This document shows, piece after piece, positions 1-42,157 of a stretch of 42,157 nt of DNA; within the stretch, counting starts at the first letter, position 1, and every line of letters begins with the position of its first letter. The notes below the pieces were generated by a model. That model ran no database searches. It saw only the letters and a list, made by a program, of their open reading frames with translations, and had not been told where the DNA came from. The position numbers and the translations under genes are program-made. The DNA is taken from positions 1 to 42,157 of IMG/VR virus record IMGVR_UViG_3300037189_003500, one strand, 5' to 3'. This DNA comes from a virus.

Positions 1-24
1 AGGATCTTGGAGGATCTTGGAGGA
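1..24. repeat. Terminal 24-bp direct repeat, left copy
   Basis: The first 24 bases are identical to the last 24 (42134-42157), built from two AGGATCTTGG units plus AGGA. This is either part of a direct terminal repeat, a circular assembly overlap, or a break inside a tandem repeat. In T7, arrays of short repeats flank the terminal redundancy, so these repeats fit a DNA end region, but the true physical ends cannot be set from the sequence alone. Confidence 0.7.
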
Positions 25-49
25 CCACGAAGGATGCAATGGATCTTGG

Positions 50-89
50 AGGATGCAATAGAGTGCATGAGGATGCAATATAGTGCATG
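50..89. repeat. Two tandem 20-mers at the left end
   Basis: The 20-mer AGGATGCAATAGAGTGCATG (50-69) is followed directly by the same unit with one G-to-T change (70-89). A shortened unit AGGATGCAAT lies at 31-40, and AGGATCTTGG units at 1-20 and 40-49. The array resembles the short-repeat arrays next to the terminal repeat of T7-like phages. No gene is supported here. Confidence 0.75.
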
Positions 90-99
90 AGGAAGACAA

Positions 100-135
100 A
101 GGGTGTCCGAACGGCAAACGCGCGTTGGACACCCT
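100..135. other. Strong hairpin in the gene-free left end
   Basis: AGGGTGTCC (100-108) pairs perfectly with GGACACCCT (127-135). Inside it AACG (110-113) pairs with CGTT (123-126), giving about 13 base pairs with one bulged G and a 9-nt loop. There is no T-run on either side, so it is not a standard intrinsic terminator. Possible roles are a packaging or processing signal, a protein-binding cruciform, or a structured RNA on the leftward transcript. The rest of 136-318 holds only a CACCGCGGTG palindrome near 253 and a doubled TGCGCTGTG near 228-250. I see no gene in 1-415. Confidence 0.6.
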
Positions 136-319
136 CGAACTACCCTGCAGACCCCATCGGATCCTTCGCGGCACAATCTACCATCAGATCCCATTCGATC
201 TAAGCCATTGATTCTATTGAACATTGTGCGCTGTGTGACGCTGCGCTGTGACACCGCGGTGCCCTAGCACTAAGGCTGCGCGCGCGTTATGACGCGTCTT
301 AAGGCCAGGCGTGCGCGAC

Positions 320-365
320 CCGACGGGGGAACTTGCCAGCCGCACTCTTCGAGGTCCCCCCTCGG
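320..365. repeat. Imperfect inverted repeat
   Basis: CCGA-c-GGGGGA (320-330) pairs with TCCCCC-c-TCGG (355-365), that is ten pairs around one C/C mismatch with a 24-nt loop. It abuts, and partly overlaps, the 31-bp tandem repeat. On + the stem is followed by AAAA, so it is not a + strand intrinsic terminator. Confidence 0.45.
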
Positions 366-420
366 AAAATTCTGTAGAAACTAGTCAGGCCCTCGGAAAA
401 TTCTGTAGAAACTAGTCAGG
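359..420. repeat. Perfect tandem repeat, 2 x 31 bp
   Basis: Positions 359-389 and 390-420 are two identical 31-bp units. Each holds the small palindrome TTCTgtAGAA and the string ACTAGTCAGG. The second copy covers the stop codon of the leftward gene 416-655. Two exact adjacent copies of a site this long suggest a protein-binding array (repressor, terminase or replication initiator) or a recent slippage duplication. No further copies were noticed. Confidence 0.85.
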
Positions 421-655
421 ACTTATACACGCCATTTGACAGGGCAGCGGTCGGGAACCTGTTGGCATCCAGCACCGTGTTCGTGTTTGTGTTTGCGAGT
501 TTTTCGTCTCCGGGGATAGCGCACCCACAACCAGTTACGTTGGACTTTCGGAGGACCCCCGTGGACGTTGAAGCACTCAGTGGCAACGCATCGTGTCCAT
601 CGATACGCGTGACGGTAAGACCTAAAGCATTGGTTGATGTTGATGTGATTGCCAT
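416..655 (-). CDS. Small leftward early protein, unknown function
   Basis: This 79-residue protein is rich in Thr, Ser, Ala and Asn, with no recognisable domain, signal peptide or membrane segment. The start is supported by a strong ribosome binding site, AGGAGGG eight bases upstream of the ATG. That favours this strand over the overlapping + ORF at 462-659, which lacks one. It lies 20 bp downstream of another small - strand gene and downstream of the candidate leftward phage promoter at 1136-1161, so it is probably an early or middle gene. The function is unknown. Confidence 0.55.
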   Translation of the reverse strand: MAITSTSTNALGLTVTRIDGHDALPLSASTSTGVLRKSNVTGCGCAIPGDEKLANTNTNTVLDANRFPTAALSNGVYKS

Positions 656-675
656 GTGAGTGCCCTCCTAGGGCG

Positions 676-873
676 CTATGAGGGGAGTTTGACGGACCCC
701 ACGGTGGTTACTACGGAATTCCTCTGGGACCCTACAGGCCACGCAGCGGATGTTGAACTCGACACAGAGTCTCCTTGAACGGGGACTGTGGTGGTTGTTA
801 GGGGCACAGGCTTGGAACCTTGAATGTTCCCACTGAGCTTTCCATTAAAGGCTTTACCGTCTAGTGTAGACAT
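676..873 (-). CDS. Small leftward early protein, unknown function
   Basis: This 65-residue protein begins MSTLDGKAFNGKLSG and is rich in Ser, Thr and Val. No domain is recognised. It is the first leftward gene after the AT-rich patch and forms a pair with 416-655, with similar length and composition. Its ribosome binding site is weak (a GAG about ten bases upstream), so confidence is moderate. Two TATAAT matches on the - strand (RC of 897-902 and 917-922) lie just upstream but have no convincing -35 boxes. The orientation matches the early genes at the far right of the window, as expected if the DNA is read as a circle or concatemer. Confidence 0.45.
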   Translation of the reverse strand: MSTLDGKAFNGKLSGNIQGSKPVPLTTTTVPVQGDSVSSSTSAAWPVGSQRNSVVTTVGSVKLPS

Positions 874-1080
874 AAGGTACTCATTGAGTAATATGGATTA
901 TAGCTAGATACTGTGGATTATATAGAGTTCCTTATGGACTTTATAGAGTACCTAGTGTTCTTAATAGGATAACCTTTATTAAGATCCTCCCTTCGGTCGG
1001 ATTCTTTAGTAAAGTTTATTAGGATTACAAGAAGTCCATAAGGTTCCTTAAGAGTCCTTTAAGAACTCTTTTCCCCCTTA
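874..1080. other. AT-rich intergenic patch, candidate origin region
   Basis: This stretch is visibly more AT-rich than the rest and full of small direct and inverted repeats. GGATTATA occurs at 895-902 and 915-922, TATAGAGT-w-CC occurs twice near 921-952, CTTAATA pairs with TATTAAG near 959-983, and AAGAGT (1050-1055) pairs with ACTCTT (1065-1070). It lies directly downstream of the leftward candidate phage promoter (1136-1161). In T7 the primary origin is an AT-rich segment next to phage promoters that prime replication. The origin role here is inference from arrangement only. Confidence 0.4.
884..912 (+). promoter_or_regulatory. Possible host sigma70 promoter, rightward
   Basis: A TTGAGT box (884-889), a 17-nt spacer and GATACT (907-912) match the host sigma70 pattern at five of six and four of six positions. 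It would transcribe into the late region before phage polymerase is made, or serve small rightward genes. AT-rich DNA gives chance matches, so support is modest. Confidence 0.3.
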
Positions 1081-1114
1081 GACCTCAGAACACTTCTTCC
1101 CCAAGGAAGGTCTG

Positions 1115-1303
1115 ATGGAGGGATGGTCTACAAGCACTCTTCTCCACAGGGACGGGGTATACCCCCAGATTCCTACTTACGACCCTTTAGACAAGAATCC
1201 TAGGGTAAACCCCGTCCCTGTGGAGAACAGTAGTGATCACTCACTTCCCCTGCTGGATCTCGAACTCGACAAGGACCCTTCAAAGGAGGAAGAACTGCAA
1301 TGA
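1115..1303 (+). CDS. Doubtful 62-aa ORF over the divergent promoters
   Basis: The ORF has a plausible ribosome binding site (AAGGAAGG before the ATG) and its stop overlaps the next start (TGATGA). However, it spans both the leftward (1136-1161) and rightward (1209-1227) promoter-like sites, so a transcript from the rightward site would begin inside it. The two inverted sites fix much of its sequence. No domain is seen. It may be a real small gene read from a host promoter, or only promoter DNA that happens to be open. Confidence 0.25.
   Translation: MEGWSTSTLLHRDGVYPQIPTYDPLDKNPRVNPVPVENSSDHSLPLLDLELDKDPSKEEELQ
1136..1161 (-). promoter_or_regulatory. Candidate phage RNA polymerase promoter, leftward
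   Basis: Read on -, the site starts TATACCCCGTCCCTGTGGAG and continues AAGAGT. All 26 bases are identical to the site at 36411-36436. If GGAGA marks the start of transcription, it shares the T(-8), C(-7), C(-5), T(-4) and T(-2) of T7 promoters and the C(-11) and C(-10) of T3. It faces left into the AT-rich patch and the small genes at 873-416, and would run on into the early genes on a circular or concatemeric template. The identification is inference from repetition, position and resemblance. Confidence 0.6.
1209..1227 (+). promoter_or_regulatory. Candidate phage RNA polymerase promoter, rightward (late operon)
   Basis: ACCCCGTCCCTGTGGAGAA matches 19 bases of the two leftward sites, in the opposite orientation, and is followed by CAGTAGTGATC, close to the GAGTAGTCGATC that follows the site near 36411. 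It lies just upstream of the rightward late operon, where a late promoter is needed. With 1136-1161 it makes a divergent pair about 50 bp apart, which also forms a large inverted repeat. The start of transcription would be near 1222. Confidence 0.6.
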
Positions 1304-1551
1304 TGAAGGATATGTCGCAACCAGAGGGTCGACCCCCTAGGGTTCCCTTAAAGACCTCTAGAGAACTCTTAAGGACTCTCACAAGCCAAGACCTTGTTGA
1401 TTGTCTCCAATCCCTATTCCCAGATCGTCTGCCTCATGTAGTAGTCGATCCATCAACCCTTGGAAGACTTATTGGTCATCAGGAAGTCATCCGGTGTATC
1501 CGTCAGTCCCTTGAGGAGCAATCAAAGCATTCCGTATTCAACACCCCCTAA
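1300..1551 (+). CDS. Small protein at head of late operon, unknown
   Basis: This 83-residue soluble protein has a well-placed strong ribosome binding site (AAAGGAGG upstream of the tandem ATGATG start). The N-terminal third is basic and proline-rich; the rest looks helical, with no motif I recognise. It is the first convincing gene after the rightward candidate promoter and ends 17 bp before the glycine-rich protein gene. In T7 the equivalent position holds small virion or assembly proteins (genes 6.7-7.3), but no clear match is visible. Confidence 0.7.
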   Translation: MMKDMSQPEGRPPRVPLKTSRELLRTLTSQDLVDCLQSLFPDRLPHVVVDPSTLGRLIGHQEVIRCIRQSLEEQSKHSVFNTP

Positions 1552-1567
1552 GTAGGAATAAAACCCC

Positions 1568-2506
1568 ATGGACCCAATAAGCGTGGCTCTGGCAGCATCC
1601 GCAGTCTCAGGACTCTTTGGGTTCTTCAAGCAGAAGGTTTCCAACAAGGCGTCTCAAGACACCTCTCAGATTGTCAATGGAACCATAGCGGCTGCTAAAG
1701 GCGACACAGAGGCAGGTCAGCAGAACGCTGCCAAGAACATCTCCTATGGAGCAGAGCAGCCCACCACAGCATTCACTGAGGCAGACGACTTCCTCAGGAT
1801 GAATCCCTTCTCGACCCAAGAAAACGGAGAGATTGTCCTTACGAACCTTGGGGATCCCAAGAAGGGCATCCTGAAGACTCGCGGTCGATCCACGGAAGCT
1901 ACGGCAGCAGCCGGAATGCCCCAACTGGTCAACTCAGGTTATGGGGCTGTAGTGGCTGATCCCGGCAGAACGTCGGTTGATGTCACCGGATTCGCACCCC
2001 CCGGTTCGCCTGCACTTGCCAATACAACCTTGGTGGACCCCCTTGCCAACTGGAGTCCTTCGGAAACCGCTGGTGGAAACATCGGCAGTCCCGGTGGGGA
2101 TGGCATGAGCAGCGATGGTCTCGGGTACGGGGGTAACACCAACATCTCCACTGAGGCTACCAATGCTGCAATGGCAGATGGAACCTCCAATGAAGGCTTC
2201 TCAGGACTCGGTGGTGACGTGGGGCTTAGCGGCTTCGGTGCTGGAGACGGCTCAGGTGGCCTTGGTGCATCTGATGGTGGCTTCGGGTCGGGAGGATTCG
2301 GCACAGGTTTTGGGGGTGCTATCGGCTCTGGGTTCGGTGGTGCTGGTATCGGCATGGGCGGTGTGGGCACTGGCGCAGGGCAGGGTGACGGCTTTGGTAT
2401 CGGCCTTGGTGGCACAGGCGTTGGCGAAGGTATTGGAGGCGGCGAAGGTATTGGCGGTGGCGCGGGCATGGGCGCAGGCGAAGGTGGCTCCCTTGGGGGC
2501 ATCTAA
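1568..2506 (+). CDS. Glycine-rich protein upstream of portal, possible gp7.3-like virion protein
   Basis: This is a 312-residue protein. The N-terminus (about 1-25) is hydrophobic and alanine-rich with a small GLFGFF segment. Residues 30-190 are mixed, and from about 190 to the end the sequence is almost only Gly with Ala, Ser, Asp and Ile in short repeats such as GGAGIGMGGVG and GIGGGEGIGGGAGMG. It sits directly before the portal gene, where T7 has gp7.3, a small virion protein needed for adsorption. The positional match suggests a tail or adsorption assembly protein, but the sequence gives no proof. The low-complexity tract also produces a long antisense proline-rich ORF, which is an artefact. 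Confidence 0.7.
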   Translation: MDPISVALAASAVSGLFGFFKQKVSNKASQDTSQIVNGTIAAAKGDTEAGQQNAAKNISYGAEQPTTAFTEADDFLRMNPFSTQENGEIVLTNLGDPKKGILKTRGRSTEATAAAGMPQLVNSGYGAVVADPGRTSVDVTGFAPPGSPALANTTLVDPLANWSPSETAGGNIGSPGGDGMSSDGLGYGGNTNISTEATNAAMADGTSNEGFSGLGGDVGLSGFGAGDGSGGLGASDGGFGSGGFGTGFGGAIGSGFGGAGIGMGGVGTGAGQGDGFGIGLGGTGVGEGIGGGEGIGGGAGMGAGEGGSLGGI

Positions 2507-2523
2507 ACAATTCAAAGGAACCT

Positions 2524-4113
2524 ATGAAGGACGAATCAGACAAGGCTGAGTTTTCTGAACTCATGGGTAACAAGACCCTCAAGTCCGAGTACAACAGAAT
2601 GGAGACCCTTAGGGAGACCTACCTGAACCGTGCTCGGGCTGCTGCCGCAATCACAATCCCGGCCCTTGTGGTCCCCAAAGGCTTCACGGCTTTCTCGACC
2701 CTACCGACTCCCTATCAATCCATGGGAGCGCGGGGGGTAAACAACCTGGCATCCAAACTCCTGCTTACCCTGCTGCCCCCCAACGAGCCGTTCTTCAAGC
2801 TCTCGATGGATGACAGTGTCCGCGAGAAGCTCGGAGCCAAGGTCGGCGAAGTGGACAAGGCGCTCTCGCAGGCTGAGCGTGCAGTCACTCGGGACATCGA
2901 GACGGCCCAGTACAGGCCCGCAGTGTTTGTCGCACTGAAGCACCTACTGGTCTCGGGCAATGTCCTGACCTACGACGACGACGATAGCCGCGCTCTCAGA
3001 GTGTTCTCGCTGACCCAGTACGTCGTTGACAGGGACTCCAGCGGTCATGTCATGAAGATCATCGTGAAGGAGACAACCTCCCCCGATGCGCTTCCGAAAG
3101 AGATTCGTGAACAGGTCCAATCGCTTGTCCCTCAATCGGACAATCATGACTCCACGCAGATCCAAGAAATTGATCTTTACACCGGAATCTACCGGGACGA
3201 CGACAAGTGCTACGTCTGGCAGGAAGTCATGGGCATCAAGATCCCCGGATCCCAAGGCAGCTACCCGAAAGAGCGTTGCCCTTGGAATGCCCAGCGGTTG
3301 ATCTACGTCGAAGGCGAGGACTATGGTCGAGGCTACGTCGAGGAGTTCTACGGTGACCTGAAGTCGCTTGAGGTCCTCACACGCTCGATGGTCCAAGGAG
3401 CCGCTGCTGCCTCCAAGCTGGTCTACATCGTGAACCCCAATGGGGTAACCGATCCTGACGACTTGGCAAGGGCAGAGGGCGGTGATGTCATCCCCGGTAC
3501 GTCTGACGATGTCCATGTCATCCAGACCCAGAAGGGCAGTGACTTCAACGTGGTCGAGCAGCGCATCCAGCGTCTGACTGAGCAGTTGTCGTTTGCGTTC
3601 CTGCTGAACTCCGCAGTGCAGCGTCAGGCAGAACGGGTAACCGCAGCCGAGATCAAGTACATGGCTAACGAGTTGGAAGCCGCCCTCGGTGGAATCTACT
3701 CATCCCTGTCGCAGGAGTTCCAGCTTCCTCTGGTGCGCTCCCGCATGGCCTCTATGCAGCGCCGTGGTCTCCTTCCGAATCTCCCCGCCAAGCTCGTGCA
3801 GCCCATGGTCACCACCGGGGTTGATGCTATTGGCCGAGGCAATGACTTCGAGAAGCTCCGTGCGTACATCGGGTTCCTTGCTGAGTCCTTAGGGCCGCAG
3901 AAGGTAGCCGAGATTCTCGATTCCTCTGAGGTCGCTAAGCGTGCAGCAGCGGCGATGGGTATCAACGAAGACGGACTTGTTAAATCGCCTGAGCAACTCC
4001 AAGCTGAACAACAGGCACAGATGCAAGCAATGATGGCTCAACAAGCAGCAGGCCCTATGGCAGGCGCAATGGCTCAAGCAGCTATGGCCCCTCCCGATCA
4101 GCCCCAACAGTAA
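2524..4113 (+). CDS. Head-tail connector (portal) protein, T7 gp8-like
   Basis: This 529-residue protein is close to T7 gp8 (536) in length and clearly of that family. The N-terminal region has the typical YLNRARAAAAITIPALVVP segment followed by GVNNLASKLLLTLLPPNEPFFKL. The C-terminus is a Gln/Met/Ala-rich tail. Twelve copies are expected to form the ring at the capsid vertex through which DNA is packaged and ejected and to which the tail tube binds. A ribosome binding site AAAGGA precedes the ATG. It follows the glycine-rich gene by 17 bp and precedes a small gene and the scaffold gene, as in other T7-like phages. Confidence 0.96.
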   Translation: MKDESDKAEFSELMGNKTLKSEYNRMETLRETYLNRARAAAAITIPALVVPKGFTAFSTLPTPYQSMGARGVNNLASKLLLTLLPPNEPFFKLSMDDSVREKLGAKVGEVDKALSQAERAVTRDIETAQYRPAVFVALKHLLVSGNVLTYDDDDSRALRVFSLTQYVVDRDSSGHVMKIIVKETTSPDALPKEIREQVQSLVPQSDNHDSTQIQEIDLYTGIYRDDDKCYVWQEVMGIKIPGSQGSYPKERCPWNAQRLIYVEGEDYGRGYVEEFYGDLKSLEVLTRSMVQGAAAASKLVYIVNPNGVTDPDDLARAEGGDVIPGTSDDVHVIQTQKGSDFNVVEQRIQRLTEQLSFAFLLNSAVQRQAERVTAAEIKYMANELEAALGGIYSSLSQEFQLPLVRSRMASMQRRGLLPNLPAKLVQPMVTTGVDAIGRGNDFEKLRAYIGFLAESLGPQKVAEILDSSEVAKRAAAAMGINEDGLVKSPEQLQAEQQAQMQAMMAQQAAGPMAGAMAQAAMAPPDQPQQ

Positions 4114-4134
4114 CTTTCCTAGGAGGAATACCGA

Positions 4135-4338
4135 ATGTCAGAGAAGCAGATTCCGCAAGCGAAGGTTGTCCCTGAGGTCAACCAGATCGAAGTCCTCAAG
4201 GCACAACTCGCTGCGGCCCAAGAAGAACTCAAAGCACGAACCAGCGAGACCGCAGTTGATGGTTTCGTTCACGGCATTGAATCGAATGTGAAGGCCCGCG
4301 TGACCCTCGCAAACGGCTCGGTGCGATTGGACTACTGA
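4135..4338 (+). CDS. Small protein between portal and scaffold, unknown
   Basis: This 67-residue protein has a strong ribosome binding site (TAGGAGGA) in the short gap after the portal gene. Residues 15-40 form a probable coiled coil (IEVLKAQLAAAQEELKAR), followed by a short segment ending VTLANGSVRLDY. No family is recognised. It lies two bases upstream of the scaffold start, so the two are likely translated together. A minor head or assembly role is inferred from position only. Confidence 0.75.
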   Translation: MSEKQIPQAKVVPEVNQIEVLKAQLAAAQEELKARTSETAVDGFVHGIESNVKARVTLANGSVRLDY

Positions 4339-4340
4339 AC

Positions 4341-5171
4341 ATGGCAGAAGCTAATGCAACTCCTGCAGTTCCTACGGCTCCTGCCCCCGGCACCCCAGAA
4401 CACGATGCAGCCTTGGCAGCTTCGTTTGATGCTAAGGGTGGCAGGACGGTCGATGAGAATGGGGTCGAAAGTACCCCGTCGGAGAAGCCCGCTGATGCGG
4501 CCCCTACCACCCCAGCGCCAGCGCCTGAGAAACTCCTTGCGGGCAAATACAAGACCGCTGAGGATTTGGAGAACGCATACAAGGCTCTAGAAGCCCGCCT
4601 AGGCGCTCCGAAGGACACGGCAGCTACTACCCCCGCACCAACCCCCACCGACGCAACACAGGCCCCTACAGACGCTCCCAAGGGCATCGACTACAGGGCC
4701 ATTGGGGATGAGATCGCGGCATCCGGTGACGTTTCGGCTGATACTCGGGCGGCTCTTGCCAAGACCGGGATGCCCGACTCGATGATTGACACCGTCGTTC
4801 AGGGCCTGAAGAACCAGTACACCGAGATGCAGAACCAGGCATATGAGGTTGCTGGCGGCAAGGAACAGTTCGAGGTCATGCGTGAATGGGCGAAGACGAA
4901 CCTTTCCGATACCGAGAAGAATTTCCTTCAGGCGCAGACCGCTGCCGGTAAGGAACAGGCAATGCTTGCTGTTCAGGCACTCCGCTCGCGGTACGAAGCA
5001 GTCAACGGAAAGCCCCCGGCAGTTCTGGTGGATGGCAACAAAACGTCATCGAACGTCGGCTATGAGTCGCGCTACCAGATGGTGGCCGACATGAGGAACC
5101 CGCTGTACAAGGCTGACCCCGCATTCCGGGCGAAGGTCGAGCAGCGAATCATGGCCACCACGACGTTCTAA
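4341..5171 (+). CDS. Capsid assembly scaffolding protein, T7 gp9-like
   Basis: This is a 276-residue acidic, Ala/Pro/Thr-rich protein with a disordered N-terminal half (residues 1-115) and a helical C-terminal half. It contains the short motif LLAGKYKTAEDLENAYKALE, common in T7-like scaffold proteins. It lies just before the major capsid gene, as in T7. It should direct procapsid assembly around the portal and leave before DNA is packaged. The C-terminal helices (about 225-276, positively charged) are likely to touch the capsid protein. Length is close to T7 gp9 (307). The start follows the previous stop by two bases, suggesting coupled translation. Confidence 0.9.
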   Translation: MAEANATPAVPTAPAPGTPEHDAALAASFDAKGGRTVDENGVESTPSEKPADAAPTTPAPAPEKLLAGKYKTAEDLENAYKALEARLGAPKDTAATTPAPTPTDATQAPTDAPKGIDYRAIGDEIAASGDVSADTRAALAKTGMPDSMIDTVVQGLKNQYTEMQNQAYEVAGGKEQFEVMREWAKTNLSDTEKNFLQAQTAAGKEQAMLAVQALRSRYEAVNGKPPAVLVDGNKTSSNVGYESRYQMVADMRNPLYKADPAFRAKVEQRIMATTTF

Positions 5172-5229
5172 AGAATACGGGTTCAGGCAGGTCCCCGTCT
5201 CCTCCGAAATACCTCCCCCCTCGGAATCA

Positions 5230-5281
5230 AGGGCCTTGGGGTCACTGGTGCGTTCTCCACGACTGGTGACCCGAAGGCCCT
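5230..5281 (+). other. Strong hairpin upstream of the capsid gene
   Basis: AGGGCCTT (5230-5237) pairs with AAGGCCCT (5274-5281) and GGGTCAC (5239-5245) with GTGACCC (5266-5272), giving 15 pairs around one G/G mismatch with a 20-nt loop. No T-run follows, so it is not a normal terminator. In T7, RNase III cuts mRNA at hairpins between genes, so a processing or stability element for capsid mRNA is plausible. The rest of the 250-base gap (5172-5421) holds no supported gene and no copy of the promoter-like motif. Confidence 0.6.
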
Positions 5282-5421
5282 CCAAGGCTTTCTACCCTCA
5301 ACTCCTAGACTTCAGCGAAGCGGCTGGCCCATTGCGATGGACACCCTGCAAGCGGTAGCGAAAGGCGAGTGAGTGTGGGACTAGAAGCAAACCCCCTTAA
5401 CTCTATGAATCTCTCACAATC

Positions 5422-7019
5422 ATGAGCAACGCAACTCCTGCAATGTTCGGCGCAGCCAACTCGGCTGGTGACCGCAATGCACTCTTCCTCAAAGTCTTCG
5501 GCGGCGAAGTCATGGCCGCTTTCGCAGAATCGAACGTCTTCCTCGACAAGACGATGGTTCGCAGCATCGCCTCTGGTAAATCTGCTCAGTAAAAAGCCCG
5601 GTAGCTGAGCCTAAAACTATTTAATTGCTGGAAACACCCTCGCGGCCAATCAGCAGCGAAGCCTGACCTAACGGCAGGAACGTTCAACGACTATCCCGAA
5701 AGGGAGTAGATACAAAGGTATCGAAATGGTAGTTAGTAGCCATGACACTAAAGTGTGTCGTTCGTGCGGGACTGAAAAGCCCATTGACAAGTATTACGTT
5801 CACTGTTCCGATCCTATTAAAGGAAAGGTGTATCAGGCGCAGTGCAAGGAATGCCATATCGAGCAACAACGATATCGCAAGCTTGGCGTGTGCAATGTCA
5901 AATACGATGAGATGCTCCTTGCCCAGAGGGGTAAGTGCGCGATTTGTTTCTCAACCCTGAATTCCTCCCGTTACACCAAGTTCTGTGTGGATCACAACCA
6001 CACGACAGGACAGGTGCGAGGGCTGCTCTGCGTCGGTTGCAATACCGCACTAGGGCTGATGAAGGAATCCCCAGAGAGATTCTTGAGCGCAGTCGAGTAC
6101 CTCAAAAAGTTTCAACTTGCTGCTAAAGATATAGTCTGATCTGCATAGCAATATGCAGCGGTGTGGAATTAACCGTCCCACACGGGTGCGCCTCTGAAAC
6201 GCACTGAACATCCCAAGTAGCAGTCTCTGTGAGAATTCACACACAGAAACTGTGACATTTGTCCCGGCAACTTGGAAGGTTGTAGCTGGATATCACACCC
6301 CCGGCACCCAGATCCTCGGTCAGAACACCAACGTCAACGAGCGTGTGATCGTCATTGACGACCTGCTCGTGTCGAGCGTGTTTCTCGCCAACATCGATGA
6401 AGCGAAGTCGCACTACGATGTCCGTTCGGAATACTCGAAGCAAGTTGGCCTCGCGCTGGCTCGTACTCTCGACCGCAACCTGGCGCAACTCGTGTGCCTC
6501 GCAGGTCGCGCTTCGGCAACCATTCAGGGCGGCTTCGGCGGCTCGGTGCTGGTCAATAGCTCGTACGGTTCGGACGGTGCAGTTCTGGCCTCCGGTATCT
6601 TCTCCGCTGCTCAGGCAATGGACGAGAAAGATGTGCCGATGGATGAGCGCTATGCCGTTATTCGTCCGGCTCAGTATTACCTGCTGGCTCAGACCACCAA
6701 CGTCCTGAACAAGGACTGGGGCGGCTCGGGTGCTTATGCAGATGGCACCGTCATGAAGATCGCCAACGTGGCCATCATCAAGTCGAACAATATGCCCCAG
6801 TACGTTGTTGCTGACGGAATGTCCCAGTATCGCGGTGACTTCACCAACAGCCGTGGCGCAGTCTTCCACAAGTCGGCTGTGGGCACCGTGAAGCTCATGG
6901 ACGTTGCTACCGAAGCTCAGTACCAGATCGAGCGTCAGGGCACCCTCGTGGTCGCTAAGTATGCCCTCGGCTCGGACATCCTCCGTCCCGAAGCCGCCGT
7001 CGAGTTGCGTATTGCCTAA
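5422..7019 (+). CDS. Major capsid protein, T7 gp10A-like, interrupted by a group I intron (join 5422..5590, 6262..7019)
   Basis: Exon 1 encodes 56 residues ending SGKSAQ plus the first base of the next codon. Exon 2 continues from TCCCGGCAACTTGG. Joining 5422-5590 to 6262-7019 restores one frame of 308 residues, with the junction SGKSAQFPATWK matching the SGKSAQFPV of T7 gp10. Further family marks are YHTPGTQI, VIDDLLVS and HYDVRSEYSKQVG. Without splicing the frame stops at once (CAG TAA), so full-length capsid depends on intron removal. The start is unusual: there is no clear ribosome binding site, and a six-codon mini-ORF (ATG at 5405) ends in TCATGA overlapping it. Hundreds of copies form the HK97-fold shell. 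Confidence 0.95.
5591..6261 (+). ncRNA. Group I self-splicing intron in the capsid gene
   Basis: This is a 671-nt intron. P1 forms between exon GCTCAGT (ending at 5590) and intron GCTGAGC, placing the required U-G pair at the splice site. The last intron base is G6261. Core elements are recognisable: P (AATTGCTGGAAA), Q (AATCAGCAGCGAAGCC), R (GTTCAACGACTA near 5682-5693) and S (AAGATATAGTC, 6126-6136), where GACTA of R pairs with TAGTC of S to form P7. The HNH gene lies between R and S, in the P8 region. A P9 hairpin (CTGCATA-gcaa-TATGCAG) follows. Joined exons give the expected capsid sequence, which strongly supports these boundaries. Confidence 0.93.
5726..6139 (+). CDS. Intron-encoded HNH endonuclease, recombination endonuclease VII family
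   Basis: This is a 137-residue protein. An N-terminal CxxC pair (CRSCG at 11-15) and a second pair (CKEC, about 40-43) suggest a zinc-binding head. The C-terminal domain has CAIC, the catalytic FCVDHNHTTGQVRGLLC and CNTALGL, typical of Endonuclease_7-type HNH proteins. Such enzymes cut intronless alleles so that the intron is copied in by repair (homing). A ribosome binding site AAAGG precedes the ATG. The last codons (AAAGATATAGTCTGA) are also the S strand of the P7 core helix, so gene end and ribozyme core overlap. Base composition is more AT-rich than the capsid exons. Confidence 0.92.
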   Translation: MVVSSHDTKVCRSCGTEKPIDKYYVHCSDPIKGKVYQAQCKECHIEQQRYRKLGVCNVKYDEMLLAQRGKCAICFSTLNSSRYTKFCVDHNHTTGQVRGLLCVGCNTALGLMKESPERFLSAVEYLKKFQLAAKDIV

Positions 7020-7047
7020 GCAACCCTCTAACTAAGGAAACACTTCA

Positions 7048-7749
7048 ATGTCTATCGGTCAAGAAAGTGCTCTGTTTAGCCCGGCGACTCTGTCGGCTAA
7101 CGGTAGCACCACCTCCATGACGCTCCCTTCGGCGGGTCTCAACCTCCTCGAAGTCTATCTCGGCACTGGCGCTACCTTCGGTTCGGGTACTGTCACCGTT
7201 CAGTCCTCGCCGGACGGTGGTACGACTTGGGTAACCAGCCCCATCGGTACTGCTACGTTTACCTCGGGTTCTGCCAACACCCTCGTCAACCGCTTCTTCG
7301 TCTACGGCCCCGTGGTTCGCTTCACGCTGGCAGGTGCCACTTCGCCGTCGCTGGACATCCGTGCGATTGCCAAGGAAGTCCGTGAGCCGCGTGGTGCTTC
7401 GGCATCGGCTCCCAACAGCCCCAGCATTGGCGCTCCGGTTACGTTCGCGTTCACTGCGAATGCCACCTCGGCGACCATCATGGTCCCCAGCTATGATCAG
7501 TCGCTGGTGACGGACGTTGCTGTTGCAGCTTCGGGCACCTTCGGTTCAGGGACTCTGACTCTTCAGACCAGCCCTGACGGTGGTACGACTTGGTTCGCGG
7601 TGGGCACTGCTGTTACCGCTGCCGGTTACATCACTGTGGGTACTCCGCTGCTCGTTCCGATGCAGTTGACGGCTAACACCCATCGGATGTTCCGTCTGGT
7701 TCTGACGGGCGCAACCTCGCCTGCGATCAGTGCCCGTGTGATCCTGTAA
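7048..7749 (+). CDS. Capsid-adjacent two-domain beta protein, possible head decoration protein
   Basis: This 233-residue protein is built of two tandem copies of one domain. Residues about 10-110 contain GSGTVTVQSSPDGGTTW and residues about 125-233 contain GSGTLTLQTSPDGGTTW, each ending in a similar GATSP-containing strand. The composition (Thr, Ser, Gly, Val) is typical of beta-sandwich virion proteins. It lies 28 bp behind the major capsid gene and before the likely terminator at 8039, so it should be co-expressed at high level with capsid. A decoration or head-fibre role is inferred from place and fold type. An AAGGAA ribosome binding site is present. Confidence 0.8.
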   Translation: MSIGQESALFSPATLSANGSTTSMTLPSAGLNLLEVYLGTGATFGSGTVTVQSSPDGGTTWVTSPIGTATFTSGSANTLVNRFFVYGPVVRFTLAGATSPSLDIRAIAKEVREPRGASASAPNSPSIGAPVTFAFTANATSATIMVPSYDQSLVTDVAVAASGTFGSGTLTLQTSPDGGTTWFAVGTAVTAAGYITVGTPLLVPMQLTANTHRMFRLVLTGATSPAISARVIL

Positions 7750-7759
7750 GGAGACCACA

Positions 7760-8032
7760 ATGGCCCTTACTACCTCAGTCTTTGTTGGCCGCATTCAGGG
7801 CCAGACTTCGGGTGGTACTGCCATCACCACGCTGAATCCGGTTACGATCTTTGGTGACAACACCATGTCGTACACGGATGCAGCGGGTGTCGTTCGCAAT
7901 ATCTCCATTCGAGGCGATATTGGTCCGTTGATTGATGCCATCTTCAAGGGCACCAACGGGTACAACACAGGCCGTTTCAACAACAAGCCTGTGCTTACCG
8001 TCAACGGTCAGGGCGGCAGAACCGACTCCTAA
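7760..8032 (+). CDS. Small protein downstream of capsid, unknown
   Basis: This 90-residue protein has the ribosome binding site AAGGAG, with its ATG 10 bp after the previous stop. It begins MALTTSVFVGRIQGQ and is Gly/Thr/Asn-rich, without membrane segments, cysteines or known motifs. It is the last gene before the terminator-like hairpin at 8039, so it belongs to the capsid expression unit. A minor virion protein is the most likely role, but I do not recognise a family. Confidence 0.75.
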   Translation: MALTTSVFVGRIQGQTSGGTAITTLNPVTIFGDNTMSYTDAAGVVRNISIRGDIGPLIDAIFKGTNGYNTGRFNNKPVLTVNGQGGRTDS

Positions 8033-8038
8033 ACCCCT

Positions 8039-8084
8039 AAGCCACTCTACCTCGCCCCTCCGCTTGGATAGGGTGGCTTTCTTT
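8039..8084 (+). terminator. Intrinsic terminator after the capsid genes
   Basis: AAGCCACTCTA (8039-8049) pairs with TAGGGTGGCTT (8069-8079), an 11-bp stem with one G-U pair and a 19-nt loop. It is followed by TCTTT. It lies after the capsid unit and before the tail genes, the place where T7 has its late terminator T-phi. Partial termination here would raise capsid transcripts over tail transcripts. Confidence 0.65.
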
Positions 8085-8096
8085 GCGAATTCAAAA

Positions 8097-8714
8097 ATGG
8101 CAGACCTCTCAATCAACCTCGTTCCTACTACAGACATCGAAGCGGTGAATGGGATGCTTGCCCTGATCGGTGAAGCCCCAGTCTCGAATATCTTGGACAC
8201 TGGTAGCTCGGACGTAAACCTTGCAACGCAGTGCATCCGTAATGTCTCCCGCAGTTTTCAGTCACGCGGATGGTCCTTCAATGTGGACTCTGAAATGCCG
8301 ATGGTGCGTGACTCCAGCGGAAACTTGAATGTCCCCAGCAATGCCATCGTAGCGGCGATCTCCAAAAGTCAGGGACGCAATGGTGTCCAGCGTGGTGCGC
8401 GGATGTGGGATTTGGACAACTTCACGTTTGCATGGGACTCAGACCTGAACATGGACTTCGTGTGGTTCATGGCTTTCAACGACTTGCCTGAACACGCTCG
8501 GTATCACATCTACAGTTCAGCGGCGCTGCTCTACGCCCGCAGTCAGATGTGCACCCCGATCATTGTTCAGAACGCCCAGCAAGAAGAAGCTCGTGCTCGC
8601 ACCATCTTCAAACAAGTGGAGCACCGTATCGCCCCGCAGAACGTGTACCGCTCGGGCACGCTCGCACTCGACCTCCTCAGGGAGCCTAATTACGTTTACA
8701 TACCGGGACGCTAA
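8097..8714 (+). CDS. Tail tubular protein A, T7 gp11-like
   Basis: This 205-residue protein is close to T7 gp11 (196). The family pattern is clear: EAVNGMLALIGEAPVSNI near the start, the segment SRSFQSRGWSFNVDSE, and WDLDNFTF in the middle. The protein forms the gatekeeper ring between portal and nozzle. The start at 8097 was chosen because conserved sequence begins there; the longer open frame to 7932 overlaps the previous gene and the terminator. The ribosome binding site is poor, so translation may rely on upstream ribosomes. It abuts the tail tubular B gene without a gap. Confidence 0.93.
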   Translation: MADLSINLVPTTDIEAVNGMLALIGEAPVSNILDTGSSDVNLATQCIRNVSRSFQSRGWSFNVDSEMPMVRDSSGNLNVPSNAIVAAISKSQGRNGVQRGARMWDLDNFTFAWDSDLNMDFVWFMAFNDLPEHARYHIYSSAALLYARSQMCTPIIVQNAQQEEARARTIFKQVEHRIAPQNVYRSGTLALDLLREPNYVYIPGR

Positions 8715-10892
8715 ATGCCTATCTCTCAGATCCTCCCGCTGCCTCTGGATGGAGTCTCGCAGCAGCCTGACGAAATCCGTGCACCAACCTGCGCTGCGAT
8801 CATGGACAACTGTGACGCGACGATGGTCCGAGGTCTGAGTACCCGCCCCGGCACCAAGCACATAGCCCGCCTTAGTTCGCTAACGGCGGCATCCTATGCG
8901 AACTCTCATGTTCACTTCATTGACCGCAGTCCCACAGAGAAGTGGATGCTGGTCCTGAATGGTTCTACGGTACAGGTGGTCAATGCTCTGACAGGTGCAC
9001 TGGCAACCGTCTCGTATCAGGATGAGTCAGGGGCAAGTATTTCCGCTCCCTCGTACCTGACGGCATCGGATCCTCGGAAGAGTTTCAAATGCCTTACCGT
9101 GGGTGACTACACGTTCGTTGCGAACCGTGAAGTGACGGTGGGTTCTTCAACAATCACCACGAGCTACGGCACCACGAACTTCTACAAGGCGGCTGCGGAT
9201 GTACCCGCCACCCCCGCATCGGGCACTCTGTACATTGTCACCGGGACTTCTGTGGACGGCTCAGGTCGCTACTACCTGAAGCAGAGCACACTCTCATCTT
9301 CGGTGTACACGGAGACCTGTGCTGCGAGCGTAACTGCCCCCAACAAGGCAGACCTTCCGTGGACGCTGGTGAAGACTGGCGCGACTACTTTCGTTCTCCG
9401 AAGGGGTAACTATCTTCCTCCGCAGGTTGGTGATGACGCATCGAACTTCCCCGCCTCGTTCATTGGGCGGCAGATTCGCGATGTGTTCTTCTATCGGGGA
9501 CGCCTGGGTTTCCTAACGTCCTCTTCGGTGTTGATGTCGCAACCCATCACGAACATCAATGCAGCCTTGGGTATCCAGTACAACTTCTATCGGAAGTCCA
9601 TGACTGTCGTCGCAGCCGATGACCCGATTGATGCAACTGTGGCTCACCCCCGTGCTCCTACGTTGAGCGCAGCGGCACTCTTCAACAAGACATTATTGGT
9701 CTTTGGGGACACCGTGCAGTTCCAGTGTCAGCCTCAGGGTGACGTTCTGTCGCCTGCTACGTTTGCGCTGAATCCCGTCACGGAGTTCGACTGCAGTCAA
9801 ACCGTAAGACCTGTGGGACTAGGTCCTAAGGTGTACTTCACGCAGCCCTCTTCGGGTGGTATGCGGCTTCGAGAGTTCTTTGTGCAGAAGCTCGGCGTCA
9901 TTCAAGACGCTATTGATGTCACGCTGCAGTGTCCTACCTACGTCAGCCCGAATGTGTTCACGATGGCCACTTCCACCACGGAAAACCTGTTGGCATTGGC
10001 GAACACCGCGTACACGCCGCTATACGGAACACAGGATGTGTCGCCCGCAAGCTACCTGTACATCTATCGCCCGCAGTTTGATGGGGAGGGTAACCGCACA
10101 CAATCGAACTGGAGCCGCTACACGTTTCCAGCAAACGATAGTGATGCGATTATCGGCATGGGTGTTTCACAGTCCGTCATGTACCTTCTGTGGTATCGCA
10201 CGACTGGCATCTACTTGGAGACGTTGGATTGGGTTACCCCAGCAGCAGCGTTTGTCACGCGGGGTGACGTGCCTTTTGCAGACGGTATTGTGAACACGCA
10301 GCCAAGCTGGATCTGTCTGGACAGGGTCTCAAGTTTCGCGTCAGGGACGGGGACCTACAGCAACACCACCGGCTACACCACATGGACGGGTGCGTGGGAC
10401 ACCACGAACTACACCAGCCTAAATGGGGTAGTGACATCCGTGAGTCCCGGTGAGACCGTTGCAATCGAGGTGGTGAACGCCACAACCATCCGTGCGTTCG
10501 GGGACTACTCTGCAAAAGCCATTGCGATTGGCGTACCCGTGACAATGAGTGTCATGTTGTCTCGTATCCAACTCAGGGGTAGGGATGACACACCAGACAT
10601 CGGTGCAGTCCTAAGGCTTAGGTCGCTACAGGTAAACACCCGTGACAGTGGACCTATAACTGTGGCAGCAACTCAGTACAACCAGTTCCCTCACGGGGCA
10701 ACGATGGCTGAACGGGTGCTCGGGTCTACGGTCCTCTCAGCAGGTAAGGTGTTCACAGGAAGTAGCAGGCTCTCGATCAACGCTCAGGCAGCGGAGAGTC
10801 GAATCACAATTCAAAACGCAACGCCTATCAGGGCCACCATCTCGGGGCTTACTTGGGAAGGTGAGATAACTCGTAGAACTAAGAGGGCATGA
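8715..10892 (+). CDS. Tail tubular protein B (nozzle), T7 gp12-like
   Basis: This 725-residue protein is of T7 gp12 type (794). The opening MPISQILPLPLDGVSQQPDEIRAPTCA, with its GVSQQPD motif, is the family hallmark, followed by CDATMVRGLSTRPGTKHIA. Middle and C-terminal parts are beta-rich. Six copies are expected to build the tail nozzle below the gp11 ring, where fibres attach. Its ATG follows directly on the gp11-like stop, implying coupled translation. No unusual feature is seen except a somewhat short C-terminal half. Confidence 0.95.
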   Translation: MPISQILPLPLDGVSQQPDEIRAPTCAAIMDNCDATMVRGLSTRPGTKHIARLSSLTAASYANSHVHFIDRSPTEKWMLVLNGSTVQVVNALTGALATVSYQDESGASISAPSYLTASDPRKSFKCLTVGDYTFVANREVTVGSSTITTSYGTTNFYKAAADVPATPASGTLYIVTGTSVDGSGRYYLKQSTLSSSVYTETCAASVTAPNKADLPWTLVKTGATTFVLRRGNYLPPQVGDDASNFPASFIGRQIRDVFFYRGRLGFLTSSSVLMSQPITNINAALGIQYNFYRKSMTVVAADDPIDATVAHPRAPTLSAAALFNKTLLVFGDTVQFQCQPQGDVLSPATFALNPVTEFDCSQTVRPVGLGPKVYFTQPSSGGMRLREFFVQKLGVIQDAIDVTLQCPTYVSPNVFTMATSTTENLLALANTAYTPLYGTQDVSPASYLYIYRPQFDGEGNRTQSNWSRYTFPANDSDAIIGMGVSQSVMYLLWYRTTGIYLETLDWVTPAAAFVTRGDVPFADGIVNTQPSWICLDRVSSFASGTGTYSNTTGYTTWTGAWDTTNYTSLNGVVTSVSPGETVAIEVVNATTIRAFGDYSAKAIAIGVPVTMSVMLSRIQLRGRDDTPDIGAVLRLRSLQVNTRDSGPITVAATQYNQFPHGATMAERVLGSTVLSAGKVFTGSSRLSINAQAAESRITIQNATPIRATISGLTWEGEITRRTKRA

Positions 10893-10893
10893 C

Positions 10894-11424
10894 ATGAGCT
10901 TTTTCTCTTCCCTGCCTATTGCGGGGATAGCCAACGCAATCGGTAACGTGTTTGGTTCCGCACAGAAGACCAAGGACAACGTCGCTCAGCAACGCAATAT
11001 CCAATCCTCAGTCAAGTCTGACAGGGTTCTGTATGGAAAGCAGGTGCAGCAGATTGCAGCGCAGGCAGGCCAGCAGAAGGGGATGCGGGCAATTCAAGCA
11101 GAGCAGCAGATGGGCGCACTCAACGCGATGCTGGCTGATACAGGGGTAGTGGGTAACACACACGCTGCCCTTCGCAACCAGATACTAGGCGACATGGGTA
11201 TCGACCAGCAGACCATTACCACCAACGCATCACAGGCATTGGAACAGGCGCAAGCGTCCTTCGAGTCCCGAATGAGGGGTTACGAATCTCAAAACAATCA
11301 AGTGCAATCGAGTGCCCCATCACCCGTCGGTAGTTTCTTGTCGAACCTCGCGGGGTTCTTGCCGGATAAGTCTGGCAACAAGATGACCGTTGGCGACGTT
11401 GGCGGCTTCAAACTCTTTAGCTAA
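10894..11424 (+). CDS. Internal virion (ejection) protein, T7 gp14-like
   Basis: This 176-residue protein (T7 gp14 is 196) is Gln- and Ala-rich and helical after a hydrophobic, glycine-containing N-terminus (about residues 3-20). The first of three consecutive genes in the T7 14-15-16 order, it should be ejected first and form a pore in the outer membrane. Assignment rests on gene order, size and composition more than on motif identity. Its start is one base after the previous stop. Confidence 0.85.
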   Translation: MSFFSSLPIAGIANAIGNVFGSAQKTKDNVAQQRNIQSSVKSDRVLYGKQVQQIAAQAGQQKGMRAIQAEQQMGALNAMLADTGVVGNTHAALRNQILGDMGIDQQTITTNASQALEQAQASFESRMRGYESQNNQVQSSAPSPVGSFLSNLAGFLPDKSGNKMTVGDVGGFKLFS

Positions 11425-11439
11425 TCAGGAGCTATACCC

Positions 11440-13644
11440 ATGGCATATCAATCGGAAGGCCCACGCGTGGGCCTCCAAGTGTCAGCCTCTCCGGTTGATT
11501 CCACCGTGCGTGCAAGAACGCATGACGCGGAGATCGAGACCTTCGTGCGGGGATTAGGTCAACTTAACTCCGCACTGCAAGACAACTTCATGTTCGAGCG
11601 TAAGCAGGACCTCGAAGCGGGCCAGCAGCAGGGCCGCATCGGTGGTGAGCAGCAACCAGGCTCTACCCGCTCGTTCGCTGAAGGATTCATGAAAGGTAGT
11701 GGCGAGGCCGCCGCTATACGCGACTCCGGGGATCTTCGGGCTAAGGTCGCGACGGAGGCACCTAATGATCCTGTGAAAGCTCAGGCAATCATTGCGGGCT
11801 TCCACAAGGGCAAGACTGAAGGCATAACCCAACCGCACTTCGCGGAGGGCTACAACCGCATCATGGCTAACGAGGCATCCAAGCTGGTCGCATCGTCCGG
11901 TGAAGAGAGTGCTAAGGAAGTCATCAGCCAGAACGACATCAATGCTTCTGACCGTATTGGCTACGTTGTTCGTCAAGGGGGCAATGACCACAAGCTGACG
12001 TGGCAGGCCATCAACGACATCGCCGCTGAGCACCACCTAACCGGAACCCGTAAGGACCAACTGGTACTCACGGTGATGGAACAAGTAGCACAGGAAGGCA
12101 AACCCGGTGCGCTGGCCCTGCTGGACTCCATGCGGATTGACGCAAAGACCGGCAAGGACTTTCCCGCGCTGTCCTCGAACCCTGCGTTCACCGCTAAGGT
12201 TCAGTCACTGAAGAACGTGGCTGAGTCTAAGTGGATTCAGAACATGAGGCAGGAAGCTGACACGACAATGATGCCGTTCCTTGAGCAAGCCACTGAAGGC
12301 AAGCTCAACGAGGGTGAGTTCAAGAAGTGGGCAGCGCAGTACGACCGTGTTCTGTCCTCGCAGACCATTATGGGGGTCATTCACGCGAACCGCTCGGCAC
12401 TTGCAAGGCAGCAGATGCAGGTGGACAAGATCGCCGCAATCGAAGCCAACAGGACTGCGAAAGGTCTTGTCGACTCAAACGCGACTGCTGCATTCGCTGC
12501 GGGTGGGTCACACCTCCTTGCGCCACAGACAATCCCTTCGGCTTCTGGTACTAGCAACGACACGATCTCTGTAGAGGCTCAGCAGGAAGCAGGGCGCGAT
12601 GGGTGGCTTGCAGCTAACCCTAATGCAACCCCGCAGCAGATGGCTTTACAGGGTGCACTGAACATCACGAAAAGTGGTAGGTCGGCTGATATGCCTCCCC
12701 TTACTAACCCCATCAGGAAACTTCTGAGTGCGGGCATCGCTGAGTATGACTACAAGCCTGACCCGAAGACTGGCGAAATCCAAAAGCCCATTCCCGGAGA
12801 GCTATCCCCGGAGTCCATGAAGGCCCTCGCGCTTTACCGGCAGATCCCGCAGGCACATCAGGGTTGGCTGAAGGAGCAGTTAGGTCAGAAGTCTTATGAG
12901 CTTCTTCAGTTCATCGATGATGGTATGGCGGTTGGTCTATCTCCGACTGAAGCCGCAGGGCTGGCCCACCGCATCAACGTGAAGGGTAAGACCTACGAGG
13001 ACAAGAAGGAGTTCGCTAAAGCCCTCAGGGAAGTCACTCAGGAGTCTGTTTCGAGCAGCATCATGCGGTGGATTGGGGGTGGGGATTTCAAGGCCGATGG
13101 CAACGTCGAATCCGTTCGAGATCGCATCCATAGCACTGCAACTCTCTACATGATGTCGGGCCTCTACGCGAACGCTGAGGATGCTGCAAAGGCTGCTACA
13201 AAAGACTTGTCCAAGCAGATGTTCGTCGCCAGTAATGCCACCTACTTCTCTGCTGATTTCCCTGTGACTCCTAAGACGTTCACTGACAAGGCTACCGGGG
13301 TGAAGGTCCTGCTGGCTGAGAGTGTTCAGTACGCATCGGACAAGTCTATCGGTGCTGATGACCTAACACTGGACCGGATGGGCAATGGGAATTGGATGGT
13401 CAAGTACAAGAAGGACCGTGAGATTGTCCGAAGTGCGGATGGCAAGCCGGTCACTTGGTCCAACGATCAGATCGCAGCCATGTGGGCACAGAAGTCTCAG
13501 GCTGAAGTGGATGCATTCATTGCAGGTAAGGACAAGGAAGCAGCACAAGTACAGGCACTAAAGGACCGTCCTAAGTCTTCAGGTGCAACCCGTAGAGGCA
13601 ACCTCGCAGCGCAAGCCGCCGAGAGGAGTGCCACCAACCAATAA
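11440..13644 (+). CDS. Internal virion (ejection) protein, T7 gp15-like
   Basis: This 734-residue protein (T7 gp15 is 747) is mostly alpha-helical and charged. The N-terminal 70 residues match the style of the family (DAEIETFVRGLGQLNSALQ, then a Gln/Gly-rich turn and a FAEGFMKGSGEAAA segment). Together with the gp16-like protein it should form the periplasmic tunnel that carries DNA into the cell. A ribosome binding site CAGGAG lies before the ATG. No cysteine cluster, membrane segment or enzymatic motif stands out. Confidence 0.88.
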   Translation: MAYQSEGPRVGLQVSASPVDSTVRARTHDAEIETFVRGLGQLNSALQDNFMFERKQDLEAGQQQGRIGGEQQPGSTRSFAEGFMKGSGEAAAIRDSGDLRAKVATEAPNDPVKAQAIIAGFHKGKTEGITQPHFAEGYNRIMANEASKLVASSGEESAKEVISQNDINASDRIGYVVRQGGNDHKLTWQAINDIAAEHHLTGTRKDQLVLTVMEQVAQEGKPGALALLDSMRIDAKTGKDFPALSSNPAFTAKVQSLKNVAESKWIQNMRQEADTTMMPFLEQATEGKLNEGEFKKWAAQYDRVLSSQTIMGVIHANRSALARQQMQVDKIAAIEANRTAKGLVDSNATAAFAAGGSHLLAPQTIPSASGTSNDTISVEAQQEAGRDGWLAANPNATPQQMALQGALNITKSGRSADMPPLTNPIRKLLSAGIAEYDYKPDPKTGEIQKPIPGELSPESMKALALYRQIPQAHQGWLKEQLGQKSYELLQFIDDGMAVGLSPTEAAGLAHRINVKGKTYEDKKEFAKALREVTQESVSSSIMRWIGGGDFKADGNVESVRDRIHSTATLYMMSGLYANAEDAAKAATKDLSKQMFVASNATYFSADFPVTPKTFTDKATGVKVLLAESVQYASDKSIGADDLTLDRMGNGNWMVKYKKDREIVRSADGKPVTWSNDQIAAMWAQKSQAEVDAFIAGKDKEAAQVQALKDRPKSSGATRRGNLAAQAAERSATNQ

Positions 13645-13652
13645 GGAACAAC

Positions 13653-16600
13653 ATGGCAAACACGCCGTCTGACTTTGTAAATATGCTTCTCCCCTCGGCT
13701 CAAGCTGCTGAGAAGCAGACTGGAGTACCAGCAGCATTCATCATTGGTCAGGCGGCGCACGAGACCGGGTGGGGGTCTAGGCTCCCGACTCACGCCGATG
13801 GTAGTTCCTCATTCAACTTGTTTGGCATCAAGGCACAGAAGGGCTACACCGGACCCTCCGTGGACACCCCTACCCATGAGTTCATCAATGGGCAGAGGGT
13901 CAACATGAACGACAAGTTCAGGGCCTATGGGAGCTACGAAGAGTCCATGACCGACTGGGCCAAACTCATCTCTAAGCGGTACGCGGGCGCTGCTGCTGCG
14001 AAGAGTGGCGAAGAGTTTGGTGCACACCTTAAGCAGGGAGGCTATGCCACTGACCCGGCATACGCTCAGAAGGTAGGGGGCACTGTCCGCAAGGTTCAGA
14101 GCCTGATGGATGTAGTCCCCAATGCGGGCGCTGCTGCCGCTGCCCCGGTGAATGCCGTAACACCACCCGTAGACTTCTACGCAGGCAAGTCACTCCCTTC
14201 AGCAGGCATGGGTGCCCCCGATCTAGGCAAGCAACAAGCTGAGGAGCAGGGTAACCGCAAGACCGTTTGGGAAGGCATCAAGAACATCCCCGAAGCCTTC
14301 GCGCTTGAGAACCGACAGAACAACTGGATTCTCAACCAGCGCGAGGAGTTCATGATTCGTCCTTTGGAAGAACAGAAGGACTGGTACAAGGACCCGATGG
14401 TGGCCCGCGAGCTTGCGAACATCCCGCAGAACCAGTGGGGCTACCTGCTCAACGGCACGATGTCACTGGACCACTTTGCCGCCCGTATGCAGCGCCGCGA
14501 GGAAGCTATCAAGCGGCAGGGTCAGATGGATACCCTCGGTGCTTGGTCGGCTCCCGGTAGCTTCGCTGCTGCCATCATGGGTGACCCCACCACGCTGCTG
14601 TATGCAGTGCCTGGTATCGGTGAACTGGCAATGGTCTCCAGAACCTCTAGGCTGGCCAATGCGGCTGCGACGGCTGCTGGATGGGGTACGAGTGCTGCTG
14701 CCTTCGCCGCGACGAACCAGAACCCTCTACGCCAGCCTGAGGACGTTGTTATGGCGGGTGCCTTTGGCGTTGCCATGGGAGGCGTCTTCGGTGGCCTCGC
14801 AAGACCCATCGAGCGCCAGATGATCCGTGAGGTTGGTAGGGGTGACCCTAACGTCCGCAAGACTGGCTTCGACAAGGAGATCGAGCAAGGCGTCAAGAAC
14901 AACGACACCACGCTGCTGTTGGGATGGAACGGAAACCCGGACAGAGACTCCGTGATCATCATGGGGCACAACCCTTCGAGGACCCGTGAGGAGTGGATCG
15001 CTCACTTCAACGACCTCGATGCAAGGATTAAAGCAGGGGACGATGGGCTTCGCAGGGAAGTAACGGGTACTGACGCTTCCGCTACGGGCACTAAGACGGA
15101 TTCATCTGCACCCAATCCTGTGGTGGAACGTGGGTCCATCGACGTAACCCCAAACTGGGACTGGGCAAGCAGCGTTGAGCGTGCATTCGGTTCGCTGATG
15201 GCAGTGGCAAAGCGCGGTGCAGGCGATGACCTGAACCTTATGCGCGAGGCTTTTAGTTCGTTCTTCAAGACATCCCCGGATGGCAAGGTCATTGGCCTTG
15301 ATCGTAAAGAGATCAACAGGAGAATCGGACTTGATCATTTCAACAAGGAAGAAGAGGCTTTCTTAGAAGCCCTGACAAGATCCCCTCTCAAGGACATCGA
15401 TAGGTGGCTGCAGGAAATGGGGCTGCATACCAAGGACGACCTAGAAGTGGCTGCTGGTGCATATTCCTCACGCACAATGGGCAGGCTTGAACAGGATCGT
15501 GACTACCTATTTGCCTTCCGTCGCGGTAAAGCGGCAATGTCCGCTAAGGACTTCCTCAAGCGCATGGCGAAGGGTGAGTTTGAAACCGCTGAAAACGCCC
15601 GCCTTGGTCTTGCCGACCCGACTTTGAAAGGGCTGGCAGAACGATTGATTAGCGCGATCAAAGACGGTAATGACATTCAGCTTCAGATATTCAAGACAGG
15701 GCAAAAGCTAGAGAAGGTTGGAACGGAATCCCCGCACTACGATTACGCCAACAACCGGATCATGCTTCCTGATAATGATCACGGGCGAAGCCCAGCGACG
15801 ATCCTCCATGAGATTGCTCATGCGCTCACATGGCACAAATTGTGGCAATACTCTACTGACCAGCTCAATCACCCCGACGGTGCCTTGCTGTACCTCAGGC
15901 TGGATGACTTGCGTAAGAAGGCCCTTGCCAAATGGGAGTCAATGAACCCCGGCAAGGACGTTCAGAATGAACACGCAGGCTGGCAGGGGGATGAGTTCAA
16001 GACTACCTATGCCCTCACGGGGTTCGGTAATGGTGACTTCTATGCGGTCAATGAGTTTATCGCTGGCATCTTCAGCGGCAACAAGCACCTGCTGAACTTT
16101 CTGGCAGGCATCGAGCACGCGCCATCGCAGTCGGTGGCATCACGCATCTGGGAGGTGATCTCTAAGGCCCTCGGGTTGACCAAAGCAGACTCTACGGTTC
16201 TCGCAGAAGCATCGCGGACAATCGATGAGATTCTCGACAGGCCACTGACGGTAACCATCAAAGACCCACTCGGAGGCGTTGATGTTCCCATGATGGCTAC
16301 CAACTTCGCACCTAATCCCGGTGTGCCCATGTCGGTTGCTCAGGCTGCACAGAATGCTGGCGTCCCCACCACATATGGCCTCGGCTTAGGTCTGGAGAAC
16401 AAACTGATGGGCAGCAAGTTGTCTGCTGCATTTACAGGTGTTAGGGAACTAGCAGCGAAACTCTTCGGGACCACCATCGGCTATCTCGATCACTCTGTGG
16501 TGGGGGCTAACTCATGGGACCACGCGAGCCACCTCAGGAACAAGTGGGGTAGCAAGCTGCACGACTCGGAGAAGAAGAACTTCCTTGAGTACGCTGAGGG

Positions 16601-18767
16601 TGTCTCTGGTATGAAGCGCACTGAGGTCTACGAGAAGTTCCACGCGGAGATATGGGAGTACGTTCACGGATTCCAGAACCCGAATGGGCAAGCCTGGCAC
16701 CCGGCAGTAGTCGCCCATGGGGACACCATGCGCTCGCTGCTGGACGGGGAGATTCGTGATCACATCAACAACCCCTCGTTGTCCTACGGTGGCACCAAGC
16801 GGTCCCTCGTGAGCCGTGAGGTGATTGATCCTGTGACTGGCTTGAAGACAATGGAAGGTGAGCTTGCGCTGGACAAGAAGTATTTTCCTCGCAAGAACGA
16901 TGTGACCAAGTGGCACGCTGCTGTGTCCTCCAAAGGGCGGCAGGCAGTGGAGGACTTCTACGCGGGTGCATTCAAGTCTGCTAACCCGCACATCGACCCG
17001 GCACTGGCTGACAGGTTTGGTAAGTGGTACGTCAAGACCTTCGAGGCTGCTCGCGTCAACAAGGATCAGGACCTGATGAATGGCCTGCTCCAAGGACGCG
17101 ATCTGGATGCCCTGAAGGACTCCCTGATGCACCACGGCGGTCTCGACTCACACGAGGCTGACATGGTGATCACAGGGATGAAGCCTGTCGATAATGATAA
17201 GGGTGCCCTCACCAGCAACCTGAAGCACCGCAACCTGATCGATGAGTCCTATGTCTCAAAGGATGGTCTGTCGCTTCGGGACTTCGTGGACACCAATGCA
17301 GGCAGGGTGATGTCAGGGTATGCCAACCGTCAGGCGGGAGCCATCGCGGGCGCACACCACATGGACATCTACAAGCAGGGTGATTGGGCAAAGTTGGTCT
17401 CGGATGCAACCAGTCCCGGTTTGGGAGTAGACCTTCCTATCGGTGCAGTGGATGAAGTTCGCGGACACCTTGACTTCGCTTACGAGCGGCTGATGGGTAT
17501 CCCCGTGGAGAACCCCACGAAGATGGGCAAGGTCATGGAGATGTTCCGCAACTTCAACGTGATCAGGCTTATGGGTGGTGCAGTCATGAACCAGATCGCT
17601 GAGTTTGGGCAGACGCTGGGGTCGCTGGGCTTAGGCACGGTGGCTAGGGCTATTCCTGAGTACAGCAAGATCATGGCAGGCATCAAGGCAGGGACCGCCA
17701 CGGATGAGATCAAGTTCTTCAAGGATCTCTTCGACGGCGTTGGGGCAACCCTAGGGGAGCGCATGGACTTTGGTGCGACCGATGATTGGGTGAAGCTGCG
17801 CGGTCAGAACGACGCGTTCAGTAAGTCTCTAGACTGGCTCGACAATGGCCTTAGGAAGGGCGCTAGTGGCTTGCTGAAGTATTCAGGCATGACACCCCTC
17901 ACCAACCTTCAGCGGAAGGTCCACGCGGTCGGTATGGTCAACAAGATCATGGACCTTGCAAGGACTGGCGGCGAGGATGCTCTGTTCTCGGAGAACCGTC
18001 TGGCATGGATGGGTATGTCGAAGCAGGACTACTCGGACCTGAAGGCTGCTCTGGTGAAGCACGAGAAGGCTGACAAGGCGACCATGTGGGAGAAGATGCA
18101 GGAGAAGGACCCTGAGCTATACGCGAAGCTGATGACCGCAGTTCACCGCGAGTCGAAGCGTGTGGTACAGGAAAACGATCTTGCCTCGATGGTTCCGATC
18201 ATGGGTAAGGGGATTGGGCAGACGATGTTCCAGTTCCAGAACTTCGCCTTCCAAGCGTGGAACAAAGCAATGCTGCACGGCTACCACCAGCGTGACTCAG
18301 TGGCGTTCCTCCAGCTAGGTCTGACCTCGATGCTTGGCTCTCTCGTTTACGCTGCCCGTACTCAAATCCAGTCCATCGGCCTGAGTGAGGATCAGCGAGA
18401 GAAGTTCATGGAGGACCGCATGGCTCTCCAGAAGATCCTCGTGGGTGGTGGTGTCATGCGTACTGCTCAAGCCTCAGTGCTGCCGCAGATCGCTGGAACT
18501 TTCCTGCCGTCGCAATGGCTCGATGGAACCAAGACAACCTCTGACGTAACCAGCATCGCCTCGATCCCTGCTCTTCAGACCGTGAAGGCCGTGGGGTCGC
18601 TCATCAAGGACCCGCTGCACGCAGCAACCAGCGATGAGTACCAAATTGCATCTCGTGACGTTAAGCAGTGGTCCCGGCTGATCCCCTTCAACAACTACAT
18701 GGGTCAGTCTCTGATCGGCAATATGCTCGGGAAGGAACTTCCGAGTAGCAACAACGAAGCACAGTAG
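13653..18767 (+). CDS. Large internal virion protein, T7 gp16-like, with GH73 glucosaminidase and zincin-like segments
   Basis: This 1704-residue protein is about 390 longer than T7 gp16. Residues 1-155 form a FlgJ/GH73-type glucosaminidase domain: AAHETGWGSR with likely catalytic Glu37, then FNLFGIKA and FRAYGSYEESMTDWAKLI. T7 gp16 has a lytic transglycosylase here. Residues about 310-390 hold hydrophobic Gly/Ala segments fit for membrane insertion. A middle segment contains HEIAHALTWH (HExxH at 719-723) and NEFIAGIFSG (Glu801), the pattern of a zinc metallopeptidase as found in large phage 'polyvalent' proteins. The C-terminal half is helical and gp16-like. It is likely the core protein that enters the cell first, opens peptidoglycan and threads the DNA. 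Peptidase activity is inference. Confidence 0.92.
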   Translation: MANTPSDFVNMLLPSAQAAEKQTGVPAAFIIGQAAHETGWGSRLPTHADGSSSFNLFGIKAQKGYTGPSVDTPTHEFINGQRVNMNDKFRAYGSYEESMTDWAKLISKRYAGAAAAKSGEEFGAHLKQGGYATDPAYAQKVGGTVRKVQSLMDVVPNAGAAAAAPVNAVTPPVDFYAGKSLPSAGMGAPDLGKQQAEEQGNRKTVWEGIKNIPEAFALENRQNNWILNQREEFMIRPLEEQKDWYKDPMVARELANIPQNQWGYLLNGTMSLDHFAARMQRREEAIKRQGQMDTLGAWSAPGSFAAAIMGDPTTLLYAVPGIGELAMVSRTSRLANAAATAAGWGTSAAAFAATNQNPLRQPEDVVMAGAFGVAMGGVFGGLARPIERQMIREVGRGDPNVRKTGFDKEIEQGVKNNDTTLLLGWNGNPDRDSVIIMGHNPSRTREEWIAHFNDLDARIKAGDDGLRREVTGTDASATGTKTDSSAPNPVVERGSIDVTPNWDWASSVERAFGSLMAVAKRGAGDDLNLMREAFSSFFKTSPDGKVIGLDRKEINRRIGLDHFNKEEEAFLEALTRSPLKDIDRWLQEMGLHTKDDLEVAAGAYSSRTMGRLEQDRDYLFAFRRGKAAMSAKDFLKRMAKGEFETAENARLGLADPTLKGLAERLISAIKDGNDIQLQIFKTGQKLEKVGTESPHYDYANNRIMLPDNDHGRSPATILHEIAHALTWHKLWQYSTDQLNHPDGALLYLRLDDLRKKALAKWESMNPGKDVQNEHAGWQGDEFKTTYALTGFGNGDFYAVNEFIAGIFSGNKHLLNFLAGIEHAPSQSVASRIWEVISKALGLTKADSTVLAEASRTIDEILDRPLTVTIKDPLGGVDVPMMATNFAPNPGVPMSVAQAAQNAGVPTTYGLGLGLENKLMGSKLSAAFTGVRELAAKLFGTTIGYLDHSVVGANSWDHASHLRNKWGSKLHDSEKKNFLEYAEGVSGMKRTEVYEKFHAEIWEYVHGFQNPNGQAWHPAVVAHGDTMRSLLDGEIRDHINNPSLSYGGTKRSLVSREVIDPVTGLKTMEGELALDKKYFPRKNDVTKWHAAVSSKGRQAVEDFYAGAFKSANPHIDPALADRFGKWYVKTFEAARVNKDQDLMNGLLQGRDLDALKDSLMHHGGLDSHEADMVITGMKPVDNDKGALTSNLKHRNLIDESYVSKDGLSLRDFVDTNAGRVMSGYANRQAGAIAGAHHMDIYKQGDWAKLVSDATSPGLGVDLPIGAVDEVRGHLDFAYERLMGIPVENPTKMGKVMEMFRNFNVIRLMGGAVMNQIAEFGQTLGSLGLGTVARAIPEYSKIMAGIKAGTATDEIKFFKDLFDGVGATLGERMDFGATDDWVKLRGQNDAFSKSLDWLDNGLRKGASGLLKYSGMTPLTNLQRKVHAVGMVNKIMDLARTGGEDALFSENRLAWMGMSKQDYSDLKAALVKHEKADKATMWEKMQEKDPELYAKLMTAVHRESKRVVQENDLASMVPIMGKGIGQTMFQFQNFAFQAWNKAMLHGYHQRDSVAFLQLGLTSMLGSLVYAARTQIQSIGLSEDQREKFMEDRMALQKILVGGGVMRTAQASVLPQIAGTFLPSQWLDGTKTTSDVTSIASIPALQTVKAVGSLIKDPLHAATSDEYQIASRDVKQWSRLIPFNNYMGQSLIGNMLGKELPSSNNEAQ

Positions 18768-18780
18768 TAACTGGCGGGGG

Positions 18781-18816
18781 GAGAGGTTATCTCTCCTCTC
18801 CCTCCTAACCTCTTTC
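18781..18816 (+). other. Hairpin between ejection protein and tail fibre genes
   Basis: AGAGGTTA (18782-18789) pairs exactly with TAACCTCT (18806-18813), with a 16-nt pyrimidine-rich loop, followed by TTC. It fills the only gap of note between late genes after 8.1 kb. It could be a weak terminator or an mRNA processing site; the T-run is too short to decide. Confidence 0.45.
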
Positions 18817-18827
18817 AGGAACCTTCA

Positions 18828-20369
18828 ATGGCTTACGCACAAGTCCGCTACACAGGGGACGGAACAACCACGTCCTTCAGCATCCCCTTCACTTACCTAC
18901 TCGTAGGGCACGTTGAAGTAGCAGTTGCTGGCGCTATCAAGACCTACACGACCGACTACACCATCTCAGGTGCAACGCTCACGTTCGTCTCGGCACCCGC
19001 CGCAGCAGCGCAGATCATCGTCACTCGAAGGACTTCCCCCTCTTCTCGTTTGACCTCTTACGTCGACGGGGCCACGCTCACTGCGAGTGCCTTAGAGACT
19101 GACTCAAAGCAGGCATTCAACCTTGCTCAGGAGGGCCTGGACTTTGCAACCAGTTCGATCACGCTATCGACCTTAGGGAACTATTGGGACGCAACGTCCT
19201 ACAAGATTTCAAATGTGGCCACCCCCACCTTAGGGACGGACGCAGCCAACAAGACCTTTGTCGAGACCACCATTGCTGCGGTACAGACCAGCACGTTCGG
19301 TGGTGCATACCTTCCGAGTGCCGGGGGGACCCTCACGGGTGCGGTTACCGGGACCTCTGCAAGTATGTCTGGGGGCTACGCCGGGACGAACACCTCGGGT
19401 GCGAGTAAGTACAACGTCAACATGACTGGCACTGCTCAGAACTTCTTTCAGGGCAACGTGGGTATCGGTACTGGAAAGTCCACCCCATCGTACCCGCTGG
19501 ATGTCGCAGGGACCATCGCAGGGTCTGGTAACTACCTGTTTAGCGGTAGCGCAGCGAGGATTCAGGGCGACTTCAGCAATGGCACGCTGGCGAACCGGAC
19601 ATTGTTTCAGGACAGAACGGCAAATAGCCCCACAACTATTGGAGTTATCCCTAACGGGACCGGCGTGTCGGGACAAATTCAGACATTTAACAATTCAGAC
19701 CCAACCAACGCAAGTCTTGGATACCTTTATGCCGACGCATCTACTGTACAACTGGGTTCAGGTAAGAGTGGTTCTGGTACATATCTAAACTTAAACTTTG
19801 TTACCGCTGGTTCGGAGGCTGCACGGATTGATAACGCTCAGAACTTTATGGTTGGAAGGACATCTTATGGGTTCCTTTCAAACGTAAAGGGTTGCACTCT
19901 TTACAACACAGGGCAGGTTATTAACGAAACAGACGCGTCAAATGCTCCGTTTCTGATAAACACATTTAATAATGGTGTTGCCAACGTAACTGTAATGAAT
20001 TTTTACCGGCAGGGGTCTGTTGCCGGGACTATCTTTACGTCGAACGGTAACACCACCACTTATGGGACTTCTTCGGACTACCGCCTTAAAGCAAACGAGC
20101 AGCCTTTGACTGGGAGTGGATCTTTCATCGACGGATTACGCCCAAAAACTTGGACTTGGAAATCAAGTGGAACTCAGGGGGTCGGATTTATTGCCCACGA
20201 AGCAGAGCAAGTTGCACCGCTTTCTGTCAACGGAAAGAAAGATGAAGTTGACGCGGAAGGGAACCCGAAGTACCAAAGCGTTGGCTATGGATCTTCCGAA
20301 ATCATTGCCAACATTGTTGCTGAACTCCAGCACCTCCGTGCCCGTGTCGCTGCTCTGGAAGCTAAGTAA
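18828..20369 (+). CDS. Tail fibre protein with T7-type attachment domain and S74 chaperone
   Basis: This is a 513-residue protein. Residues 1-150 are the T7 gp17-like tail-attachment domain (VRYTGDGTTTSFSIPFTYL...HVEVAVAG, then SKQAFNLAQEGLD). A collagen-poor shaft with TLTGAVTG and YPLDVAGTIAGSGNYLF repeats follows. Residues about 405-513 are an intramolecular chaperone auto-processing (peptidase S74) domain: SSDYRLKANEQPL with the catalytic Ser, GVGFIAHEAEQVAP, and a final coiled coil (ELQHLRARVAALEAK). Such domains trimerise the fibre and then cut themselves off. From about 19.6 kb codon use becomes more AT-rich, suggesting an exchanged receptor-binding part. A ribosome binding site CAGGAA is present. 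Confidence 0.93.
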   Translation: MAYAQVRYTGDGTTTSFSIPFTYLLVGHVEVAVAGAIKTYTTDYTISGATLTFVSAPAAAAQIIVTRRTSPSSRLTSYVDGATLTASALETDSKQAFNLAQEGLDFATSSITLSTLGNYWDATSYKISNVATPTLGTDAANKTFVETTIAAVQTSTFGGAYLPSAGGTLTGAVTGTSASMSGGYAGTNTSGASKYNVNMTGTAQNFFQGNVGIGTGKSTPSYPLDVAGTIAGSGNYLFSGSAARIQGDFSNGTLANRTLFQDRTANSPTTIGVIPNGTGVSGQIQTFNNSDPTNASLGYLYADASTVQLGSGKSGSGTYLNLNFVTAGSEAARIDNAQNFMVGRTSYGFLSNVKGCTLYNTGQVINETDASNAPFLINTFNNGVANVTVMNFYRQGSVAGTIFTSNGNTTTYGTSSDYRLKANEQPLTGSGSFIDGLRPKTWTWKSSGTQGVGFIAHEAEQVAPLSVNGKKDEVDAEGNPKYQSVGYGSSEIIANIVAELQHLRARVAALEAK

Positions 20370-20371
20370 CT

Positions 20372-20722
20372 ATGCCCCGGCCCCTGAGTAGCCGCTTCAT
20401 GGGGCATGACTACAAGATCGTATGGGAACCCCGCAACGGCATTCTGCTCAAAGCAGAGGTCGATGGGGTTCCCGGCGAGCTTCGGTGTCATGGCCTGTGC
20501 GATGAGGAAAATCAAACCATCCGCATCGAAAAAACACTCCCGCCCACGTTTGAGCGTGAGGTCCTAATCCACGAGACCCTGCATCAGATATTCAGCACTT
20601 CAGGCTTCGAGCTTGACGCTGAGTCTGAAGAGCGGTTCGTCTCTTACCTCGGAGCAGCCCTCGCTGCACACATCTGTGATAACCCAACCTTCTGGCGTTA
20701 TGCAACGCGCCACATCAAATAG
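20372..20722 (+). CDS. Small HExxH (zinc metalloprotease-like) protein
   Basis: This is a 116-residue protein. LIHETLHQIF (about residues 65-74) is a full HExxH zinc motif, preceded by a short beta sheet (VPGELRCHGLCDEENQTIRIEK) and followed by ESEERFVSYLGAALAAHI with a conserved-looking Glu that could be the third ligand. This layout resembles SprT/ImmA-type minimal zincins. It starts two bases after the tail fibre stop and precedes the holin candidate, a site where T7 has no protease gene. Possible roles are processing of virion proteins or cleavage of a host regulator. No family name is certain. Confidence 0.75.
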   Translation: MPRPLSSRFMGHDYKIVWEPRNGILLKAEVDGVPGELRCHGLCDEENQTIRIEKTLPPTFEREVLIHETLHQIFSTSGFELDAESEERFVSYLGAALAAHICDNPTFWRYATRHIK

Positions 20723-20729
20723 AAAGACC

Positions 20730-21038
20730 ATGGACAAGGACAACCAAACCCTATTGATAGTGGGAGTCATGGGAGCCGTCATTGGCTTCGGTCAGCTTCT
20801 CGCATCTGGAGATGACATCAAGGTGCGTCATGCGTTCGGTAGGGCGATTGTCTCCTCGGGTATCGCTGTGTCGGCCTTCTCGGTACTCGCTTGGTTCCCC
20901 GATGCAAAACCTTCGCTGCTCGTTGGTATCGCCTGCCTGCTCTCATCCCTAGGAACATCAGGGCTGACGATGCTGGCAAAGCGTCTCTTTACTAGCACCG
21001 TCACAATCAACGCACCAATCGATGGGGGAAGCAAATGA
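20730..21038 (+). CDS. Putative holin
   Basis: This 102-residue protein has three probable membrane helices (about residues 7-24, 36-53 and 62-84, including LLVGIACLLSSLGTSGLTML) and a short polar C-terminus. The start MDKDNQT was chosen because the longer open frame to 20613 runs inside the upstream gene and an AAAGA motif precedes this ATG. It sits between the tail fibre and small terminase genes, exactly where T7 has its holin gene 17.5. It should make the inner-membrane lesion that releases the cytoplasmic GH24 lysozyme. It overlaps the next gene by four bases (ATGA). Confidence 0.75.
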   Translation: MDKDNQTLLIVGVMGAVIGFGQLLASGDDIKVRHAFGRAIVSSGIAVSAFSVLAWFPDAKPSLLVGIACLLSSLGTSGLTMLAKRLFTSTVTINAPIDGGSK

Positions 21039-21304
21039 CCAAGAAGACCACTAAGGATCTCGGTGAGGTCTTTGATGGATTCGTAGAGGCCATCGCGGAC
21101 ATCGTGAAGAACGGCGAAGAGACGGTAACGCAAGACGGCGAGGTGGTTCGCACCAAGCCTAAGGCAGCGACCCTCGGAGTCATTCGGCAGTTCCTCAAGG
21201 ACCAGAACATCACCGCTTCGCCTGAGCACAAGGGCATCAAGAAGCTCCTCGACATCCCCTTCAGCGTTGATGACGCTGACCTTCAAGACTCAAGGATTCA
21301 ATAA
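21035..21304 (+). CDS. Terminase small subunit, T7 gp18-like
   Basis: This 89-residue protein, the size of T7 gp18, has a helical N-terminus (DLGEVFDGFVEAIADIVKNG) and the segment AATLGVIRQFLKDQNITASPEHKGIKKLLD, typical of T7-like and P2-like small terminases. It recognises concatemer DNA and feeds it to the large subunit. It overlaps the holin gene (ATGA) and the next gene by one base (TAATG), so the whole cluster looks translationally coupled. Confidence 0.88.
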   Translation: MTKKTTKDLGEVFDGFVEAIADIVKNGEETVTQDGEVVRTKPKAATLGVIRQFLKDQNITASPEHKGIKKLLDIPFSVDDADLQDSRIQ

Positions 21305-21561
21305 TGGCATTCCCTTACGCAGACCTAGCACACCCTTGGGGACAAGCCCAAGCAGTCACTCCCAGCGATTCGGTGGACCTTCCGGGTGGCCTTACCCGAG
21401 CCATCTTCATCGGTGGTGGTGGAACCCTTAAGGTCACGATGGCTGATGGAAACACGGTCACCTTCACCAGCCTGACCACGGCTTACCCTGTGTTCCCCAT
21501 CCGCGTTATCCGGGTGTGGTCTACAGGTACGACGGCCACCAACATCGTTGCCCTGTACTGA
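21304..21561 (+). CDS. Small beta protein, phage spike-base family type
   Basis: This 85-residue all-beta protein has a pattern common in phages: an opening ADLAHPWGQAQAVTPSDS, then DLPGGLTRAIFIGGGGTLKV, TVTFTSLTTAYPVFPIRVIRVWSTGTTATNIVALY. This TPSDS...GGGG...VxxTGTTAxxIVALY layout matches proteins usually labelled spike base proteins. Its place between the terminase subunits is unlike T7, where Rz and Rz1 are encoded here; in this phage the spanins lie at 27.5-28.1 kb instead. A minor virion role is likely. Confidence 0.75.
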   Translation: MAFPYADLAHPWGQAQAVTPSDSVDLPGGLTRAIFIGGGGTLKVTMADGNTVTFTSLTTAYPVFPIRVIRVWSTGTTATNIVALY

Positions 21562-21568
21562 GGTGAGC

Positions 21569-23254
21569 GTGGAGGAACTTGCTCTCACTCATGACCACGA
21601 TCCCCGGTTGCGTGGGTTCAAGTTCTTCTGTGCTGCTCTATGGGCATCCTTGAACCTTCCGCAGCCTACACCGGCTCAGTACGACATCGCGGACTTCCTC
21701 GAACACGGACCTAAGCGGCGCATGATCCAAGCCTTCCGGGGCGTGGGTAAGTCATGGCTCACCGCTGCTTACGTCCTGTGGCGGCTGTACCTCGATCCCA
21801 ACGAGCGCATCCTCGTGGTGTCTGCCAGTAAGGATCGAGCAGATGCCTTCTCAGTGTTCCTCAAGCGGCTCATCGAAACCACCCCGTGGCTCATGCACCT
21901 CAAGCCAGATCCCCTCAAGGGTCAGCGGGACTCGGTGGTGGCCTTCGACGTAGGCCCGTCAGACGCTCACCAAGCCCCTTCAGTGCGCTCGGTGGGCATC
22001 ACAGGACAGATGACCGGGGGACGCGCCACGATCATCGTAGCGGACGATATAGAGACTCCTAAGAACAGTCTCACCCTGATGATGCGTGATCGTCTCGGTG
22101 AACTGGTCAAGGAGTTCGATGCGGTCCTGACGCCTGGCGGGGAGATCGTTTACCTCGGCACTCCACAGTGTGAGGAGTCGCTGTACAACAAGCTCCCCGA
22201 TAGGGGCTACACGGTCCGTATATGGCCTGCACAGTACCCGGATCAGAACTGGCTATCCTCCTATGGGGACAAGCTCTCGGATCGATTCAAGGCCCTCTGC
22301 ATCGCTAACAAGGCCGGTCCTGTATCCACCGATCCCAAGAGGTTCTCCAATGAGGACCTAGGGGAGCGTCTGCGGTCCTATGGCAGGTCAGGGTTCGCAC
22401 TCCAGTTCATGCTGGACACCCGGATGTCCGATGCCCTGAAGTATCCGCTGAAGCTGCGGGACTTCATCGTGATTGAAGGTGACCTGAAGATGGCCCCCTT
22501 GAGTATCAATTGGGGTACGTCATCTGATCAGTTGCTGGAGCTACCCTCGGTCGGCCTGAAGGGTGACCGTTGGTACAAGGCCCACTCGCAGCACAAGGAC
22601 TACGACAACTTCACAGGCAGCGTCATGTTCATCGACCCATCAGGTAGGGGTGCTGATGAGACAGGCTATGCGGTGGTGAAGATCCTGAACTCCATGATGT
22701 ACCTCACAGCATCTGGAGGGTTCAAGGACGGGTACTCCGATGAGGTCCTCGAAGCGTTGGCGAAGATTGCCAAGCGGGAGAACGTCAACGTGGTGCAGGT
22801 CGAACCTAACTTCGGTGACGGTATGTTCAACAGACTGTTCCAGCCTCACCTTCTGGCGCACCACAAGTGCCTGCTGGAGGAGAGTGAGCGTGCCACCAGT
22901 CAGAAGGAGGCACGCATCGTGGCCACCTTGGAGCCGGTCCTGAATCAGCACAGGCTGGTGGTACTGGAGTCGGTGATCAGGAACGACCTACTGGAGGATG
23001 ACCCCAACAAGCAGTTGTTCTATCAGCTATCACGGGTCACCAAGGAGCGAGGCTCGCTGCGCCATGACGACCGTCTCGATGCCCTTTCAGGAGCGATCGG
23101 ATACTGGACGGACCAACTGGCTCGGAGCACTGAGCAGGCGGTCGCCGGTAACCGGGAGAAGCTCCAGCAGCAGGAACTGAAACGCTTCATGGAGCACGCT
23201 GTAGGCAGGCCCCAGAAGCGCAGCAGGCTCTCCGAGGAATTCACTCTAGGATAG
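21569..23254 (+). CDS. Terminase large subunit, T7 gp19-like
   Basis: This is a protein of about 561 residues (T7 gp19 is 586). The Walker A is MIQAFRGVGKSW, the Walker B TIIVADDIE, followed by the coupling region and a C-terminal RNase H-type nuclease with MFIDPSGRGADETGYAVV and RHDDRLDALSGAIGYW. It is the ATP-driven motor that packages and cuts concatemeric DNA. I chose the GTG at 21569 because GAGG lies five bases upstream; GTG 21563 and TTG 21548 are alternatives. The 3' end overlaps the convergent KOW-type gene by 14 bp. It is the last gene of the rightward operon. Confidence 0.95.
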   Translation: MEELALTHDHDPRLRGFKFFCAALWASLNLPQPTPAQYDIADFLEHGPKRRMIQAFRGVGKSWLTAAYVLWRLYLDPNERILVVSASKDRADAFSVFLKRLIETTPWLMHLKPDPLKGQRDSVVAFDVGPSDAHQAPSVRSVGITGQMTGGRATIIVADDIETPKNSLTLMMRDRLGELVKEFDAVLTPGGEIVYLGTPQCEESLYNKLPDRGYTVRIWPAQYPDQNWLSSYGDKLSDRFKALCIANKAGPVSTDPKRFSNEDLGERLRSYGRSGFALQFMLDTRMSDALKYPLKLRDFIVIEGDLKMAPLSINWGTSSDQLLELPSVGLKGDRWYKAHSQHKDYDNFTGSVMFIDPSGRGADETGYAVVKILNSMMYLTASGGFKDGYSDEVLEALAKIAKRENVNVVQVEPNFGDGMFNRLFQPHLLAHHKCLLEESERATSQKEARIVATLEPVLNQHRLVVLESVIRNDLLEDDPNKQLFYQLSRVTKERGSLRHDDRLDALSGAIGYWTDQLARSTEQAVAGNREKLQQQELKRFMEHAVGRPQKRSRLSEEFTLG

Positions 23255-23438
23255 TAAGGTTCCTACGAGCGAGAAGGACTGTGCCACGTTCTCCTGCGTT
23301 GGCGTGGGGGTAGTACCTCACAAGGACTTCCTGCTCGCAGGCCATCACCACGCGACCCTGAATGCCCTTGAAGCGCCCCTGAAGGACCCGTACTACGTCG
23401 CCTCTCTGGATGGCTCTCTCGACTGGAATTTGTTTCAT
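23241..23438 (-). CDS. Small KOW-motif-like protein
   Basis: This 65-residue basic protein has IQRGDVVRVLQGRFKGIQGRVV, matching the KOW pattern (GDxVxVxxGxfkGxxGxV) of NusG-type and ribosomal L24-type proteins that bind RNA or RNA polymerase. The start at 23438 was chosen for its upstream GGAAGG; an in-frame start at 23480 exists. It lies beyond the terminator that ends the leftward operon and faces the terminase gene, overlapping its 3' end. It may have its own promoter in 23439-23556 or depend on read-through. A role in transcription elongation or antitermination is a guess from the motif. Confidence 0.65.
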   Translation of the reverse strand: MKQIPVERAIQRGDVVRVLQGRFKGIQGRVVMACEQEVLVRYYPHANAGERGTVLLARRNLTILE

Positions 23439-23556
23439 GCTGCCTTCCATGCAGTAATGTTTGTAATTAAGCCGTGACACTAGGCGAGGACACGATTAAG
23501 GCACAGAGATGTCCGACGAACGGTCGAGTACCAATCAGTAATTCTTACCGAAGCAC

Positions 23557-23603
23557 AAAAAGCCACCAAGGAATCCCCAAAAGGGAAACCAAGGTGGCTT
23601 TTT
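23557..23603. terminator. Bidirectional intrinsic terminator at the convergence point
   Basis: AAAAAGCCACC (23557-23567) pairs with GGTGGCTTTTT (23593-23603), so both strands end in a T-run. A small inner hairpin (TCCC-caaaa-GGGA) sits in the loop. It lies two bases after the ribonucleotide reductase stop on - and about 300 bp after the terminase stop on +, so it can end both operons. Read on +, it also lets late transcripts cover the KOW-type gene as antisense RNA. Confidence 0.92.
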
Positions 23604-23605
23604 GT

Positions 23606-25558
23606 TTACCTCACCGGACAGACTCCTCCGGCGCAATCGTCTTCCAATTCATCAGGCACTGTCGTCTCCTCGACCGCTACAGGCTTGAGGGTGCTGACGT
23701 ACTCCCGGTATGCCTTCTCGGTGACTACCCCTTGCGGAAGGTAGGCATAGCCGAGGTCCTCTGCAGACTTTGTGGGGTCCGCTCGGAACAGGAAGGAAAC
23801 ACCGACGTACTGGTCCCAGTTGTCGAGGAGCCAGTCGATGATGCTGGGGACTTCCTCTACGCTGTAGCTGATGGTTGCCGAGACGTTCTGGTCGCACCAG
23901 TTACGCATCAACATCCGGTAGCGATCCAGTTGGGTAACGGCAGACTCCAGATTGACCGGGGTGCCGTTAGCCGTCTCGAACTCTACCGAAGGCCATTCCA
24001 CAGGTAGGCTAACGAGAACAGAAGAAGCATCGTAAGGATGATCGAATACACGATAGTTGGCCTCCTTGAGTTTGGTGATAAGCGGATCGTGCTTTCCAAA
24101 CTGGACGTTGTTGATGATGTACCTGCCGAGAGGCTTATGGACGCCTTCGGTGGTGTCCATGATCTTGCTAAGCGTACCGGAAGGTTTGACGGTGGTGACG
24201 TTCTTGGGACGCGGGGTTCCAAGCTCATCAGCCATTTGATACGCACCAAACGTGGCCATCCTGCGGAGGTCCGCATAGTCATACTCAGTGAGGTCAGGAC
24301 GGGTAGCGATACCAGTCAGGCCCACACCGCACAGACGAAGGAAGTCATTGTTCAGGTGCCATGCTTCTTGGAGAATTCCATCAGCGAGGTCCACGCAGGT
24401 CTGACGGTAGTTTGCCCGTCCGACAAGGTAGGCTGCTCGACGGAGTCCACCGCTATCCCCAATGAACTTTCCGAGGTCGATCTCGGTGAGGTTGCAGAAG
24501 GACTTGTTTCCGAGAAGGATCTCGGCACATGGGTTGCAGCCTTTGAACCACGGCGCTCGTTGCCTTGCAGCGGCTCCATTGATAAAGCCAGGTTCAGAGC
24601 CGCCAGCCTCAACCATGAGTCTAAATACTTCACCCAATTGCTCCTTCGAAGGTTTCTGGTTGAACACCAGAGAGTTGTTTGACTGCGCCCTCTGAGGATT
24701 CCCGGTGGTCCAGTAGTCCTTCTTCGCGGTAGCCAGTTCACGCCACTCTGCGTCCTCGTAATCGAACAGGCATATCTCGGCAGACCGCCTGCTGGACAGG
24801 ATGGTGCCGATCCAGTTCATCAGATCGAGGATGTCAATGCGGCGCAGCAGAGACCCGTGCCTGCGGTTAAGTAGCTCGAAGATTTTGGTGTAAGCAGCCG
24901 AGAGGAGTTCGTCCCCCTGACTGATCCACCCGTACCCTGCGAGACGCTCACCGGCAGGACGGATCTGGCTGAAGTCCAAGACCAGCTTCCTAGCCCCATG
25001 AGGATGGGCTATGAGCTTGCCGAGAGACTTCGCCCATGCTTCGGCGCTATCTCCCACTTGGATCGTCCAGATGCCGTCGTAGAAGGTCTCAAGGTTATCC
25101 TCAGCACCTCCCTTTCCGGTCCTAGTAGAACGAATGATCTCTAGTTCAGGGATGCGCTTGCGAAACCCGGTGAGTGTCCCGGTTACTGCCTTGAATCCCA
25201 CACCACAGCCTTGAAGAAGAAGCCATAGTGCGTCCACGCAGTCCATGACGGACTCGATGTGCAGGAAGGAACAGTTGAACATCGAGGACTCTCGACGACG
25301 GCTAACATCGGTTCCTCCAAGCCACAGGGTGCGTCCTGAGGGGAGAGCCTTGCGGGCAAGGAAAAGTTCGCGGAGTTCATCGAGTTCCTCCAGTTGTTCG
25401 GGCAGCAAATCATTTTCGAGTGCTCGCTCCCAGAGCCATCGCTGGTGATCGATTACCCGAGCGACGGTGTCTTCCCAAGTTTCGAAGCCGCCGTCATCGT
25501 GGGGCCTGTTGTAGGTCCTTCGGGTAATCACCTGTGCTCTGATGGACGGCTCAGTCAT
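23606..25558 (-). CDS. Class II (adenosylcobalamin-dependent) ribonucleoside triphosphate reductase
   Basis: This 650-residue protein makes deoxynucleotides for phage replication, using vitamin B12 rather than oxygen or iron. The active site is visible: NCSF with Cys96, the catalytic loop NPCAEI with Cys344 and Glu346, CNLTEID, and the phosphate-binding PSGTLSKIMDTTEG. The C-terminus CAGGVCPVR carries the redox cysteine pair that reloads the site. Size and layout fit monomeric RTPR-type enzymes, so no small subunit is needed. The start MTEPSIRAQV was chosen since it overlaps the preceding stop (ATGACTGA) and conserved sequence begins there. It is the last gene of the middle operon, ending at a terminator. 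The host or its habitat must supply B12. Confidence 0.93.
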   Translation of the reverse strand: MTEPSIRAQVITRRTYNRPHDDGGFETWEDTVARVIDHQRWLWERALENDLLPEQLEELDELRELFLARKALPSGRTLWLGGTDVSRRRESSMFNCSFLHIESVMDCVDALWLLLQGCGVGFKAVTGTLTGFRKRIPELEIIRSTRTGKGGAEDNLETFYDGIWTIQVGDSAEAWAKSLGKLIAHPHGARKLVLDFSQIRPAGERLAGYGWISQGDELLSAAYTKIFELLNRRHGSLLRRIDILDLMNWIGTILSSRRSAEICLFDYEDAEWRELATAKKDYWTTGNPQRAQSNNSLVFNQKPSKEQLGEVFRLMVEAGGSEPGFINGAAARQRAPWFKGCNPCAEILLGNKSFCNLTEIDLGKFIGDSGGLRRAAYLVGRANYRQTCVDLADGILQEAWHLNNDFLRLCGVGLTGIATRPDLTEYDYADLRRMATFGAYQMADELGTPRPKNVTTVKPSGTLSKIMDTTEGVHKPLGRYIINNVQFGKHDPLITKLKEANYRVFDHPYDASSVLVSLPVEWPSVEFETANGTPVNLESAVTQLDRYRMLMRNWCDQNVSATISYSVEEVPSIIDWLLDNWDQYVGVSFLFRADPTKSAEDLGYAYLPQGVVTEKAYREYVSTLKPVAVEETTVPDELEDDCAGGVCPVR

Positions 25559-25745
25559 TCGTAGAAGCCTCCTGCACGGGGGGCAACTTGCCGCCCATAC
25601 GCTGACAGAACCCCCACATAGCGAGCCTGCACAATGCGAAGGCTTTCTCGATGGAGTCCGTGGTGAAGTTGCGAATCTCTCCGTTCTCGTTGTACGACAG
25701 GATGACTTCCCCGTCACACACGCTGATGTCGAAGCTGACTTTCAT
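25551..25745 (-). CDS. Small protein upstream of ribonucleotide reductase, unknown
   Basis: This 64-residue protein begins MKVSFDISVCDGEVILSYNE. It resembles the next upstream small gene (25756-25935): both open with beta strands around V-C-[DN], then SY-x-x-x-G, then T-rich and a helix with A-x-x-L...F. They may be tandem paralogues. Its stop overlaps the reductase start. There is no clear ribosome binding site, so translation probably follows from the upstream gene. Function unknown. Confidence 0.6.
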   Translation of the reverse strand: MKVSFDISVCDGEVILSYNENGEIRNFTTDSIEKAFALCRLAMWGFCQRMGGKLPPVQEASTND

Positions 25746-25755
25746 GCGTTGATTT

Positions 25756-25935
25756 TTAACCACGGCTTTCTGCCTTATAGAAGAAGTATTCGATGGCGCG
25801 AAGGATGATTTCCCGCGCGTCCTGTTTGGTATCACAGGTTCCCCCCTCAACCCTGCCATCGTAGGTGTAGGAGATGTGGAACCTTCCGTCCCTGTTGCAG
25901 ACACGAAGGTTCAAAGTGATCTCCCCCTCAGGCAT
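25756..25935 (-). CDS. Small protein, unknown, possible paralogue of its neighbour
   Basis: This 59-residue protein begins MPEGEITLNLRVCNRDGRF and ends in a helix (REIILRAIEYFFYKAE). The start at 25935 was chosen because it overlaps the preceding stop (ATGCCTGA) and a GGGGGT motif lies upstream; the longer frame to 26001 would run inside the DUF3310 gene. See 25551-25745 for the likely relation. No function is evident. Confidence 0.55.
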   Translation of the reverse strand: MPEGEITLNLRVCNRDGRFHISYTYDGRVEGGTCDTKQDAREIILRAIEYFFYKAESRG

Positions 25936-26365
25936 TGCTGACCCCCTTGAATGCAATGAGTCGGTCGAGATACCAGCGGGCCTTCCGCAGATCCTCGACA
26001 CCGCCTTTGTCTTTCCAGCGGTAGGTGTACTTGATGATGTTGGCGGTGTATGCAGCTTCGACGCCTTCCAGACCAGTCACGGCTGAGTCGATGGCATCGA
26101 TGCACTCTACCTTACCCTTCGTGTAGTGGGAAGGATGGTTCACCTTTTCGGCAGCGGCAGCGGTGATGGTAGCCACCTTGGCTCGAAGGAGTTCTCCAAG
26201 GTTCACCGGGGGCTTGCTCTCGTAGACACCTGCCTCGCCACTGAATGCCTTCTCGGTCTCCCGGTCATGCAACTGGCAGGGGCCACGCTTGGGCTGCTCT
26301 GACTCGATGATGTTTCCAATGGATAAGTAGGGGTAGGTGCTGCGGTTCGATTGTCCGAGGCTCAT
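25928..26365 (-). CDS. DUF3310 protein, T7 gp1.7 (nucleotide kinase)-like
   Basis: This is a 145-residue protein. The C-terminal half is the DUF3310 domain: NHPSHYTKGKVECIDAI, then EAAYTANIIKYTYRWKDKGGVEDLRKARWYLDRLI. In T7, gp1.7 has this domain and phosphorylates dGMP and dTMP, so a role in nucleotide supply fits its place in an operon with ribonucleotide reductase and exonuclease. The start at 26365 has AAGGAAA eight bases upstream; an alternative start at 26401 overlaps the stop of the preceding small gene (ATGA) and would add 12 residues. Confidence 0.85.
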   Translation of the reverse strand: MSLGQSNRSTYPYLSIGNIIESEQPKRGPCQLHDRETEKAFSGEAGVYESKPPVNLGELLRAKVATITAAAAEKVNHPSHYTKGKVECIDAIDSAVTGLEGVEAAYTANIIKYTYRWKDKGGVEDLRKARWYLDRLIAFKGVSNA

Positions 26366-26397
26366 GTGTCTTTCCTTAGGGGATGATTGGGAGGAGA

Positions 26398-26550
26398 TCA
26401 TTTGGATGCCAGCGCAAGAAACCCGAAGTTGGCGACCGTGTATCCGAAGTACACAACAGCCATCGGGGTGTCCCCCTTGGAATAGAAACCAAGAGCGGCA
26501 CCCCCATAGCAGACGGTGGGTATCAAGACCAAGAGGTATGTCCAGTTCAC
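26398..26550 (-). CDS. Small membrane protein with GTG start
   Basis: This 50-residue protein begins VNWTYLLVLIPTVCYGGAAL and has two probable membrane helices (residues 3-21 and 30-48) joined by a short charged loop (SKGDTP). The GTG start has a good ribosome binding site (TAGGAG, eight bases upstream). The stop TGA overlaps an ATG of the DUF3310 frame (ATGA). Small hydrophobic proteins of this kind are often holin-like, anti-restriction or superinfection proteins in phages, but nothing here decides among these. Confidence 0.6.
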   Translation of the reverse strand: MNWTYLLVLIPTVCYGGAALGFYSKGDTPMAVVYFGYTVANFGFLALASK

Positions 26551-26576
26551 TGTTGTGCTCCTAGGATCAGAAGACT

Positions 26577-26759
26577 TCAGGCAGACTTAACGCGGATGGC
26601 CATGCAACCAACCATGACCGGCTTACCCTCGGGGAGAGCATCGGTGACTTCTTTGAGGGCCTTGCTGCACGCTGCTTCGGTGCGATAGTCAGACCCTTTG
26701 TGGATCTCGGTGTCGCCTTGAGCGGTTGCGAGGATGAGGATCATTGTCCAGACGAGCAT
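26577..26759 (-). CDS. Small exported or membrane-anchored protein, unknown
   Basis: This 60-residue protein has a hydrophobic start (MLVWTMILILATAQG) that looks like a short signal peptide or anchor, followed by a soluble part with three cysteines (about residues 31-53). The start at 26759 has GGAAG eight bases upstream; an ATG at 26774 is also possible. Its 5' end overlaps the 3' end of the exonuclease gene. A periplasmic part with paired cysteines suggests a cell-envelope role; no family is recognised. Confidence 0.6.
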   Translation of the reverse strand: MLVWTMILILATAQGDTEIHKGSDYRTEAACSKALKEVTDALPEGKPVMVGCMAIRVKSA

Positions 26760-27547
26760 GATGGTGGCTTCCATAGGGTGACTATCCGCGACTTGCGGGA
26801 GTAGTCGGAGTGATGAAGGATGCGGGCCACTCGGGCCTGCACTAGTGCTGCTTTGAAGGCTTCTTCTCGGTTTACTTCGTTATTCTTCTTTCTCATCGCT
26901 TGCAGATAACAAAGAACAACTGCTTCCCACCTGCGGGCGGGCGTGTCCGCTTCTTCGAGGATATTGCGGGCCTTCACATCGCCAATGCCTGGCGCTCCCT
27001 TGTAGCCGTCAACGGTGTCCCCGGTGAGCGTCTGGTACATATGGAACCAGTTCGCGTCATCCTCGGTGATCACGCGGACGTAGGAGTCCTTATCGGGGTT
27101 GAAGAGTAACCCCGGTATGGTCTGCATATCCTTGTCCTCACTTACGATGATGCGGTCGCCGATGCCCTTAGGGTCAGTGCTGATGATCCCCATTACATCG
27201 TCGGCTTCGAGGCGGTCCCAAAGGAGCGATGGGTAACCAGTGGCGAGGTAGTCCTTGGCACGCTGAAGGTGAATAGGACGGACGTTATTGGCGCGATTCA
27301 TCTTGTAGCTGGGAAGAACTTCACGTCTCCAGTTGGCATGGGATGGGCAGGACAGGCAGATCAGTACAGCGGTAGCGGCGAGCTTGTCCTTGAGGTTCTG
27401 GACGGCTTGGTCGCACCGCTTCATGATCTCGCTGAAGTCCTCAGGGGACTGCGTCTTGTCGCCATCGCCATCCCAGTCGACTGAGACTTCACCAGCAGCA
27501 GCAGCACGATAGGCAAGGATGTCTGCGTCGATGAGTAGGGTTCTCAT
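26741..27547 (-). CDS. 5'-3' exonuclease, T7 gp6-like (FEN family)
   Basis: This is a 268-residue protein. It opens MRTLLIDADILAYRAA with the first metal-binding Asp residues, followed by LEADDVMGII and IIVSEDKDMQTIPGLLFNP, then GDTVDGYKGAPGIGDVKARNIL, the helix-hairpin region of flap endonucleases. T7 gp6 (300 residues) removes RNA primers and degrades host DNA in the same way. The start overlaps the Rz1-like gene by four bases (ATGA). It follows the polymerase gene as in T7, although spanins are placed between them here. Confidence 0.92.
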   Translation of the reverse strand: MRTLLIDADILAYRAAAAGEVSVDWDGDGDKTQSPEDFSEIMKRCDQAVQNLKDKLAATAVLICLSCPSHANWRREVLPSYKMNRANNVRPIHLQRAKDYLATGYPSLLWDRLEADDVMGIISTDPKGIGDRIIVSEDKDMQTIPGLLFNPDKDSYVRVITEDDANWFHMYQTLTGDTVDGYKGAPGIGDVKARNILEEADTPARRWEAVVLCYLQAMRKKNNEVNREEAFKAALVQARVARILHHSDYSRKSRIVTLWKPPSCSSGQ

Positions 27548-27783
27548 TGGACTGCCTCACTGAGTGCCTTGTGGCGGGCGCTGCATTCGAGATACATGGA
27601 CGCCAGTTCTACGTCTGCCTGCACTAGGTCACCCATGGTCGCCCCCTTCTGGAGCAGCGGGATCTCCGGGCACGGCAGCAGCAGGTTCGCTGGTACTGCT
27701 GGTGCCCTTACGGGCATCGTTGAGGAGGCGCACCCCGTCATCAGGAATAACGCACTCACGATAGACAGGCTTCTCAACTTCAC
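27544..27783 (-). CDS. Outer-membrane spanin lipoprotein, Rz1-like
   Basis: This is a 79-residue protein. The signal peptide MKLRSLSIVSALFLMTGC ends in a lipobox (LMTG-Cys18), so the mature protein should be lipid-anchored in the outer membrane. The mature part is proline-rich (PVRAPAVPANLLLPCPEIPLL), as in Rz1 proteins. The gene begins inside the Rz-like gene in another frame, overlapping 155 bp and extending beyond it, and ends overlapping the exonuclease start. Together with the Rz-like protein it fuses inner and outer membranes in the last step of lysis. Confidence 0.88.
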   Translation of the reverse strand: MKLRSLSIVSALFLMTGCASSTMPVRAPAVPANLLLPCPEIPLLQKGATMGDLVQADVELASMYLECSARHKALSEAVQ

Positions 27784-28060
27784 GGATCACCTCCTTGGTA
27801 ATGGTCCTAGTAGCGGACTGGCGAGCAGCACGAGCTTTCTCGTAGTCCCCTGACAGGCGGTTGTACTTGTAGCGAAGATTTTCGAGTTCGTGGGATTGCT
27901 GGATGACGTAGTTGTCGAACCGCTTTTGAACCTCTTCAGCACCCCGACTGCTACCCACGATGTAGATCAGAAACGAGAACCACACCAGCAGCGCCGCAAT
28001 AACGATGGTCTTGATGTGCTCGACTGCGAAGTTGATGAGTGTCATAAAGATCATGGCCAT
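27629..28060 (-). CDS. Inner-membrane spanin, Rz-like
   Basis: This is a 143-residue protein. A single N-terminal membrane helix (KTIVIAALLVWFSFLIYIV, about residues 17-35) is followed by a long coiled coil (AEEVQKRFDNYVIQQSHELENLRYKYNRL...) and a Pro/Ala-rich end, as in Rz proteins. TAGGAG lies before the ATG. The Rz1-like gene starts inside it. In T7 the equivalents (18.5 and 18.7) lie between the terminase genes among late genes; here they lie in the replication operon, so spanins are probably made earlier than structural proteins. Confidence 0.85.
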   Translation of the reverse strand: MAMIFMTLINFAVEHIKTIVIAALLVWFSFLIYIVGSSRGAEEVQKRFDNYVIQQSHELENLRYKYNRLSGDYEKARAARQSATRTITKEVIREVEKPVYRECVIPDDGVRLLNDARKGTSSTSEPAAAVPGDPAAPEGGDHG

Positions 28061-28287
28061 TCGACTCCTAACTCCTTCATGCCCTTCGGCGTGATGCGCC
28101 AGACAGATCCGTATCCTCCGGGCACAAGTGTGGTGATGAATCCAAGGGAAGCGCACAGGGCTACCTCTACCGCGTTGTCCCGGTAGAAGTCGGACTGCAC
28201 ACTGAAGCCCTTGGTGTAGGCCCGGTCGAGTACCGGAATGAGTTCAATGGGTATCTGCCCATGAAGATCCAATCTTTGCTTCTCCAT
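28051..28287 (-). CDS. Small winged-helix-like protein, unknown
   Basis: This is a protein of up to 78 residues. The end GSVWRITPKGMKELG is typical of the wing and last helix of small winged-helix DNA-binding proteins, preceded by helical DNAVEVALCASLGFITTLV. The start is uncertain: the ATG at 28287 lies inside the polymerase 3' end with no good ribosome binding site, while a TTG at 28272 has GGAG nine bases upstream. It overlaps the Rz-like gene by ten bases. Function unknown. Confidence 0.5.
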   Translation of the reverse strand: MEKQRLDLHGQIPIELIPVLDRAYTKGFSVQSDFYRDNAVEVALCASLGFITTLVPGGYGSVWRITPKGMKELGVEWP

Positions 28288-30726
28288 CGAGCTTGCAGCG
28301 GAACTGGAAGTGTTCGCCTGCTGCGCGAATGCTTTCGATAGCAGTGCTGGCAACGTCATCTGAAATCTCCTTACGGGTTGCGATCTGAAACTCATCGTGG
28401 ATGTTCAACATGAACTCGTAGTCAACTCCGGGGACGTACCCCTTGAGTTGCAGGGACGCATCCAGAATCACGAGGGCCTTCTTCATCACCAATGCACCTG
28501 CCGATTGCAGCAGGGTGTTCAACGCAGAGTGAGCAGAACGGACAGGCAAGATGCGACCGTCGAGTCCCTTGAGGGTCTTCGTAGCGGTGACCTTGTCTGC
28601 GACTGCCTTCTGTAACGCTGCTAGGGCAGGAAGTGAATTGAGGAACTTCCGCTTCAGGGACAGGCCAGCAGCCCTGCCTTTACCGATGATGCTGCCGATC
28701 TTCTCGGGGCCAGCACCATACAAAAACGCATCAATGTGTTCGAGGTGGTTCGCTACTCCACCCCCGCGCCATTACGCGCAGCTAACAGTCGCCTGCTAGT
28801 TCAGACTATCTCTTCACCCACGAGGGGGCCATGCGCTTCCACCGGCTTCGGTGTACTCCCTTTCGGGATAGTCGTTGCACCTTACTTGTGCTGTTCAATG
28901 TACTCGGCAGCGTTCCGCAGAAGCGCAGGGTTGTCTTTCAACAGTCCTAGAGCGCGGTTGCAGTTGTGACACAGGAGCTTTCGCACCTTGCCAGTCGCGT
29001 GGTCATGGTCAACGCAGAGCCTTTCGTGATGCCCCCTTGTCGCCCATGACGAATCCTTCCTCGCCACAGAGGTAGCACAGGTGACCCTGCGATGCCTTCA
29101 TGTCTTCGTACTCGGACTCGGTGATGCCGTAGCTGCGCTTGTAGTAGGAGTTTCTTCCCCTACACGCATCGGAACAGTATGTATTGCAAGGATTCGTGGG
29201 GGTGAAGGTCTCACCGCACGTCTTGCAGGCTTTACCCTTGAAGTAACCGTTGGGGTATTTCATGTGGTCTCCATTGCGGAGCCACCGAGTAACAGCACAA
29301 GTCTTGGCTCAGGGTTTTCTCGGAGAGACTTTCCCTGAATTCACATGGTTTGCTTCCGACAGTTGCCTGCCGGTGATCCAATTTAGATAAACGTCTTTGC
29401 CTGAGCACGCTCGGACAGTCCAGCAGCCTTCTGGTTTGCCGTGTGGATGTCCCCGTGGAGAACCTCACGAGCATATGCACCGTCATCCCATCGAGCCATG
29501 AAGTGCGCGAGGCACCGCAGTTCAAGACCTGAAGCGTCCGCACCAACCTGCACCATGCCCTTAGGTGGTCCGAAGAGTGCCCTGCATTCGGCCCCGTAGG
29601 GTTTGCCGCAAGCAGGCACCTGTCCCAGATTAGGGCTGGAGTGCGTCATACGCCCCGTGACGGCTCCATTGGTGTTGACGCTACCGTGGATCCTCCCGGT
29701 GCTACGGACGGCCCTGAGCCACGCCTGAGTGCCCTCAGCGAGCATCCCGATCCGCTTCTCGACCATGAACAGTTCGTTCAGCGGTTTTGCCTCGGGGTAC
29801 TTCAGGTCAGCAAGGATGTCCTCATCGATCTGCGGGTCCCCACCGTCGGTGAAGTGCATGGGCTTCCAGCCATAGCGGCTCATCAGGAACTTGACGATGT
29901 GCTGGCGGCTGCTCGGTTTGAACTCCCGCCACTCGATGCGCTGAAGCTGAGCGCCTGCTGCATAGCCGTACTTCTTGGAGTCCTTCTTGGGCGTGAAGAG
30001 GGGACCATCGGGCCACCAAGAACCTGGCACAGTCTTCAGTAGCTCAGCGTTGAGGTCTGCCCTGCGCCCTGCGAGAGAAGCGTACAACTCACCAGCCTTC
30101 TGCTCGTTGAAGCAGACACCGAAGCGTTCCTGTCGCCCGATGATGGTGGCTACCCCATGCTCCAACTCGATTGCCTCGGGGGAGTAGTTCCACGGGGCAA
30201 GGTGATAGAGCAGCTTCTCGGTGACCACAGCATCCTGAATGCCGTAGGTCTCCATGTCAGGGTTCCACTCAGCCCACTTCTGAGCCTTACGGGCCTCGAC
30301 ATCCTCGATGCGGGTGTCACCTTCGTACTCACCCTTCATGCACCCCAAGCGGTAACCCCAAGACTCCAGCGAGTGACTGCCATAGTTCTCGGAGGGCAGC
30401 TTGCCTACAGCAATGGACTTGGCATCCTGCTCGCCAATGTCCCCATGCTTCAGCCGGGAGATCACAAGGGTGTCCCAAGGGAACTTGATGTTGAACCAAG
30501 GGTAAATCTTCTGGATAGCAGGGATGTCGAACTTGATGATGTTGTGGCCGACGATCCTATATCCGCGCTCCTCCAGCACCATCAACTCCCACGCAGCCTT
30601 GTCCATGTCGAAGTCGCGGTAGACCTCAACCTCTGCCGCATCCGACTTCTTGATGGTCAGCAGGTGAATCTTGGTCATGTCCTGCAAGAACCCATTCGTT
30701 TCAATATCGAACACGGCAAACTTCAT
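28244..30726 (-). CDS. DNA polymerase, T7 gp5-like family A, interrupted by a group I intron (join on -: 30726..29385, 28731..28244)
   Basis: Exon 1 holds the 3'-5' exonuclease (FDIETNG near the start) and the palm and fingers up to SERAQAKTFI. Exon 2 resumes with the rest of motif B and continues GLDGRILPVRSAHSALNTLLQSAGALV and the palm motif NIHDEFQ. Joining at 29385/28731 restores one frame of about 609 residues with KTFIYAFLYGAG, matching T7 KTFIYGFLYGAG. The split codon is the Tyr equivalent to T7 Tyr526, the nucleotide-selecting residue. Without splicing the frame stops one codon after KTFI. It is shorter than T7 gp5 (704). The second ATG (30726) has AAAGGA at good spacing; ATG 30732 overlaps the previous stop (ATGA). 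Confidence 0.95.
28732..29384 (-). ncRNA. Group I self-splicing intron in the DNA polymerase gene
   Basis: This is a 653-nt intron. Exon 1 ends in ATCT and pairs with intron GGAT to give the U-G pair at the splice site; the last intron base is G (28732). Core elements are P (AATTCAGGGAAA), Q (AACCCTGAGCCAAG), R (GTGCAACGACTA) and S (AAGAGATAGTC, RC of 28804-28814). The HNH ORF lies between Q and R, in the P6 region, unlike the capsid intron where it lies between R and S. R and the following stem share 24 identical bases with the capsid intron (RC of 28854-28877 versus 5685-5708). Group I introns in DNA polymerase genes are known in T7-like and SPO1-like phages. Confidence 0.92.
28882..29263 (-). 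pseudogene. Intron HNH endonuclease (endonuclease VII type), frameshifted
   Basis: Two overlapping frames together encode one HNH homing-type protein. The first (from ATG 29263, with GGAG upstream) gives CKTCG, CSDAC and LCYLCGEEGFVMGDKG. The second continues HHERLCVDHDHATGKVRKLLCHNCNRALGLLKDNP. The shift is at a run of five G on the coding strand (C at 29032-29036); with four G the frame is open for 126 residues. The first frame alone ends in SRKALR and lacks the HNH core. It is either a decayed homing gene or a sequencing error in a homopolymer. It resembles the capsid-intron HNH in domain order and in C-terminal motif. Confidence 0.85.
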
Positions 30727-30728
30727 GG

Positions 30729-30959
30729 TCATAGTCCTTTTCGTTTCTGTTTGGCTGCTTCCACTGCCTTCTCGGCACCCATGATGTATCCCTCAGGGAA
30801 CCCCATAGCCAGACCTAGGACCTGACCCTCCCGGATTGCACCGAGGATCAGTGCCTTGGTCTTGGCGTCCACCACCACACCGTACTTGCGGGCCACCTTG
30901 TAGATGGCTGCGTTGGTCTTTGCTACGTCATCGTTCGCGATGCTTGGTGAGTTGCTCAC
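30729..30959 (-). CDS. Small protein before DNA polymerase, unknown
   Basis: This 76-residue protein reads from a GTG start (VSNSPSIANDDVAK) with AAGGA six bases upstream. It is helical with a glycine-rich middle (LGLAMGFPEGYIMGAEKAVEAAK) and a basic end. Its start overlaps the 3' end of the gene at 30928-31101 by 32 bp, and its stop overlaps the polymerase start region. No family is recognised; the location suggests co-expression with polymerase. Confidence 0.65.
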   Translation of the reverse strand: MSNSPSIANDDVAKTNAAIYKVARKYGVVVDAKTKALILGAIREGQVLGLAMGFPEGYIMGAEKAVEAAKQKRKGL

Positions 30960-31101
30960 GGGCGATCCTTTGTTGTTCGCTGAATTGCTGGAGGAGTCCC
31001 TCGTAGTACCGTAACGCTACTAGGACCGGGTCGTGAGTCTCTGCTTTAATGCGGGCAAGAAGGTTCTCCTGCTCCAGTGCCAACTGCTCTAGTTTTGTCA
31101 T
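30928..31101 (-). CDS. Short helical protein (57 aa), unknown
   Basis: This 57-residue frame begins MTKLEQLALEQENLLARIKA and is almost wholly helical and charged, a likely short coiled coil. The ATG overlaps the stop of the preceding gene (ATGA at 31098-31101), the same linkage used by its neighbours. It fills what would otherwise be a 138-bp gap. No function is recognised. Confidence 0.55.
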   Translation of the reverse strand: MTKLEQLALEQENLLARIKAETHDPVLVALRYYEGLLQQFSEQQRIAREQLTKHRER

Positions 31102-31307
31102 GGGGTGTCTCCCGGCTCGGCCTGCTGGACAAGCGTCGCTTCGATTGTTGAAATCAAACTACGGCGGATCTCGTTTCTTTCAATCACATCGCTCATTCGA
31201 TCCCAATGTCCTTGGATCGTTTCTCCGCGCTTCCGCCCATTCGTTTCGCTCTCCCACGGCAAGGATTGAATCATCTCCAGCGCATCGCGTAGCAATTCGA
31301 GGTTCAT
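31098..31307 (-). CDS. Small protein (69 aa), unknown
   Basis: This is a 69-residue charged helical protein (MNLELLRDALEMIQSLPWE...). It has TAGGAA upstream of the ATG, and both ends overlap neighbours by ATGA. It shows no membrane segment, cysteines or known motif. It is part of a run of tiny genes between primase-helicase and DNA polymerase, the region where T7 encodes its 4.1-4.7 small proteins. Confidence 0.6.
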   Translation of the reverse strand: MNLELLRDALEMIQSLPWESETNGRKRGETIQGHWDRMSDVIERNEIRRSLISTIEATLVQQAEPGDTP

Positions 31308-31390
31308 TTGATGTTCCTAATAAAAATCCCAGCTACTACCCCCGCACCAACCCCCACCAAGTAAAGCAAAACAATATCTAACCCGCTCAT
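31304..31390 (-). CDS. Very small single-span membrane peptide (28 aa)
   Basis: This 28-residue frame begins MSGLDIVLLYLVGVGAGVVA. It is one hydrophobic helix with a basic end (IRNIK). It has one of the strongest ribosome binding sites in the region (AAAGGAGG, six bases before the ATG), and both ends overlap neighbours by ATGA. Strong signals on such a short frame argue that it is translated. It may modulate lysis or the membrane; this is not shown. Confidence 0.55.
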   Translation of the reverse strand: MSGLDIVLLYLVGVGAGVVAGIFIRNIK

Positions 31391-31548
31391 TTGTTTCCTC
31401 CTTTCACCGGCTCGGCCTGCTGCTGGGCGAGGGCGGCGTGGAGCGCAGCGCGCATACGTTTACGGAACCCCTCCTCCGTGGTTTCTTCGGGGAGACCTTC
31501 GGTGTTAAACCAAGCAGCGATTGCTGCATCGATAGCTTCATCAGTCAT
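31387..31548 (-). CDS. Small protein (53 aa) after primase-helicase, unknown
   Basis: This is a 53-residue frame, MTDEAIDAAIAAWFNTEGLP..., ending AQQQAEPVKGGNK. It is helical with an acidic start and a Gln/Ala-rich end. Its ATG lies two bases after the primase-helicase stop with no ribosome binding site of its own, so translation is probably coupled. Its last codons carry the ribosome binding site of the 28-aa gene. No family recognised. Confidence 0.5.
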   Translation of the reverse strand: MTDEAIDAAIAAWFNTEGLPEETTEEGFRKRMRAALHAALAQQQAEPVKGGNK

Positions 31549-31550
31549 GA

Positions 31551-33149
31551 TTAGAAGTCCGTGTTAGGAGTTGCCTCTTCGGTGAACCCATCGGCCTCGT
31601 TAAGGCGTCCGGTCGCTTGATCCCATACCAATGAACAGCCCACGCCCGTCTCACCACTGAAGCGGTTCTTCAGGACTCGAAGGACCGTGGTGTTAGGGTT
31701 CTCGCCCTGCTGGTTGCGCTCAAGTCCGAGGACCATGTCGCTAAGCTGAGCGATAGAGTGCGAACCACGAAGCTGCGAGAGGCTGGTTGTTGCTCCCTCC
31801 TCGTGGCCCTTACCTTCAGGACGCTTGAGGTGCGACACAAGGAACAGACCTACCCCTGTCTCCTGTACAAGCGAGCGCAGGGCAGTCATGGCGTTGTCGA
31901 TGAGTCGCCTTTCATCACCGTCACCCAACCCAGATACCACAATGGACAGGTGATCCAGAATGATCCATCGGCAGTCGCAGGCTTTCGCAAGGTAGCGGAC
32001 ACGGGCGAGCAGGTTATCGATCTGAGTGGACCCGAAGTGGTCATACAGATAGCACTTGCCATTGCCCACGGTCGCCTCGAAAGCATCCCTCATCTGTTCC
32101 GGTGTTACGCCACTCCTATCTAAGTGAAGCGGCTTGTTCATTGCCAGTCCCATCAGGCCCAGCGAGGTCCGCTTCGTGCTCTCTTCGAGCATGATCATGC
32201 CAACCGACTCACCCCGCTGGAGCAGGCTGTAGGCAATCTCGCGGACCACTGCTGACTTCCCGATGCCGCTACCTGCCGTGATGGTCACCAGTTCAGACTG
32301 ACGGAACCCGTGAGTCTTCTCGTTAAGGCCAGCCCACGGGTACATCTGGGTGACCACGGAGTCCTCGGTGATGATGTCCTGCCACAGGTCCTTACCGTCC
32401 ACCACGCCATCCGGTCGGAAGACCTTGGCATTCCACATGGCACTGATGATCGCGTCTGCCTTGCCCTGCTGAAGACACTCGTTAGCGTCCTTCAGGGGCA
32501 GCGCAGCAATCTTCGCCTTGCCGGGTGGGAGTAGCTCGGCGCACTCGGCTGCAGCCGCCCTGCCTGGTTCGTCCATGTCGAACATGAAGACGACTTCATC
32601 GAACCCTTCGAGCCAGTTGAGGGCCTTGGCAATGGCCTTCTTGGCACCGCTGGCTCCGGTAGGGATAGACACCACAGGCCACTTGTTTCCCTGCACCTGC
32701 GACACTGACATCGCATCGATCTCTCCTTCGGTGATGACAATCTTCTTGCCCGATGACCACAGGTTCTGACCAAAGAGTCCTGCCTTGGTCATGTCCCCGG
32801 TGATGGTGAAGGTCTTATCAGCGAAGCGGACCTTCTGGGCTACCTCCACACCCGCCTCATCGAAGTACGGTGCCACCTGCGCCTTGCGGCCATTCATCTC
32901 CGAAATTTTGTAGCCGAATTTGGAACAGGTTTCTTCGGTGATGCTGCGCTTCGGGAGTCCTTCAACGTGCCCCGTGAGTAGTCCTGCCATTCTCTTCCGC
33001 TCCTGTTTGGGTGCCTCACCGTCCCCATGCACATAGGCACGGCAGGCGAAGCAGAATTGATGGTTGTCCGAGTAGAGGCTGTTGGCATCACTCGATCCGC
33101 ACTCTTCGCAGCGGATGTGTCTGATGAAGTTGACTTGGTACTCGGACAT
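31551..33149 (-). CDS. DNA primase-helicase, T7 gp4-like
   Basis: This 532-residue protein (T7 gp4A is 566) has an N-terminal zinc ribbon (CEECGSSDANSLYSDNHQ, then CFAC), the TOPRIM primase core (IVITEGEIDAMS and VVFMFDMDEPGRAAA), a linker, and a RecA-type hexameric helicase with Walker A TAGSGIGKSA, the IMLEES segment and WIILDHLSIVVSG. It unwinds DNA at the fork and lays down RNA primers for the gp5-like polymerase. The start at 33149 has GGAG five bases upstream; the longer frame would need a TTG. Confidence 0.95.
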   Translation of the reverse strand: MSEYQVNFIRHIRCEECGSSDANSLYSDNHQFCFACRAYVHGDGEAPKQERKRMAGLLTGHVEGLPKRSITEETCSKFGYKISEMNGRKAQVAPYFDEAGVEVAQKVRFADKTFTITGDMTKAGLFGQNLWSSGKKIVITEGEIDAMSVSQVQGNKWPVVSIPTGASGAKKAIAKALNWLEGFDEVVFMFDMDEPGRAAAAECAELLPPGKAKIAALPLKDANECLQQGKADAIISAMWNAKVFRPDGVVDGKDLWQDIITEDSVVTQMYPWAGLNEKTHGFRQSELVTITAGSGIGKSAVVREIAYSLLQRGESVGMIMLEESTKRTSLGLMGLAMNKPLHLDRSGVTPEQMRDAFEATVGNGKCYLYDHFGSTQIDNLLARVRYLAKACDCRWIILDHLSIVVSGLGDGDERRLIDNAMTALRSLVQETGVGLFLVSHLKRPEGKGHEEGATTSLSQLRGSHSIAQLSDMVLGLERNQQGENPNTTVLRVLKNRFSGETGVGCSLVWDQATGRLNEADGFTEEATPNTDF

Positions 33150-33159
33150 GGGTACTCCC

Positions 33160-33426
33160 TTAGGCAATCATCACTTCGGCACCAGCCGGGAACGTCCAGC
33201 GACCATAGGTCTTGCCATGACCATCGATTCGCTTCTCGCACAGGACTTGGAAGCCTGCCTTGCGAAGCTCAGCGATGCGTGCCGTGACGTTGGCGATCTG
33301 GTAGTGGAAGGCCGTCATGCGGGTGATGCCTCCATCACGATCAATGATGTCGGCAACTCGGGCCGCTTGGTTGCTGACTTCAGCGCACTGAACGGTGTGG
33401 GTATCTGCAACGAATACTGCTCTCAT
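33160..33426 (-). CDS. Small helix-turn-helix (HTH_39-type) protein
   Basis: This is an 88-residue protein. VADIIDRDGGITRMTAFHYQ, then NVTARIAELRKAGFQVLCEKR, is the pattern of the short phage winged-helix family in which 'IT...A' begins the recognition region and 'RIxELRKxG' ends it. It ends with a wing-like strand (GRWTFPAG). It has GAGGA seven bases upstream of the ATG. It is placed between lysozyme and primase-helicase. It is probably DNA-binding; the target is unknown. Confidence 0.75.
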   Translation of the reverse strand: MRAVFVADTHTVQCAEVSNQAARVADIIDRDGGITRMTAFHYQIANVTARIAELRKAGFQVLCEKRIDGHGKTYGRWTFPAGAEVMIA

Positions 33427-33436
33427 GGTTCTATCC

Positions 33437-33910
33437 TCAGTTGTAAAAGGTTACGGTGCCGGTATCGAAAAGTTCGGCTTCAGTTCTGCGACGTTTAACG
33501 AGTCCATCAAGGACCACTAGACGGCCCTTCACGGTCGCTTTGTTCCACTGCTTGAGGTACTTGGTGACGTTCCCGAAGTCCTTGACGCGCAGGCAGCGGG
33601 CCATGGAGGACATTAGGAAAGCCTCGGTGCCGATGTTGAATGCCACGCAGACCATTGCATCGAACTGGTCCTGCGTGAGGTCCGTCTGGCACGACAGGAC
33701 ACACCGCTCGAACCGCATCAGATCCAGTTGCAGAATGTGCTCTGCCATCTGCTCACCGATGGGTGTGGTGAAGGTGTCCGTGGGGACGATGACATGGCCC
33801 CATCCGATGGTCCGCTTACCAGCCGGACACAGATATGGCACTGAAGCGAATCCCCCTTTTGGCCCTTGCTCGTAGTGCTTTACTACGGACAGACCCTTCG
33901 GTCCTGTATT
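33437..33910 (-). CDS. Endolysin, GH24 lysozyme
   Basis: This is a 157-residue protein. HYEQGPKGGF holds the catalytic Glu, TIGWGHV the conserved second part of the active site, then QDQFDAMVCVAFNIGTEAFL and LDGLVKRRRTEAELF, the family's C-terminal mark. There is no signal peptide or SAR helix, so it is cytoplasmic and needs the holin. AGGAG lies seven bases before ATG 33910. It overlaps the endonuclease I gene by 95 bp. The place matches T7 gene 3.5, whose product is an unrelated amidase that also inhibits the RNA polymerase; this lysozyme is unlikely to have that second role. Confidence 0.92.
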   Translation of the reverse strand, partial: NTGPKGLSVVKHYEQGPKGGFASVPYLCPAGKRTIGWGHVIVPTDTFTTPIGEQMAEHILQLDLMRFERCVLSCQTDLTQDQFDAMVCVAFNIGTEAFLMSSMARCLRVKDFGNVTKYLKQWNKATVKGRLVVLDGLVKRRRTEAELFDTGTVTFYN

Positions 33911-34301
33911 CATGGAACCACTCCTGTGGAATGAGTTTGTCGGCGTACTGGAACCCATGCTTGTTGCACCAGTCCGCGTAGGTAGTCTTCGAGTTGGTTG
34001 CGATCTTCGCGGCGCTCCTGCTGAACACGAATCGGATGTCGATGTCGGGCACCTGCTGCTTGATCAGGAGGTGCTTTGTCCTGTCAGCCAGCGTGAACCG
34101 GCCCTTAGCTTCGATGTAGATTCCGTTGTCCATGACGAAGTCCGGGTGGTACTTGTGCTCCATTGCTGGCGACACATAGCGCACCCGCTTGTCCTTAGGC
34201 TCGTACTCGAAGGCAACCCCTGCCAGCGTCATCTGCGTGGCAAGGGTTGCTTCGAGTCCTGAACGGAATTCATCGGTCCTTTTGGGGAACCGAGTCGCCA
34301 T
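33816..34301 (-). CDS. Endonuclease I (Holliday junction resolvase), T7 gp3-like
   Basis: This 161-residue protein (T7 gp3 is 149) shows the active-site residues: FRSGLEATLATQ (Glu), YHPDFVMDN (Asp), and IYIEAKGRFT (Glu and Lys), the PD-ExK fold of the family, then DRTKHLLIKQQ. It cuts branched DNA for packaging and breaks down host DNA. Its last 95 bp also encode the beginning of the lysozyme in another frame. It lies one base after the single-strand binding protein gene. Confidence 0.93.
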   Translation of the reverse strand: MATRFPKRTDEFRSGLEATLATQMTLAGVAFEYEPKDKRVRYVSPAMEHKYHPDFVMDNGIYIEAKGRFTLADRTKHLLIKQQVPDIDIRFVFSRSAAKIATNSKTTYADWCNKHGFQYADKLIPQEWFHEYRTEGSVRSKALRARAKRGIRFSAISVSGW

Positions 34302-34302
34302 C

Positions 34303-34983
34303 TCAGAAGTCCGAGGGGTCTTCGGATTCCTGAACGGCAGCCGGGGCAGGTGCGGCAGCGGTCGGAGCAGCGATCACCTCGCCTTCCTCTTCGCCAAACG
34401 CATCAGCACCCGAAGCGGAGCCATAGCTGACCAGCTTGATGACCTGAACAGCCTCAAGACGGACGGCCACACCAACCTGCATCGAACTCGGGACGACATA
34501 CGGATAGACCGTGATGCTGGCCTTGCAGATCGAGCCGCCACTGATGGAGACCTCACGAGGATCGACTGCGTTCTTCTTGGCGTCCACGCAGGGAACGAAC
34601 TGGTGAGTACCAGTGGTGCCGTCCTTGCGGGTGAAGACTGCCTTCAGCTTCGCCTGAATGGTGACATCATTGGTCTCGTTGCCCTCATCGTCATAGACGG
34701 GTTTGATGGGCGAGTCAGCCATCGACATCTTCTTGAGTGCAGCCATGGCAGCAGCCTTGCCAGCGCCCTTAGCCTTCTCTTCGTACTCAGCACGGATCGT
34801 GGTCATGGCCACCTCGCGTGCCTCATCGATCTTCTGGGCGAACTCAACGACCTTGGGGTCATTGCGATCCATGCGGAGCTTGATCTCGAAGACACCTTCA
34901 GGATTGAACTTCGTGTTCGCTTTGCCGAGTGCGGGCCAGACTGCCACGCCAGCGGGGGTAACCATCTTGATGAACTTGCTCAT
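34303..34983 (-). CDS. Single-stranded DNA-binding protein, T7 gp2.5-like
   Basis: This 226-residue protein (T7 gp2.5 is 232) has an OB-fold core beginning VTPAGVAVWPALGKANTKF, and a C-terminus with a Pro/Ala linker and the acidic tail ESEDPSDF, ending in the aromatic residue that in T7 contacts polymerase and helicase. It coats single strands and organises the replisome. ACTAGGAC precedes the ATG; the same TACTAGGA-type sequence leads several other leftward genes (for example at 35864 and 41782). Confidence 0.93.
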   Translation of the reverse strand: MSKFIKMVTPAGVAVWPALGKANTKFNPEGVFEIKLRMDRNDPKVVEFAQKIDEAREVAMTTIRAEYEEKAKGAGKAAAMAALKKMSMADSPIKPVYDDEGNETNDVTIQAKLKAVFTRKDGTTGTHQFVPCVDAKKNAVDPREVSISGGSICKASITVYPYVVPSSMQVGVAVRLEAVQVIKLVSYGSASGADAFGEEEGEVIAAPTAAAPAPAAVQESEDPSDF

Positions 34984-35013
34984 TGTCTTTGTCCTAGTAG
35001 TAGAAAGGTTTGA

Positions 35014-35322
35014 TCAGAAGTTCGCGTCTGCATCGACGGTGAACACTTGATCGAGGTAGGTCTTAAACAGGTCCGACATCCACTTGGCTTGCTTAGCGGT
35101 TGGCGGGTATGACAGGGCCGTCATGCTTCCCGCAAAGGAAATCTCACGGGGACTCATTTCATCGAGCCGGGTGCGGAGCAGGGTGTACCCGGCAAGGTTC
35201 ATGGGAGAGAGCCGCTCGGTCTTTTTGAGTACCGGGGTGGTGAGGGTTAGATCCCCGCTTACAACCAGATCAGCGCAGGTCTGTTTGTTGTCTTCGGTGA
35301 TAACTAGGGAGAAGCTGCTCAT
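35014..35322 (-). CDS. Protein of unknown function (102 aa)
   Basis: This is a 102-residue soluble protein with a beta-rich start (FSLVITEDNKQTCADLVVSGDLTL) and a helical end (AKQAKWMSDLFKTYLDQVF). Its ATG overlaps the upstream stop (ATGA). It lies directly before the single-strand binding protein gene in the middle operon, where DNA-metabolism helpers are usual. I do not recognise the family. Confidence 0.7.
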   Translation of the reverse strand: MSSFSLVITEDNKQTCADLVVSGDLTLTTPVLKKTERLSPMNLAGYTLLRTRLDEMSPREISFAGSMTALSYPPTAKQAKWMSDLFKTYLDQVFTVDADANF

Positions 35323-35864
35323 GACAGTTCCTTGATGTAGGTAAGCACTGTGGCCAGTTGGTCATCAGTAAGGGTTTCAAGTTCAGATGCGATGGCTTTC
35401 TTCAGGACCTGCCGGGGTGACAGGGCGATCCGCTGCTTGGGTGGACGGCCACCTTTGGGTTTCTCGGCGGGGGGTTTCGAGGCTGTTTCTTCAACCTTTT
35501 CAACGGGTTGCGAGTCCGTTCCGGAACGGACAGTCTCTGCCGTCTGTCGTTCCCGGTACTCCTGCTTGCGCTCGTTGGACTTCTCGTTCTCCTGCTGGAG
35601 TGTCGAAGTCCCGTTGGCAATCCGCAGGTACTTGTATGCGGTGTCCTTTCCGAATCCACACTCGCGCTGGACGAAGAAGTCAAAGGACCCCCGGTACTGC
35701 TTTGCCTCAACCAGCTTCTTCGCTTCGATCAGAAGAAGGCCCGCCGAGATTGCGTGCTGCTCTGCCTTGTCGGCGTACTGCGCTGCCATCCTGTGTCGGC
35801 CCTTGATCTCGCTGGCCACATTGCCCAGTTGGACTGTCAAGACGAAGCTGGAATGTTCACTCAT
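35319..35864 (-). CDS. DUF3102-like protein with AT-hook-like linker
   Basis: This is a 181-residue protein. Residues about 25-85 fit the DUF3102 pattern: QHAISAGLLLIEAKKLV, then a phenylalanine-rich turn and FGKDTAYKYLRIAN, a helix-turn-helix-like fold found in phage and plasmid proteins. A charged Glu/Lys linker follows, with KGGRPPKQR (about 138-146), an AT-hook-like motif, then a C-terminal helix. A DNA-binding regulatory or replication role is likely but unproven. The ribosome binding site is CTAGGAG. Confidence 0.65.
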   Translation of the reverse strand: MSEHSSFVLTVQLGNVASEIKGRHRMAAQYADKAEQHAISAGLLLIEAKKLVEAKQYRGSFDFFVQRECGFGKDTAYKYLRIANGTSTLQQENEKSNERKQEYRERQTAETVRSGTDSQPVEKVEETASKPPAEKPKGGRPPKQRIALSPRQVLKKAIASELETLTDDQLATVLTYIKELS

Positions 35865-35891
35865 GTTGTCACGCTCCTAGTAGTAGAAAGA

Positions 35892-36107
35892 TCAGCAATC
35901 GAACAGGCCAGCGTCATGGCGGGCTTGACGGAGTGCCTGGTTATATGCACGATCACCGTACTGCGAGCGGTAACCGATCTCCACGGACGCCGGTACGGGG
36001 CGCTTGTCAACGACGGCTCGGAAGATCCGAAGGTCCATGTATTCGCGGTGGGTCAAGCCTATCAGTGTCTCGGCAGGAAGGTGTCCGGGTTTGTCCGTGG
36101 TTTTCAT
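35892..36107 (-). CDS. Small protein (71 aa), unknown
   Basis: This is a 71-residue charged protein with REYMDLRIFRAVVDKRPVPA in the middle and a helix ending ALRQARHDAGLFDC. Its ATG follows the preceding stop by one base. It is the second gene of the middle operon, downstream of the candidate promoter at 36411. T7 encodes small host-takeover proteins at the equivalent stage (genes 1.4-2). No family is recognised. Confidence 0.65.
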   Translation of the reverse strand: MKTTDKPGHLPAETLIGLTHREYMDLRIFRAVVDKRPVPASVEIGYRSQYGDRAYNQALRQARHDAGLFDC

Positions 36108-36108
36108 G

Positions 36109-36363
36109 TCAGATTTCCTTGTTCAAGTATTCGCGCAGGGCATAGGTCTGGGGTGTGTTCAGGGTCAGTGCGTCTTCGAGCCGTCGGCCTGAGGCAGGCA
36201 GGACTTCTCTGGGGTTCAGCCGGTAGCGACGGAGCAGGGCTTGAAACAGCATCGCTGCGCCTGCCACCTGTTCAGCCGGGGGAACTGCTTGGAGGCCATC
36301 GATGATTCCGAAGGCGACCTGAGCGGCTCGTGGGGCTGACACGGATGTCAGTGCGTCATTCAT
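36109..36363 (-). CDS. First gene of middle operon, unknown (84 aa)
   Basis: This is an 84-residue helical protein rich in Ala and Leu (QVAFGIIDGLQAVPPAEQVAGAAMLFQALL), with a basic middle (RRYRLNPRE) and a final helix ending LNKEI. It is the first gene after the terminator and promoter-like site behind the RNA polymerase gene, so it should be the first middle product. No domain is recognised. Confidence 0.65.
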   Translation of the reverse strand: MNDALTSVSAPRAAQVAFGIIDGLQAVPPAEQVAGAAMLFQALLRRYRLNPREVLPASGRRLEDALTLNTPQTYALREYLNKEI

Positions 36364-36410
36364 TCATGTGTGTCCTTGAAAGTTGTCAGGGGTCTTGGAG
36401 GGGATCGACT

Positions 36411-36436
36411 ACTCTTCTCCACAGGGACGGGGTATA
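36411..36436 (-). promoter_or_regulatory. Candidate phage RNA polymerase promoter for the middle operon
   Basis: All 26 bases equal the leftward site at 1136-1161 (TATACCCCGTCCCTGTGGAG, then AAGAGT on -), and downstream AGTAGTCGATC resembles the bases after the rightward site at 1209-1227. It lies between the terminator behind the RNA polymerase gene and the first middle gene, the position of the first middle promoters in T7. It is unlikely to be chance given length and place; function still needs testing. Confidence 0.65.
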
Positions 36437-36492
36437 GCGGTGGTATTTCGGAGTGCCCACTAACTTAGCCATTCAGGTGCCCAGAAAGCAGA

Positions 36493-36527
36493 AAACCCCC
36501 CGGCTCTCACCGGAGGGTTTCTTTTTT
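36493..36527. terminator. Intrinsic terminator behind the RNA polymerase gene
   Basis: AAACCCCCCGG (36493-36503) pairs with CCGGAGGGTTT (36510-36520), 11 pairs with one G-U and a 6-nt loop. On + it is followed by CTTTTTT, on - by TCTGCTTT. A second imperfect hairpin overlaps the RNA polymerase stop (AACCAT 36564-36569 with ATGGTT 36594-36599, and CCGA with TCGG inside). Together they would stop host polymerase at the end of the early operon, like T7 terminator TE. Confidence 0.85.
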
Positions 36528-36597
36528 GTAGCTCATCTAGTGAGCCACAGGCGTGCTAGACACAACCATGTAACCGACCTTTCTAGTATCGGAATGG

Positions 36598-39240
36598 TTA
36601 GGCGAAGAAGTAAGGCGAGGTGAGAACTGCCTTCAAATTCAAGGTGCCTGAGGCAGGGACTGCCGGGACATCCTTGTGGAACTCTTCAGGCAGCAGGGAG
36701 ATGATCTCAGCGCGGAACTTCTCAAGCAGGTTCTCTTCGTGAAGGGCCACGAACTGCTCGCGAGTCACACGCTGAAGGGTCTCAATGTTGCCCGCATGGG
36801 TTCCATAGGAGTCATGAATCATCGCGAAGGCGTCGACTCCCTCGGCCTTGAGTGCATTGATGGTCATCCTCATGTGGCAGGCGTCCACGCTATGCACGAA
36901 GTTAGGGGCGATCCCGGTGGACTGCTTGCGGGTGTTACGTTCTTCCTTCGAGACTGCAACTGTCATCCTCACAACAGCACCACGAAGGTACAGGTCAAGG
37001 CGCTCCTCTTTCGCATACTCCTGCTGGACACTCATGCCGTCCTTCAGGGTCCACTTCGGCGACACTTCGGCCTTGTTGCAGACCTTGGCGCAGTCCCGCA
37101 GGAAGTCCATCGCTTCGCGGGCAGCACGCACCACCGTACCAGTGCCATCCCAATTCTTCATGGCCAGATAGTTGAATATCTTCTTCGCGCCAAGACCTGA
37201 GTCTCCGATGTACTTCATGACATCTTGAGTCCCGCCGATCTCTGCCCACAGTTGGTCCTGCATACCGCGACGGGTCACACCATAAGGCAGCGTCATGGTG
37301 TTCCGCTTGGTCATCTTGCGGGTGATCCCCTTCGCCAGCCAGAACTTCGCGAACGGAGCTTTCTCTTCGTCCATCAGATCCAGTTCGATTGACCGCGAAA
37401 CTTCCTTTGCCACGAGTGAGTAAATGTCCGACGGGGTATCGCTGGCTTTCAGGTTGACCGCAGCGCCGCCCACCGGGTCACGGAGAATCGCGCTGTAGTG
37501 CTGAAGGCCATTGCAGGAGCCATCCATCCCCACAGCCAGACGAGACTGGAACATTGCTACGTCGTTCCCATCATTAACCCACTGAGTCAGGTCCGCGAAC
37601 TCGAAGCAAAATGCGAGGAACTGGTAGGGTGAGTCAGCGTCCCTCCAGAAGGCATTCGGACGCAGGGGATCGCGGGCGTCCATCAGGATCTCGACTGCGT
37701 GATCTGCCACCCATGCCTTGCGGACCTCGAACGACTTCTTGTCCACTTCACCGTAGGTATTCGCGCCGTGCACAGCCAGCCACAGGTGGCCAAACTCACC
37801 GAGAGGCTTGGCATCTGCAAACTCCAGCAGGGCCTTAGAGAAGTCATTGCCTTGCGGGGTCACAAAACCAGGCAGGGGATAGGCGCGGCCACGGAAGTCC
37901 AGATTGTGCGGATAGTAGATCACTTCATAGCGCGACATCTTGGCGGCGATGTCCCGCTGAGTCATGAAGGACAGGTGAATGGCACAATCAGCGGCGATCT
38001 TCTGATTGATTGCCACGCAGGCTTTCTTCCACTCCACGAACTTGTTCACCTCTTCCTTGGTCCAAGTCTCGCGCTCGCGGTCCATGAACGGGTGGCGGGT
38101 GGGCATATCGAACTTCTCATGGGCAGGTTCGACGGCATTGGCCAGCACACGAGTATTGATGCGCCACCGGGTGTCCTGAAGGGCATTGATAGCCGCATAG
38201 GCATCCGCTGATCCCTTGCTGCGTGCGGTTTTGGTCTGCTTGAAGGACTTCTTTGTGAAGGACTTCTTGAAGGCACCCTTCTGCGTCAGGTAGCCACCAC
38301 CAACCTCACCAGCCCATGGGAAGGGGCGCACCACCATCGGGAAGGTAACCGGGTGCAGGACAGACAGGGTCTCGTGAGCCTGACGAACCCACTCCACGGT
38401 TCCCTGAGTTGGGAGGACGTATGAGAGGGTAACCGTGCGGGCACCCATCTGCTTAATTAGGGTGTTCCGCTGAACCATGCCGGTCTCTTCGATGACGATC
38501 ATCAACAGTTCAAGTCCTACCACCATGCGCTCCGTGTGGGTCCATGAGTACGTTGAGGACGCATCGAAGACCCCGGTGTACTCTCCCTGCTTCCGAAGGA
38601 AGGCCGACTTCACATTGGGATTCTTGCGGCGCTTCGACAGGGTAACGTAACGCTGGTGCATGAGGGGATCGGCCTCTTTCAAGCGTGATTCTAGATCCGT
38701 GTCTTCGATGGCAGTCATCATGCGGTCGATGAGGGTGACATCACGCACACCACCATCGACACAGGCACCCACGCAGGCACGCAGGGCATGAATGGCCAGT
38801 TCATCGGCGTCGAACTGCTGGATGAATTTCACCACGCCCACCCCACGGCCACCCTTGGAGATGTCCGCGTCCATCCATGCCTGAATGCGACCACGGACCG
38901 CCTCGAAACCCCGCTTGACCATCTGGACACCCGGTGTGAGGTCAACCAGATCCCGCTTCTCGACCAGCGCCATATACCGCTTGCGGCTGAACTCCACGGC
39001 GTCCACTTCGAGCTTCAACTCGGCGTCCACCAGATGGCGCGAGCGGTCCCCGTACTGCTCCTCGAAAGGCACGGCCCTCGTAGCGGAAGTGACTGCATTT
39101 GTGACATCCTTATCGGTGGCCGAAAGCTCACCGAAAGCCTTGATTTCAAACGAGAAACCCCCTTCGAGGTCCCCCGTGTTATCCTTCGATACCCCCGAAT
39201 TCAAGGGGTCCGTGCTGATGGCCAATTTGCGATCTTCCAT
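36598..39240 (-). CDS. Single-subunit DNA-directed RNA polymerase, T7 gp1-like
   Basis: This is an 880-residue protein (T7 883). Catalytic parts are clear: GMDGSCNGLQHYSA (equivalent of Asp537), RKMTKRNTMTLPYG (Lys631 and Tyr639), IHDSYGTHAG (Asp812), and the C-terminal Phe-Ala. The specificity loop reads RLDLYLRGAVVRMTV, aligning its Asp with T7 Asn748; T3 also has Asp there, in keeping with the C residues at -10/-11 of the proposed promoter. The start at 39240 has AAAGG upstream; a longer frame would need a GTG with no binding site. The first 50 residues are extra compared with T7. It lies 57 bp after the integrase and is the last early gene. Confidence 0.97.
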   Translation of the reverse strand: MEDRKLAISTDPLNSGVSKDNTGDLEGGFSFEIKAFGELSATDKDVTNAVTSATRAVPFEEQYGDRSRHLVDAELKLEVDAVEFSRKRYMALVEKRDLVDLTPGVQMVKRGFEAVRGRIQAWMDADISKGGRGVGVVKFIQQFDADELAIHALRACVGACVDGGVRDVTLIDRMMTAIEDTDLESRLKEADPLMHQRYVTLSKRRKNPNVKSAFLRKQGEYTGVFDASSTYSWTHTERMVVGLELLMIVIEETGMVQRNTLIKQMGARTVTLSYVLPTQGTVEWVRQAHETLSVLHPVTFPMVVRPFPWAGEVGGGYLTQKGAFKKSFTKKSFKQTKTARSKGSADAYAAINALQDTRWRINTRVLANAVEPAHEKFDMPTRHPFMDRERETWTKEEVNKFVEWKKACVAINQKIAADCAIHLSFMTQRDIAAKMSRYEVIYYPHNLDFRGRAYPLPGFVTPQGNDFSKALLEFADAKPLGEFGHLWLAVHGANTYGEVDKKSFEVRKAWVADHAVEILMDARDPLRPNAFWRDADSPYQFLAFCFEFADLTQWVNDGNDVAMFQSRLAVGMDGSCNGLQHYSAILRDPVGGAAVNLKASDTPSDIYSLVAKEVSRSIELDLMDEEKAPFAKFWLAKGITRKMTKRNTMTLPYGVTRRGMQDQLWAEIGGTQDVMKYIGDSGLGAKKIFNYLAMKNWDGTGTVVRAAREAMDFLRDCAKVCNKAEVSPKWTLKDGMSVQQEYAKEERLDLYLRGAVVRMTVAVSKEERNTRKQSTGIAPNFVHSVDACHMRMTINALKAEGVDAFAMIHDSYGTHAGNIETLQRVTREQFVALHEENLLEKFRAEIISLLPEEFHKDVPAVPASGTLNLKAVLTSPYFFA

Positions 39241-39297
39241 GCTCTGTCTACCTTTCAAGGATGATGTGACTGAACTTGTGACGCTTGTCACGGGTGC

Positions 39298-40389
39298 TTA
39301 CTTGACGCTCTTATTACCGGAAGCGAAAGCCTCCAGTCGATCAACGGCGGTTTTCGCAGCCGATCCGGTTCCTTTTGCATACCGCAGGGTCATCTCAGGC
39401 TTCGAGTGGCCCATCCAATCCATTACGGTCCTAAGATCAGAACCCACCTCGAAAAGGCGGGTGGCCACGGTGTGACGGCCTGAGTGCATGACCACATCAG
39501 TCATGTCCAGCGCCACTCTGGCGACTCCCCAGTCCTTGTCGAACCGCTTCGCCCAATAGTTCGCCCGGTATCCCTCAGGGACCGGAAAGGCTTCTGTGCG
39601 GCCAGCCAGTCGGCGTTCAATTACAGCCATGGCACGGGTGGTCAGCGGAACCACACGAGCCTTGCCGGACTTGCTCCACTCAGCCGGGATCGTCACGGTC
39701 TGGCGTTCAGCCGAGTACATCCTGTCGCTGATGCGGCAGCACTCCATCAGCCGCAGCCCGGTGTCCAGAATGATCATCCATGCGTCCATCAGGTCCGTCT
39801 TTCCGGTCTGCTCAAGGTATGCCAGGAGTTTGGCTTCATCGTCCAGCGACAGGAACCGCTCGCGGGCATTGCCTGCCACCGACATCGGTTTGGGCATCTT
39901 CGGAAGGGACTGGATGATCCCATCACGCTCGGCCTGATCGAGGCACGCCTTGATGACCCACATCCGACTGTTCACGGTGCTGTTGGACAGACCAGAATCG
40001 ACCAGACCACGCTGGATCGTTTCGAGCATATGCCGGTCGACGCGGGCCACAGGAGTGCTGAAGGGCAGATAGCCATCCGTTGCCAACTGCGTCAAATGGG
40101 TACGGGCATTGCGCCGGGTGCTCTCGGCAGCGTCCATCAGCCAGACACCGGCAATGGCACGGTCGAACGCTGTGGCAACGCTGTATGCGGTTTCCTTGGA
40201 CTTCGTGAGACCTGAGTGCGTGCCATCTGCAAGGGCCAGCTTCAGTCTCATCAGAGCCTGCTCGGCCTGCTTAACGTCACTCGTACCGGAAGACTCCCTG
40301 TAGCGTACCCCTTGGTGGCTGATGTCGAGCCAGAGGGTGTCACCCCTGAGCCTGAGTCCTGCCGGTAACTTTTTCTGTTTCATGGTCAC
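39298..40389 (-). CDS. Tyrosine recombinase (phage integrase)
   Basis: This 363-residue protein carries all catalytic residues: Arg in DTGLRLMECCR, Lys in SKSGKARVVPL, His-x-x-Arg in HSGRHTVATRL, His in WMGHSK and the nucleophile Tyr in LRYAKG. The N-terminus resembles an arm-binding domain (LRLRGDTLWLDISHQGVRYRESSGTSD), followed by a core-binding helical domain. It would insert the genome into, and help excise it from, a host attachment site. The GTG start overlaps the regulator stop (GTGA); ATG 40383 is an alternative. Integrases occur in some T7-like cyanophages and pelagiphages. No attP could be recognised. Confidence 0.95.
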   Translation of the reverse strand: MTMKQKKLPAGLRLRGDTLWLDISHQGVRYRESSGTSDVKQAEQALMRLKLALADGTHSGLTKSKETAYSVATAFDRAIAGVWLMDAAESTRRNARTHLTQLATDGYLPFSTPVARVDRHMLETIQRGLVDSGLSNSTVNSRMWVIKACLDQAERDGIIQSLPKMPKPMSVAGNARERFLSLDDEAKLLAYLEQTGKTDLMDAWMIILDTGLRLMECCRISDRMYSAERQTVTIPAEWSKSGKARVVPLTTRAMAVIERRLAGRTEAFPVPEGYRANYWAKRFDKDWGVARVALDMTDVVMHSGRHTVATRLFEVGSDLRTVMDWMGHSKPEMTLRYAKGTGSAAKTAVDRLEAFASGNKSVK

Positions 40390-40733
40390 TTCGCCTTGTC
40401 GATTGCTTCGATTGCTTCAATGAATCGTTTACCTGCCTGCGTCAACTTGATCATCTTCCTTCGCCGGTACTCTGGATCGACCCTACTCTCCACTAGCCGT
40501 GGCCCCGGCGCTGCTATGGTGGCCCCCAGACCTAACTGCTGGATGTTTCGACTGCAGGTACTGTCTGGGATCCCCAATCTGTCCTTGATCATCCCCTGTG
40601 GAACCTCGTTTCCGTTCCGAGTCAACTCGGCTATCAGGTAGAAGGTTCGCTGAACTTCCATTTCCAGATTGTTCCTGCGGAAGGTGGTTGCCCACAGTTG
40701 CGTGATCAGTTGCTGCTTTCGTATTGAGTCCAT
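40386..40733 (-). CDS. Winged-helix regulator, MarR-like
   Basis: This is a 115-residue protein. Helices RTFYLIAELTRNGNEVPQG, then IPDSTCSRNIQQLG (recognition helix) and the wing PEYRRRKMIKLTQAGKRFIEAIEAI match small MarR-type winged-helix proteins. It overlaps the integrase by four bases and precedes RNA polymerase, so it may control entry into lysogeny or early transcription, in the place of a phage repressor or excisionase. No cI-type repressor is seen elsewhere. A TTGACA box lies 63 bp upstream of the ATG on -. Confidence 0.75.
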   Translation of the reverse strand: MDSIRKQQLITQLWATTFRRNNLEMEVQRTFYLIAELTRNGNEVPQGMIKDRLGIPDSTCSRNIQQLGLGATIAAPGPRLVESRVDPEYRRRKMIKLTQAGKRFIEAIEAIDKAK

Positions 40734-40876
40734 CGGTGTAGCCAGAAGTGGTGGTGATGAACACGGATTCTATCTTCCACTACAGGCATGGTGTGTGTCA
40801 ACAATGCGACCAATATTCACTTCGTTGGCACTCTGGAAGGCCCCGGAGGGCCTGCCGCAGGGTCATCGGAGAGTCA
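40734..40876 (-). promoter_or_regulatory. Intergenic region with possible promoter for regulator-integrase-RNA polymerase
   Basis: This is the largest gap inside the early operon. A perfect TTGACA (RC of 40796-40801) lies upstream of the regulator, but no good -10 at 16-18 nt follows (a GATAGAAT lies a few bases too far). AGGCCC-cgga-GGGCCT (40838-40853) forms a GC hairpin without a T-run between the methyltransferase side and the regulator. A regulated promoter here is plausible and not proven. Confidence 0.3.
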
Positions 40877-40975
40877 TCAGAAGGGTGCTGCGGGTCCGGT
40901 GGGTGGCTTCGGCTTTTCCTGCTTTACCGGCCTGTTCATCCTGCCGAAGGGCCATGTAGGGTCTTTCTTGAACAT
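40877..40975 (-). CDS. Very small basic protein (32 aa), tentative
   Basis: This is a 32-residue frame, MFKKDPTWPFGRMNRPVKQE..., rich in Lys and Pro. Its ATG overlaps the stop of the methyltransferase-like gene (TGATG), the linkage used throughout this strand. Composition is low-complexity and no function can be proposed. It may be a real short peptide or a chance frame. Confidence 0.3.
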   Translation of the reverse strand: MFKKDPTWPFGRMNRPVKQEKPKPPTGPAAPF

Positions 40976-41571
40976 CACAGGCCCCCTTCAATCACGGGTG
41001 CCCATTGTGTGGCCATTGCATCGGCGATCCCTTGGAAGGTCTTCGAGCGCTCCTTCCAGCGATCCGGCGACGGTCCCATCTTCCAGATCCGCTGCTCGCG
41101 TCCGGCCACGACATCGGTGGGCACGAGCTTTGGCAGGCCCTTCAGCCACAGGCAGGTGGCTTTCGTCTCCCCATGGCCAAACTGCCACGGCTGGATGATC
41201 TGGTCTGGCTTGCGGTACTGCGTGCTCATGATCCCGACCGGGTTCTCTACGGCCACGAAAGGGACGTGCGCGGTAGCGTGCTCGACCATGGCCATAAAGA
41301 ACGCAATACCGGATGCCTGGCGTCCATCGGCTATCTTTTCAGGGAACCATCGCGCCCCTGATGCGGCCAGATGAGTGCATGGTGGGAAAGCGATGACCGC
41401 GTCCCATTCGTGACGTTTGATCACGGCCACGGCATCGGTGGCGAAGTGATAGAACGAGCCGTCATCGGCAGGCAGAAGGTCGCACGAGTAGGCATCGTGC
41501 CCTAGTTTGCGGAACGCCTCACGAACTGCGCCTGAGTATTCACAGGCAATCAGGATGTCTTTTCTGGCCAC
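40975..41571 (-). CDS. DNA cytosine methyltransferase-like protein
   Basis: This is a 198-residue protein. ILIACEYSGAVREAFRKLGHDAYSCDLLP resembles the cofactor-binding start of phage methyltransferase-like proteins, AFPPCTHLAASGARWF has the catalytic-type Pro-Cys, and VAVENPVGIM resembles motif VI (ENx). The target-recognition part of true C5 methyltransferases is missing, and the length is half the usual. The GTG start, one base after the previous stop, was chosen because conserved sequence begins there; a longer frame to 41697 runs inside the neighbour. As an early gene it might modify phage DNA against restriction. Confidence 0.75.
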   Translation of the reverse strand: MARKDILIACEYSGAVREAFRKLGHDAYSCDLLPADDGSFYHFATDAVAVIKRHEWDAVIAFPPCTHLAASGARWFPEKIADGRQASGIAFFMAMVEHATAHVPFVAVENPVGIMSTQYRKPDQIIQPWQFGHGETKATCLWLKGLPKLVPTDVVAGREQRIWKMGPSPDRWKERSKTFQGIADAMATQWAPVIEGGL

Positions 41572-41572
41572 G

Positions 41573-41782
41573 TTATCGGTCCCCGTAGTGGAATGAATCG
41601 GCGATGCGAAGGTCTTTTGGCTGGTAACGCAGGGTCTGGCCAGCGACATCGACCAATACGGCTGATGGTTCAAGGTGATCGAGCGGCGATTGGCCATGAA
41701 ACAAGGACCCGACGACGCGTCCTAGAATCGGTGTCTGGCCATTCGGTCGGCTGATGCGAACCTGCGTTCCCTTTAAGTACAT
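41573..41782 (-). CDS. Small early protein (69 aa), unknown
   Basis: This 69-residue beta-rich protein begins MYLKGTQVRISRPNGQTPILGRVVGSL and ends SFHYGDR; it reads like a small SH3- or KOW-like barrel. The start at 41782 is set by TACTAGGACC ten bases upstream, a leader sequence shared with several other leftward genes. The longer frame to 41890 overlaps the neighbouring gene. As an early gene it may act on host functions; no match is recognised. Confidence 0.65.
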   Translation of the reverse strand: MYLKGTQVRISRPNGQTPILGRVVGSLFHGQSPLDHLEPSAVLVDVAGQTLRYQPKDLRIADSFHYGDR

Positions 41783-41807
41783 GATGTCGGTCCTAGTATC
41801 GGGATGG

Positions 41808-41963
41808 TCAGGGAGCGGTACTCGAAACCCGCAGGCACAGCATCGGTTGATCGCGGTGAATGCGCTGCGCGACCGCATCAGCCTGAGCACGCGTGGTGCA
41901 GATGGCGAGGAGCGAGTAGCGTCCGCGTCCTAAGTATTCGGAGACGTAATAAGGGTGGTTCAT
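41808..41963 (-). CDS. Small early protein (51 aa), unknown
   Basis: This 51-residue frame begins MNHPYYVSEYLGRGRYSLLAICTTRAQADAVAQRI, a small alpha/beta pattern with no known domain. AAAGGA lies nine bases before the ATG. It is the first supported leftward gene from the right end of the window. The stretch upstream of it (41964-42074) holds a TCCCTGTG match to the promoter core but no clear host promoter. Confidence 0.55.
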   Translation of the reverse strand: MNHPYYVSEYLGRGRYSLLAICTTRAQADAVAQRIHRDQPMLCLRVSSTAP

Positions 41964-42074
41964 GGCGGTCTATCCTTTCAAGGGCCGGTCACAGGGATTG
42001 TGTCCGGTATGGCTTAACTTCGGTCCTAGCAGAGGAACAGTTGAGGAACAAAGTCACGAATGGTCGAAAATAGC

Positions 42075-42113
42075 CGACGAACGGTAGCGACGAGCGGTAG
42101 CGACGAGCGGTAG
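42075..42113. repeat. Three tandem 13-mers at the right end
   Basis: Three adjacent copies of CGACGARCGGTAG lie at 42075-42087, 42088-42100 and 42101-42113; the first has A and the others G at position 7. They precede the terminal AGGATCTTGG array. Such short arrays near genome ends recall the short repeats beside T7 terminal repeats; a role in packaging or terminus maturation is inference. Confidence 0.8.
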
Positions 42114-42133
42114 GTAGCCGAAAAGGACCGCGA

Positions 42134-42157
42134 AGGATCTTGGAGGATCTTGGAGGA
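42134..42157. repeat. Terminal 24-bp direct repeat, right copy
   Basis: Identical to bases 1-24. See the left copy for interpretation. If the window is joined through this repeat, the leftward genes at 873-416 come into line with the leftward early operon at the right end. Confidence 0.7.

Follow-up and report, generated by a model that had tools for sequence, protein, structure and literature searches.

How a single phage-encoded RNA polymerase could transcribe two gene arms that run in opposite directions is the question raised by the head of the late arm in IMG/VR virus record IMGVR_UViG_3300037189_003500, analysed here over its full length of 42,157 nucleotides (the window). T7-like phages are treated as strictly one-directional. 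The gene content of the window is that of the Autographiviridae (T7-like), comprising a single-subunit RNA polymerase (RNAP), T7-type replication and podovirus head-tail genes, yet the single direction of transcription that characterizes the family is absent, the portal gene lying on the plus strand and the RNAP gene on the minus strand. A preliminary description of the locus proposed that a divergent pair of T3/T7-class promoters for the phage's own polymerase stands at the junction of the arms, and this proposal is supported by comparative promoter discovery, by the covariation of residue 748 with base -11 and of residue 746 with base -7, and by five other divergent-arm phages. On the evidence of the sequence, three sites in the window are very probably promoters of the phage's own single-subunit RNAP, one serving the DNA-metabolism arm (copy C), one the inverted virion arm (copy B) and one the junction between arms (copy A).

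The window contains three exact copies of the 19-mer ACCCCGTCCCTGTGGAGAA, at 1140-1158 (-), 1209-1227 (+) and 36415-36433 (-), and on the minus strand the 19-mer forms part of a 26-bp block, TATACCCCGTCCCTGTGGAGAAGAGT, which is identical at 1136-1161 and 36411-36436. Exact matching confirms the plus-strand 19-mer and the junction block as first reported, but only two occurrences had been claimed, and the third, at 36415-36433, had been overlooked. Dinucleotide-shuffled windows contain no match to the 19-mer, even with three mismatches allowed. Over 22 nt the three sites show 0, 0 and 1 mismatches, the plus-strand copy B being the one that differs, while the next best place in the 42-kb window has seven, which is the chance level, and no further weaker copies were found there. 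All three copies lie inside gaps of more than 100 bp between called genes, and such gaps make up about 7% of the window. The conserved block spans -17 to +9, matching the footprint of a T7-class promoter (the register of copy A being set by comparison with relatives), and the consensus of the sites is TAWACCCCGTCCCTGTG followed by GAGAA, from -17 to +5. As expected of T7-class promoters, this near-identical motif of about 23 bp is intergenic and stands ahead of the late and DNA-metabolism arms. Copy B heads the late operon, whose first ORF lies at 1300-1551; copy C precedes the DNA-metabolism genes and is separated from the RNAP stop by about 160 bp, in which a terminator-like hairpin lies; and copy A reads leftward into about 1.1 kb that holds two small ORFs and an AT-rich patch (Table 1).

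Table 1. Features of the window, and outward-facing motif copies in five other divergent-arm phages (positions are those of the respective sequence)
Feature	Position	Strand	Remarks
Promoter copy A (predicted)	1136..1161	-	early-facing, leftward; +1 at 1144 (or 1145); block identical to copy C
Promoter copy B (predicted)	1206..1231	+	late-facing, rightward; +1 at 1223 (or 1222); exact 19-mer
Promoter copy C (predicted)	36411..36436	-	exact copy; +1 at 36419 (or 36420)
AT-richest 200 bp of window	873..1072		67% AT vs mean 44%; z 6.3, rank 1 in 42 kb; directly downstream of copy A
Late arm	1300..23254	+	two small ORFs, portal, scaffold, capsid, tail, internal virion genes, terminase
Leftward DNA-metabolism arm	23606..36363	-	SSB, endolysin, primase/helicase, DNA polymerase, ribonucleotide reductase
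Terminator-like hairpin between RNAP stop and copy C	36492..36521	-	consensus match only; 3 in region vs 0.4 expected
Single-subunit T7-like RNAP gene, presumed cognate enzyme	36598..39291	-	phrog_414 E=1.7e-208; Pfam RNA_pol; T7 RNAP in PDB E=2e-105
Tyrosine integrase	39298..40389	-	by profile matches
Transcriptional regulator	40386..40733	-	phrog_9665
L193 outward pair	3953-3973/3987-4007	-/+	
L210 outward copies	2380 and 3765	-/+	late-facing exact copy 1.4 kb from early-facing
L231 outward pair	6813/6848	-/+	
L255 outward pair	6540/6565	-/+	
L256 outward pair	6697/6754	-/+	

Several further elements mark the layout of the genome. The arms meet tail to tail at a hairpin (23555-23605, with 23-nt arms and a 5-nt loop), which is a candidate bidirectional terminator. 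A group I intron at 5546-6158 (+; Rfam RF00028, 64.7 bits), which contains an endonuclease VII-like ORF (5726-6139) and immediately precedes a capsid fragment (6252-7019), seems to interrupt the major capsid gene, and a second at 28782-29396 (-; 37.5 bits, E 1e-7; small ORF at 29009-29263) seems to do the same to the DNA polymerase gene; the two introns have 33 nt in common at 91%. The non-coding junction contains a perfect 31-bp tandem duplication, CCCTCGGAAAATTCTGTAGAAACTAGTCAGG, at 359-420, a possible operator.

The inverted orientation of copies A and B invites a different reading, whereby the pair would act as an RNA hairpin (a terminator, processing site or attenuator) and its resemblance to promoters would be incidental. 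The stem formed by the inverted copies is indeed very stable (-55 kcal/mol, z -8.9), but such a stem arises automatically from two outward copies, and no terminator-like T tract follows it. In the divergent-arm phage L210, moreover, the late-facing exact copy lies 1.4 kb from the early-facing one, and in the window copy C stands singly, without an inverted partner. The hairpin reading was rejected on these points and is most unlikely.

The promoter reading draws on the relatives of the phage, each of which was searched for repeats with a copy near its own RNAP gene. The IMG/VR relatives were retrieved with alignment queries, since searches of IMG/VR with the window RNAP alone, or with that of L231 alone, returned none. 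In many relatives the repeat search yields one T7-class motif per phage, and in 24 of about 45 loci (some of them near-duplicates) the phage's own repeated motif lies about 20-170 bp after the RNAP stop; the position of copy C after its RNAP gene matches that found in T7-like phages. As a positive control, the same search recovers the promoters of Pseudomonas phage LUZ100, whose phage-specific promoters phi1-phi8 were mapped experimentally by ONT-cappable-seq (PMC10134795). The motifs of the relatives differ in sequence but have the T7-class build in common, as in GATTACCCCTCACCATAG, CTAAACCCTCACTCTCGCAG, AATTAGGTGACAGTATAGGAG and GAAATAGGGACCACTATAGAGAG. In the co-directional relatives (n=18), which carry 2-6 same-strand copies each, all 70 motif copies share the strand of the genes, the opposite strand having none, and the reversed motif gives none. 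A generic profile built from 23 T7-class promoters, with the window left out, ranks copies A, C and B at 66, 65 and 178 of 84,274 positions (the top 0.1-0.2%); as a sequence-based score this is good but not decisive alone, and the rapid divergence of promoter sequences in this group keeps it from the top. A scan of IMG/VR with the exact 17-mer gave two chance matches only, in unrelated contigs of 65-86 kb. The nearest kin of the late arm is L320 (IMG/VR 3300021519_000194, 1-11263; portal 84%, capsid 89%), a contig that ends inside the portal gene.

A more specific link between motif and enzyme is provided by the specificity loop. In T7 and T3, base -11 is known to vary with residue 748 of the polymerase, and base -7 with residue 746; the T3 enzyme has D748. 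The loop was aligned across 23 RNAPs, with T7 numbering taken from a PDB alignment, and the residue-base rule was derived from the 22 relatives, leaving the window out. An acidic residue 748 accompanies C at -11 (14/17 vs 0/5, p=0.002) and a basic one G at -11 (4/5 vs 0/17, p=0.0007), this being the base with which residue 748 is most strongly associated; R746 accompanies C at -7 and is associated with no other position (15/16 vs 2/6, p=0.009). All of these p-values ignore relatedness, and the motif registers and the alignment of L255 were set by eye. The window RNAP has R746 and D748, a mapping that rests on one alignment of a long-branch enzyme with a best identity of 36-38%; with the second G taken as +1, the window motif carries C-7 and C-11/C-10. 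This agreement at both specificity positions ties the motif to the window polymerase and fixes the register. In the register so fixed, +1 falls at 1223 (+), 1144 (-) and 36419 (-), and resemblance to the T7 class is seen both in the profile ranks and in C-7, C-5, T-4 and T-2. The matches to T7 first listed for the pair (T-8, C-7, C-5, T-4, T-2) hold under the same choice of +1; of the two start points given with them, 1144 (-) fits this register, but 1222 (+) is off by one base, two registers having been mixed. Positions -12 to -10 are known discriminators between T7 and T3 (PMC11617373), and N748D is among the published changes to T7 RNAP that switch promoter recognition (PMC5934624).

The same covariation bears on the proposition that a repressor such as the MarR-like regulator uses the 26-bp block as its operator, or else that host RNA polymerase uses the block as an activator site for late genes. 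A regulator gene does lie in the same cassette as the RNAP. Its product has weak similarity (34%) to the LUZ100 locus and to other relatives at the same cassette position, where the homologues in LUZ100 and other relatives are called MarR-like, and it has no Pfam match. For LUZ100, MarR control near the RNAP promoter has been proposed by its authors (PMC10134795). Against both versions, however, the block has no dyad common to its copies; its position, its length (-17 to +9) and the base-residue covariation fit a phage polymerase; and covariation with RNAP residues 746 and 748 would not be expected of sites for a regulator. The copies also lack flanking sigma-70-like hexamers on their strands. 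Either version was rejected on these points and is very unlikely.

The predicted use of one promoter type in two directions is not confined to the window. Portal and RNAP lie on one strand in 46 of 46 IMG/VR records that hold both; they lie on opposite strands in L193 and L210 (Vampirovibrionales MAG), L231 (cyanobacterium MAG), L255 and L256 (IMG/VR). Each of these five phages has its own motif, with an outward pair at the arm junction, and four of them also carry copies directly flanking the RNAP gene, the fifth, L256, being cut within that gene. They resemble the window in opposing an RNAP arm to a virion arm, in the outward pair at the junction and in the AT-richest patch behind the early-facing copy, but they belong to a separate lineage and have a different motif in each. 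In the portal tree the five group together in a single clade that excludes the window and L320 (AU p=0.0005), and in the RNAP tree the three that were placed there do not join the window, whose branch is very long. Their separate placement in both trees suggests that the divergent layout probably arose twice. Nothing argues more strongly for a functional arrangement, as opposed to an accident, than the recurrence of the divergent promoter pair in two lineages. The literature searched contained no account of divergent-arm T7-like phages; StenR_269 was considered as a precedent for a divergent cluster and set aside, its authors having suggested an N4-like virion RNA polymerase. Between the arms, L193, L210 and L231 code for an ArdC-like anti-restriction protein and a DUF6876 protein, and L193 also for a DNA polymerase III beta clamp homologue.

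These phages also bear on whether the repeats could be recombination sites, either att cores or the ends of an invertible segment. The exact 26-bp identity across 35 kb, the nearby integrase gene and the inversion of B relative to C, such that recombination between the two would flip nearly the whole late arm, are all in keeping with this idea. In the other divergent phages, however, the same architecture is built from different sequences, and extra copies lie beside the RNAP gene; the same-strand copies of the co-directional relatives likewise speak against a role in recombination, which was rejected on these points and is scarcely credible.

Copy A calls for separate consideration, for its sequence arrangement is that of a T7-type primary origin, with an AT-rich segment just behind a phage promoter. 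The T7 primary origin consists of phi1.1A/phi1.1B and an AT-rich segment, and lies just after gene 1, whereas the candidate in the window lies at the arm junction. Copy A could be mainly a primary replication origin, at which an RNAP leader transcript would run through 873-1072 as at phi1.1A/B; this is a possible reading, although on balance doubtful, and it would add to the promoter reading for copy A while leaving B and C unchanged. In its favor, in 6/6 divergent phages no 200-bp stretch of the whole sequence is richer in AT than one found within 1 kb downstream of the early-facing copy; among the co-directional relatives, a copy precedes the AT maximum in 2/17, with 2.7 expected by chance. 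Five of the six divergent phages are, however, one clade, and the patch may simply hold host early promoters, as in LUZ100, where the AT maximum coincides with the mapped host promoter P3. The association suggests a T7-like origin or host early promoters, either of which would explain it, and the patch is a candidate for one or both.

Taken as promoters, the three sites allow a course of transcription to be proposed. Host RNA polymerase would first make the early genes and the phage RNAP, which would then start at copy C, leftward into the DNA-metabolism arm, at copy B, rightward into the inverted virion arm, and at copy A, also leftward, into the early side of the arm junction. Were the molecule circular or concatemeric, transcription from copy A would run on into the early genes and the RNAP gene, and the RNA made across the AT-rich patch could serve to prime replication in the manner of the T7 primary origin. 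We infer from sequence comparison that RNA would start at these sites, that the window polymerase would make it and that copy A may have a role in replication. The ends of the window overlap exactly over 24 nt (1-24 and 42134-42157), composed of AGGATCTTGG repeats, which may represent a terminal repeat or circular junction; the overlap is compatible with a circular or concatemeric molecule without proving one. Further short tandem repeats lie at 49-93 and 42075-42113. The preliminary description had the junction pair serving both arms. Its rightward half does head the late operon, but the main leftward arm is headed by copy C; likewise, the leftward junction copy faces the small ORFs and the AT-rich patch as described, but would need a circular or concatemeric molecule to reach the early genes and RNAP.

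The proposed arrangement, in which one polymerase would serve two opposed arms by means of a back-to-back pair, departs from the one-directional scheme of T7-like phages. More broadly, divergent-arm T7-like phages might constitute a recurrent architecture that has arisen at least twice, with the outward RNAP-promoter pair and the AT-rich patch forming a compact hub for late transcription, for feedback on the early arm and polymerase, and for the primary origin; this is a tentative generalization, more apt to fail than to hold. The consistent presence of the patch beside the early-facing copy makes the origin hypothesis testable. The polymerase and its predicted promoter also form an assignable pair, with specificity predicted from residues 746 and 748, that may be useful as an orthogonal expression part.

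Among known systems, LUZ100 has the closest RNAP with experimentally mapped promoters. It carries the same cassette of integrase, regulator and single-subunit RNAP (the latter 36% identical), and its promoters follow the RNAP gene. Its motif, ATTACCACACAGGTATGGAAGA (phi7, ATTACCACACAGTTATGGAGAA), has TACC.C.....T.TGGAGAA in common with that of the window, but other core bases differ. In LUZ100 all protein genes and promoters are on one strand, and a promoter also lies directly before the RNAP gene, as in L231 and L210, whereas the window has no copy directly upstream of that gene. With the promoters of the T3/T7 class the predicted sites have in common a 17-bp upstream element, a GA-rich start and C-5/T-4, and they resemble T3 in combining C-11 C-10 with D748, and C-7 with R746. 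They differ from T3 and T7 in being C-rich from -13 to -10 and in having G at -9, -3 and -1. The window also has only three copies in 42 kb, fewer than T7, and their predicted use is divergent.
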